From the NCBI GenBank assembly GCA_033980235.1, contig CM067062.1:16311301-16375300 (forward strand): a DNA stretch of 64,000 bases, given 5' to 3'. This DNA comes from Diadema setosum. Lineage: Eukaryota; Echinodermata; Echinoidea; Diadematoida; Diadematidae. The position numbers were made by a program, and so were the translations under genes. The number at the start of each line of letters is the position of its first letter. Positions within the stretch are counted from its first letter, which is position 1. Positions 1 to 64,000 of the stretch are shown in pieces. The notes beneath the pieces were generated by a model, which saw only the letters and a program-made list of their open reading frames with translations, was not told the DNA's origin and ran no database searches.

Positions 1-259
1 TTTGTGTGCCGTGGATTTTATGAAGTGAAATCGTTTTCGCTTTCATATCCGAAATGCATTGACTGCTATTATTATCACCGCAATCACCATCGTGTGTTCC
101 AAAATTCAGACTAGCCTCGTTTTACGTTCCCATCATCCTAAACAATAAAGATGAAAATGATGAACGGTAAAGTTCTTCATCATCCATCAAATCCTTTATA
201 CCCCGATCCCGCCCCGCCCCTCCAAATCCCTCCTCATCACCCCAACTGCCATTGCTCAC

Positions 260-1350
260 GTGATCGTCCTTCTCCTGCGGGAGGACGGCTGTTGCCGAGT
301 ACGACCAAGGGGCCAACCAGAGCTGCGAATAGCTATGGAAGTCGATGAAGCAGACGTAATCCTTGTTGGAATCGAGTAGCCACTGAGTAGTTTCATCGAC
401 CTCGGGCTCGGAGGCTGCATTAGGCCCACGATACGTGCTAGAGCACGGGTTGGTGCTGGCGCCTTGGCCTGTAATATTATGCGCATAATTTTTTTTTTTT
501 TTTTTGCTAAGTTTGTGAGAATTTCGGTGTGCATATAATGTGTGCGTGCGTTTGGTTGTTGTTTTTGTTTTTAATTGGATGAATACGTGTAAATTTGTGT
601 CAGTCGATGTGTGTGTATGTTGCGTTGCGTATCGTATCATGGGTTCGTACGCAAAACAATACAGACGTTTATGAATGGCATCCGCAACATGTATTACAAT
701 ATTTGTTAATATAAATGCTCATACAAGTTTGTTCCTCCGAATACTCTGAATGAAAAAAAAAAAACCCAAAACCCAAAACAAAACAAAACAAAACAAAAAA
801 AACTTCGTCTCGATAACTTAAATTGCTCCGTGCACGATCACACAAGGGCGGTGACTTGACTCAGTCGGTAGCGCGTCTGCCTTCGAACCAAGCGGCCCGG
901 GTTGCAAAAACCCGTTATCTGCTGGGGAAAATCGTCATCTGCTGGGGAAAATTCGATTGTGTCATCGGAAAAGTTGGAGGTCGCTTGATTGAGGTTATCA
1001 TTTAACTTCAGTCACGATCAGCCCATAACAACTTTGAAATGAAAGAACTTTCATGAGCTTCAATGCTCGTGATTTAAGAAAACACACACATTATACATGT
1101 ACCTTATACATACGTATATGGCAAGCCAAACGTTCCATAAATTGGTCGATATATAAAGCCGAGTTTTTCGATTTATTGAACGTTTGGCTTGCCATATACG
1201 CCCGCATTCACAAATCGAGTTTCTTCTCATGAAAAATTTGTTGTTGCCAGAGCCACCAAAGTGTTCTGCGTAGACCCGGCCATGACACTGAGGAAGAAAT
1301 TAAAGCACAATATACACGGGAAAGGATATGAACAAACATGAGGGATAGAC

Positions 1351-1389
<39 letters not shown>

Positions 1390-4280
1390 CAAACACACAG
1401 ATAAATGAGTGAATGCATAGATAGATAGATTTATATTCCACATACTAAGAATCTTGCTATAGGATTGGTCAAGAGCTGATCACGTGATAAAGCGTAGTTT
1501 TACCCATCGCATTACCTGAGAAGAAAAGTTCGTTACACTATTAATATGGTGATAGTCATTTTTGCTTCGCTGATCTCTTCAGTCCACACATCAGTAGCGC
1601 GTGATCACTTATAGTTATGAATACGTGCGAAATAAAAGTGCGTTACACTGTATGGACTATCCTTTGACCTAGGTCAGGTGATAGTCCGAGCGTCAGTGAG
1701 ACGGTGCCGCGGTGCGCGGCAATTACAATCAAATTTGTTGCAATTGTCAGCTACGTCTAAAGTTGACTCTTATGTTACCGTGCGTGTACGTAGTCTAGTT
1801 GCCTTGTTGGAGTTTTGCCTTGCTCGTGTTTCAGAATGCTCAGTATTTTTAGCAACAACATGATTGGTGACTAAACGTAGCCTAAGCCGGATTTCTATAC
1901 CTACGTAGGTGGCTCTCCGTCTCTAACAAGACATAACGTTCGCTCTGCACTTTTAATTTTTTTTATACCTATTTAGTCTAACTAGCTGTATTGTTCGCCC
2001 ACCCCCCCCCCCCCCCCCGTCTTGTTCCCGTCAGTTAAGTGGCTTCAGATGTGGAATTAAAATTAGGAATATAGATGTGGAATATAATAAAGCAAATAGT
2101 CAACTTCTGGTTTCCGGCAATGAGACAAACTACCACTTCCTCGGCAATCTGAATGTGTACGCTATCTTTAATCAGCCGCGCTTCGGAAAGATATCTACAT
2201 CCAAATCTCCTCGGAAAGGATAGTTTGTCCCATCATCCTTAATCAATGTTGATGATGTTGATTATTTGCTTACTATAGATAGATAGGTAGATAGATAGAT
2301 GGGCGTAGATGACAGAATGGAAAGAGAAAGAGAGGGAACAAGAGAGAAGTATGGAAAATTGGTATATGAAGACATTTTCCAGACATACCTCCCCACTGGT
2401 AGGGGTAGTTCCTGTTGGGGTCGACACCACGGCAGAGGCTACCGGCGTTGTTGGCGCGAGTCTTCCTCCACATACGGTCCTACAGAAGAGAAAGAATGAG
2501 AAAGCGCAACGACACCACTCAGGAAACACTCTATAAACACAGTGTGGGTAATGGAACAGCTCATACCGATATACATCGGTAACATCTTGTGTTTGAGACT
2601 GAATTTTTTTTTGAGTTTGTGTTTAGGTTTGGGTTTGGGTTTGGATTTGAGTTTTAGTTTTAATTTGGGTTTGAGTTTGAGTTTTAATTTGGGATTGGGT
2701 TTGAGTTAAAGTTGAAGTTTAAGGTTAGAATTTTGAGATTTGAGTTTAGAGTTTAGATGTTAGATTTTAGATCTTAGATCTAGATCTTAGATTTTTGATT
2801 TTTGATTTTAGAGTTTAACGTTTAGAGTTTAGAGTTTTAAAGCTTTGAGTTTTTAAGTTTTGAGATTGAGTTAAGGTCCATTTTGAGTTTAGGTTCATTT
2901 TAACCTTCGGGGTTTTTAAGACCACAGTATAGATTCATATTCAGGCACGTAACTAGGAGGGAGAGAGGATGGGTGTACGGGGAGCACGACCACCCCACCC
3001 CCGCAAGCTAGTGTCCGCTTTAAAGAGGGATTGTAAGTACAAATGAAATATCAAACCGTTTCAATTTTTCGAAAGATAATCTCTTACCCTCTGTTATAAA
3101 ACATTCGTCTTCCACTATAAGTAATCATGATGAGATACATGTCATGACAAACATAGCAGTTTGAGAGCGCTTCCTTGCCAAAAACGTTTCCGATGTAATT
3201 TATGATAATGACATGCAGACGTCATAACTAGGAGTTGGCACAGCTTGCATGCATCGACCGACAGACCGAGCTACATATATGTGCACAGCTATCAATGCGA
3301 AATCGCACATGAAAGATGTTAGTTTAAAGATTACTTTTGAAAATTAATATGTTCCGATTTCTAAAATGGCACTGCGGGTCTGAATTTAATTTTACCAAAC
3401 ACTCTTTGGTATAATATGATCGGAGCATTTCAAAGATGAAGGTATTGATAAATTTGTGCCAATAAAGAGGAAAATGGGTTTCCATTGTCTATTTAAAGGA
3501 CAAGTTCACCTTCATAGACATGTGGGTTTCGTGAATGCAGCAATATTAGTAGAACACATCATTCACTCTCAAATTGCTATGTTCGTCATGTTATTTCATC
3601 TTAACTACGTATATATACTGGAAGACGAATATTTCATACTAGAGGATATAAGAGTTTATCTTTCGAAAAATTAAAACAGATTGAAATTTCAGTTTACCTA
3701 CAATTGATTTCATGTTTAAAGATATTCTTTTCCTCATAATCTATTGTGGTGGTATGAGGGGGGGGGGTCATTTTTAGACTCGCATACAGACTTCAAATAA
3801 CTTGATCAGCAAAACAGAAAATCATACAACGTAATGAATTTTGAGTGGTTTGTTTGTTTGTGTTTTTTGCAACCTGAATAGAAACCCATCGCGTTATCTT
3901 ACTTCTTTTTTATTCAAGATTTTGAAAATATTCCACCCAAATTGTTCACTAGAAAGAATAATTTCAACCCTAAATTAAAAAAAAAAATAGCTCCCTCGTG
4001 TATAAGTCGGCATGGGAGGGACCATGGAGCTACTAAAGCTCCATGGAGGGACACTTTCATATAATTTGATCAGTAAATCAGTCAATGAGAAAGTCACTAA
4101 TTAAAGAATTTAGTTTATGTTTGTTGTTGTTTTTCTGTGGGCATCTAAACAAATAAAAACGTGTCGTATTACTTTTGATATATATATATATGTATATTTT
4201 TTTTTTACAAATATTCCGCAAAAGGTGTGCACCGGATCGCTGAAATTCAGTTCTAAAAATGCAAAATCTCATTTGGTTGT

Positions 4281-4311
<31 letters not shown>

Positions 4312-7300
4312 TGGGGGGGGGGGAGGTAAGCAAACAGAAAGTTTATCTGAAACTGAAATTGAAATTGAAATAGTCACTGTATGCAACTGCAAGATATACT
4401 TGCACAACCGTTGGCACAAATACTAGATTTATATCTAATCTAATCGGAGACGATTGTCAGTTAAAATTGTTTCATGAACTCACGTCGCTCCAGGTGTACG
4501 CGTATCCATCGACGTTGAGTGAGGGGACGATGACGAAGTCGAAGGTATTCAAGATCTCCGTCACATCAGCGTCACTTCCGTAATTTTCGAGGAGCTGCAA
4601 AAATGAAATGTCATTAGACTTTGTTAGTTGCCATGTAGAAACCAGTCCCTTATACCTTTATTTGCTGCAGTGTGACGGTGTTTGTTCCGTTGTCGGTTAT
4701 ACTCTTAAGGATTGTGCACATAAAAGAATCAAATTGGTGGTTGTCAACTGCATTTCAATCGTTGATTTTTTTTTATCTGCTTCTACATTACATCATAATT
4801 TGCATTGTATATCCAAGAGAGTGGAAAATTCGTCATTTACAAGAGCATATATCATCGTCTTTGTATACAGGTATTGAGTCTTTGTGCATGTGTATAACGG
4901 TGTATGTGATTGTAGATATTAGAGCTTTGAACTCATCAGAATCACCATAAACTTTGTTTCATGTAATGTGATTTTCTGCTTGTATTTTTTTTTTGAAATG
5001 CCAAATAAATATATACATGATATAATAATCATCATCATCATCATCACCAGAATTCACGACGACCTCATGCAGTATCAAAGCAATCTGAAACCCTTTGCAA
5101 ACAAAACGAACGTGATGACAAAGCACTGATTTCAGTTGCCCTCTTCTGCAGTATGGAAAGCAGGAAGCATTTCCAGAAAGACTGTTATAAATTGTATCTC
5201 TACTACTTGAATTTGTAACATTTGATTGCACTGTAGTTACAGCTACAACTACCAATACAAGTTTTACAACTTCAACTATTTCAATTACCATGCACTTTGA
5301 CAATAATTGCTGCTGATAGCGATTACTGCTACTATATGGTGATTATCAAGATGATATTTTGATGATAACATAAATCATATTATAATATCGGTCGCTATGA
5401 ATGATCGTGACTGAAGGACACTGAAAGTTTGACACCTTGTTCAACATTGCGCTTGCGCACTGGGCAGGCATTGAACTCGGAATATTCCGTTCCTGGACCC
5501 ATTCACGATGGTTCATCCGCCACAACAGCACGACATAGATATTAGCTCCCATATATAGGATACAGGAAGTCTGCACTTACCGCATTGGTGATGTACATGA
5601 GAGTGGCTGGTGAGATCCATTCACGGGCGTGGATACCACCCTGCCAGTACACCGCCTTCCTAGTTCCGAAGCCACCAGTGCTAATCTATTGAGGAGTGGT
5701 ATGCATAAAGTGGATGGATAAGGAAAATAAGTGCGAGTCTGCATGAGCTGAAGCCCGCCCCCTCCCTGCCCTTATTTTTCATCCTCTTTTCAGAGGGACT
5801 TGGTTGTTCTTGGAATATCAGAATCAATTTTGACAGTAACTTGCATCACAAAGTAAGGATAATTATAATATGGAATGTTTAATATCTTGCATTTAATTGG
5901 GGTTGGCATGAACTCTTCACTTCCTAGACAAGGATACGAGACACAAATCCTAAGTTCATTATCATGAAGTGTTTATTTTATTATACGTGTACAACAAAAT
6001 AATGAGAATGTTTATAATTTGCGTTCATAGTTTTCTTCTCTCTACAGTCTCTCTTTTTTCTTCCCCTTGCACCTCCTCCTGTATCGCTTATGTTATCGTT
6101 ATACGCTAAATCCACAAACTTTTGCTTCAGGACACTTCTTATCTAGAACATTTTTTTTTTCTTTGGAACATAGAAAGCAATTTGGCACTTAATATCGTAA
6201 ATATTGTAACCCTAACAATTCAGAGAAAGCTTGAGACGCCAACCAAGTGCATCACAAAACCATAAATGACTATACTGTTCATTTATTCATTTTACTGTTT
6301 TATCATTCTGAGGAAAGGTCTCAATTACCTACCTCTACCAGTTTATGAAAGCAATCTGATTTTCAGGGTTGCAAAAGGGACACACAAACTTTATCATCAT
6401 GGTGACTACAACCATCTTAGTCGAATTTATGAACTTAATGAATGAATTTGAATAAATCATGTGCAAAATTACGCATGACTCATGAGGCCTACGCAGAAAT
6501 TACGCATGACTTAAAAGAGTTTTGTGGAACTAAATTTAAAGTTGTGCGTAAACAATGTAAAATTACATGTGCGCATAATTTTTGGAGTTTATACGCATGA
6601 GTCAAAGTCTCGTTTGTAAAACAATTAACCCCTGAATGATTATATATAATATAAATAATCAACGTAATCTATATCATAGACTCACTTTGAGGGCATTGAT
6701 TTGTCGTCCCTCTCCAGATTTGGCAATTTGAAATCGCTCAACCATCGAGCTGTACTGAGTTGCAATATCAGCCGTCCACTGTTGGATCTGTTGGTGTGAA
6801 GGCGAAAACATACTTCTTAATCATAATGATAATAGTATAATTCTCATCTTTCGTCACCCAGCTGACTCTTGTGTATTTGACCCCTCATAAAGCTTTGACT
6901 CCAAAAACGAACAAGAAAATAAAATTTTTAACACTGAGAGTCACTGCCACAAAATATTAAAGACAGAGGCTGGTCTTACCATGCATAGTGAAGAAGTGCC
7001 AGTAATCTATGAAATTCTTGTTCTTCCAGACATGAAACATGATTTATTTTGCCCTAAAGATAGATGATGATCAATTGCCGCATAAAAGGAAGGTTGACCA
7101 ATGGTTAACGTCAGAGATCTGATTGTTCTTTTGAAACTGTGTGGCAAGTACAAGCTGATGGTTTGGATGTTCATAAGACTGCAGAGAGTGACTGCCATGA
7201 ATAATCAAAGACAGAGCCTGATCTTATTACATCCACATCTTGAAGCAGAAGTGCAAGTCATCACTTATGAAATCCTTGTTCTTCTATACATAAAACAGAT

Positions 7301-8843
7301 TTTGCCTTAAATTTCTGTTAAAGTTAAATTTCTGCTAAAGGGGCAGTACAGTACTGGTTGAGGTGGGGATTCATGTTTTGAACATTCCTAAGTGAGATAA
7401 TGAGAAACCTCTTATGAAATATGAAAAAGCATGTAATTTTAAGAAGGATTCTAAGTTTTTTTTTGATGGAAATTGGTTTTCAATTGGCTGAGATAGCCAA
7501 AAAAAAATGATAATAATAAAAGGCGACAGGCCACGCCTTTTATGAGGATCTCTTTGTTTCACCCTGTTTTTGGATATCTCAGCCATTTCAAAACCAATTT
7601 TCATCAAATAAACTTTTGATACCCCTTAGAATTGCATGCTCTTTGACATCTCATAGAGTGGTTTCTGAATAATAAATCTCGCAAAACATTAAAAGCTAAA
7701 TCCTCACCTCACCCAGAACTGTACACACCCATTTAAATCTGATCTGAGAAATACTGAAAATACTCAAGTGTGAAGAAATGCTTGACTCTTGAATCGAATC
7801 ATATGAGATCATTTTGCAGTGTGATAGAAACTCAGTCTTTCTGTCCAGAATAACTCACGTTTTGAGATTTATTTTTCCTTACTAATCACTCAATCGAGTG
7901 TATGCTATACTCGTTGTTATGAGCAATATCTTTGTATCACTAGTTTTTGTTTTAAAGATTATGTTTAAAATCTCGATCACTAATTGACCTTCATTCCAAA
8001 CTGTAGTATCATCAGAAATAAGTCAGCAAATCAATTTATCTTATCCTCAAACAAAACTTTGACAAACAATTTAAAGACCTACCTCAGCGTACGTGTGGTA
8101 TACGCTGTAATCGAAGTCGGCAGCCGCGTCGATTTCTTGAGAACGCGTGGTCTCGTCGATCAAGGCTTGGACGTCGTTGATCATGACGGAGAACTCGAGA
8201 CCGACGGACTCCAGAAGTTCCTTAAACTCGTCCAGGAATCGCGGTGGAACGAGGACATCAGTGGAGCGCTGAGTGGTGCGGGGGTGCGACCAGAAGCTGA
8301 CCTGCATATCGAGCCGTAATCAAAACATGTTATTTTAATTTCTTTGTTCTTTCTGTTTAATTTGTAAATGCACGCGTTACACAGATCCAGCATTAATCTC
8401 AAGTAAGATAGTACTCTGCATGAACGGGGACCTATTCCATCATTTAGCAGTTGTTTAAATTTGCAGTGATTGCAGTTACCACAACAACTTAAATGCCCAG
8501 TATTGCTTTCTTTTTAAAATTCTCTGGCTGTTCCCATCGTGACCGTAATTGCTGCACTGTACAATAATGCCCCCCCCCCCCCCATCCAGGCATATCAATC
8601 AAACTCATCTAATCTATTTTCATGTTTGTAGTTTTGCGTAGGAGTCCTTTGTGGAATTCAAAGGACGATGTAAAATTTAAGTGACAGCATATAACATTAG
8701 CATACAAACAGTTGAAGTTGGCACGTTTGAAATGTTAACATGGTGCATAGAGAGGAACACTATGGGATGCAATCAGGTTAGTGCTAGTTTTGTATGGTCT
8801 ATATGCTGGAATTTACATGACTGTATGCATTTTGTTACACACA

Positions 8844-8877
<34 letters not shown>

Positions 8878-11668
8878 TAGTTACTTTCAGACGGTGATCC
8901 TGAACTTCAAGGATAAACTAACTTCGAGGATAAACTCTATGGCCCGTATTCTACTGTAGACCAAGGTTTAAACCCATTTTAGACTCACCTATGGTTTAAC
9001 TAGACCCGAGGTTTAATTTTGTATTCTGCTAGCGAGGTTTAGTTAAACCCAAGTCTATTTCGGGTTTAAATTAAACCCGAAATAGTCTTGGGTCAAGCCA
9101 CCATGGTGCCCTCTATGGAAGAAGAAATTCTTCCTCTCTGAGTACTTTTCTCTCCACAAATCCACTTAAATTTATTATTGGCAGTGTATCAGCCACATGA
9201 GCGTGACTTTCTTGGATTTTGAATAGTTTTTACGGGTATTTATGTCGAATAAGGGCATGCTGTATTTTTGCTTGCGACGACTCGTGAAGCACTGTGCATA
9301 TACTGTACAGTTTGTGTACGTGTGCGACGCACATCACAGGATACATGGTAAGCGTATAGCGTAGCGCTATTATATTCTTGGCTAGCTAGCTTTGAATGCT
9401 CAGTACCAGCAGATCCATCGCGCCGCGCCGGCCGGCGGCACGGTTGCTGTGTGCGCTGGATGGGACATGGCTTTTTATGTCGATTGAATCGTGAATTCGG
9501 AATGGACTGGCAATTGATCAAACCAGGACTTTGAGGTAGGACATTAAATAAAAGCTTTTCTCTTAAGATTGTCAGTTAATAAAAATGGAAACCATTCTAA
9601 AATTTAGAAATAGATCTAGATCTACTATCAACCCTGTCTCGATATTAGAAGTAACGTTAGATTTTACCTACCGTACCACACTAACCTAACTTTTAATAGA
9701 TCTAACGTTATAGTCCTTACGTTACAATAATGTACTCTAGCGTTTAATAGCTATTCGAATAGGTTCTAACGTTAGTAGGACCCCACTCCTAGTCGTTAGT
9801 CCTACAATCTAGGTTTTCGATCTAGTCTACTAGAAGTATCTATGCCAAATTGACCTCATCTGCAGGCTCTACCCTCTAGTCTAGCCCCGGAGACCGCGCC
9901 GCCAGGCGCGGTCCTGGCGGCTTCCCCGCAGTTTCGCTTATGTTCGTTCAAGTATTCTGTGCGCTAAGTGCAAGTGATTGTGAATTCTGTGAACATCGGT
10001 GAGCTGCTTATAAGACATCATTTTGTGCATCACAAGCAATGAAATGCATCAAACAGTCGCCGATGATAGTCATTTAGGTTTCATCGACCCATGTAAGTAT
10101 TCCTAGTAGTTTCTGTTGAAAAATTAAGGAAATATAGCGCCGCAAAGGCACCCGTTTGTTCAACATGAAGATATGAATGGGAGCACGGCGCAGCCGCCAC
10201 ACGCAGTGTATACGTGTGGCGGCTGTCGCAGTTACCCTCTAGTCCTACGTTGAGTTCTTAGTCTAGTCTTCAGATTATTTTCATCGTAAAGTTTAGACTA
10301 ACGTATCTATGTAATACTAGGTAGTAGTAGTATTTCTAACATTTAGATCTCGAGTCTCTTCTAAGTGTACAAGTAGATCTAGTACGTAGTTAGGCGTATC
10401 TCGTGTGTACACGCGTGTGGCCGGCAAGCTAGCTGCTGTACGTATCCAGGCAGCCACTCGTTTTGTGCCATACGCATTGATCTGTGTGCTGGTAACCTTA
10501 CCAGTCATCGTTAGACTCAATTTAAACTCGAAATAAACCTCCTCCTGGGTAGGTTTAATTTAAACCCAATTTAGACCACAGCTGGACTTAGTAGAATACA
10601 AATTAAACCTTGGTTTAAACCTGGGTCTAAACTGGTGGTTTAAACCCAGGTTTAAACCCCAAAAACCCACTTTAGACCCAAGCGTGGGTTTAAACTCGGG
10701 TCTAAGTTTTTAGCAGAATACGGGCCTATGGGGCGCCAAGTGCCGCACGGTCGATTTCGTTTCGAAATTGTAATTCGTTACAAAATCGACCGTGCTACAC
10801 ATGGCGCCCCATAGAGCTTATCCTCGAAGTTAGCTTATTCTCGAGATTAAGGATCACCGTCTGAACGTAGATATACTTGTATGTTCATAAGAGCTCACCT
10901 TTCCGTCTAGTTTGGATTCGAGGGAAGAAAGGAATTTCAGCTGGGTTTCGTCACGGGGCTGGATGGAAAGAGTTTGGTATCTGTTCCGATACAGCAGAAA
11001 ACGAAACAAGGATTCATGAAAGTGGGTTTCTTTGCGGCCGGAGAGGACTTTGTATGCTACAGGGTTAGGGATATGGTTAGGGGGAGGGAATCTGTGTAGG
11101 TGGAGGGAGAAGTGGTGTCATTGTGTATAGGGTTATTTCAAATTTGGGCAGAGACCGGACACGCAGCAATCGGAGTGCCATCGCATGTTATACAACCATG
11201 ACAACCAACATCTGCGTTTAATTTTAATTTATAAGCTGGCAGTTGCAAACCGTAAAGAAAACAGAATGCTTTGAGAACATGAATGCGAGTCTGGAAAACG
11301 AATGTTTGAGATGGAAAAAAAGGACGGGGTAAGGCGGTGTAAGTTATCAATTAAACATATCTAAAAAGGGAAGGGTTCGAGTTTTTAGGCTCGAATCCAA
11401 AACTATTCTGAAATATAAGACCTGCTTAAAGTTCAGAACCTTTTGTCTCAACAAACAGATGTAATGACAAAGACCAAACACTATCTTAAGACTATTCTAA
11501 GACAAGACCTGCTTAAAGTCCAGATCCTTTTGCTTCAACAAACAGATTTGATGACGAAGATCCAAGGAAAGACAACAATTTTTAAGTCATTTACAAGTAG
11601 CAGGGCTAAAGATGTCACGGAGTCGTCCATTTGTATGGGAGGGGAAGTCTTGGCACAAGCAAGTGCAA

Positions 11669-11705
<37 letters not shown>

Positions 11706-13563
11706 AAAGAGACGGAGGATAAGGTGTTGGACGTCTATGACCCAAAATCCACGTGGCAGGAACAAAAATAGGATGTAATGCATAAGGCCCCATTCCACAT
11801 AAAGGAGACCCTTGAGAAAATTTGCAAGCTCCCCCAGCAGTCTCCAAGACAAGATGGAAATAGTGTTTATGTGGAATGGCTTAGAATGAACAAAGCAAAA
11901 CAAAAAAAGCAAAACTTGAAAGATCATTAAAAGAACAAGAAGTAATTTTCCAGCAAATTTCTCAATCAGATAACTTTGTGGGACCTTGAAGATTACTGAA
12001 CGTTCACCATCTTCACTGAGAGACCGATAAGACTCTGGAGAGATCACTGAAAAATAATCAGACATAATTATACTTCCACAGATCTTCGAGAGATCAATCA
12101 TTATCTCTGAGAGACTAATCTTTCAATGATATCCCTCAATGATCTTTCAATAATCTTTCATTGATCTTCTCCAAAAATGTGGCAATTAGAGACTGTCTAA
12201 AGATAATTGAAAGACTACTAAGACCATTGAATGATCATTGAGAGATCGCTGAAAGATTTCTAAAAGACCACAGAAAGACCATTTCATGAAAAACTGCCGA
12301 AAGACTATTTTGAACCGTTTCACTTTTCTTTTCTTCTTTTTTTTTTTTGAGACACAGAGACGACGAAATTCACCGAAAGATCACTCAGGAGGCATGAAAG
12401 ACTTCGGAGATCATAGAAAGTTTACTGAAAGATCACCGAGAGATCTGTCAATTTTTGCGGTCTTTCAGTGGTCTTTCAGAGGTCTTGGCTCAATGTGAAA
12501 TGGGATGTAATCAGTGGCGCCAAATGCGTTGACCATCTATTATTATACTAGCAACAATGAAACGAGCAACAGAGGATGACTCCTTTTCGTCATGTTTAGG
12601 TATGCTGCCTATAGGCCTTACATCACATTATTTTTTTTTTTTTTGTGTGTGTGTGTGTGTGTGAGTCTGTACACAATTATCGTCATCACACACTGAAGTC
12701 AGCATTAAATGCTCTCCCTATAATGGCGCGGAGGAAAACCCCATTCCACGTTCAGGTTGATTTGACAAAAAAAAAACCCGAAAACAAAACGAAAATATGA
12801 AAGAAAAATTGCAATTGAAAAATCCATTCAATTGTCCTTTAACATTGGAATGCATGTATAAAGAAAATTCAACATGCTTTCACTTTTCTAGGGTAACGAA
12901 AGAGCACTTTACAAACCGCTTTCAGAAAACAGGGGGAACCATTACTACTCTTAACATTATATGTCAGTATCAAGTTGTAATTTGTACTTTTCATGAAAAA
13001 TGAATTTTTGCGGAATTCTCTTTATGTTTTCTTTCTATTGTTGTCCACACATGACGTCATGAACTCTAGTAGTCTCCTTATCCGGTGGTTCCAACACCAA
13101 AACTTTCAAAATTCATAACTTTTGCATCGATTGTCCGATTTTCCTCAAACTTTCACTGATGTGTTCTACTAATGTTGCTGCTTTCACTCAATCCACATTT
13201 TTCTTTGGGTTTGGGTTTCCTTTAAAGTCCACCTTGACCTCAGGGACTGAGTCGAAGAGGGGTGGACCAACAAGAGAAAAAAGAAAGAAGAAGAAGTAGA
13301 AAGAAAAAGAATGAAAAAGGCGTAGCACGAGCACAAATCGAAGAAAAAGGAGAAAATTAAGAACACAAACTGATATACTGCGACAGCTAATGAAAAAGAC
13401 AAGAGAAAGTCACATAATGTTGCAGGCCAATGACAGAGAAAAGTGCTAAGAGAGACAGATTTACAGCTATCATAATGATATATACAAAATAGGCCTATAC
13501 TTACCCATCGTAGCGGACAGCCGAAACGAGCGCAAAAAGAGCGGGAAAAAGCAGGAGCTTCAT
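260..13563 (-). CDS. M14 zinc carboxypeptidase (A/B type), copy 1, 3' end outside window
   Basis: Secreted digestive-type metallocarboxypeptidase that removes C-terminal residues from peptides. Eight exons join in frame with GT-AG introns: 13505-13563, 10899-10980, 8083-8301, 6686-6787, 5581-5685, 4484-4594, 2389-2479, 260-468 (978 nt, 326 codons). Exon 1 encodes a signal peptide ([15 protein letters not shown]). Exons 2-3 encode the activation propeptide, with a likely tryptic cleavage after Arg in DETTRSQE. Exon 5 has the zinc ligands in GGIHAREW (His69, Glu72 in bovine CPA numbering). Exon 7 has WRKTR (Arg127) and GVDPNRNY (Asn144, Arg145). Exon 8 has the third zinc ligand in DFHSYSQLW (His196). 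The Cys138-Cys161 pair is kept. The exons carrying Tyr248 and Glu270 lie left of the window, as shown by the complete paralogue at 23126-36492. No frameshift or stop is seen. Confidence 0.93.
847..915 (+). repeat. tRNA-derived SINE-like head in intron 7 of copy 1
   Basis: TGACTCAGTCGG resembles a pol III A box and CCGGGTTGCAAAAACCC a damaged B box, at tRNA-like spacing, with CTTCGAA in the anticodon-loop position. The matching intron of copy 2 (about 26,380) lacks it, so it may have been inserted after the duplication. The broken B box argues against an active tRNA gene. Confidence 0.4.
1117..1196. mobile_element. 80-bp MITE with TA target sites, intron 7 of copy 1
   Basis: Near-perfect terminal inverted repeats (TATGGCAAGCCAAACGTTC) flank a short centre, with TA on each side, as in Tc1/mariner-type MITEs. 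The same element is at the same intron position in copy 2, so it was inserted before the duplication. Confidence 0.75.
1355..1389. repeat. GATA microsatellite
   Basis: Tandem ATAG/GATA repeat in intron 7 of copy 1. A short GATA tract also lies at about 2276-2302, and a broken one in copy 2 at about 26,824-26,876. Lengths differ between the copies. Confidence 0.8.
2586..2900. repeat. Degenerate GTTTGGGTTT / GAGTTTAGA tract, intron 6 of copy 1
   Basis: About 300 bases of short T/G-rich words (GGGTTTG, GAGTTTAG, TTTTAGATC) with no coding sense. Copy 2 has a much shorter version at about 27,450-27,570, so the tract has expanded or contracted since duplication. Confidence 0.7.
3470..3695. repeat. 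Half copy of the GGACAAGTTCACCTTCATA repeat family
   Basis: The sequence TTTAAAGGACAAGTTCACC and the later AGTAGAACACATCA recur at 13,085-13,225, 18,428-18,997, 35,385-35,490 and 60,838-61,855. Complete copies are inverted repeats. This one has a single arm and lies in intron 6 of copy 1. Confidence 0.6.
7336..7736. mobile_element. About 400-bp TTAA-type MITE, intron 3 of copy 1
   Basis: Inverted-repeat element related to those at 44,901, 48,744 and 52,513. Ends read AAAGGGnnnGTACAGT, with an interior AAATGGCTGAGATATCC palindrome. The same intron of copy 2 is empty here, so the insertion came after the duplication or was lost from copy 2. Confidence 0.75.
8886..10866. mobile_element. TTCAGACGGTGATCC MITE, split by a nested element
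   Basis: Outer inverted repeat with ends TTCAGACGGTGATCCT and AGGATCACCGTCTGAA, and interior arms containing CTTCGAGGATAA. It is the same family as the uninterrupted 159-bp element at 35,597. The right half carries the palindromic core GGCGCCAAGTGCCGCACGG. A 1.79-kb element has been inserted between the arms. It lies in intron 2 of copy 1; a half copy remains at the same place in copy 2. Confidence 0.8.
8941..10726. mobile_element. 1.79-kb Harbinger-like non-autonomous element
   Basis: Ends GGCCCGTATTCT and AGAATACGGGCC are perfect inverted repeats, flanked by a 3-bp duplication TAT. Removing the element plus one TAT restores the CTCTATGGGGCGCC of the host MITE. Both subterminal regions (about 9000-9110 and 10,520-10,700) are full of GTTTAAACC words. 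The 1.4-kb centre (9,110-10,520) holds no recognisable protein. GGCCCG ends and a 3-bp target fit the PIF/Harbinger group; the assignment is inference. Confidence 0.75.
11787..12504. repeat. CCCATTCCACAT-bounded element with short GAGATC/CTTTCA repeats, intron 1 of copy 1
   Basis: Bounded by CCCCATTCCACATAAAGG and, inverted, by CAATGTGAAATGGG. The interior is a degenerate mosaic of words such as GAGAGATC, ACTGAAAGAT and AATGATC on both strands. No coding sense. The same type lies at about 34,544-35,370 in intron 1 of copy 2. Confidence 0.6.
12505..13504. other. Rest of intron 1 of copy 1
   Basis: Contains a short T-tract plus GT microsatellite (about 12,630-12,663) and one arm of the TTGTCCGATTTTCCTC repeat family (about 13,085-13,225). 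Otherwise nothing recognisable. The long minus-strand frame across this region is A/T-rich noise that happens to run through exon 1. Confidence 0.5.
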
Positions 13564-13616
13564 CGTGGCAGTTTAGGATCAGAACCCTATAGAGATGTTC
13601 TCTCCGCTGTGACTTG

Positions 13617-13630
13617 TATATATATATAAA
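13617..13630 (-). promoter_or_regulatory. TATA box of carboxypeptidase copy 1
   Basis: A run reading TATATATATATA on the minus strand lies about 55 bases upstream of the start codon at 13563. About 120 bases further upstream stay similar to the same place in copy 2, including an AACGCC(T/C)ACAAAATG block near 13720. Conserved spacing to the ATG supports a TATA promoter, with transcription starting about 25-30 bases before the ATG. The factors that bind are not known from sequence alone. Confidence 0.7.
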
Positions 13631-13759
13631 GATTCGGATTCCTACTGGTCTTTGCCTCCCCAAGTTTACTGGGTGTGAGCAGACTATACAGGATTGAAAT
13701 CAGCCACTAATATATTGTAACGCCTACAAAATGGAGTTAAGCACTGCCCACAATGGTTC

Positions 13760-14855
13760 AAGATTTATTTTCCACGCCCAGTAACTGCAGACAATATGCA
13801 GCGATATATATTTTCAGTCATTCGCTTGCAAGTAGTCCCCCCCCCCCCCCCCCCAAAAAAAAAAACACCCAAAAACAATAAGATATAACATAGAAATACA
13901 AGACGACCGCGGTACTAATACATATCGGCCCCAAACTTTTGAAATGTATAGGAAGCAATGGTAACGTACAAACACGCTGGCCAAAAGAATAATTATCTTA
14001 TCAACAGACTGTCTAGATATGCAGTACAAATACTAGATTTTGTATAATTTGGCAAATTCAGTTACCATATTCAGAGTGGGGTAGAGAGCTGATAGGAGAG
14101 ACACGAGTCATATTTCCCACGCAGTTATGAATAAGGGATAATATAAAATAGTGATAACGACGTGATGGCTAAATAGATCTATTCATAGATAAACAAAAAG
14201 GTAGTGAAAGAATGCAATTTCTTAGGTTACTCTCCATTTTCATATGATTACTATACTTGAATCCCAGTTGTATAATTGGCCTGTGATGACAGGCTGTTTG
14301 CATAATATGACAGGCGCATTGTGTGACTTAATGATGAGCATTTGTATATTGCATTCAAAAGGGTAAATATGTATTTTGTACTTATTTATTTAGTTTCCGA
14401 ACTCATTGAATAGTACAATAGACAACTATTGACAACTTTGCACACACACAAAAAAAGCCAAAATAAATAAACAATAGAATGAAGGAATTAAGAAAAGAGC
14501 CGTAAAATAAAAAATATGGATGGAACATCCATTCAGCTCTTGTCTATGGAGACTAAATAAACATACACAAAATAGCGTACAGTAAGAAAAACAAAATAAA
14601 ACAAAAACGAGGCGAACTCATCAACGTCAGTACAGAAAATAAAAAACACGATATTTTGTCATGGTCAATTCAGACACATGCAAAACTGCAAGGTGGCTCG
14701 TTTACAGGACATTGGTTAGCACCTTGCCATTTATTCTATTTTTTTTTCCTTTATCAGTGGTGAGAATTTTCACAGCTGGCAACCATTCACATGTATGATA
14801 TTAATCAACGGCATATAGCACTGCTGCACGCGAGTTCGCGTCATTAGGACTTTCA

Positions 14856-14887
<32 letters not shown>

Positions 14888-15440
14888 GATTACTGCATCA
14901 CAATACATTGTGCCTGAATGAAGGCGTGACTTACAGTATTCTGAGAAAGGATTGGAGAACCGGGGAATGAGAATCGGAATACAATTCATTAGTGCCGAGT
15001 ACATAAAAGCTGTACCCCCGAACAAGGGGTCGTGTGCAAACCAAAAGTGCAACTCCACATCATTCTCAAGTCGAAGATCGGACCTTCAAGCTCCTTCATC
15101 GGATTGACAGACAGACGGACGGACAGATAGAGGGACAGACTCCCGACAGAGTGATTGAAGTATTGAACAGATCCACATTTTTCCTCTCTCTTGATAATGG
15201 TCACAGTCACCTAAATTTATGTTAATTATCTGAGATAATGATATGATTTGTGTTTGCGCCCAAAATTTTCATGAATGAATGACGATTTTAGTGGATGATT
15301 ACTTTGTACCAACTACAATGTTGTACAACCCTTTCCCCCGGAAAAAAAAGTCAACACTGTTTTTTTTTTTTAATGCAAACAAAACTGTCATGCGAAGGAT
15401 ACAAGTTTTCTTTATCATTCCATGTTAATGAATAGAATTT
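13760..15440. other. Upstream flank of carboxypeptidase copy 1
   Basis: Noncoding. A C-run at 13,838-13,854 and a T-run at about 14,860-14,887. Positions 14,400-15,160 are duplicated at 37,440-38,250, ending in a GACAGACGGACG microsatellite. No gene seen. Confidence 0.6.
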
Positions 15441-15444
15441 AGTT

Positions 15445-15756
15445 ATGATTCGTGAGTATATTACTACTCTGGCTGCAGAGTACAATTATTGTAGGTGGCC
15501 CTTTGACCCATTTATTCAATGCGACTTTACAAGCATGGATTACAGCTCCTATACAGATTTTGAGACAGCCGCTAAAGGGGAATCTTCTGAAATTTATAAT
15601 TTTAGACCAATTTCTGTGCTAACGGCCTTGTCCAAAATATTGGACAGAGCATCAACTTTATGCATATCTAAATGTTAATAAACTCCTTGCAAATTGTCAG
15701 CTGTTAGACCATCTTATTCTACTGCTACATGTTTAACTGAAATTACAGATTATTTT
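15445..15756 (+). pseudogene. LINE reverse-transcriptase fragment
   Basis: Translation shows YNFRPISVLTALSKILDR, the typical early RT motif of non-LTR retrotransposons (NYRPISVLPxLSKI). After a shift of frame come RPSYSTATCLTEITDYF, the next conserved block, in a further frame (15,702-15,756). Stops and shifts show it is dead. It ends abruptly at 15,757, where a long-TIR element begins, so that insertion probably cut it. The clade (CR1/jockey-like) is not resolved. Confidence 0.7.
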
Positions 15757-16876
15757 AGGTTTTCGCATTTTTGTCAATCCAATTCCTTATTGCTGCATTC
15801 AATTTAGCAAAATTTAGCGTAGTGTTCGGTATTTCAATTTTATGATCTCTTCATTTAAATTCATATTGGAGCATTCAAATTGTCTTTAACCTCATTCTAA
15901 TTAACACTTTTTCAATTTATATTTAAGCAAGAACCATTTCATTATTCGTTCATTCAATTTAGAATCATATGGTCAATGTGATCACGTATATGCTGCGCGC
16001 GTTCATGTGAATTCATTTTTGGGTGTCCAATTTAACATCTTTTGCAGTCAATTTAGCACACATGTTTATGCTTTGGTTCTTTCTTTATTTTATACAACAT
16101 AGTTATTGTTTTGTAAGCATCATTACACTTCATATTTTCGTATGTATTCTGGAGATTTTGGCAAGTTTTTTTTTTTTCTATGTGCTTATTGAATTTCCCA
16201 GTCCGAAGATCGTTAGAACTTATATAGTGGTTGAGCGCTTTATTCCGAGTGTGTCGGCCAGTTCTAGGAAGTCAAGGTTATGATTATCAAATGTTCCTAT
16301 AATTCTTTCTCTTTCTTCTTGAAATATGCGTCTGTATGTAACTAGTGCTGTCATGACTGTAAGAAGATGAAGTTAATCTGTAGTATTGGTAGATGTAGGC
16401 CTAGGGTTATATATGTATGGAAGAAAAAGGGAGTCACAGAACAACAAACTCGAGTTATATCGGGTCAAAAAAATGATACTTTAACTACTCAACAGTGTGT
16501 GGGTGAAACAAAAAGTCACATAGAAATGCACATATTTAAATGTTCTCACCTACTCAAAAAAAGAAATAACATGACGTTAATTTGAATGAAAATGTTCGGA
16601 ATTTGACTGCCCATTCGCGAAAGTGAATGACTAAAGTACCCTTTTCGGCGAGTGGTGGCGAATTTGAATGAACGTAGACGAGCCAACCTGAATGCAATTT
16701 TTACGAATTTGAAAGCCACATGACTTGTGCAAATTTCATTGATCGAAATGCTAAATTGAAAGCACAAGTTGCAATTTTGAATAACAGACTGTGCGATAAC
16801 GAGGGTTTTTTTGTTAAATTGGATGAATCTTCTATCAAATGGACTGACAAAAGTGCGAAATTGGCCGAGAAAACTT
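15757..16876. mobile_element. Long-TIR element (AGGTTTTCGCATTTTTGTC family), copy 1
   Basis: Starts AGGTTTTCGCATTTTTGTC and ends with an inverted, diverged version (GAAATTGGCCGAGAAAACT). Both arms carry repeated CATTCAATTTA / GAATTTGAATG words. No transposase frame. It breaks a LINE on its left and abuts a 600-bp TTAA MITE on its right. Confidence 0.6.
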
Positions 16877-17327
16877 ATATTATCATGGAAGTTATGGAAT
16901 TTTAAAGAATCCCTAATATTTCTCAAAACAGTTTTCAAACAGTTGATATGAATATTCAAATGAATGAGTTGATGTTGTCATCATCTCACAGTTTTCCGTT
17001 GGTTGTGTTTATTAAAAAAGGAAATTCAATTCCTTTGCTACAAAATGATTATCAGTCAGATTATATTATTAGGATCAAGACTGGGGAATCATTGTGTTTG
17101 AACTGAAAAAAAAAGCTAAAATCTTGAGTAAAGATTACACGGCAAGTTGTGAGGCGATAGCATCATTATAATTCATTTGCATATTCATATTGACTATTCA
17201 AGAACTGTTTTGTGAAAAAGTCAAAAATCACAATTTCATGGCTTCCTTGATTTTTATCCCATTTTGATCAAAATTTCACTGTTGAGCTTATAGATATTTA
17301 CTCTTTCTTTATAGTTGAACTTTTAAA
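16877..17327. mobile_element. Partial 600-bp TTAA MITE
   Basis: Recognised by TGAATATTCAAATGAATGAG, then CATATTCATATTGACTATTC and ATTTTTATCCCATTTTGATC, in the order seen in the full copies (43,821-44,437). The left end is missing, apparently displaced by the long-TIR element. Confidence 0.55.
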
Positions 17328-17605
17328 GAGAAATCCCATCCTGACATTTTGCTGCTAAGAATGAAAACAGGAAAATCAGAGACGTATAGATCAGTGAAAA
17401 TTTGGGGGAAAATCGAACGCACAAATGATTATGAAGTGTAAAAGTTTAAGGAGCTAAATTAATTGGCTTCTGGGTAATACAGGTGTTGACCAGCTATATA
17501 TTCGGCTTGTATGCAAAAATTCACATATTCTTACTTCTTCCCCAGAGAAATTTTCCTCAGACCTGTTATTGGCATATATTACATGTAATAATATTAGAAT
17601 ATAAA

Positions 17606-17722
17606 AACATGCAATAAGATTAATACCTATGTGCTTATCTTCATATGCGGATAAACAACTGCCCGTGCTCAAACTTTGGCATAAGCCATTTCAAGTCAAA
17701 CTCTTCTTTAGAGGAATGGTCA
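17606..17722 (+). pseudogene. Possible LINE 3' coding relic
   Basis: The frame KHAIRLIPMCLSSYADKQLP followed by VLKLWHKPFQVKLFF resembles the C-terminal tail found after RT in several LINEs (xxAIRxI...LxxLK...yxxqlxxFM). It is on the same strand as the RT fragment at 15,445 and could be the other end of the same element. Resemblance is weak and by eye only. Confidence 0.3.
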
Positions 17723-17727
17723 TCGAA

Positions 17728-18280
17728 ATTGTGACCATTCACTATGTAGGCCTATATCTAGCGATTGTCACATGATGATCAGTCTACCAATAGGGATAAC
17801 AACAATTATTTCAAGCGTTGTAAAAAATGTATAACATCAAAACAACAGATGGCTTGTTTTTTGGTTTGATTTTTGGCACTGTTTCTTGTGTAACAACATG
17901 CGACATAACGATTTGTATAGGACCTACCCTTTTTCTTGTGATTGTGTTTTGTGGTAAGAAAACAACAACAAAAGTGACACGATAGTTCTTGCTTTTATGT
18001 TGATGTTTGCTATTTGAGTTGATGTTTGGTAAAGGTATATACTCTGTTGAATCACAGAAGAGTGACATGGTAACTTGTGATCTTGTGTTGATATAACACT
18101 TGATTCTATTCGACTTTAAACATTATTGATTTGTTTGATGTGACCTGTATTAGACCTTTGAATGTTTTATACAGGTCCTGTTATAGGCAAGAAAGCATCG
18201 GACCGACGGCTTAAAAAAAAAGTGTCCTTCGAAGTACAAAAGGCAATGAGGATACATCAGTGCTTTGCCTCGGTGCACAA
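17728..18280. other. Unassigned AT-rich DNA
   Basis: No gene, no recognised repeat. Short frames here lack motifs. Confidence 0.5.
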
Positions 18281-18289
18281 TCGCTTTAA

Positions 18290-18362
18290 AGCAGCCAGGG
18301 GACTCGAACCACCAATATCGTTATTGAAAGTCTGTGATCTCTTCCACTGAGCCACAAGTTAC
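18290..18362 (-). repeat. tRNA-derived sequence with A and B boxes
   Basis: On the minus strand TGGCTCAGTGG is a consensus A box and GGTTCGAGTCC a consensus B box, about 33 bases apart. The stems between them do not pair into a good cloverleaf, so a SINE head or tRNA pseudogene is likelier than a working tRNA gene. Confidence 0.5.
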
Positions 18363-18427
18363 TTAGTGTGTAATGTGGCTTGTGCCCTTCATGCTGCTTC
18401 CTATTTAACACACACAGTGAGAAAAGA

Positions 18428-18997
18428 CTTAAAAGACAGGTTCGTATTGAGTGCACATATATGAATGCAGCAATATCAGTAGAACACATAAGTGAAATTT
18501 TGAGGAAAATCGGACAATCTATTCAAAAGTTATGAATCTTTAAAGTTTCTACTGGATGAGAAAACTACTTAAGTTTGATAGCACATGCGTAGAGCAATAT
18601 AGGCTGAGGAAAATAAAAAGAGAATGCCACAAAATTTCTTTTAAAAACGCACATTGCACAATGCACAATGTTACAGATGTATGTTAAGGGAACATTTGTA
18701 ATACAGTTATTCTCCTGCCTTCTGAAAAATGTAAGTATATAGCGCTCTTCCATTATGCGAGAATAGATAATGTTGAATTTCTTTTTATCTTGTTTATATT
18801 GTTCTACGCATGTGACATCACCAAGCTGTAGTAGTCTTCTCATCCAGCGACGGCGGCACTGAAACTTCAAAAAATCATAACTATCTAGTCTTTTAAAGGC
18901 TTGTCCGATTTTCCTCATACTTTCATTGATGTGTTCTATTGATACGTCTGCATTCTCTCAATCCACGTGCATATTAAGGTAAACTTATCCTTTATCT
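18428..18997. mobile_element. Inverted-repeat element, TTGTCCGATTTTCCTC family
   Basis: Left arm has AGTAGAACACATAAGTG and GGAAAATCGGACAATC. The right arm is its inverse, with TTGTCCGATTTTCCTCA and GATGTGTTCTA. Total about 570 bp. A further partial arm follows at 19,010-19,090. No coding content. Confidence 0.65.
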
Positions 18998-19403
18998 GAG
19001 GACAAACCTTTAAAAGACTATGGATAGTTACGATTTTTTGAAGTTTCAGTGCCGCGTCGCTGGATGAGAAGACTACTACAGCTTAGCATAGCTGAATATA
19101 GGCTATCCACTCATCTTCTCAGATGGAAAATGAACAAAACTATGTGTTCTCCCTTTTCCCAAGGAGCGTCGCGAAGCTCCTTGCTTTCCCATAACAACCC
19201 TCTCCAAACACACTCACACCTACACATTTACACATATTTATGTATCTATACATGATATATCATGCTTCCTCACATCAAAATGCAAAGTATTTAGTGTTCC
19301 CTCGTGGTGGTTAATTGTCTTAAAACCATAATATTCCCGTAACCCGCAAATTCATTAGTCAGTTGAGAAAAAACACAAACAAACGTCTTCGCCATAAAAT
19401 CTT

Positions 19404-19409
19404 TTTATT
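19404..19409 (-). terminator. Duplicated copy of the same polyadenylation signal, copy A
   Basis: AATAAA on the minus strand followed by a GT-rich stretch (GTTTGTTTGTGTT). It is the paralogue of the signal at 42770. Because the duplication ends near 20165, this copy is cut off from the body of its original transcript and is probably a relic. Confidence 0.35.
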
Positions 19410-20176
19410 GCAATGATTAGGCCTACTTGCAGAATACATGTAAAATACATAATGTACATGTACTATATACGTTTGAAATATTGTACGCTACCATTTTTTT
19501 CTCAGTGTGGAGTGGCGTGACAGGTGTTTTGGACATATATTGGTATACTAATAATTACCTAACTTATCAGATGCAATGTTTCTTATCACTCCATGACAAA
19601 GTCTCCTTGGGCTGTTGAGTTGTCTGTAAGTGGTTGTGTGCACGAGAGCTTACACCTTTGCCCACTTCATGCATTAATATTACAATAATCCCGCCAATAG
19701 CTTACATATCCATACTAGGGAAAAACAGGTTATCAAACTCGGTTTAAAAAAAAAGTCCCTTGGAACATTTCATTATTACAGACCTCATGTTACAAAATTA
19801 GCCAAAGATATTTCAAAAATACAAATGAATAAGTTGCACTGGAACCACAGAAAGAATATACACAGTACTAGTATGTAATTTCAGTTAAATATGAGGTTTA
19901 TATCATGTCTCTTTTTACAGTGATTTTAATCAAGTTTCCACTGTCATGTGACTGTATTACCCGTGTTCGTTTACGGCGTGTGTGAATCACCTGGTCCCCA
20001 AAGCTTATCAACAGTTATGGAATTTGTAAACCTTTTCTAAAAAAAAAATCTACAGAGAATAATGCATGCTTGTGTCTTAACAGTAAATGAGTTTTGTCAT
20101 ACCCTCTCAAGAAATGACGCACTGAAAAATAGATGTTGATTACAACAAATACATCTACATAATTAATTATAATATA

Positions 20177-20705
20177 TGTTTTCCCGGTCAATTTCATACT
20201 TTTGTCAGTCAAGTTCCTATTCTGAACTTTCAATTTCACGCACTCCACGCTTGCAGCACTGAATCAGCAATCAAATTCAAAATCCCGTCATTCGAATTCA
20301 CCATCGGAGCATTCAAATTTAAGACAGGAGCACGCATTTGAGCAATGGGCATTCAAATTCATCTCAAGCTGGGGAGGAAATCTCGTCGGTCATTCAAATT
20401 CGTGAATAGGCAACCGAGTTCCAAATAACTGCGTTCAATTTAAAAGAAGTCCTGAATTTAGTTAGTTTGGGGCCGTGTATGTGTGTCTTGTTCATTCAGC
20501 TTTGAATATATTAGGATTTATGTTGCAGATTATCTATTTTGCAGTATAGGTCCACATATTCATTTTAAAATTTTAACTCGGGCTTCACAAGAAGGAATGA
20601 TATAAGAGGCACATTAGGCACGGTATATAGGCCTGCAGACGAGCATAATATGGAAGGTTGATTGACACCTTCAGGGGAAAAAAACAACACAATTTCGACT
20701 CCATG
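20177..20705. mobile_element. Truncated long-TIR element (GGTTTTCCCGGTCAATTTC family)
   Basis: Left arm and centre of the element seen complete at 28,205-29,685, sharing GGTCAATTTCATACTTTTG, the CATTCAAATT array and TTTGGGGCCGTGTATG. The right arm is missing; a 600-bp TTAA MITE begins where it breaks. It sits at the right edge of duplication copy A. Confidence 0.65.
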
Positions 20706-20714
20706 AAAAAAGGA

Positions 20715-22106
20715 AGATGTGATCTTTTAAAAATTCAAATTTTTTCGGAAAACATTTCTTGACCAGTCCTTATGAATATTCAAATGAGCGAGTTGATGAT
20801 GTCATGCCCTCACAATTTTTTATATGTTATATTAAGGTTTTTCGCATTTTTGTCATTCAATTTCAAAGATTTATTATTCAATTTCGTCTCGAGAAGCACG
20901 TGGAACGCAAGTCCTAACTTCAATTTCGTCAATTGTCATTGTAATTCGTTTTTCGTCAAACATTTTCGAAGACATAGCATTCAAAATCGTCAATTGTAAT
21001 TCAAATTCATCCCTCCCGCTGACGGATCGCAGAATGTGAAGATCAAATTCGTTTTTGTTCACACAATTTCATGAATTTTTCATTTTAATTAGCCAGATGT
21101 TGTCGATTCTTTATTTTGAGGGTGAACCAACTTCAAGCCGACATATTTTCACTTTCTCTCGTAAATTGTATCATTACACATTATTCCCTATTTGCTTAGA
21201 CAATACACACGAAAAACAGCCTGGGCTTTAATCATGTTTGCCTAGAAATCGTTTGTCAGTGTTTTCGTATGCGAGACGGTACGTCTGTTTGTATCAGTGT
21301 GTACTCGGATTGCTTGTGTGTGTGTCTGTATCTGTGGTTCTGTGTGTGTGGGGGGGGGGGGACACTTGTGTGTATGTTAACTCCTGAATGTAAAATGTGA
21401 ACGGTTACAGGAAAAAATACATGAATGACTGGGAAATCACACCGGATAGAGATATGAGACGAATATGAATGGAACTTTAACGAATATGATTGACAAAATG
21501 CTGTTGTGAGTGCTGCGAGTGAGACTGACGAATTTGAACTGTAAAATGACGAAAATGTATGCCAAATGACTAAACTGAATGGACTTTATATGAAAATGAA
21601 CGACGAAAGACGAATTTGAAAGTAAGATTGGCCTATTCCCGACATCCCGCGACGAAATTGAAGTAAAAATGTGTGAAATTGAATGAAAAAAGTTTGAAAA
21701 TGAATCGGAAAACCTATATTAAATTCGGAAAAATTGTTATTTTTAGCTAATACAGGTAAAAGCATATTCCCATAGCAAAACATATGAGAGGTAACGTATA
21801 TTCCTTTTTTTTTCTATTTTGGGTGGTTTTAATTTAAGGTGAGTTTTTTTTATTTGTACAGCTGAAATATGAGATTTTTGTCATTTCTGTATATAAAATA
21901 AATGAGAGATTGCGGGAGCATAGTTTCATCAACATGCTGATTTGAATATGCATAACGACTAGTCAAGAACTGTTTTCCGAAAAAAGATGAAATTTCAAAA
22001 TGTCATAACATCTATATTTCCCATCCGATTTTGACCATTTTTGCACTGTTTTGCAGTTTTTACCTCTTTCTCATGAAAATGAATAAATTTGGTGTGGATT
22101 TCTTTT
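20715..22106. mobile_element. 600-bp TTAA MITE interrupted by a nested element
   Basis: Left part has CGGAAAACATTTCTTGACC and TGAATATTCAAATGAGCG. The right part resumes at 21,722 with TTCGGAAAAATTGTTATTTT and ends GTGTGGATTTCTTTTTTAA. The gap is filled by an 881-bp insertion at 20,835-21,715. Confidence 0.75.
20835..21715. mobile_element. 881-bp long-TIR element nested in a TTAA MITE
   Basis: Ends AGGTTTTTCGCATTTTTGTC and, inverted, AATCGGAAAACCT. ATATTA is present on both sides (20,829-20,834 and 21,716-21,721), consistent with a 6-bp target duplication. The arms carry CATTCAATTTC words; no coding frame. Confidence 0.75.
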
Positions 22107-22241
22107 TTAACGAAACTTCGGAGAAGTGACAACACTTGAAATTTTGTTTTACCAATCTTTAAGTTTATAATAACTCTCGATCTATCTTTAGGAAGACATA
22201 TATGATTATGATTTTGAATTTATGTATCATTCCTGTTATCC

Positions 22242-22447
22242 GGGTCTAGGGCAATTACCCCCTGGGCAATTACCCCGGACCATTCCCCTGGCCCTAATCC
22301 TAATCCTAATCCTGAACCTAATACTAACCCTAACTCAAACTCCTAACCCTAAACCTAACCCTAACTCTTATCTTTACTCTAACCTTACCACTAACCAGAA
22401 TTTAGCCGGGGGGGTAATTGCCCTCTGGGGGTAATTGCCCGGATACG
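22242..22447. mobile_element. 206-bp element with CCCTAA telomere-like centre and 9-bp target duplication
   Basis: CTGTTATCC occurs on both sides (22,233-22,241 and 22,448-22,456). The arms carry GGGCAATTACCCC twice each, inverted. The centre is a run of CCTAAT/CCCTAA/ACCCTAAAC words, like vertebrate-type telomere repeat with errors. It lies between the duplication copies. Confidence 0.8.
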
Positions 22448-22853
22448 CTGTTATCCATTTGTCATTCATTTTCACTGTATTGTTTAGACCAGGGATGTCA
22501 CTTACCTGTTTAGACGAAATAACAATATGTCTTTGATTTTACGTGTGTTTTAAAGTGAAGGCATATATTAGTCAATCATCACCGTCATTAATCACCATTA
22601 ATGTATTAGTGTGGGTATTCATATCATTGTATAGAGAAATTTGGCAGACGTATCTGGAAGAATGGCATGGGTTCAAAAACAGTAATCTGTGACACTTAGG
22701 CCCACGACGAACTTTGCGATGCAATGCAAATCATTTTGAGTCGTTTATTAGTGTAAGCATCTGTATTCAGTACTTGGAGAATCTAAACCTTGATTAAAAG
22801 AATGACACAAGAAAGGAATACTTGAACGCATTTGCACGTTTCGAATAGTCTGT

Positions 22854-22869
22854 TTTATTTGGCTTTATT
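22854..22869 (-). terminator. Candidate polyadenylation signals of carboxypeptidase copy 2
   Basis: Two AATAAA hexamers on the minus strand (22854-22859 and 22864-22869) lie about 260 bases past the stop codon. A third lies closer at 23020-23025, about 100 bases past the stop. Any of them could end the transcript; sequence alone does not decide which is used. Confidence 0.45.
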
Positions 22870-23125
22870 TTTTCTCTTCTCTTCTTTCCCTCCATTATGT
22901 ACAGTACAGAGCGTCACTGTCTGTAGGAATGACCTCCACCGTATATAACAATGTACTTTTCATTTTGCCTTTTGTCGTTTTAAAACAACTCTCAAAAATT
23001 AAAGTGCTCGAGTTATCTTTTTATTTCTAATGATCTGTGAGATAATGAAGGCATTTCTATCATTATTAACATGTAGGTTGATGTGTAACTTTGGAGTTGC
23101 CAATTTAGTCTTCATAGTCCAGGCT

Positions 23126-23711
23126 TCACTTGTATTCCTCCACCATGTGTTTGCAGAGCGCCTTAACAGCTTCGTAAGTCTCCAGTCCGGTCGGCAGGAG
23201 TTGCCGCTCGGGAAGGAGGAAGCCGTACGTGCCTGTGTCCCTCAGCTCCACCACGTACGAGTACTTGGCCTTCAGAGTATCGAAGCCCCAGTCTTCGCTG
23301 CAACCCGACGCCGCATCTGTGGAAGGAAAACCGCGGCAGAGATAGAGTAGCAAATGGAGTGGGAGGGGACGTATTTTGTGCGTTTTGTAAATTTCGAAAA
23401 AAGAATATGCTCAAAACAACAAAAACAAAACAGATACCTTTTTTCTCTCATGATATCATAAGCGGAGATAGATTCAAGCAATGACGCTATAAGATAATGA
23501 TTATGCAAAGATAATCCCACACACTATGTTAAACACGGACATGAACTAACTCACTTCCTACAAGCTTCTCAATTCTCATACACTGTATACAAAATCAAAC
23601 AGGTTCGATGGGCAACAGATTATAAATGGCTCAAACTGATATCGTAGAGGCCGTTTCTTCAGATTAAGTGGTGCCAGCTTAAAACAACACATGTTCCACA
23701 AGCTACTTAAA

Positions 23712-23764
<53 letters not shown>

Positions 23765-26700
23765 TATATATATGCTTCGTAAGATTCTAATCTGAATTAC
23801 AAGCACTATCAGTTTATTTGGTTGAATTCGCAAAGGGGCTGAAATCTTCCGTTCCGTGTTCTTTTCAGGACCGTCTACATGTACACTTACATAGAGTCCT
23901 GGCTGATGGTCCATAGATGTATTCGGTTCCGTAGACACTCTGCAAGGCGTTCACGGCTTTAGCGGAAGCTGTGTCCTTCAAGGCAGAAACAGTGGTAAGA
24001 AGAAGTTTGTTGAGTGATGCAGCTCAGAGGTTAGTTGTAAAGAGTTTGTGAAGAGCACGGGAGATGGTGGAAGGACAGTATTAATTTTAGTATTGATAAT
24101 TATGTAATAATGTTATGTGATGGTTTGACGACTGTTGGGAGGTAACTGATGCCAGTATTGTTGGCAGGTGTGTGGTGGTAAGTTTTGTTTTTTGTTTTTG
24201 TTTTTGTATGACGGCATATTAGTGCTGGGACTCCTCCTAATCTGAACACGGTTACAGGATTTTTAAAAAGATATAATAGCATGAGGAATGACGAGAGGAA
24301 AATTGTAGTATTCATAGAATGTACATGTGGAGGATTATTAGCAAAATTAGTGAACTGTTGGCGATCAGGGAGATCGTTGGCAAGACGATGTACATAAGAC
24401 TCTGGAGGTAGGAACATTATTACATGATTGCTGAGTATACTGTGAAATGCAGAGGATGAGCACTGATGTATAGGTGAATGATGGCAGAAAAAAAAATAGT
24501 GGATACTATGATCAATGTGATGGCATGAAAACATGAGTTGGAGATATTGCGCTGAGAGGGCCGATATGAGGTTAAGATATTTGGCAGGGCGATTATTGGT
24601 ATTGCGCGTCAAAATCGCTTATCGGCGAAGTGACAGGAATTTTTTATAATAAAGTCAGGAAAAATAATGCAATAGCAACAATACTGGACAAAATAAAGAT
24701 AGACATTCTAAAACAAAAGGAGAAAATACACATAGCCGGGTCTTTATTTTTTGGGTCAAACAGGAACAGATTAACATGATGGCTTGAACTACCTTCTCAT
24801 CGAAGATTGGTGTTATGTGCAGATAATTACCTGTTATCTAGAAGGTGCCTCGTCAAACTGCCTCGTTGAATCATTTCACATCTTGTTAGCATTGGTGGTA
24901 CTTAGGTTATGGGTCTTGGATCATGAATAGTTAATTAAACTACAAAGTGTGTTGTTGGAAGATGGCATCGATCGAGAAGAGGAGGATAATGCAATGATAA
25001 TGATGGGAATAAAAAAAAATAGTAAACTTCTATGACACTCAAACTATACTCATAAGACTGAAGACGATATCAAATAACAAAATAATAGAATATGAAAATT
25101 AATGAACGCTGTTTGTGTGTCGTGAATTTTATGAATTATATTTTTGTTTCCCTTTTTTTCCTTGCTATGTCTATCTTTAGTTTGTTTTCCTGTCTGTTCC
25201 GTCCTTGCTTTGGTTCTTGTCCTTGCTTTGGTTCTTGTCCTTGTCATAGTCTTTTCTTTCTGTTTCCTCTGACGTCATGATATCAAAATTTTCATACATG
25301 AGTCCTAGATGGATCATTAATTTGATGCCCTTATCTTCCAGAGTAATTCACAAAATTTACACGCTATGCTTCTCTTGTGAATTCCTCTTTTCCATATACA
25401 GTTAAAAACTTATTTATCAAAATATAAAACGGATGTTATTATGATTGTATACATTCAATGATTTGTTAAAAGCCTGTGTGATTCAAAATTCCTAAAAAAT
25501 ATCCTGTACTCATGTAAGCGCTATGTATACAACTTTGTATTACTTTATATGGAAATAAAATCATTTGAATTTGAATTTGAATTTGCATTTGAATAGCAAG
25601 TGTTTTGCCTTTTCATATCCAGAATGCATTGACATCATTGTTATCACTGCAGTCTTTATCGTGTGTACTAGGATCTAGACATGTCTTGTTTTCCGTTCCC
25701 ATCATCCTAAACAAAATAGATGAAAATGATGTACGGTAAAGTTCTTCACTATCCATCAAATCCTTTATACCCCGATCCCGCCCCGCCCCTCCAAATCCCT
25801 CCCCATCACCCCGACCGCCATCACTCACGTGATCGTCCTTCTCCTGCGGGAGGATGGCCCTTGCCGTGTATGACCACGGTGCCAGCCACAGCTGCGAATA
25901 GCTGTGGAAGTCGATGAAGCAGACGTACTCCTGGTTGGAATCGAGTAGCCACTGAGTAGTTTGATCGACCTCGGGCTCGGAGGCTGCCTTAGGCCCACGA
26001 TACGTGTCGGAACACGGGCTGGTGCTGGCGCCTTCGCCTGTAACATTTATTGCAATAGTGTATATTAAAAATGCAAATAGGTCCTACAAGTTTGTTACTC
26101 CGAATACTCTGAATTAAAAAAAAAAAAAACGACAACAAGAACAACTTGGTAGTGACATCTTCAATTATCATGATTACAATGTGTGATTACTCGAATCTGG
26201 TGGGCAGAAGAATTGAATCACCTCTGTGTTTTGAATATCAGTCAATCGAATACATCTTGATGTGGGCTACACAACGTATGCTAAGCCCTTATTAATCAGG
26301 GTTCAATTTTTTTTTTCCATACGGTACAACATTGCTCTTTCAAAGTCGGGATTTTAACAAAGAATGCCACAGACCAGATGATTACAATCGTTTTCCACAT
26401 ACTGGGGAAAATACGATTGTGTCATCGGAAAATTTGAGGTCGCGTCGTTACGGATGTCTTTTAGTTATAATCAGACGATGTCAGTTTTGATAACGAAAGA
26501 ACTTTCATGAGCTATAGTGCACGTGATTTCAGAAAGTGCAGTGCACATGTTACAATGTACCTTATTATAGTTCTACATGAGTATATGGCAAGCCAAACGT
26601 CCCGTAAATCGGTCGATAAACCGAGTTTTTCGAATTATTGAACATTTGGCTTGTCATATACGCAGTCGCAGGCATTCACAAATTTAGTTCCTTTTCAAGT

Positions 26701-29700
26701 AGAACTTGTTGCCTGAGCCATCAAGCTGTTCTGTCTAGATACGGCCATAACACTGAGGTAGAAAATCTGAAAGCACAGTCCACATGGAACAAAATATGAA
26801 CACAGTATAGGCCCTATAGGAGGATAGATAGATAAATAGATAGATGAATGAATGCATGCAGATAGATAGATAGATGGGCCTACATGACAGAATGGCAAGA
26901 GAAAGAGAATGAAAGAAGGAGAGAAAGAGAGGGAGAAAAAGAGGAGTATGAATAAATTGGTATATGAAGACATTTTTTCCAGACATACCTCCCCACTGGT
27001 AGGGGTAGTTCCTGTTAGGGTCGACACCACGGCAGAGGCTGCCGGCGTTGTTGGCGCGAGTCTTCCTCCACAGACGGTCCTACAGAAGAGAAAGAGTGAG
27101 AGAGCGTAAAAAATGTTCAACACCGTTCAGTAAACACTTTGTATAAAGGGTCCGGGAAGCGTTTTTTTTAAAGACGGCACAGATTGGGGCATGGCGCGTG
27201 TTAAACCTATGGGAAAAACGTTGGGTTAGGGTTTTTGGTTATGGTTATGGTTAGGGTTAGGGTTAGGGTTGGGGCTAGGGTTAGGGTTAGGGTTAGGGTT
27301 AGGGTTTGATGGTTAGGGTTAGGATTAGGATTAGGGTTAGGTTTAGGGATAGGGTCCCCGATAGATTTTTAGTTTCCCCAATCTGTGCCGTCTAAAAAAA
27401 ACACGCGTCCGGGAATGGAACAACAACGATATGTATCTCTAACATCTTGTGTTTGAGATTGAATTTTACTTGAGTGTGTGTTTCGGTTTGGGTTTGGATT
27501 TGAATTTGAGTTTTAAGGTTTGCATTCTGAAATATGAGTTTTGGGTTATGAGTTTGAGTTAAAGTCCATTTTCACTTTTGCCCTTTATGATCACAGTATA
27601 GGCCCATGTTCAGGCCCGTGCCTATGAGGGAGGGAGGGAGGATAGATGTACGGGGGTAAGGACCCTCCCGCTCCCCCGCTGGCGAGCAGTGCCTTCTTGA
27701 ACAAGATTTTATTTTACGTTTAAAGATATTTCTCTCCCCATGATTATGACCGTTGGTGGTTTTGTTTTTTTGTTTTGTTTTTTGTTTTGGTTTTTAAGAG
27801 TCGGATATAGACTTCAAATTATCTAATCAGCAATACAGAACAATCATACAACGTATACAGAATTTAGACAGGTTGGATTATTTTTTAATGAAATTTTAAT
27901 AGAAAACCATTACGTTAAAATATTTCACCCAAACTGTTCACCAGGGTCCAGCTTTAAAAAGACGCGGTGCGAAGCACAGCAACTGGGCTGTGTATAGTTA
28001 GTTATCAGTAACTGTCACATTTCTGTAAAAAATTTGTTCTCAGCCAGATTGAAGGATTTCAGTAGCTTATAAAAACTAATAGTAACTTGTTATCGATAAC
28101 AAGTTTTATGAAACGGGGCCCAGATCGTTGAAACCCAATTTTAAAATTAGATAAATGTATGAATGAGGCGGTATGGGAGGGATATCGCTCGGTCACTTAA
28201 ATATAGGTTTTCCCGGTCAATTTCATACTTTTGTCATTCAAGTTCCTCTTCCGAGCATTCGATTTCACGCTTTCCACGCTCGCAGCACTGAATCAGCAAT
28301 CAAATTCAAAATCCGGTCATTCGAATTCACTATCCGAGCATTCAAATTCATTGTCGGAGCATTCAAATTCACTATGGGAACATTCAAATTCACTATCGGA
28401 GCATTCAAATTTAAGAGAGGAGCACGCATTTCATTAATGAGCATTCAAATTCATGTCAAGCTGGCGGCGGAATCTCGTCGGTCATTCAAATTCGTGAATA
28501 GGCAACCATGTTCCAAATAACTGCGTTCAATTTAAAAGAAGTCCTGAATATAGTTAGTTTGGGGCCGTGTATGCATGTGTTACTCATTTGGCTTTGAATA
28601 TATTGGGATTTATGATGATTATTTATTTTGCAGTAGAGGTCCACCTGTTCATTGACAAGTTTGAACTCGCGCTTAGCAAATAGGAATATACAGGCACATA
28701 TCCCTCGGATTGGACATGAAATGGAGGTCCTATGTGTGAGAGAGTCACAACTCATACGCGTAAAAGATCCCACCTCATTTATTCATCGCAAAGAGCAGAA
28801 CATCCAACTGGACCCAATACGGAAGACCAGCTTTTGCAGCTGAATATGGGTTATCCAGCCATGTTCTTTGATGGAAAATGAAACAAACAAACAAACATTA
28901 CGCACTGTAATAGGCCTACAGACGAGCATTATACGAATGTTTGGTTGACGCTTTCGAGGGAAAAAAACACAATTTCGACTATATTGAAACTGATACATGA
29001 ACATTTTATACGTGTTTTTTGTTGTGTATTGCTGTCTTATTGATTTACTTTTGCGGGACTATGTGAGATCATTGTGTGTCAGTTTGTCTTTAAATTGATG
29101 AATTGTCATTCAGTGGCTGGTGTTCGGGCGTTGTCAGCACGCAGTATCATCAAAAACTATGATTACTAGTCGTTGTGTTGTTTGGATGCACTGCTGATTG
29201 GACATTACAATTTGAAATTGATTGAGATGAAAAACAAAGAATACAAGAACAGAGAACAACGTAGAACCTGTAAACAACAATAATTACACTATATGCAAGC
29301 CTCCATTGGTTATGTTGGCCCTTTTTGCTTTCTTAAAAGTCCACTCCATTTTCCTCGTTAAATTGATTACACGAAGTAGGAACCTGATCGCCTAAAAATG
29401 AATTTGAACGATCCAAACAAGCTCATTGGGACAGTCACGTGACTATCGCGTGAATTTGAACGCACGAGTAGGAAAGTCGGTGCTCGCATTTTGAAATTGA
29501 ATGCCCAATCGTGAATTTGATTTCACGAAAACGAAATAGAACGCCCATGAATGAAATTGATCGCTCGGATTCTGAATTCGAATGCCCGAATATTTTCACG
29601 TGCGTGCGCTGCGTGAATTTGAATGCACATTAATGAATTTGATTGACAAAAGTATGAAATTGACCGGGAAAACCTATATTACATTTTCATATGATTTGAT

Positions 29701-30928
29701 CAGTGAATAAGAAAGTCACGAAATGATTAAAGAATTTACTTTATGGAGTGTGTGTTGTTTTTGTTTTTTTGGGCATCTTGAAAAAAAAAACGTATCGTAC
29801 TACTTTTGATAGATTTTTAAAGCCATTTTTTTTTCCAAAATATTCCACAAAAGTGTGCACCAGATCGTTGAATTTCCTCTCTTACAAATGCAAAACCTCA
29901 CTCGTGTATAATGTGCGTGTGTGTGTTTTTTTGTTTTTGTTTTTTTTTTTTGGGGGGGGGGGTAGGCAAACGCGACGTTTATTGACTCCTATGAAATCTA
30001 CGAAATTGAAATCGAAATTGAAATAGTGACTGTATGCAACTGAAAATGTGCTTACAACACCGTTTCCAGAAATTCTATAAAGTGATATTATGAGCTACAA
30101 TTCAAATCGGAGAAGATTGTCAATAAAAATCGTTTCATTTTAGCATAAGCTCACGTTGGTCCAGGTGTAAATGTATCCATCGACGTTGAGTGAGGGGACG
30201 ATGACGAAGTCGAAGGTATCCAAGATCTCTGTCACATCAGGGTCAATTCCGTAATTTTCGAGGAGCTGCATTAATGAAATGATACCGCATTTCGTTAGTT
30301 GTTCTTTTTTTTTTCAAAACCTAGAGCCAGATCTAGATCTAAATCAGGGCTAACTGTTAGTCCTCCTCCTAGATACAGGCTTAGATCTATTTTGGTCTAG
30401 ACCAGGCCTATATCATGTGTTGTATAAAAGATATTCAATGTTTTCTCATTCGTGCGACAGTTCGAATTATAAATTCGGTGCAAGTTTAACCATTCTATTC
30501 AACTCCGCTTCGCGTCGTTGAATAAAACGGTTAAATTCGCACGCTCATGTAATATTTGGAAGAATCGCACTCATAAAGGTTAACTATTTGTATATAACAT
30601 TTCTATAACATCGATCGTTAATGATCGTAACTGAAGGATATTGAAAGTTTGACAACTTGGCCGACAATGAGCGTGCGCACTGGATAGGTATTGAACTCGG
30701 AATCTTCCGTCTCTCGATCCATTTACGGTGGTCAATCCGCCGCAACACGACATGATTCTAGCTCCCGCATACTTTACGCTATGAAGTCTGCACTTACCGA
30801 GTTGGTGATGAACATGACAGTGGCTGGTGAAACCCATTCACGGGCGTGGATACCACCCTGCCAGTACACCGCCTTCTTAGTTCCGACGCCACCAGTGCGA
30901 ATCTAAAATTGGCAAGAAAGGGTGTATG

Positions 30929-30974
<46 letters not shown>

Positions 30975-30988
30975 TTTGCTCAAAGTTT

Positions 30989-31028
<40 letters not shown>

Positions 31029-34000
31029 TAATATAGTGTCATAATCAACATTTAGAGTATCTTGCATCACATGGAAAGGATAATTATAACATAAAATTTA
31101 CTGACTGTGTTGCACTTTATTTCGGTTGGCTTGAACCACTGACACTGAAACGAGGACGTCCTAAATTCGTGCCCATTAAGTGTTTATAATATGCAACAAA
31201 AGTGATCAGAATGCGTATAATTTGCGTTCAAAAGTGATCTCTCTTTAGTCTTTTCCTTGTCTTCTCACATCTCCACGTACTCTATCGCTAATATCATAGC
31301 ATCATTATACGCTAAATCCATAATTTATGATTGTTTCAAAACACTTCTCATCTAGAACAAGTTTGTTTTGTTTGTTGCTTTTTTTTCTGTTTTTTGTCAC
31401 AAACCAGAACTCAATTTCGCACTTGATATCGCATACTAGTACAATGTAACCCCAACAATTCAGAGAAAGCTTGCCACGCCAAGAATTCTAGTGTGTCACA
31501 AAACTATGAATAACTATGAATAATTTACTTGTTCATTCAACTGTTGCATCATTCTGAGGAAAGTTCTGACTGACCTAACTCAACAATATATGAATATGAA
31601 AGCTATCTAATTTTCAGGGTTGCAAAAGGGAGATACAAAGTTTATAATAATGGTGACTACATTAAGGAAGCCATGTACCCATTACTGCGAATGACAACGT
31701 ATTATGCATAGTTGTATTTCGGAAGTTGAATACTTTCATCTTTACTTTTAACATTAGAATTTCACTTCTCTAAAGTATTATGAACTCTACGCATGAATTC
31801 GAATAAGCGTAAGACTACGCATGACTCATAAGGCCTGCGAAGAACTTACGCACAACTTTAAGGAGCTTTGTGAAACAAAATTCAATTTGTGCTTAAGCAC
31901 TGTCAAATTACATGTAAAGGCCTGATTCGGGGAGTTTCGCATGAGTCAAAGTCTAGTTGTGAAACAACTAACCCCTGAATGTTATATATTATAAATAATC
32001 AGCATAGTCGATATCATAGACTCACCTTGAGTGCATTGATTTGTCGTCCCTCTCCAGATTCGGCAATTTGAAATCGCTCAACAATCGAGCTGTACTGAGT
32101 TGCAATATCAGCCGTCCACTGCTGGATCTGTTGGGGTGCAGGCGAAAGCATATTTCATAATCATGATGATAATGATATTATTCTCATTTTTGCGTCATCC
32201 AACTGACTCTTGTGCATTTTAATCCTCATAAAGCTTTGACTCCACAGAGAGTCAGTGCCACAAAATATTTAAGACCGAAGCTGATTGTATACTAGTACCA
32301 TGCATAGTGAAGAAGTGCCAGTAATCTATAATATCCTTGTTCTTCCAGACATAAAACGTATTCTGCTCTATAGATGGTCAAGTTCCGAATAAAAGGAAGG
32401 TTGACCAATGGTCAACGTCAGATAACTGATGATTGTTTATTTGAAACTGTACCGAGTGCAAGCTGATGGTTTGCATATCATATAGACTGCAGAAACTGAC
32501 TGTCATGAATTGTCAAAGACAGAGCCTGGTCTTACCACATTTTGAGGCACAACGAAATCCTTGTTTTTCCAACCATTTAACAGACTTTCCCTTGAATTTC
32601 TGTTATAAACTGATCTGAAAAATGTTTGACTCTTGAATAGAATCGTATGAGATCATTTTCGCAGTGTGATAGAAACTCAGTTTTTAAGTCCAGAATTACT
32701 CAGGTTCTGAGATTTATTTTTCCTTACTAATTACTCGATAGAGTGGATGCAATTTGTTTGTTATACGAGCAATGTCTTTGAATCAATAGTTTTCGTTTCA
32801 AAGATTATGTTTAAATTCTCTATCATTGACTGACATTCATTTCAAACGGTAGCAACATAAGACACAAGTCATCCGATCGATTGATTTCATCCCCAAACAA
32901 AAGTCTAACAACCAAAGACTTACCTCATCGTACGTGTGGTATACGCTGTAATCGAAGTCGGCAGCCGTGTCGATTTCTTGAGAACGCATGGTCTCGTCGA
33001 TCAAGGCTTGGACGTCGTTGATCATGACGGAGAACTCGAGTCCTACGGACTCCAGAAGTTCCTTAAACTCGTCCAGGAATCGCGGTGGAACGAGGACATC
33101 AGTGGAGCGCTTAGTGGTGTGCGGGTGCGACCAGAAGTTGATCTGCACATCGAGCCGTAATCAAAACATGTTATTATGATTTCTTAATTGGTCTTTCTGT
33201 TTTTAGTATTCTGCATTAACATGGATCCATTCCATCCTTTTGCAGTTGTTTAAATTTGCAGTGATTTGCAGCTACCACAAAAACTTAAATTCCAAGCATT
33301 GTTGTTGTTCTTTTTTTTTCACTTCCTAACTGTTACCAGAGTGACTGTAATTGCTGAATTGTACAATAATTGCAGACCTCTATGAGAATAGGCCCTATAT
33401 CCGGGTCTATCAAGCTCACCTAGTCTTATTTTCATGTTTACAATTGTGTGTAGTAATTCTCTGTAGAATTTAAAGGACAGTGAAATATTCAAGTGACGAC
33501 ATATGATATTAGCATTAAAACAGTTGAAGTTGGCAAGTTTTGAATGTATAGAGAGGAATACTATGGGATACAACCAGGTCAATGCTAGTTTTGTATCGTT
33601 TATGCTGGAATCTACATGACTGTATGCATTTTCTTGCTATAATGGTTGGAGGATGAATACACAAACACAAACGCCATTTGTTACGAAAACGACCGTGCGA
33701 CACATGGCGCCCCATAGATCTTATCCTCGAAGTGAGCTTATCCTCGAGGATAAGGATCATCTTATATAGGCCTACTTGTATGTTCATAAGAGCTCACCTG
33801 TCCGTCTAGTTTGGACTCGAGGGAGGAAAGGAATTTCAGCTGGGTTTCGTCACGCGGCTGGATGGAAAGAGTTTGGTATCTGTTCCAAAACACCAGAAAA
33901 CGAAGCAGAAGGATTCATGAAAGTGGGTTTCTTTGCGGCCGGAGAGGATTTGGTATGCTACAGGGTTAGGAATAAGGCTAGGAGGTGGGATAGGTGTAGG

Positions 34001-35763
34001 TGGAGGGAGAAGTGGTGTCATTGTGTATAGGGTTATCTCAAATTTGGGCAGAGACCAGACACGCAGCAATCGGAGTGCCATTGTACGTTAGAACCGAAAT
34101 CTGCGTTTAACTTTAATCTTTATGTACGCTGGCAGTTGCAAACCGTATTGAAAACAATAAATGAACGGTAATGCGAAACAATGACAGAAAGACTGAAAAA
34201 AGGACGGGATAAGGTACAGTATGAAAACTGAAAGGGTTCGAGTTTTTAGGCTCTTTATATCCAAAGCTATCCTAATGCAAAACCTGCCTAAAGTCAGGAT
34301 CCTTTTGCTCTAACAAACAAATGTTATGACAGAGATCCAACGAAAGACAAGCATTTTTTTTTTCTTTTTTAATAGGAGGGCTAAGAATGCCATAGAGTCG
34401 CCCATTTGTATGCCAGGGAAAGTCTTATCACAAACAAACAAGTGGAAAGATTGTTTTAGCCAAAGATATGCGCGTGGGATACAGCGTTGCATGTCTGTGA
34501 CCAAGATCCATGTGGCCGCAGTTATAGGATAAACTGCATAAGGTCCCCATTCCACATGTAAGCGAGACCCTTGAGGGACCACAGAGAGACCATAATGGAA
34601 AGAGTTTCTATGTGAAATGGCTTAAAATAAACAAAGAAAAACAACATGAAAGATCATTAACAGAACATGAAGCAATTTTCCAACAATAGAATTTTCACTG
34701 AGATTGCCAAATGTTCACCAAGAGACCAATAAGACTATTGAGATATCAGTGAAAAATCATCTGGACTATACTCCCTGAGATGTTTGAGAGATCAATCAAG
34801 ATATCTGAGAGATCCCTCAGCAGTCTCCAATGACCGCAATGGTCATTGGATGGTCATCAAGGATTACTCATCGAGTAATCCTTGAAGGTCATCAAAGATT
34901 ACTCGATGATCTCTCAACAATCTTTCAGTGATCTTTAAAAAAAAAGTGGTAATTCTTGAGATACTGTCAAAAGAAAATTGGGAGACTGGAGCGAAGACCA
35001 AAGAGTGCTCGTTGTGAGATCGCTAAAACACTACTGAAAGACCACTGAAAGACCATTTTCACGGAAGACTGCCGAGAGACTATTTTGAACCACAAAATTC
35101 AGTGAAAGGTCACTAAAACCCCCATTCCACATAACTGAGCACCTCGAAAGACCATTGAGAGGCCAAGATTCCTCATCAGTCTCCAAGACCAGATAAAAAA
35201 GCGTCTATGTAGAATGGCTCCAAAAACCGTTGATAGATCACTGAAAGGTCGACCAAAAAGTAATTTTCCAACAAATTTCTCAGAGATCTCTGTGAGACCT
35301 TGAAGTTTGCGAACGTTCACTGAGAAACCATTAAGATATTGAGAGATTACTGAAAGATCATTTCATTTTGAAATGCACCCATGGCAGCGATCAAGCCATT
35401 GCTACACAGAAACGTTAAAAATTCATATTTTTTAAACGGACTGTCCGATTTTACTCAAAACTTTCACTGATATAATAATAATATCGCTTCATTTACTCAA
35501 ATCACATCATCTTGAGTTAACTTATACTTTACTTATACTTTATTAGAATCGCAAAGTAAAGTAAACTAACATCGTGACCATATAAACATAAATTGCGTTC
35601 AGACGGTGATCCTTAACATCGAGGATAATTCCAAGATAACTTAGGATATAAGCTCTACGGGGCGCCAAGTGTCGCACGGTCAATTTTGTAACGAAATCGA
35701 CCGTGCGACACTTAGAGCCCAATAGAACTTATTCTTGAAGGATCACCGTCTGAACTCACTGTA

Positions 35764-35799
<36 letters not shown>

Positions 35800-36492
35800 G
35801 AAAAAATGAATGAAAATGCCGTAAAATACATTAATGGTCCATTGTGCTTCAGTGTTTCATATCTAAAGGGCCTAAACCAACTTGTGTCACTTTAGTCCTG
35901 AAATCTGAGATGGGACGGGGAAAGGTCCATTCTTTTTATATATTATATAGCCGTGAGACCTAAATGAATAGAAAAAGGCAGGGGCTTTACTTATAATTCC
36001 TTTAATCGTTACGTGTTTTTTTTTTTCTACGCACACTAGGCTTGCGATGAACCGCATAAGCTCAGGCTTTTTTTATAACAAAGATACATACATGCTTTAA
36101 CATTACTCCCCCCCCCCCCCCCCAGCTGTTGCATGTTCAGTTAAGTGCATCCTCATCCCATCTTGTAAATAAAGTTTAAAGTTCACCTTGACCTCGGACC
36201 GAGTCGGAGAGGAATGGACCGACAAGAGGAAAAAGAAAAAGCAGAATGAAAAAGAAGGGAAAAGGCGAGGTAAGAGAACAAATCGAAGAAGAAAGAGAAT
36301 ATTGAAGCCACAAACTGACATACTGCGACTGCTAATGAAAAAGAGAAGAGTAAGTCACTGGTCAATGACGGAGAAAAGTCCTAGAAGAGATAAATCTATA
36401 ATAATATAGAATAAATGATGGTATTATACTTACCCATCGTAGCGGACAGCCGAAACGAGCGCAAAAAGAGCGGGAAAAAGCAAAAACTTCAT
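23126..36492 (-). CDS. M14 zinc carboxypeptidase (A/B type), copy 2, complete
   Basis: Complete secreted procarboxypeptidase of 417 residues; mammalian CPA1 is 419. Exons, all with GT-AG borders: 36434-36492, 33798-33879, 32924-33142, 32026-32127, 30798-30902, 30155-30265, 26989-27079, 25829-26037, 23891-23975, 23126-23316. Signal peptide [15 protein letters not shown]; propeptide of about 95 residues ending near DETMRSQE. Catalytic set is present: zinc ligands in GGIHAREW and DFHSYSQL; Arg127 in WRKTR; Asn144-Arg145 in DPNRNY; Tyr248 in RTLYAASG; Glu270 in VVELRDTGTYGF. Cys138 and Cys161 are kept. The residue aligned with specificity position 255 is Glu (ASGCSEDW), so a preference for C-terminal Lys/Arg, as in carboxypeptidase B, is likelier than the CPA preference; this is inference. 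Protein differences from copy 1 are few (10 of 70 in exon 8, 7 of 73 in exon 3, 1 in exon 2, 1 in exon 7). Confidence 0.96.
23725..23772. repeat. A-run plus (AT)n microsatellite, intron 9 of copy 2
   Basis: About 20 A followed by about 20 AT units. Confidence 0.9.
24000..25540. other. Intron 8 of copy 2, unassigned portion
   Basis: No protein motif in any frame. A 170-codon minus-strand frame at 24,100-24,612 has no recognisable domain. A small 18-bp tandem (GGTTCTTGTCCTTGCTTT) is at about 25,203-25,240. Part of this may be the body of a LINE whose tail is at 25,540. Confidence 0.4.
25540..25596 (+). repeat. LINE-type 3' tail with (TTTGAA)n
   Basis: TATGGAAATAAAATCATTTG runs into four TTTGAA/TTTGCA units. 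Such short tandem tails end many CR1/jockey-like LINEs. No RT is visible upstream, so the assignment is tentative. Confidence 0.4.
26584..26658. mobile_element. Paralogous copy of the TATGGCAAGCC MITE, intron 7 of copy 2
   Basis: Same ends and centre (AAACCGAGTTTTTCGA) as the element at 1117-1196, with several base changes in one arm. It is a shared, pre-duplication insertion. Confidence 0.75.
27159..27406. mobile_element. 248-bp element with TTAGGG telomere-like centre and 9-bp target duplication, intron 6 of copy 2
   Basis: GTCCGGGAA flanks both sides (27,150-27,158 and 27,407-27,415). Ends GCGTTTTTTTTAAAGACGGC and, inverted, GCGTGTTTTTTTTAGACGGC continue into CACAGATTGGGG. The centre is many TTAGGG units with a few variants. 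Copy 1 has the empty site (about 2545, GTGTGGGTAATGG). Confidence 0.88.
28205..29685. mobile_element. 1.48-kb long-TIR element with CATTCAAATTCA array, intron 6 of copy 2
   Basis: Ends AGGTTTTCCCGGTCAATTTC and the exact inverse, each continuing into TCATACTTTTGTCA. The left arm holds about ten copies of a 20-bp unit built on GAGCATTCAAATTCACTATC (28,310-28,480). The right arm has inverted GAATTTGAACG words. The host intron of copy 1 (about 4,060) lacks it. No transposase is seen. Confidence 0.8.
30936..31027. repeat. (AT)n tracts, intron 4 of copy 2
   Basis: Two AT runs separated by TTCTTTGCTCAAAGTTTTCA. Copy 1 lacks this expansion. Confidence 0.85.
33684..33755. mobile_element. Half copy of the TTCAGACGGTGATCC MITE, intron 2 of copy 2
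   Basis: Retains the core GACCGTGCGACACATGGCG and the right arm up to GGATAAGGATCATC. The left arm is deleted. It is paralogous to the right half of the element at 8886-10866. Confidence 0.7.
34544..35370. repeat. CCCATTCCACAT-type element(s) with GAGATC-rich interior, intron 1 of copy 2
   Basis: Paralogue of 11,787-12,504, with a second CCCCCATTCCACATAACTG start at about 35,120, so two elements or an internal rearrangement. The interior has an inverted repeat near 34,855-34,910 (CAAGGATTACTCATCGAGTA). No open frame of interest. Confidence 0.55.
35597..35755. mobile_element. Intact 159-bp TTCAGACGGTGATCC MITE, intron 1 of copy 2
   Basis: Perfect ends GTTCAGACGGTGATCCTT and the reverse. The centre is a palindrome reading GGCGCCAAGTGTCGCACGG, then CGAAATCGACCGTGCGACAC. 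No clear target duplication is seen. It is the best reference copy of the family here. Confidence 0.8.
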
Positions 36493-36543
36493 CGTGGCAG
36501 TTTGGGATCAGACCCCTAGAGATGTTGTCTCCGCTGTAACTTG

Positions 36544-36552
36544 TATATATAA
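36544..36552 (-). promoter_or_regulatory. TATA box of carboxypeptidase copy 2
   Basis: TTATATATA on the minus strand sits about 52-60 bases upstream of the ATG at 36492, matching the copy 1 position. The leader between TATA box and ATG is nearly the same in both copies, including GAGACAACATCTCTAGGG in copy 2. The upstream similarity continues past 36680, so both genes kept their promoter after duplication. Confidence 0.72.
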
Positions 36553-36788
36553 GGTTTCGGATTCCTATATGTCTTTGCGTCCGCAAGTAGACTGGTTTAA
36601 GCGGATTACAGGAATTAAAGTGACCACTAATAATGTAACGCCCACAAAATGCAGTTCAGCACTGCCCACAAAAGGTTCGTCCGCTAAGTAGTCTCATCTC
36701 CCCCCCCCCCGAAAAAAATAAATAAAAAAATAAAACTAAAACAGACTAAACATAAACTGTGTGAGTTGATGATGACCTATGCATTTAA

Positions 36789-37415
36789 AGAGCAAATCCA
36801 CCCCAAAAATAGATAAAATTTAAAAAAGGGGGAAAACTCCTTACAGAACGTTCCAAAAATGACAAAAAATGGATAAGAATTAAGGAAGATTTGACATTTT
36901 TTGAATATCACATTTTTCCTTTCAGAAACATTTCTTATGAATATCAAAATAAGAGTTGATGATGGCATAGATGCCCTATAAAATTTTCCATGTATTTTAT
37001 AAATGAAATTCGGGGGGGGGGGGGGCGGGAATCTCATTTCTAGCTAATACAGGTAAAAGCATACTAGTATTCCCATACCAAAATACAGTATGTCAGAGGT
37101 AACCTTTGTTCGTTTCTATTTTGGGTGGAATTAAGGCAAGTGTTTTATTTTTACACAACTGAAATATGAGGATTTTTATCATTTCTGTATGTGGAATATT
37201 CAAGAAATTGTGAGAGCATGACATCAACTGGCTGATTTGAATATTCATAACGACTGGTCAAGAAGTGGTTTCCGAAAAAAAAAAAACAAACTGAAATTTC
37301 AGAATGTCATAACTTCCTTATTTCTTAGCCGATATTTTGATCATTTTTGCACTTTTCTGCATGGATTCACTTCTTTGTCTTATGAAATTAGTAACATTTA
37401 CAGTGGATTTCTTCT
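36789..37415. mobile_element. 600-bp TTAA MITE
   Basis: Flanked by TTAA. Left end AGAGCAAATCCACCCC, right end CAGTGGATTTCTTCT, with inverted internal blocks (GACATTTTTTGAATATCAC versus GAAATTTCAGAATGTC). It lies upstream of copy 2 and contains a G-run at 37,012-37,026. Confidence 0.75.
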
Positions 37416-37782
37416 TTAAAGGTGAACATGTATTTCTAGTCATTCATTCAGCAATCGAATTCATACATTATTTAAAAGTACAATAAAATGACAAAATTGC
37501 AATACAAGCAAAATAAAGCAGACAATATAATGAAGGAATTTTTGAAAACAACCGTTACTATGGAAGGAACATCCATTCGGCTCTTGTTTACGGAGACGAG
37601 GTAATCAAAATAGAAAAAATAGCGAACAGTCAGAGAAACAAAACAAAACAGAACAAAAAAAAAAACAGGCAATCTCATCAACGTCAGTACCAAAAAAAAA
37701 AAAAAATCTTTTGTCATGGTCAATTCGGAAATTGAAAACTACAAGGTGGCTCGTTTACAGTACATTGGTGAGCAGCTTCCCA

Positions 37783-37815
<33 letters not shown>

Positions 37816-39091
37816 TAGTCGTGAGAATTTTCACAGATGGCAACCCTTTTACACCCTTGTATGATATCAATCAACGGCATATAGCACTACTGCACACGAG
37901 TTCGCATTATTAGGACTGTTTACCCTGTTTTTAATCTTCATCGCCTGATTACTGCATCGGAAGGCGGGACTTAGTCCGACCAGGGAGATCCACCTCCCTG
38001 GTCCGACCATGTCCAAGAAAGGATCAGCGAACCACGGAGGTGGTAAGAGAGTGTCGGAATGCAACTCGTGCCGAGTGCATAAAACTGGACGCTGTGCGCA
38101 GTGGTTTCTCTGCGCGGTGATTCATGGGGTCGTGCGCAAATCAAAAGGGCAACTCCACACCATTTTCAAGTGGAAAATCGGACCTTAGAGCTCCCTGATC
38201 GGACCGTCAGACAGACGGACGGACGGACAGACGGACAGAGTGGCTTAAGTATCAACTTAGTCCAAGAACATTAGGTCAAAAAAGGCTTAAACCTGGACAT
38301 TTTTGGTAACAAGCTGATTTTTTTTTTTCAGGATAAGGTCCAGAAAAATGTATTGAATAACATACTAAAAGTCCTCATAAATCCTCTTTGAGCGTTTTCC
38401 GCAATCCTAGATGGCGTCCAAAATGGCCGCCATTTCCTGAAATTTTTATAACCTTTTAACTAGGCAACCAAATACAAAATTTAAGTGTCTATGTATCAAA
38501 ACATGAAGAACTCAATAAAATACATATTAAGAGATGTTTACGCACGCATGTACTGATTAAACCGCTCGAGCACTTCCTAAAATGCAAAATGGCGTGCAAA
38601 ATGGCCGGCGGTCACAATCTCACAATTATCTCAATAAATGTTAGTATAGTTTATAAGAAACTTTTTATTCCAAAAATAGTTCTTATGTGTAAAGAATACA
38701 AATAAAAACATTTGGATGTTAAACTCAAGGAGTGTGTCCTTGTTACGAGAAAAACATTTCACCATCAGATTCGTTGCTAAACAGAGAGCCTACTAGAAGG
38801 CAATATCTTTTTACCACAATACATATGGTCTATTTTCGTCACCTCAAGCACATGAGATGAAAATTTAGTGCTAGCCCTTTTTTATTACCAACGCATTTGA
38901 TGTCTACCATGAGGTGAGTTCCATTTGAAACTATCAGTCATCACTTAACAAGTAAACACAATTCTTTTTGATGTCTGTGCTACATACTGTTCAAAATTAG
39001 AGTCTAATTGTGCTACAAAATAATGTGTAATTCATCACATGACAGTGAATTTCTTTGGTGCAGTATATATATTGCTCCACCTAAAAACATA

Positions 39092-39393
39092 GGCCCGAAT
39101 TCACGAAGGTGGTACAGATGAAACCATGGTTTAAACCATGGACAAAAAACATGGAGCGCCAAGTATCGCATGGAATATTTCGTTACGAAACCAGTCATTG
39201 CGTTAATGAAATTATTATTTTGTACCGAAATGACAACAGTTTGTGAACATTTCGTGAACAAAACGGTCGTTTTGTCGACGAAATGACCAATTTCGTAACA
39301 AAATATTTCGTGCGACACTTGGCGCTCCATGGTTTTTGTCCACGGTTTAAACCATGCATGGTTTCATTTGTACCACCTTCGTGAATTCGGGCC
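39092..39393. mobile_element. 302-bp Harbinger-like MITE with ATA target duplication
   Basis: Perfect ends GGCCCGAATTCACGAAGG and its inverse, flanked by ATA on both sides. Arms continue through CATGGTTTAAACCATGGACA and GGAGCGCCAAGT...CGC to a TTTCGTTACGAAA centre. It is nested in the foldback element. The 3-bp target and GGCCCG ends match 8,941-10,726. Confidence 0.85.
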
Positions 39394-39439
39394 ATAGTGT
39401 CTAAATTATCTTATTAATTTCATGTAGATTAGGTAAAAT

Positions 39440-40680
39440 TATAAAATAGATAGAAATCAGAGAATATGGCACTCATAGTATTGGCTCATGAAGGAGGGAT
39501 GCTCCTCTCGAACACGAGGGATCTTCTTTTTTTTTTAACTCAAAAGTGAAACATATAGTGCAAACGTTTGGTAAGATACTGAATTGTTTTCATCAAAGAG
39601 TAGGAAATATATAGGTATATAGTATTCAGTGAAATGGGCAATATATGGCAGGGTGTGGAAGGGGGATCCTCTCCCCCCAACATGAGGGAGATTTTGCATT
39701 TTCAGACTTGATATTCAGACATCTGATGCACCCTATTGGTGAAATATTAGATTCATTATTAGATTTTTGTTTGTTTTGTTTCCATCAAAAAATTAATAAA
39801 AATCATGGAAGTGCGCGGTCATTGGGTTGCTCACTCCCAAACGAGGGAAAATTTCGTATTTTCAGACTTGAAATTCACAGATCTTTTGTACCCTTTGGTG
39901 AAATATCATATATAATGTGAGATTTGTTTTTGTCCTAAAAGAAAATATATATATATTTATGGAAATATGCGGGGGAGGTGTATGAGGTGATGCACCCTCC
40001 CACAAAATGGAGATTTTTTAAGGTTACGGGTTTTATGGTGCGCACTGTCAATGAAATACTAGATTTTTGTTTCTATTAAAAAGTGTAAGTAGAATAAAGA
40101 CTAGTATATTCAAAGCAATGAGCTAGTAGAGGATGCGGGGGATCCCTTTCGACTGGAGGCGTTTTGCATTTCTAGGATTGTCATTACCCGGCCTAGTGCA
40201 CCCTTGGTGTTATATTGATTGTCCATCCTCAAAGAGTAGATAATTATTCATAATCCCCTCCAACACGAGGGAGCTTTTACACTTGAATTGAAATGAAAAT
40301 AATTATATCATTTACACACATTTGATGGAATATTTGGGAATCGTTAATCAAAGGGGTATTTAAATTGGGGAAGTGAGCGGTGGAAGGGTTAGGAAGGGCA
40401 AATCACTCTCAATATGAGGGGACTAACTTTTGCATTTTGTAAGTGAAAGATTTAGTGCACACTTTTTGATGACATATTCGGAAATGTGTTAATCTCAGAA
40501 GTGTACAAAGTCTATGGAAAGGGGCCGAGCGAGGGACGTTTAGCATTTTTATGATTGCAATTCAATGACAAAGTGCATATACATGTACTTCAGGTTGAAT
40601 ATTTGGAAAATAATGATTGTACAGGCCATCCCCTTCCCCAAGGGGGGGGGGGGGATGCATCCAACCAAACCTATACCAGT
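39440..40680. repeat. Degenerate array of about eight 110-170-bp units
   Basis: Each unit has a C-rich box, an ACGAGGGA/ATGAGGGAG box, TTTTGCATTTTcAGACTTG and GGTGAAATATTAGA. Clear at 39,660, 39,830, 39,990, 40,150, 40,260, 40,400 and 40,520. A lone related unit is at 60,950-61,070. Noncoding. Confidence 0.6.
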
Positions 40681-41946
40681 GTTGTGCACATCGAGGGAAA
40701 GATTCCACTGGACCTTCTGATTTCTTGAATCTCGAACATTATGTTGAATTTCTTTGTCTCATGAAACAGGCTAAAAACAATATTTTTTTTTTAATAAACA
40801 AACGGCGGCCATTTTGGGCAACATTTAGTTTTCGTGAAGAACTCACATGGTTTTATTTGTACTTACGTGCTTCATGATCTCTGAATAAGCATTTCATTGG
40901 ATTCCTTATGTCTCAAATTATATACTTATATACTATATTTAAATGCGTATCGCGGTTACCATATACTTGCAGGGTTATGAGAAAAACAGGAAATGGTTGC
41001 CATTTTGGACACCATTTTGGATTTCTGAAAGTGCTTAAGTGCTTTATTTGTGTTTCAAAATTTCTGAATAAGTATTATATTTGGTTCTTTGTGACTCAAA
41101 ACGTATACTTCGACACTCCAAGTGTATACAGTTGAAATCTACTTGCAAAATGATGACCCCCCCCCCCAAAAAAAAAAATAAAAATAAAAAAAAAATAAAA
41201 AAAAATCGGGAATTGCCGGGAGACCATTTTGGACGCCATCTTGGATTACGGTACTTGCGTGCTTCAACTACTCTTAATATGTATTTTATTGAGTCCTTCA
41301 TCCTTCAAAACATATATTTAGACATTTAGATTTTGTATTTGGGTTACCTGGCTGAAAAGTTATAAGAATTTCAGAAAATATTTCGGTACTTGCGTGCATC
41401 AACATCTCTTAATATGTGTTTTATTGAGTTCTTCATGCTTGAAAACATATATTTAGACATCTAAATTTTGTATTTGGGTTCTCTAGTTGAAAAGTTATAA
41501 AAATTTCTGGAAATGGCGGCCATTTTGGACGCCATCTTGGATTGCGGAAAAAGCTCAAAGAGGATTTATGAGGACTTTTAGTACAAATGTATGTTATTCT
41601 AGACACTTTTCTGGACCTATCCTGGAAAAAAAAAACAGCTTGTTACCAAAAATGTCCAGGTTAAAACTAATACTCTTGGACTAACAGATCCATTTGAACA
41701 TTCGATGGTGAACGAGATTTGAAGGTTTTGAATTGATGTTTACTTGTGCATGACCGCAATAATATGGGAAGCTTTGTTGTTCCTTTTGAGTGCCCAAGGA
41801 GTTTTCTGTTTGTGCCAGCAGTGGCGTATCTCGGCAGGCTTATCTAAATATATCTTTGACATGAATGTACTTTTCTCTCTATTCTGTAGCAGACATACAA
41901 TGGTACCGCCGGTAAGCAGAGCCAAATAACTGTATACGCGCTTTAA

Positions 41947-42537
41947 AGTGAAAATTCCTGATCAAAAGAAAGAAAAAAATCCCTACAGATCGTTGCAAAA
42001 ATGGCAAAATCAGACAAGAAATAAGATATGCAATTCTAAATTTCACATTATTCGGAAAACATTTTTTAACCAGTCCTAATGAATGTTCTAATGCGCAAGT
42101 TGATCATGTCATGCCCCGACAATTTTAATGTATGTTATACGGTATATGAAATTCGGGGGGGGGGGGGGATACAGCGTGTACATTATAGCTGAGACAGGTA
42201 AAAGCACATTACCATATCAAAAAATCAACGGCAACATTTGTTCTTTATGATTTTGGGTGGTTTAAAGGCAAGTTTTATATTTATACAGCTGATATACACT
42301 GTATGAGATTTTTGCCATTTCTGCATATGAAATGAATAAGAAATTGCGAGACCATGGCATCATCTACTTACCGATTTGAATATTCATAAGGACTGGTCAA
42401 AATATTAATTTTAAAATTTCAGAATGTCATAACATTATTTCTTATCCGAGTTTAATCATTTTGCACTGTTCTGCAGAGAATCTTTTTTTTTTTTCTTCAT
42501 TATGAAATTAATACAATTTTGGAGTGGATTTTTTTCT
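41947..42537. mobile_element. 600-bp TTAA MITE
   Basis: TTAA on both sides; same order of blocks as 43,821-44,437, including ACCAGTCCTAATGAATGTTC and GGACTGGTCAAAATA. Confidence 0.75.
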
Positions 42538-42540
42538 TTA

Positions 42541-43800
42541 ACTGCGTGCTCCATTTCTCCAAGGAGCGTCGTGACGTTCCTTTCTTTCCCGTAACAAACT
42601 TCCCCAAACAAAATCACACCTACACACATTTATTTATGTATGTATCTATGAATTGCATATCATGCTTCCTCGCATCAAAATGCACAGCATTTAGCGTTCC
42701 CTCTTGTAAAACCCGCAAATTGATGAGTCAGTTGAGAGAAAATAATACACGGCTTCGCCATAAAATATTTTTATTGCAATGATTACAGAATACAAATAAA
42801 ATACATAATCTGTTAATGAGCTTGAAATGTTGAGTGGTACCTTCTTCTTCTTTTTAAATTTGGTGTGACGTGACAGGTGTTTTGGACTTGGTATAATAAT
42901 CCACTAACCTATCAGATGCAATGTTTCTTATCACTCCATGATAAAGTCTCCTTGAGTTGTTTGCCATTTCTGTTGTGTACACAAAAGCTTCATATCTTTG
43001 CCTACTTCATGCACATTTTATACACTAATTCTGCCTAGCATCCAAAGTCTAAGGAATAATACATTTAAACTCGATGTAAAGGAAGTTCCTTGGAACTCTT
43101 CATATTGTATAACAGATCTATGTTACAAAATCAGCCAAAAATATAACAAAAACTACAAATAAATAGGTACCACTTGGACCAAAGAAAAGAGTTCATTAGA
43201 TACACATGTAATACAAGTATTAGTTACACGTGAGTTACATGTATATCATAATTATATCTTTAAATCAAGTTTCCACTGTATTACCAGTGTTCGTTTACGG
43301 CATGTATGAATCACCAGGTCCCCAAACTTATCAAAGTTATGGACTTTGTAAACCTTTTCTGAAAATCTACAGAGAATAATGCATGCTTGTGTCTACGTGG
43401 TGAATGACTTTTGCAATACCTTCTCTAGAAATGATGCATTTGAAAAATAAATGTTGATTACAACATGTACATCTACATATAATATATATGACATGAATTA
43501 GTACCATGTGATTTTGCATAAATATGAGTAAATGTTGATACAATACAGTGTAAACATCTTGCTACAGGTTTCTTTATTACAAACTTACAAATTATGATTA
43601 AAGTTAGGATAAGCAAAGGATATTGTTAATATCTATTCATATATTCAGCTGATATAAAATGTAACTAGGTTTAATTTACGAGCATGATGTACATGTATAA
43701 TGTTTTTAGAGATTTTAAAGACATGACTGATACAACTCAAATGTACATATGCTTGTATGCCCAAATGTACATATGCTTGTATGCAAATGTTATTCTGCAG
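42541..43800. other. Unique duplicated DNA and AT-rich flank
   Basis: Positions 42,560-43,485 match 19,145-20,165 and include the minus-strand AATAAA at 42,770. From 43,485 to 43,800 nothing is recognised. Confidence 0.5.
42770..42775 (-). terminator. Polyadenylation signal of a minus-strand transcript, copy B
   Basis: AATAAA on the minus strand, inside a block of about 1 kb of unique DNA (42,560-43,480) conserved in both duplication copies. The nearest coding exon upstream on this strand is the last PRR11 exon, 8 kb away. This could be a distal PRR11 3' UTR or the end of an unrecognised noncoding transcript. Not resolvable from sequence. Confidence 0.35.
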
Positions 43801-43820
43801 AAGTGGTACTAGAGCTTTAA

Positions 43821-44437
43821 AGAGGAAATCTACCCCAAAAAATAAATAAACTTCAAAAGAAATAGAAAAAAAAAATCCCTACAGAACATTCCAAAAATGA
43901 CAAATATCAGATAAGTAATAAGGAAGATATGACATTTTGAAATATCACATTTTTCAGAAAACATTTCTTGACCCGTCCCTATGAATATTCAAATGAGTGA
44001 GTTGATAATGCCATGCCCTCACAATTTTTCATGTATGAAATATATGAAATTCAGAAAAATTGTTATTTTTAGTTTATACAGTTAAAACGTATTTCCCATA
44101 CCAAAATATATCAGACGTAACATTTGTTCTTTCTTTATTCTGGGTGGTTTTGAGGCAAGTTTTATATTCATATTATTTCATACAGCTGAAATACGAGATT
44201 TGTGTCATTTCTGTATATGAAATAATTAAGAAATTGTGAGAGGATGGCATCATTAACTTGATGATTTGTATATTCATACCGACTGGTCAAGAAGTGTTTA
44301 CCGAAAAATTGTGAAATTCCTGAATGTCATAACTTCCTTATTTCTTATCAGATTTTGATCATTTTTGCACTGTTCTCTAGGGATTTTTTTTTTCTCTTTC
44401 TTATGAAATTGACACAATTTTGGAGTGGATTTCTTCT
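43821..44437. mobile_element. 600-bp TTAA MITE, best-preserved copy
   Basis: TTAA flanks; ends AGAGGAAATCTACCCC and GGAGTGGATTTCTTCT. The two halves are diverged inverted repeats around a centre with GTTTATACAGTTAAAACG. No coding frame. Confidence 0.8.
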
Positions 44438-44900
44438 TTAATTATCCTCACTGATGCCTACAATACATGGACCATTTGCTGCATGGAAGTCATGACCTGC
44501 CAATATTTCTCACTATACCTAATTTCTTGCATTAACATTATACAAATGACATACAACATGCAGACATTCAGTGATTTGTACATCTAAAACTACATACATC
44601 ATCAGTTCTACAGTAATAGAAGTTAAAGTCATTGTTTACTGTGCACTTATGCAAATTTGCATTTCATGATAATCCCCCTTGCCGATGTATATTTATTTAA
44701 AACAAGGAAAAAGTACAGATTTTCACATTAACAACAGAAGAAGAAAACTTCACTCCAAAAACCTCATGATGTCAAGAAAGAGACAAAAACCCAACATTAG
44801 TACTGTCAAATATAGTGCATACATGTACTTATCATATATACAGAGTATAAGGTTTCAAGATTTCAACTGCTTCTTTCTAACACACAATCAAGTAACATCT

Positions 44901-45289
44901 TTAAAGGGATTGTATAGTTTTCGTTGAGATCTAATTTCACGTTTCTAACATTTTTTGGTGAGATAATGAGAGATCTCTTATAACATATGAAAGAGCATGT
45001 AATTCCACATGGAATTCATCGTTTATTTGATGAAAACTGGTTTTGAAATGGCCGAGATAACCAATACAGAGCGATTCAATAAAGTGTGGGACCCACATTT
45101 TATTTTGATCACTTTGTTTTACTTTGTTTTTGGATGTTTCAGTCATTCCAAACCCGATTTTCATCAAATAAACCTTGATTTCCTCTTAAAATGGTATGCT
45201 CTGTACTGTTTCGTAAGTGTTTTCTTGGTATCTCACAAAAAGTTAAAAGCCCAATTCTCATCTCCACCAATACTGTACTATCCCTTTAA
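44901..45289. mobile_element. 390-bp TTAA MITE
   Basis: TTAA flanks with AGGGATTGTATAGTTTTCG and, inverted, ATACTGTACTATCCCT. Interior GAAATGGCCGAGATAACC and its inverse. Confidence 0.8.
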
Positions 45290-48200
45290 TATTGCAACAG
45301 ACATGATAGAAGTATAAATTTGGAAAATGGTCCTCCAATCTGTTGTGTTCATGCATCTGTAAAGATATGTTACTTTCGTTGTTTTCAAAGGGCTGTAAGT
45401 AAGACTGTGCAGTTACTTGCTCTGATAATTCTGACATGCTTTGCAATGTAAACTCAATCAAAGCTGAAGTACCCATCAGCCAACAAGCCTTGAACATTTG
45501 AAATACTATTTTGCCAATTAATTACGGGAAAAATAAAGGTACATTTATGACAGAATGAACAAACTAAATTAATTAACAGCATGGAAGCGCACAGCCCACA
45601 GATCTGCAAGGCAACTACAAAACTCATATAGCACCACACAAAGTACCACTCCTTTGTCTGTAGTTTATAAATACTGTTCTTTGCTGGTTCCATGTTCTTA
45701 TGAGCAATACTCCTTCCTTCATTCTTCTTAATCTCCTTCTTTGTGCTATACACTAATTACATAATTACATTAATAAATCTAGCACCATTCTAACCGCAAA
45801 GTCACAGTTGCTCTCTCAGAACCCAACACCAATGCAAATATAACTGGAAGTACAAAAACGATAGTACAAAAATAGCAAAAACATTTCTACACAGTTGAGA
45901 TTATTGCATTTTTAAACTAGCTTTGAACAACTTGGTCATTCTAGATAACTTTCACACCAATTGGTAGGAAAATCATAAGCAAGCATCTTATATATCTGTA
46001 TTGCAGTAATATACAACTATTGATTAAGACACACTATATATCTGAATAAATGTCTACATTTGATAATGACATTGTGACTTTTGGGAAGAGCTTGTCAATC
46101 CACTCAGTCCAAGGGAACTGGAAAGGTTCCCCAAAATCTATCTTTCATTTCAGAGAACACTGCTTTGCAACCCACTCCCTCCAATCTCAAAAAGCGCTTC
46201 TACACGTCCATTTGCAAACAATTCATGAATTTCATCTTTATTTCACGACTGTACAAACAGCTATCTGATCTCTGAGGTACTATAATGTACCATTGCAAGT
46301 GTTTCTTCAGTAAGCTTTGGAGCTTTACTCATTCATGCAGTTACAATTTATTAGAATAATATATAAACGACAATGAACTCTTTGCCCCATTATGATTATT
46401 TTGGAACAAATCTTTGATGTGTTCTTTGGAAGTATTGATTATTTTTTCTTTTTTTTTCTTTTTTTTCAGCTTTGATGCTAAAATATTGGAGACTAAATAC
46501 TTTATGTCACACACATGTTGGTAGGGTTGTGCAAAACTACCACAGCAACCAGTTTGTTATATCATTCAAACATAGTTTTGTCAATGAGAAAGTGAATGAA
46601 CAGTAAACCATCCGGCATGGCCGTGCTGCTGAATGCATAACTCAAACAGAAGCAGGCCAAGCGAATGCTGACAATAACTTTGGCCAAAGTGTTCAGGAAG
46701 GGGCAAGTGCATGACAGACATGGAATTTTACATTTTATTCAATAGATTGTTGTTACTGTTGATGTTTCAAAGCAGATTATACAAATGACACGATAAAGCA
46801 TTAGATTCACGATGCATTGGTATGGCATTTATCCCTGCTAAATATCAATTCAATGCTATCATAGGAAAACAGTTACGCCTTTGAATCTGTGCATTGTCTA
46901 TAGGACATAGTCTGCTTTTACTTGGCGAGTCCATTCGGTGACGTCACAAACATCAGGCGTGTTCGGTGAGTTTCGGTAGGTTTTCGAAATAAAAAGGAAA
47001 ATGGTATTCTTCTCACTTTATGTTGCACAAATCTTTCCTGTGAGGTTGGAACCGTAAAAACTGGGGCTGGCTTAAATTCTTTTTGCAATGTCATGAAATA
47101 TTATTCATGTTTAATATCTTTGAATGTACAATTTACCCACATTGTAAGGTCAGCTCACTCTAACTGAGAAAAAGTGCCTCAGTGCAAAAGAAAGACCAAG
47201 GTGACATACTGCAAATGCGAAAATTTTTGAGGTACAGTACATTAATTTTCATTTATTTCGCGCTACTTTTAGCTGGCACGAATTCTAGAACCTGCAAAAA
47301 TACCTTCACAATTTTTACTGCACATTTTGAATGGGCTGACAATTGCGCAGCACAAATTCAAGAACCCACTAATAAGTTTTTGAGCCCCTCCCCCCCCCCC
47401 CCAAAAAAAAAGAATTAAAATATTGACATTTACAGTACTGTATGAGGCAAAATTTTTGCGAGTTGCTACTTGTTGGGCATTTTTACATGTTGTCAATGTC
47501 GCAGTTGCAGGGGTCCAGTAATCACTACTTCACCTTTTTTCACGAAATAAACAAGAATGAATAACAAGCAGCATTAGTAGTATGCCTAATAAATATTTCT
47601 ACTCGCTGATCCGACGTATATAAACATGGCCAATGCAGCGTGCTAGACCTACAGCATACAACCAAGGAGGTACTAGGCGAGCTCCTTGATACAACCCAGT
47701 GCTAACGTTGCTTGTGTGTGTGTGTGTGTGTGTGTGATAAATGAAATTTTCACAGGTTGTTGTGTTCATGTGTTCTTATATTTTTTTTTCACTGTTCAAA
47801 GGCAATTCACAAAATTTGCAAATATAAAACCACCTTTTGGACATTTTTTTTTCCATTGATAATCTCCATTCATTGACAATAAGTTCCCAGACATCTTTGC
47901 CAATCAGCAAAGGCGGCACTCCAGCATACATGCCAATAGGCAAACAAAGCACTGGAAGGGTTAACATACAATGGGTCATTGAGGATTGCTCATAGGACAA
48001 TCGGCAAGGAAGATCATTCAAATTGTTGACGAGCAGGAACTGCTGAAGAGTCAACAATTGATCACTCCACAAGGGAACCAGTCCAGCTGCTGTCAAATTT
48101 GCAAACATCATTCTAATCTTGGATCAAGATATGAGAATGCTATGATGTGCATAATCATCAGCAGTGACGCAATTTCCCTTCTTCCTTTTTTCTAGCACAC

Positions 48201-48430
48201 AGCAAGTTTGTCAACCTTTATATTGACTTAATTACTAATCAGAAAACTAGAATGGTGACTTGCCCTGTATTCTAACTACAGTGCAAGGATGGAGGGTTTT
48301 TTGTTTTGCTGCCAACTCCTATGCTGCCTTTTAATAGCCACATGTACTTCTCTGTAGACTTTACAAAGCTGAAGTGCAATAGAGTCAAAAAGCTGTCAAA
48401 TAATTGTCTAGTAGCTGCTTGACTGGTCCT
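45290..48430. other. Intergenic AT-rich DNA
   Basis: No gene is recognised. It contains a CRE-like TGACGTCA at about 46,939, a C-run at 47,390-47,402 inside a TTTTTGCG-type repeat, and a GT microsatellite at about 47,714-47,736. It could include 3' UTR of the PRR11 homologue if the distal polyadenylation signal at 42,770 is used. Confidence 0.4.
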
Positions 48431-48622
48431 GGTACAGGGGAAACTTGTAATAATGAGGACCTAAAAAGCACGACAATTATCTTGTTGTATCAAGTTTTCA
48501 CTATATCAAGGGGCAAAAGCTAAGAAATGCACAGACTTGGGACCTGCCAACTCAGCTTACTGTATAATGAGAGGGTGTTCCTATATCCAATGTCTTTACA
48601 ATGGAGTTCCACTGTACTGTTT
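48431..48622. repeat. MITE-like repeat with GTGGAACTCCATTGTAAAG end
   Basis: The right end in reverse reads CAGTGGAACTCCATTGTAAA. The left end is a diverged inverse (ACAGGGGAAACTTGTAATAA). A common type of marine-invertebrate short inverted repeat; the family name is not known to me. Confidence 0.45.
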
Positions 48623-48743
48623 ATGTGATGGACAAGACATGTGCTAAATCTTGCGAGTGGCAGGAACTTTTTGTTTCAACAGGTGTAGCTCCAATACCAC
48701 TTTGTTAGAGAACCATAGGCCTATATGGGAGACCCACTGTGTA

Positions 48744-49136
48744 ATTAAAGGGATAGTAAAGAATTGGTGGCGATGAGAATTGGGCTTTTAACTTTTTTTG
48801 CGAGATACCAAGAAAATACTTATGAAATAGTACAGAGCATACCATTCTAAGGGCAATTCAAAGTTTGTTTGATGAAAATCAGATTTGGAATGGCTGAAAC
48901 ATCCAAAAACAAAGTAAAGCAAAGCGATCATAATAAAAGGTGGGTCCCACACTTTATTAGGATCGCTCTGTTTTGGATATCTCAGCCATTTCAAAACCAA
49001 TTTTCATCAAATAAACATTGAATTCCTCTTGGAATTACATGCTCTTTCATATTTTTTAAGAGATTTCTCATTATCTCACCAAAAAATGTTAGAAACTTGA
49101 AGTTAGGTCTCAACCAAAACTATACGATCCCTTTAA
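48744..49136. mobile_element. 390-bp TTAA MITE
   Basis: Same family as 44,901-45,289 but opposite interior orientation. TTAA flanks, AGGGATAGTAAAGAATTGG and inverted CTATACGATCCCT. Confidence 0.8.
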
Positions 49137-49161
49137 TTCTTGGAGTCTGAAATGGCAATTA

Positions 49162-50036
49162 AACTGGTATCTCACTGAGCGGCGAACGTTTGCGAACATG
49201 TTGTGAAACACAGGTGGCGACTATTAGCGAATGTTAGCAAATGCTAGCGACAATTTTGCAAATGTTAGCGACAGTTTTGCAAATATTAGCAACTGTTTGC
49301 AAATCCTTTGCGACAATTTTGCGAATGTTCTTGGACCTAGAAAAGTACCAGGCGATTATGTATAGTCAGACCCATAAAACGAACGTAAAACCTTCCACTG
49401 AATTCAGATCTCTTGTGACAACCGTTCAAGATGGATTTCCAGTATATGGAAATAAATTTCTGCCAAGAAGAGGCTCAATGTGTTGCTATCCTTGAAGAGC
49501 TGCTTTGTCAGGCTGCTGCTACAGCTATTGTGCAGTATAAGAGAAATAAAATAAAGAAAAAAAAAGAAAGGAAGAAGAAAAGAAAGACTGTTTGGGTCAG
49601 AGAGTGGTTGTTGCAGAGGACAGACTTGCAGCAATTACATGATGGAGATGTCAAGAGATTCAAGAACTTTCTTAGAGTGGAACCTTGTCTGTTTCCGAAG
49701 CTTTTATATAGGAACCATATGGTTACTTGTTCGCTTGCAGTGGCGAATCAAATAAAAATGTTTGCGACACCGTATTACGACCGTTTGCGAATTCTTACAA
49801 GTGTTTTGCGAATGTTTGCAACTGTTATCGAAAATACAAAATTCGCAAAGGTTTGCAAAGAAATTTTGAACATGTTCAAAATTTCTTTGCGACAAGAAAA
49901 ACTGTTTGCGACAATAAAAACCGTTTGCGAACTTTCTTGGGACTGTTAACGAACCTTTTGCAACCCTTTACGAACCCTGGCAAAATCCCAAATTCGCTAC
50001 GTTCGCAAACGTTCGCCGCTCAGTGAGATACCCCCT
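49162..50036. mobile_element. 875-bp Harbinger-like element with transposase fragment
   Basis: Long inverted ends GGTATCTCACTGAGCGGCG (49,166) and its inverse (ending 50,032). TTA is present on both sides if the first four bases count as element. Subterminal regions are made of many TTTGCGAA/TTAGCGA words. The middle encodes the transposase N-terminus described next. It lacks the catalytic domain, so it is non-autonomous. Confidence 0.8.
49431..49735 (+). pseudogene. N-terminal fragment of PIF/Harbinger transposase
   Basis: About 100 residues: a start, a Lys/Arg-rich stretch (KKKKERKKKRK), then VWVREWLLQRTDLQQLHDGD and FKNFLRVEPCLFPKLLYR. This follows the Harbinger/HARBI1 N-terminal pattern (R-x-W-V-R-x-W-L, then F-x-N-F-L-R-M/V-x-x-x-x-F-x-x-L). 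After LLYR the frame enters the right inverted repeat, so the DDE domain is absent. The frame is open up to that point, suggesting recent loss or a retained exon. Confidence 0.7.
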
Positions 50037-50827
50037 TTAGGGATAACCCAACCCAAATAATCAATTACAGACCAAACATTTGAGACTTTTGATGCAAAAT
50101 ATATAGAATTTGCAGCAAATTATCAAATTGTCAGTAAGGGTGGTATGTAGGAAGTGCACTATGAAACATTTGCATACGGCTCTTAATTCAATCTTTACAC
50201 CAACAAATGTGTAAATAACAATATGCACGCAGTTGCAAGTGATGTGAAAAAGAGGAGATTATCATTATTGTTTTGTATTTCTTTGACAGTTTTTTTCCCT
50301 TTTCTGATACAAACTAGAATAAAATTTTGTGTCATATTACTGTACACATGGGAGCATTGACACATGCTTGATTGTGTAACATATGAGCACAAATGTTGCA
50401 TTCGTCACACTAGATTCACATGCATACTATGTCATATAAATCTAAGCATGCATACAGTGTGTCCACATGCTTTCCTATAATTTTGAGCATGTTGTGGAAG
50501 AAGTGTTGTATTTCCCCCTGGGTGCTCTGCATATATATATATATATATTTTTTTTTTTTTGTACACCCTCTAAAAAGACTTGCATCAAGAAATCTGATAC
50601 CAAAGGTAAACACCACAACACCACATATAGTCTCAGGCAAGAACACAAGTTCATACCACATCTCCACCCACTCCCTCCCCCGCCCCCCCCCCCCCCCAAC
50701 ACACACACACACACACAGAGACACATGCACGCACATGCTGTTTTTCTTTCCCCTTGCTGCTTATATTCCACAAGTTAAGATTTCTTACAAAATTGAACTC
50801 TTCAAATAGCCTCACTCATGTCTCCGC
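50037..50827. other. Downstream flank of PRR11 homologue
   Basis: Contains an (AT)n/T-run at 50,530-50,561, a C-run with an (AC)n tract at about 50,683-50,718, and no clear AATAAA for the minus strand near the stop codon. Probably 3' UTR in part. Confidence 0.4.
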
Positions 50828-53800
50828 TCATATCCTCAACCCTGGCGAAACAGAGATCTCAGGAGAGGAACCGGTGCTACGGGGAGATGTTCTTCCTGAC
50901 GGTGACGAAAAGCTCTGTGATGGAGAGATTCAAGTCCACAACATACCATAGTAAAACTTTCCATTATCAAGCAAATCAACAACTACACAAAAGAGATTAA
51001 ATTCAGTTTAGTTTTCACACCACACATGTTCTCCCTTGCATTCAATCTCTCTTATGCATATCCTTACTCTTTTGATATACAGTAACTGATATTGTGTCAC
51101 TGTAAGATGAATTTTGAGGATAATTCTCCTAGTTGAATACAAAGCATGCAAGATAGAAGGAAAATTGAAATACTGATAAGATAATATAGCACAATTGTTC
51201 ATTGGATTACAGCTTTTAAGAAAGAAACTTGTAAATGAAACATTTGGCTGAGGTAAACTGAAGACAGTTCATGTACTCATATGCCAACTTTCCAGTCTAA
51301 ACAGATACCAAAGATGCTATATACGCCAAGCGATGAAGCAACTCTATGATACAAAAGTAAAATGTCTTGGTGACATTGTCACTGTCTCAAAAGTAACACC
51401 TAGACTAGTGGGGGGTCAATATAGGATACGGCCCCCTCAGGATCCATTCGAGTTTTAGTACTAAGGTGGAATGTAAAGATGGAATATCTCTTGTTGCCAT
51501 AGTGACAAGACAGTCTCACCCTAAACTTTCTCTTGAGGGCTCTGGCCATGATGGGAGTGAGGCCCACTCCGCTCTCCACTGGCTTGGATCTGTAGGGTGT
51601 GCCGCCGGGACTGCGGGGCAAACCAATCTTCTTCAGAGATGTGCGAAATTCCAGAGCCTCCAGGCTTAACCTGCAAAAGTGAAGGAAAGACAACCTGAAA
51701 TTTAATCAGAAACTTTCAGAACAACCACAACAACAGTAATTGTTGTTGTTGAAATCATTGCAGACTGATATTCACTATGCAATTATTAGAACCAATGATG
51801 ATGATAACAGGAAATACTTGTATCTCATTAGACAAGGCATTGGCAGGTTCAGGGAATTGAAAACACTCAAAACTTGTATTTAAAAGAAAATACATAGGAG
51901 TATGAATGATGTAGAATACTGTATCCGCCGAATATTTCGTGACGTTTTTATTTTCGCGAAATTCGCAAGTCAGCTGCTCTTCACGAAATTAAAAACACGC
52001 GAAAATATTGACTCTAGTGCCGATATGAATGTGGCATATGCATATACATTTCTCTGTTCAGTACAGGGACTCCACGATCGCGAAATTAACCACTCGTGAC
52101 TTTATCGGGAAGTGCCGATTCGCGACAATTTAGACTCGCGAAATGTATGGCGTATACAGTATGCTGACAAGGTACAGTCATGACCATTTCATTACTACTT
52201 GTTTCTTAAACATATAAAAGATGCACAGTGGGACCAATAAAGACCCTGGATCCCTGGATAACAGCTGAAAAAAAAATTTGGTGTGCACAACTGCTTGGTT
52301 CAACCATCACTGTGGTTTGTTCGCCGATTGGCACAGATGCCTGGAGATTACTTGTCAGTGAATAGAGATTAACTAATCCCCCTAATCTCCATTGTGTCAC
52401 CATGTCCTTGTTGGGCTGAGGCACATTAATGCACATGGGTGGGCTGCTGACTAGTCTTCAACTAGGTCAAGTTTGGATCAATTACTGAATGCTGGTGTAA
52501 AAGCGAGGCAAGTTAAAGGGTGTGTACAGTTCTGGTCGAGGTGAGGATTTAGCTTTTAACGTTTTGCGAGATATTCAGAAACCACTCTATGAGATGTCAA
52601 AGAGCATGCAGTTCTAAGGGGTATCAAAAGTTTATTCACTGAAAATCGGTTTTGAAATGGCCGAGATATCCAAAAACAAGGTGAAACGAAGAGATCCTAA
52701 TAAAGTTGTGGCATGTCGCCTTTTATAATAAGCACTTTTTTGGATATCTCAGCCATTTGAAAGCCAAATTTCATCAAATAAACGTTGAATCCTTCTTAAA
52801 ATTACATGCTCTTTCATATTTCACAAGAGGCTTTTCATTATCTCACTTAGGAATGTTCAAAACATGAATCCCCACCTCAACCAGTACTGTACAGTCCCTT
52901 TAAGCTGAATGCATTGGCACACAGTAAGTGAGATCCTATGAAGCAGTCCTACATGTATGTGAGAACTAGAACTCTAGTCACTGTCACTTCGTCATAATTA
53001 AGTATATTTTGCAAGATATGCATGCTTTTTAATGTTGTACAATTAACTACAGTACATTTAACTTCAGAGGCAAACTAAAACAACAAAGCACCATGACACT
53101 GACCTTGCTCTCATGGTCAGCTCAGGCTCCTTGGGGTCAGAGAGTCGCCTGCTTGACCGCCTCAGCTGGACATTCTGAAGGTCAGACAGGGAGACCAGGG
53201 GTCCTCTACCTTTGTCTTGAGGTTTGACCGACTGCTGTGGAAAAAAAAGAATTGTGAATCTACAACATTGAGAAGAAGTGCAGAAGCATAAGGCAAAATA
53301 TATGACCAATCTCATATATAGACCTGTATCTGCCTCATCACTTTCATGAAGGAGTACCATCTGGTTACTATGAGTCTTTCTTTCACGTTTTTTTTTTTTT
53401 CTGCCACCTTTCCGCAGTTCATAAAACACTACCTACCTATGTCCATAGATTCTTGATCAAATCTTTTCTTTAAATACATAACATTCAATATCCCTCTTGT
53501 AATGTGCGTTGCATACTGCACTCACTTATTCGGGAGTGAGGCAAATTTAAGCAATAAAAGTGATTGGGTTTTTTATGCACACTGATTGTATTGGACCTAA
53601 GTACACTACAGTTACATGACAAATTCATACCCCCGAAAGTAGAGTTCATAATACAGTCAATATGTACACTACTTTAAGAAATAGAGGGAAAGAGGTTTTC
53701 TTCCTCATCTACATCACCATGCAAACTTTGAAACAACACATACAAGTACCTATGAAATAGAAACCCAACTTACCTCTTGTTTTGAGGTCACCTTTTTCAG

Positions 53801-56800
53801 CTTGACACCCTTGATATCATCTAGTGTGACAACTGGCCTGGCATTTTCCTTTGACTGCTGCATGAAAGAGAATCAGGAGGGTATTAGTCAGAGGTGAAGA
53901 ACATCACTGTAAAAACAGGAAATTTTTGCGTGCATGAAATTTTTGTAAATTCATGAGGAGCCAAAATTCACAAAATTAAAATGCACTTGAAAGTTCTTGA
54001 ATGCTAGAGGCAAATTTCATGTCACGAAAAAGCTGTAGTCTCCAATTTGCGAAAACTTATGCCACAAATATTTCTGGTTTTACAGTATGAACGCGGCTAT
54101 AAGTACATGTATCATCAATACACATACAGGACTTCTGGAAATTAGAAATTCAGAAATCAACAGTCAAAATACACTGAGACCTTTCAAAACAGTCAATATA
54201 CCTATGAGCAAACAAGTGGGACCAAACACTGGAAAATTCAATTTTCTTTCTGAATGAAAGTCATCAAAAGAAGTAGTCAACCCTGCTTAAGGTGACCTTG
54301 CATAATTCGGATAATCCTCTGAGTCAAAGGTCTTTTCAAGTCCTCTTCTCTTTATATTCTATCTATGTAATCCCTCATGAGTCAAATTTTCACTTAAGTC
54401 AAAGCTTTTTCTTCAATCAATATACATGTAGATCCACAAGGTTGATTGTATGTATGGGTCCATACTTATTTCTTAAGTCTAAACAGACAGAGATTCACTT
54501 TTGCTGGCAGTACAGGCAAGACAATGTGATTTCAAAACAAAAATGTATTTCGAACAATGTTTGTTTGATGACACATGTTAGAATCTATGGTGTGGTAATG
54601 AAAGTGCAGGTGAGGAAAGTTTACCTTCTTGGCACCATCTTTCTTTTTGGGCAGATTCTTTCTCCAGTCTTGAGATGCGGGGGCTTTGACCGAGGGAGGC
54701 GGGGGAGGGGGAGGAGGGGGTGGGGCCATGAGAGGAGGCATAGCAGGAGGAGGAGGAGGAGGAGGAGGAGGCGGAGCCAGCAGTGGCTCAGAGGCAGCTG
54801 TAGGCGGGACCTGCGTGGCTGCCCCAGCTAATGAATTGCTCCCCACTGGAGTTGTGATGGCTGAGTTGTTACAAGTCCCTCCTGAAGTGTTGCAGGGGCT
54901 GTGTAATGGGCAACAGTTGCAAGATGAGTCTGAAGTCCTCGAAGTATTGGGAGATTTACCCTCAGGATTCTTCACATGATACATAAGAAAGCAAACAAAA
55001 ACAAATACACACATTATATCCTTCTTGAATGAAATCCTGTTCACTGATTGGTCAACAAAGCATTATGTGACCAAACATAGAAGACGAAATTCAAAGGGAG
55101 AAAAATGTTTTATACCGTAACATTTTATCCATGGTATAGTGCTTCTATATATCACAAGATATTTTCTTGCAGGTACACTACAAATACTACATCAATAGTG
55201 TGTGAAATTGCTCATAAGTATTGGCCCCATAGAACACTGTGTACAATAATGTCCACTGCAGGACACATCATCTGCTCTGCAATATGTAAACAATTTTATG
55301 TCAACAGTTTTCCTTTTTTAAGATTCATGGGAGGAATATCAAAAAATATGCCATGTAGTGTTTTGAGCCACTAGAGAAATTATGGATTCTTTGGTGACAG
55401 AAATTGTGCTATACACTGCCTCCTCATAATTCATAATTTCAACTACAGCCTCTCAGTGAATGTATTATATGATATGATGTGATATGATATGTTGATTAAG
55501 ATCTGTTTTTTTCAACAAACAAAGTACAACATGTATCACTACCACATACTCATCAATGATTCCACTAGTTTGAAGATAAGGAGTGTTCCCATGATTGGCT
55601 TGCCTTTCTGAAATACAGATAGTAATTTCGGTTTCTCACCAGAAACAATGCCAATGGCAACAGAGTTCTTCCAAATCCAAGGACAAGATCAGAGATTATA
55701 GTGTATTTTGATAGTTGTTAAAATATATGGCCGTAAAATGTCCCAAATCATAACTTGAATTTGGCAATGATTTTGACCTGCTTCACTGTGTTCAAGGTAA
55801 GGACCATCCTATCATGATTAATGGCCCAGTGCTTCCTGGCTAAGAGAGGCAACTGGTAGGCTGTATGAAACAGCAGCAAAATGTTGCAGAAAAAAAAAAA
55901 ATCAAAATCCTGAATATCAACTGTCAAATCTAATCATTAAATCACTCCATACTTTTGAGTTAAATAAGACCATACTCTGATTTTGAGGAAGTTCTTACTC
56001 AGCCTGCTCATGACAATGAGTTACCATATTTTAGACAATCTAAAAATCCTTAAAAAGAACACATCACAGTCTTCTATAATTGGACAAACATGAAGAAAAT
56101 CATTAATGAGAGTCTATCAAACAATTTGTGACATGTTGTGCTAACACATTTTTGGCTCTCAATACTGCTCAAAGACACTGACCTGAATTAACCCAAAAGC
56201 TCCCCCGATGCTGTGTTATTACAAAATAATCAAACCTTATAAGAAATATACAACACAAGTTTCCTGTGGTGAATCTCTTCAAAGTGTATGGAAAGAAAAT
56301 CAATGCACTCCACCAAACATGAATTTCACCTACCGTACATCTACCAAACAAAACGTGGCACTTGGAAAGAGACTAACCTTAGATTGCATGTCTTCAGTGA
56401 GTTTTTGGAGTTGTTCTTGGAGTGAGGCTAGCTGCTCCTTGGTGGAGGTCAGCTCTCGCCAGTAGACTCTGGAAGGAAACACCACATCTTTGGCATACTC
56501 CAGGCTCTGTCACAGCAGAGAATAACATGGACAATAGCAAATTAGTGATACACCTGCTGCATTTTAGATTTAAATGTTTAGCCTGCATGACAGAAGAGTA
56601 AAGAGGGAAATAGTTACTTAAATAAACAAAAGATACATTATATATGTAATTGTATGTATAGAAATCATGTACCGTACTGATATATTTTCATTTATTTCAT
56701 TTCATTTATTGTTTCTGCATGGTACAATTAATCAGCAAACCACTTTTGAAAACATGCACATTGATTCATCACTAATCATGGCCAACTTTGCACATGAGGA

Positions 56801-59800
56801 GATTTGGTATTATCCCATTATCCAAAATATCCACTCGTAGATGGCTGAATAAGATTTCAAGATTTCTTTTGTTTCTTTTAGTTAAAATTGACAGCAACTG
56901 CACATGTGTAAGTCATATTTAACATTTGAAAATTCATGAGACATTTTTGTTTGTTGTTGTTTTGTGTAATAAAAAGGTATATATCTGAATCTGTTGAAGA
57001 CATGTTCCAGGTATACTCAGACACATGTCTTTAGGAAGTGTGTATTATTGCAAAATCAACTTGTCCTCAACAGGCTAATCTACAGCATTTTTTGGATGCT
57101 CATAAAGTAGTTTATAACAAGAAGAATTTCCAATCAGTTGTATGGAAGATGAGGGCTGTACTTCCCACCTGATGCACTTTCATGGAGCACCACTTGCACA
57201 CACTGGAGATGGTTGCTGGCAGCTTGCTTAGACTCACATCCCCAGTTGTTCCAAGCCAGTAGGAGGCATCAATGAATGGGATCATACTGCCCAGCGATGA
57301 GGACCTCCGCTCTAACTCCTGGATGTGGCTACCAGAAGCAGCATCGCTGTCCTCGAATAGTCTGTATCATATGATTCACTCAGGTCATTACCACAGAAAT
57401 CAGCACGATATATCTAACTTTATTCAAATATTACTGACAAAAAACAGGAAATACATGTACTGCACATTATATGTGATTCATTCTACATTTCTACATTGTT
57501 TTTATTTTTGTGAGTTTCTTTTGTCCACTAATATGCACAACATTAACAACCCACAAAAAAGGATGATGCATATTCCTCATTTCATCATTGTGGTTCTCAA
57601 TCACAAATTTGACTTACCTCCTCAATTTGTTTTACAAGTCCTAATTTGTAAAAGTATATAGATATACCTACAAAATACTATGTGCAGTACATTGTAAAAA
57701 TGCAGCATTGATACAGCATCAACGTTTCTAGGAAGAGCTTAATTTTGCCCCTTTCAGATAGACAGGCTCCTGTATCGTATGTTCAGTACACAAAGTTCAT
57801 AGAGATATCCCGACAGTCGAATTTCATCCAAAAAATGCACACTCTAAAACAGGGTTTAAACTTAAAGACCTTGAAAGCAATTTATATAAATAAGAATGTT
57901 TCCCTAGTAAGATGACACATCAAGCCCTGATAGTGTGGGGATTTATGGATAGCCCAATCTCTTTGTTGCCCACTGGGGTACCCGTACATAAAAAATAAGA
58001 AATAAAAAACCTACGAATAGTAGTGGTCATCAAATACATGCACTGAAGCATTTATATGCTAACTGGCAACAGTCAACTCCACTCCAGATTCTTTGGCTGT
58101 GTCTGTGCTTATACAAAGAGATCAGCCATAAAGCTGTACACATTTACAATTTCTTATGTTAGGGGGACTATGGAATATAAATATGTATGATCCGGGGTAG
58201 CCTTCCCACTCAATGAATCCCCACATTACTGGGTCTTGACTTAAACCTGTTGAGGATGAGCTGATTTTGCGACAATACGCATTTCCCACATACCAGCAGA
58301 CCCCTGCCCGAGTATACTCAGGACTTGTCCTCAACAGGTTAAAGGATTGTTTCTCTCCAATTGAAAAAAACAAAAACAACAACTCACATTTGAGAGACGT
58401 CTATCTCCATGTCTGCCGATGACTTCTCCCCGCCCTCATGAAGCGCGGTTGTGGACCAGCTGCGATCCGACCTGCCACGGTGTCGACGCCTTCGACGTCT
58501 CGAGGAAAATGAGAGGAAGGAAGCCCTCCTGCTCCGGTGTTTCATCTGACAGAGAAGGCAGCTGTCCTTGGCTTGGAATAATTCACAAAAGAGCTGCTAC
58601 CAATGACACTTCTACGCAGCTCTTCTGGTGAATCAACAAGTACCCATCTATCACCAGATGCTGTGTTGTCAGCAGAAGTTGTTTTTACAATCATGCAGCC
58701 ATGCAGTGGAGAAAACCCTGAAAACCTCTCTACGAGACTCTAGCTCCTGCAAATATGAAACAAAGCAAAGAAAATTCTGATATTAAAACACTGGTAGGTC
58801 TATACAGATATTTCAACAAAGAAGATCTAGAAACCTCTAACCAGGGCTCTACATGTACCGGGTACATCTAGACTCTATATTTCTAAACTTACTTGATGGA
58901 TAAACAATCATTGTTGATTCAACACCCTGCACTCTGCCTCAACAGTATCTTGGGCCTTTGACCGAAAGATCAACTAGTAATAGTATCTGGTCGTCGGGAA
59001 TATGATCCGTGGAGACTGCGTCTGGCTTCACGGAATCCCTTCCTCTACTCCGGAGGAGAGCGATAAAGTTAAAAAAAACAAAAGACTCCTCCGGACAGAC
59101 GGATCTTTCTGTCTACTTGGGCCTGGGCTACGGTTTGACTACACAAGTGTTCCATTCACTTGAATTGTGGGCCGAATTGTGTTCCAAAGCATCCTTGGCT
59201 TGGGAACATGCATGCATCTGATCTGGGCCGTCAAACCTTGTAAACAAGCAAGCATCTCTATGCAATGTGACTGTGTATCTTTGTAGGCCCTATGCTATTG
59301 CTATTAATAAATTATCAATATTGGCAGCTGACCCAATAAATAGTCGGGACTCAGGTGCATGCAGTGAGAGAAGAGAACAAATTGGTATTGGTAAATTACA
59401 TTGACTGTGACATGAGCTATGAGAATTGTACTTTTTGTATGGTTGAGGGGTCTAGATATCGCGCACGAAAATTTGAAATGCTCTTATAATAGAAGTTATT
59501 CCATAATCGTACCTGAATTTCTCAATAAATATCACGAAAATGCAGAAAAATCACCTCCCAGAATCTCCTGATGATACGATGACGGAGTAGTGCGCTGTCG
59601 CCGTTTGTATGTCGGACTTAATTTTATGCGTTCAATTTCTCGGGGTATGTAAAGGTCGCGCAGCTGCCCTATGTAGTTTCAATGCGTGAAAGTGTCTGCC
59701 CCTCTCTGCGGCTGTAACGTGCTTCGGCTTTCGTAGAATATTATAAACGATCGATCGAACAAATTACAAATTCTATCGGCTACGATCATACGAACGAGAC

Positions 59801-59971
59801 AAGCGAGACGACACGTCTAGGCTACAACATCCTTAAAAAAAGATTTTAAGCTAAGGTAGGTAAATTATAAGGTAAAAAATTGGAAATTTAGTGAAAATTT
59901 TGTTCCAAAAAATTGGAAATTTAGTGAAAAATTTGTTTGAAATCAAAATTTCTTACCTGCTTCCTTCTCAT
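50828..59971 (-). CDS. PRR11: PRR11 (proline-rich protein 11) homologue
   Basis: Exons 59957-59971, 58388-58545, 57169-57361, 56378-56506, 54625-54969, 53774-53857, 53104-53234, 51520-51670 and 50828-50914 join in frame to 430 residues; human PRR11 has 360. Recognised from recalled human sequence: basic N-terminus; VFPSRVYWREL followed by a coiled-coil-like heptad stretch (exon 4); a Cys-rich SSCNCC patch before proline tracts of ten and ten (exon 5); two VTLDDIKGVKLKK / VSLSDLQNVQLRR modules (exons 6-7); and the C-terminal RSPGGTPYRS with GVGLTPIMARALKRKF (exon 8), the family's most conserved part. The last exon is a short Ser/Pro tail. Vertebrate PRR11 is a cell-cycle gene linked to S-G2/M progression, chromatin and actin; the role here is inferred. 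The 15-nt first exon is less certain: an ATG also begins exon 2, giving 425 residues. Confidence 0.9.
51914..52163. repeat. ACTGTAT-ended MITE with CGCGAAA words, PRR11 intron
   Basis: Left end TACTGTATCCGCCGAAT and right end ATGGCGTATACAGTATG are inverted. The interior is rich in TCGCGAAA. It lies between the last exons of the PRR11 homologue (51,671-53,103). Confidence 0.6.
52513..52903. mobile_element. 390-bp TTAA MITE, PRR11 intron
   Basis: TTAA flanks, AGGGTGTGTACAGTTCTGG and inverted CAGTACTGTACAGTCCCT. Closest by eye to the copy at 7,336. Confidence 0.8.
53906..54092. repeat. ACTGTAAAA-ended MITE, PRR11 intron
   Basis: ACTGTAAAAACAGGAAATTT and inverted ATATTTCTGGTTTTACAGT, with TTGCG words inside. 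Confidence 0.65.
54970..56377. other. Large PRR11 intron, nothing recognised
   Basis: AT-rich intron between exons 5 and 4 of the PRR11 homologue. No repeat family with a second copy in this window was found. Confidence 0.5.
56991..57074. mobile_element. About 85-bp MITE, CCTGTTGAGGACAAG family
   Basis: CTGTTGAAGACATG at left, CTTGTCCTCAACAGG at right, centre GTATACTCAG and GCAAAATCA. Related to 58,241 and 63,588. PRR11 intron. Confidence 0.65.
58241..58342. mobile_element. 102-bp TTAA MITE, CCTGTTGAGGACAAG family
   Basis: TTAA on both sides. ACCTGTTGAGGATGAG and inverted CTTGTCCTCAACAGG enclose GAGTATACTCAGG and TTTTGCGACAATACGC. Opposite orientation to 56,991. Confidence 0.75.
58546..59956. 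other. PRR11 intron 1 and leader region
   Basis: Unique DNA without a recognised repeat. The acceptor for exon 2 is at 58,546-58,547. A possible minor donor (CAG/GTACGA on the minus strand) is near 59,510. A 29-bp tandem doublet (AAATTGGAAATTTAGTGAAAA) is at about 59,879-59,938. Confidence 0.4.
59957..59971 (-). CDS. PRR11: Probable first coding micro-exon of PRR11 homologue (MRRKQ)
   Basis: ATG followed by four codons and a strong donor (CAG/GTAAGA) on the minus strand. Exon 2 begins right at its own ATG after an excellent acceptor (CTTCTCTGTCAG), in the same phase, so the joined start reads MRRKQMKHRSRR. This resembles the Lys/Arg-rich start of vertebrate PRR11. If the micro-exon is not coding, translation starts at 58545. 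Confidence 0.6.
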
Positions 59972-60179
59972 GTTTAGCGGTTGTCAGGTATGTTTATTCC
60001 ATGGGCGTATCGGCAAATTTTGCGCTTAGTCCTACGACGCGTAATATTGCTTGCTATACGCAGTTACGCTATGCGCGATCATTAGGTCCCTGCGCGAGAC
60101 CTAGTACCCTTACTATACTTATTGTAGATGTGTAGTTTCTATATTTGTCCTTGCCCACTCGCCCTTTTTACCCTTGCAT

Positions 60180-60570
60180 ATGGGCCACTCCACTTTGACA
60201 CTACTGCAAGCAAGTGTGTAATAAACGACTAGCAGCTGCCGCTAGCTACGCCGCCGCTGCTGCTGCAGCAGAGCAGAGTCGCGCCGCCGGCGGCCGGCGG
60301 TGGGGGGCTCGACTCACCGGGCCAGCAGGTACGCGCTGAGTTTCGTTCTCTTCACATGCCCCAACCCGGCCCGGTTACCGTTATGTTCCGACCCAACTTT
60401 GCTTTTTCAGTCTTTCTGCCCATGGAAACGAGGGCCGGTACGTCATGTTAAAACCTCTGATTATTGAAATCAAACGTCGTAACTTACCTAGTGACACATA
60501 GATGCGTTTCATCAGAGTTTGTTTTCAAGCAAAACCGCTAATTCCCGTCACGATTTTTCAGCCAATCACG
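60180..60570. promoter_or_regulatory. GC-rich zone upstream of PRR11 homologue, likely promoter
   Basis: A CpG-rich patch (about 60230-60380, with CGCCGCCGGCGG) stands out from AT-rich surroundings, 200-600 bases before the PRR11 start. A CCAAT box lies at 60562-60566, and a possible 5' UTR donor (GTGAGT on the minus strand) at about 60318. Vertebrate PRR11 promoters are driven by NF-Y through CCAAT boxes. That the same holds here is inference; no TATA box is evident. Confidence 0.45.
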
Positions 60571-60837
60571 TCATATAATTATGTTTGCGCACAATCTATT
60601 TGCGAAAGATGAACGCTGAGGGCAGTACAATCAATGAGCCTACGTACAGAACTCACCGAACGACCACCGAACAGCTGAATAAAAGTTTGGACGAGATAGG
60701 GGTGGGGAGGGGATGAAAGTAATTACATGGCAAGCCGCAGCGTTATAAAACCTGCCAATATAAACATCTATATAAACAAGTCGATGATACAAAGTCAGGT
60801 CGGATGACATGGAGGAGACGATGTGACATTCGATAAA

Positions 60838-61855
60838 ATTTACAGGACAAATTCACCTTCATAATGCAGGGGTGTATCCAGGATTTTTATCTGGGGGTCG
60901 TAATCACAATATTTTTGGACCTTTACCTTTGTGAGGGAGCGGAGCGACCGGACGGGGGAGGATGGGGGAGGGTGTGGGAGGGGTGTTCCCCCTCCCACGA
61001 TAGGGAGTTTTTGAATTTTATATCTTAAAATGGGGCCTTTTGGTGCATACAAAAGTGACTTTTTCAGCATACTTAAAAAAAAAAAAAAAAAAAAAAAAAC
61101 ATTTATGTTAAAATTGGTGATAAAACCTGTGTTGGTCACTTACAAGTTCGTTAATCGGTAAGTTGAAAACTGCATAGTGCATTAAACAAAAAAAAAGTTG
61201 CTGACTAGCTAACCTTACACCTTCCTAAAGTACATAGACCCCAGGGTAAAAAGCCCTCGAAAAACAAAAATTGTCTTTCACAAAAAGTGGACCTTTTGAA
61301 AATTTGGGGGGGGGGGGAGTCGGGAGGGTCGTACGACCGTCGTACGACCCCCCCCCCCCCCCCCTTGCATACACCCATGCATTGTGGATTGAGTGAATTA
61401 ATGCAACAATATCGGTAGAACACGCATCAGTGAGAAGACTACTCCAGTTTGTGATGTTACATGCGCCAATAATTATAAGGAAAATAAAGAGAGAATTCCA
61501 CATTTTTTAATGTACACATTCCCTCAAGTTGTTATAATATTACCTTATAATTATCATGATAATGGTAATAATACATTATCCTCCTGCCTTCTGAAAGCAT
61601 GGTGAAGTGTTTTTTAACTTTCCAAAAAAAAAATGAAATGTGTTTAGGCCTATATTTCTTTATATCGTTTTACGCATGTGACATCAGAAGCTTCTCATCC
61701 AACGATATGGCAGCTAATGACACTTTTAAAATTCATAACTTTTGAACGAATTGTCAAATTTTCCTCAAATTACTGATGTCGATGTGCTCTACTTAATATA
61801 TTGCTGCATTCACTCCATCCACATGTATATATTATAAGGTGCAACTTGCTCTTCA
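60838..61855. mobile_element. TTGTCCGATTTTCCTC-family inverted repeat with an inserted element
   Basis: Left arm ACAGGACAAATTCACCTTCA is cut at about 60,865 by an insertion bounded by GCAGGGGTGTATCCAGG and TTGCATACACCCATGCA (about 60,865-61,380). The arm then resumes with GGATTGAGTGAATTAATGC and GTAGAACACGCATCAGTG. The right arm follows at 61,700-61,850. The insert includes a unit like those at 39,440-40,680 and G/C runs. Confidence 0.55.
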
Positions 61856-62365
61856 GTTGTTATTGCTGTTTCCTGTAAGATCAACCGAATTATCCTCATT
61901 TTTTATTCATCTTTAATTTCCACAAGGCTACACGCAATAATCAACGGAAGGTTTTCTTACACTCATCATGAATATTTCAAACTCATTATTCATATACTTT
62001 ATGTATTTGCACTTTACCAACTGGCGTTCCGTTAATGTCGACAACAATGTTTTTGTTGCTCATCTTATCTTTGGTGACATATTACGGGAAGGAAATGAAA
62101 ACTAATTAGGATTCAATGCTACACCATGATCATGTGGGCTTATAGAGCAAAATCAGACAAGTAAAATGGAAGAGGTTTAATTCATCCAAATTGATGAACG
62201 CAATGGGATCATTAAGTTTCACTTTTTTTTTATGAAAGAGTGATAGCAGAAGCAACCAAGAAGAAACAAGAATGAATTATAATTATTCGAAATTAATGTT
62301 TGCTGCTGCTAACTAGAATGATTTGTGCATTTCAATTGACTTGTTGCAGATGGACATTGCTGGGC
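61856..62365. other. Unassigned AT-rich DNA
   Basis: No gene or repeat family recognised. Confidence 0.5.
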
Positions 62366-62545
62366 AATTATACTGGGCAATTACCCCCAAGACAATAACC
62401 CTAATCCTAATCATTAACCTAATTCTAATCTTAAACCAAACTCTAACCCTAAACCTAACCCTAACCCTAATCTTTACTTTAACCTTATCACTAACCAGCA
62501 TATTTAGCCGGGGGGGGGGGGGGGGGGGTTAACACAGTTGTCCCC
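62366..62545. mobile_element. Diverged element with CCCTAA-like centre
   Basis: Left arm TGGGCAATTA...TGGGCAATTACCCCC, centre of CCCTAA-type words with ACCAGCATATTTAGCCGGGG at its right. It is the same family as 22,242-22,447. The right arm is replaced by a G run and GTTGTCC, so the far boundary is unclear. Confidence 0.65.
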
Positions 62546-62894
62546 AAGGCCTCTCTCGGGCACTGTATTATGATAGCTACCCCACCAACGAAAACAGGGA
62601 TGATTTTTTTTCCCGATATTTTTTTAAATTTTCCCCAATGTTTTTTTTTTTTCTTCTTAGAACTTTTTGCAGCAGCAGCTCGCCGTTCCCCTACTCCCCT
62701 CGGGCCTCCCCCACCGATACCCCCCCCCCCCCCCCTTCCGCTGCCCCTGCCAAAACATTTACATACTAGTACACACCATCAGTGACACACACGCACAAAG
62801 GGCACGAGCTATAACTACACTACACGCACATGTGCACATGCACTCAGCACCCTAGCAACGAGGAGGCGTTACAAGCATGAGCACTCGCCGTACG

Positions 62895-62972
62895 TTTACT
62901 ACCCGGAAGCACCTAAAATGTACCGTCATGCGCAGGGCTTGCTGGGCAAAACACTACAGTAGGAGCTAAAGA
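62895..62972 (+). promoter_or_regulatory. TATA-less promoter motifs before the 63027 gene
   Basis: In about 70 bases there is an ETS-like ACCCGGAAGC (about 62900), an NRF1-like half site CATGCGCAG (about 62928), and a ZNF143/Staf-like block resembling TGCTGGGnnnnnnACTACA (about 62941-62959). These three commonly cluster in animal housekeeping promoters. They sit 60-130 bases before the ATG. Matches were made by eye and not scored. Confidence 0.45.
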
Positions 62973-63026
62973 ACAATGTAAGAAAAGGTTATTTGTCGCC
63001 AGTTTGAAAACATACAAATCATCGGC

Positions 63027-63050
63027 ATGTCTTCCAAGTCAAAGGACAAG
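63027..63050 (+). CDS. First coding exon of an unidentified plus-strand gene (MSSKSKDK)
   Basis: An ATG and eight codons (MSSKSKDK) run straight into a consensus donor GTAAGT at 63051. The leader and promoter motifs just upstream support a true gene start. No second exon can be recognised in the remaining 950 bases, so the rest lies right of the window. The peptide is too short to name the gene. It faces away from PRR11, about 3 kb from its start. Confidence 0.6.
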
Positions 63051-63587
63051 GTAAGTGTTATCGATGACATTTTGATAGTTGTTAGCTTGGTTGTAAAATG
63101 TCGCAAATGATTACTGTGATATGACGACGCTAGACGTAGTGCTCACGGTAGAGACCGTCATACCACTATCACTGACCCCTAACTTCCCCGTTCAGTGCCA
63201 TTAGCAACCGCTGAGTTTTCCATACTAGCGCGTGTATTGTGCAGAACTTGCTCGATCTGTAGATCTAGAGGCGGTAGAGCTAGAGTGAGACTTTACGCTT
63301 TTCGTCTTCTGGGAGTCTTTGCAGTCTTTGCAGCGGCAAGCATAGAGACACTTGTGAATGTTATACTGTCATTTTTGCATATTTCAGAAATCTAGTACCT
63401 GCAAAATCTGAGATTTCTACAATCTATGTGAAAATTGGAATATATTTTGATATAAAACAATTAAAATACCTCAACCTTTGTCCTCAAGCCATTTTTGTGG
63501 AATATAGGTACAGAAGCTGCTGCTTTTTCTTCTTCTGTAAGAAATGTATCCTTCATTAATTTAAGATCAGCGCACTGCAGATTGTTT

Positions 63588-63676
63588 TTAACCCAATTAA
63601 GTATACTCAGGCAGGTGTCTGTGGGGTGTGCTGTAGCATTTTTTTTAGCAAAATCGGATCGTCTTAAATGGGTTAA
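63588..63676. mobile_element. 89-bp TTAA MITE related to the GTATACTCAGGCAG family
   Basis: TTAACCCAATTAAG and inverted CTTAAATGGGTTAA enclose GTATACTCAGGCAGGTGTCT and AGCAAAATC, aligning with the centre of the 58,241 element although the ends differ. It lies just right of the MSSKSKDK exon. Confidence 0.65.
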
Positions 63677-64000
63677 CGGTGTTGTATTTGGTGTGTTAAT
63701 ACATGCCATGCAAGTACTGCTTGATCTACATAGCTACTGTATAACTGTGTGTATACTACTATGTACCGGTATTAATTTCATGGTGTTTTCATGTTGCAAA
63801 TTTCATGAGTCGACTGATATTCTCAAATTCTACTGCTCGACAATTACTGTAACTCACATCTCATCTATGTAAAATATTATGCTCATGAAATGTATGTTGT
63901 GAACAGTACTCTTCAGTTCTTGGGCTGATAATGAGTGCAAAGTATTCTTTAAAAAAAAAATGATTTCTCTTGTACAAATCCATAATTGATGATGCCATAT

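Follow-up and report, generated by a model that had tools for sequence, protein, structure and literature searches.

Two short elements with telomere-like cores

The window (the whole stretch of DNA analysed, 64,000 nt from the Diadema setosum genome) contains two short elements, F1 and F2, each with inverted ends and a telomere-like array as its core. F1 (206 bp; positions 22242–22447) carries GGGCAATTACCCC twice at each end and lies between exact 9 bp target duplications, CTGTTATCC, at 22233–22241 and 22448–22456. Its core, at 22286–22396, is on the minus strand, reading CCCTAA on the plus strand and TTAGGG on the minus strand. F2 (248 bp; 27159–27406) has ends, 27159–27189 and 27376–27406, that are alike over 31 bp, and is flanked by exact 9 bp duplications of GTCCGGGAA at 27150–27158 and 27407–27415, with a core (27220–27355) that reads TTAGGG on the plus strand. 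The duplications had been predicted and were confirmed, and the ends are, as also predicted, unrelated, carrying GGGCAATTACCCC motifs in F1 and including AGACGGCACAGATTGGGG in F2. When compared to (TTAGGG)n, the F1 core fits at 81 % (score 110) and the F2 core at 92 % (score 194), the maximum scores among 300 mononucleotide shuffles being 22 and 29, respectively.

Within the window, the 18-mer AGACGGCACAGATTGGGG (≤3 mismatches) was found at the two ends of F2 only. The motif GGGCAATTACCCC has five matches, a number reached in none of 100 shuffles, and one of these, at 62375, is in a worn F1 copy (62360–62516) that shares 81.6 % identity with F1, in agreement with the original prediction. The right end of this copy is lost in a G run, and its alignment showed no recognisable target duplication. 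Among 1,114 pairs of 9 bp direct repeats 80–1500 bp apart in the window, F1 and F2 rank first and second by ungapped inverted end identity; by gapped score, five overlapping pairs in a palindrome at 39.1 kb outrank them.

Gene copy 1 has no F2 in its paralogous intron, which holds a single target-like stretch at the alignment gap (about 2531–2546). Hence, this is an empty site, and F2 is, as had been proposed, a real insertion and not a healed break. Given their small size and inverted ends, F1 and F2 are MITEs, tiny non-autonomous DNA transposons, though the F1 target duplication is 8 or 9 bp and not of one length (see below). No gene was found inside them, and they would be mobilised by a transposase made elsewhere. 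The window also holds MITEs that have no telomere-like core, and a short telomere-like run at 11063–11082 that has no inverted ends.

Copies and target sites in the genome

Both F1 and F2 are multi-copy in the 886 Mb genome from which the window comes. The copies used here, 30 of F1 and 20 of F2, were among the best-scoring, and the samples therefore lean towards young copies. For F1, 27 of the 30 copies are flanked by an 8 or 9 bp duplication (one mismatch in 2 of the 27), the duplication being exact over 9 bp in 13 copies and over 8 bp in 12, and the remaining three have no recognisable duplication. For F2, the duplication is an exact 9 bp in 14/20 copies and an exact 9 or 10 bp in 15/20; one further copy has one mismatch and four have no recognisable duplication. 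The predicted length of 9 bp therefore stands for most F2 copies but not for F1, in which the two lengths, 8 and 9 bp, have similar frequencies. The 17 usable F2 targets are centred on a CCSGG-like palindrome. A permissive search of 19 F2 copies on the chromosome examined, C1, yielded 9 exact 9 bp duplications, with some implausible borders and an arm missing in two copies. The border of one copy (L053) was shifted one base by hand.

Of the 39 opposed pairs among the first 100 F2 arms in the list, 38 are separated by 148–229 bp. The remaining pair is 945 bp apart and, over the part that was read, encloses a core and then other DNA. Eight F2 arms with G or T as the next base were considered as a potential new class, and the three that were read were all ordinary F2 copies.

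The telomere of this genome is (TTAGGG)n, and 29 non-terminal (TTAGGG)4 loci were found on C1. Two further inverted-repeat families, F3 and F4, with ends unrelated to those of F1 and F2, were identified here. The earlier claim that two families have a like interior is upheld, and at least four families are now seen to have one. Seven F3 copies were fetched, of which one has an exact 8 bp duplication, two have one with a single mismatch and one has an exact 7 bp duplication. Two F4 copies are known, with no clear duplication. Borders are identical between copies of F1, F2 and F3, and the core pattern is the same across the copies read within each of these three families. In F1, divergence is 0.3 and 1.0 % in the ends and 3.4 % in the middle. 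The staggered cuts made by the putative transposases would span 9 bp in F2, 8 or 9 bp in F1 and about 8 bp in F3.

Interstitial telomere-like loci

Interstitial telomeric repeats are commonly taken as scars of chromosome fusion or break repair. On C1, 27 of the 29 loci fall inside F1–F4 (F2, 21; F1, 4; F3, 1; F4, 1), one of them (L114) with a single F2 arm only, and two (L107 and L131) are arrays without inverted ends. These loci are not independent, as 21 belong to one family. It had been proposed that telomere-like runs would not be found equally often without the F1 and F2 ends, and this is mostly so, as these ends are present at 25/29 loci. Inverted ends surround 22 of the 26 fetched C1 loci, compared to 4.3 % of 3000 random spots, and only one of 67 other short tandem arrays, a TA repeat, lies between inverted ends. 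The flank score was failed by the worn F1 copy (20), L111 (25) and L114 (15). In 140 kb of spot-sampled sequence, all three runs were within F2-like copies. Inverted ends are absent from runs on contig C3 that lie 4.8 and 5.4 kb in from where it begins (L068), and from a short run within the subtelomeric repeat with which C2 starts (L067). A 14 bp match between the F2 end and L131 (E 0.002) was taken as chance.

On this chromosome, F1–F4 thus appear to carry most of the interstitial telomere-like repeats. A separate telomerase-aided repair of a break at each locus, or a chromosome fusion, is an extremely improbable source of them. Target duplications can occur at interstitial telomeres of the repair type, TTAGGG arrays located away from chromosome ends (PMC2246262), and L107, an array joined directly to unrelated flanks, resembles this type. 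However, the available excerpts of that source describe neither inverted ends nor copies of one insertion, whereas all of F1–F4 have inverted ends, borders are identical between copies, and 27/29 C1 loci are within the four families. For F1 and F2, this explanation was already contradicted by their multiple copies. Because all copies within a family have inherited the same core, their insertions were not independent episodes of telomere repair, and such an episode at each insertion is not supported.

The observations are of insertions flanked by target duplications, an empty site for one of them, numerous copies, telomere-like cores in those copies that were read, and ends of four unrelated kinds. 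Overall, these are probably best explained as MITE families whose founders each gained a TTAGGG array once, between their ends, and then spread by transposition, which would have multiplied the array of each founder. The arrays are now mostly about 100–140 bp.

Comparison of the cores

The cores are of similar length, at 111 bp in F1, 136 bp in F2, 138 bp in F3 and 115 bp in F4a. The order of hexamers common to the cores of F1 and its worn copy is far above that in shuffles (z 8.5, 0/400). Between F1 and F2, core order agrees slightly better than in shuffles (z 2.8, 4/400, and 2.2), to an extent comparable with that for the cores of the two F4 copies (z 2.4, 5/400). Hence, F1 and F2 may conceivably have had a single donor core. 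The array could have been gained by one family and passed to others when the repeats recombined or underwent gene conversion, and the order shared by F1 and F2 is in line with this. However, the remaining cross-family comparisons gave z values of only −0.4 to 1.2 and the linkers adjoining the arrays differ from family to family, making such an exchange distinctly unlikely.

Alternatively, slippage may have expanded a chance TTAGGG-like seed in each element, telomeres playing no part in this. F2 cores differ in length in steps of a hexamer and those of F3 vary widely, and simple repeats of other kinds have been recorded in MITEs (as cited in PMC6947457 and PMC5615363). We consider this unlikely, as it leaves unexplained the recurrence of the genome's own telomere unit in four unrelated families, and, of the other short arrays sampled, the TA repeat was the sole one flanked by inverted ends.

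A third alternative, somewhat less doubtful than simple growth, is that the core is selected, a telomere-like array aiding MITE multiplication such that only the families bearing it became numerous. For example, telomere proteins bound to the core might shield excised ends or hold chromatin open. The presence of the core in at least four unrelated families, set against 1/67 for other arrays, and the similar core lengths agree with selection. Against it, the F1 core has diverged more than the ends, the core of one F3 copy (L142) has shrunk to five CCCTAA words, and MITEs lacking a core exist in the window.

If the founders each gained an array once, as preferred here, the route may have been telomerase-patched gap repair, capture, exchange or selection. 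We tentatively suggest that interrupted repair of an excision gap could have cost the parental transposon its interior, with the broken ends possibly being patched by telomerase or by chromosome-end DNA. Subtelomeric capture was looked for by comparing the linkers with chromosome-end stretches, and was set aside, as the matches listed were repeat-word or weak ones only.

Relationship to known elements

Merlin target duplications are 8–9 bp, and those of F1 and F2 fit this range, which is not specific to Merlin. MULEs generate 8–11 bp duplications, consistent with the data for F1–F3. In duplication length, a putative Mutator- or Merlin-like origin would fit. Within the MULEs, Rehavkus, the hosts of which are given as Arthropoda and Annelida, has a 9 bp duplication, ends of 26–400 bp and a minisatellite beside the 3′ end (PMC6446971, in part). 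F2 resembles it in its 9 bp duplication and in the length of its ends, whereas F1 mixes 8 and 9 bp. Both have an array, of 6 bp units and in a central position. The Rehavkus transposase bears a PHD finger.

Tandem-repeat MITEs include the Xenopus Xstir type (Hikosaka and Kawahara 2004), the insect (GTCY)n elements (Coates 2011) and those of Donax (Satovic and Plohl 2013), all known here from citations in the excerpts of PMC6947457 and PMC5615363. Like these, F1–F4 are short, have inverted repeats and disperse a tandem array; unlike these, as far as the citations describe them, they carry the telomere unit of the genome, in four families with unrelated ends. Telomeric cores in MITEs were named in no title or abstract found by literature search.

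The telomere-bearing elements (TBEs) of ciliates are likewise transposons tied to telomeric repeats. TBEs carry these repeats terminally, whereas here they form the core.

The doubled F1 motif had no matches in viral contigs or in prokaryote genome contigs. In viral contigs, the F1 15-mer was found at 34 sites, of which eight have one or two telomere words and none has another motif up to 300 bp away, and a single match to the F2 18-mer was taken as chance. A search of predicted proteins with the translated F1 frame gave five candidates, none at E 0.01, and there were no Rfam matches and no tRNAs. A literature match to the end sequence, in a cosmid paper on Aspergillus, was taken as unrelated from the part of it available.

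Implications

Since 27/29 loci are the cores of small transposons belonging to four families, reading interstitial telomeric repeats as scars would mislead on the chromosome examined. The recurrence of the same telomeric module in families with unrelated ends raises a testable question, and the palindromic CCSGG-like target of F2 provides a sharp handle for tracing its transposase. It is possible, though doubtful, that unrelated MITE families have repeatedly arisen by way of a telomeric module, or been retained because of it, such that the birth of MITEs is tied to telomere maintenance and nearly all interstitial telomere-like sequence comes from these elements. If so, they would place binding sites for telomere proteins at internal loci numbering in the hundreds to thousands.

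The two elements in the window

Both elements of the original prediction lie where it had placed them, element 1 at 22242-22447 (206 bp) and element 2 at 27159-27406 (248 bp), each between exact 9 bp duplications. The window has 1,114 pairs of 9 bp direct repeats with a spacing of 80-1500 bp; among these the two elements ranked first and second by ungapped inverted ends, and when the same pairs were scored with gaps only overlapping pairs within the palindrome at 39.1 kb stood above them. Their cores fit (TTAGGG)n at 81 % (element 1) and 92 % (element 2). The proposed worn copy of element 1 was recovered at 62360-62516 (81.6 % identity), and element 2 is indeed missing from the paralogous intron in the other copy of a gene duplicated in tandem, leaving an empty site visible. 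This gene has matches to carboxypeptidase M14 and its propeptide, the duplicated stretches being 41-15139 and 25611-38239. A TTTGAG/TTTGGG-type array (2610-2754) lies in the intron of copy 1 near the empty site, and a worn counterpart (27491-27542) lies beside element 2.

A palindromic repeat of approximately 390-400 bp is present at 7336-7736, 44901-45290, 48743-49138 and 52513-52903; each copy matches itself inverted and, by run count, the members of this MITE-like family lack a telomere-like core. A further palindrome of approximately 300 bp (80 %) at 39092-39393 carries GGTTTAAACC as a direct repeat near both ends.

Copies of the two families

The window corresponds to C4:16311301-16375300 in a genome of 886 Mb (96 contigs). 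For F1, the family of element 1, there were 2,777 first-look candidates, and all 40 that were scored share 94-100 % identity across at least 205 of 206 bases. The 30 fetched copies have duplications of exactly 9 bp (13), exactly 8 bp (12) or 9 bp with one mismatch (2), or none (3), and diverge from their consensus by 0.3 % and 1.0 % at the ends and 3.4 % in the middle. Next to one F1 copy, F1 end units (GGGCAATTACCCC type) are lined up like a minisatellite (L054:80-300).

The F2 search, for element 2, gave 910 candidates, the 40 scored sharing 86-100 % identity across at least 198 query bases. Among 20 fetched copies, duplications were exactly 9 bp in 14, exactly 10 bp in one, 9 bp with one mismatch in one and absent in four. 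Copies differ in array length by hexamer steps, and two lie in close succession on contig C1 (L124:103-394). An 18-mer from the F2 arm occurs 597 plus 593 times (reversed control, 0). In the first 100 arms listed, 39 opposed pairs were read, 38 of them spaced 148-229 bp; the other, 945 bp apart, starts as an arm with CCCTAA words and continues as other DNA (351 bases read), and none of these pairs showed a longer, gene-bearing element.

Altogether, of 24 F2 copies examined, 17 keep a 9 bp duplication whose two sides differ at no more than one base: the window copy, L085b, 14 fetched copies with exact duplications and L087, which has one mismatch. In these targets, positions 4 and 6 are always C and G, and position 5 is always G or C; C stands at position 3 in 16, and at position 7 G (13) outnumbers C (four). 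CCGG occurs in 14 of 17 versus 0.6 % of random 9-mers. The two halves of the motif mirror each other around the middle of the duplication, which would fit a palindrome read by two transposase subunits. The central base may be free, because TCCCAGGCA was read by eye on either side of the F2 copy at L144.

Telomere-like arrays on one chromosome

Exact (TTAGGG)4 occurs 5,353 plus 1,254 times in the genome, telomeres included (reversed control, 0). Telomeric arrays were found at the start of C5, as (CCCTAA)n, and the end of C1, as (TTAGGG)n; immediately inward of the C1 telomere, and also close to where C2 begins, there is a degenerate GGGTTATTAGGGTTTTGA-type repeat. Matches listed through C1 into its terminal array comprise 29 distinct non-terminal loci, counted by reading, 26 of which were fetched, the others being copies identified before (two F2, one F1). 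Twenty-one belong to F2 (L114 with one F2 arm only), four to F1 and four to neither. One of the last four, L127, has perfect 39 bp inverted ends and defines F3, and L116, with 25 bp inverted ends, defines F4; inverted ends are lacking at L107 and at L131, which lies 20 kb short of the chromosome end. Hence, 27 of 29 loci lie inside inverted-repeat elements of four families. As 21 belong to one family the loci are not independent, and the independent count is four families, for one chromosome and a criterion of four perfect hexamers.

Inverted-flank scores of at least 30 were found in 22 of the 26 fetched loci versus 4.3 % of 3,000 random spots, and in the window and sampled stretches flanks were positive for 5/6 telomeric-type arrays versus 1/67 other short-unit arrays. 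All three runs in 14 spot-sampled 10 kb stretches were within F2-like elements.

The F3 search gave 101 candidates; the 40 scored include, besides the query, 15 copies of 79-85 % identity that cover at least 267 of the 276 bases, plus two of 90-93 % across 230-235 bases. In many copies the inverted match between the ends extends over about 83 bp, and all seven fetched copies have a telomere-like core of 5 to 16 CCCTAA words. Duplications were readable in five (not L136 or L139): exactly 8 bp in L137, 8 bp with one mismatch in L142 and, in a T-rich flank, L138, exactly 7 bp at a shortened end in L140, and with three mismatches in L141. The flanks of L127 agree at 6/8 positions. A second F4 copy, with a weaker array, is in sampled stretch L078, and no clear duplication was found around either F4 copy.

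Inheritance and origin of the core

Hexamer order is shared within F1 (z 8.5, 0 of 400 shuffles) and weakly so within F4 (z 2.4, 5 of 400). Together with the copy alignments, this indicates that the core is part of the element and already contained imperfections at the time the copies spread. Exchange of cores between families is unlikely: though F1 and F2 leave room for it, with z of 2.8 (4 of 400) and 2.2 (10 of 400), most other family pairs do not share hexamer order (z -0.4 to 1.2). Selection for the core is possible, if doubtful, and growth of the arrays by simple slippage rather unlikely.

MITEs containing tandem arrays are on record (cited in PMC6947457 and PMC5615363), and Rehavkus combines 9 bp duplications with a minisatellite (PMC6446971). 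Break repair aided by telomerase (PMC2246262) is a process of another kind. The titles and abstracts listed, which did not extend to many subscription journals or to Repbase, include none that describes telomeric cores across several MITE families, a weak test of novelty.

The elements insert with target duplication, have unrelated ends and inherit their cores. A transposase supplied in trans would move them, and each family was probably founded with one array. The least supported part is the mode of founding: repair of a gap may have been interrupted and completed with telomeric repeats.
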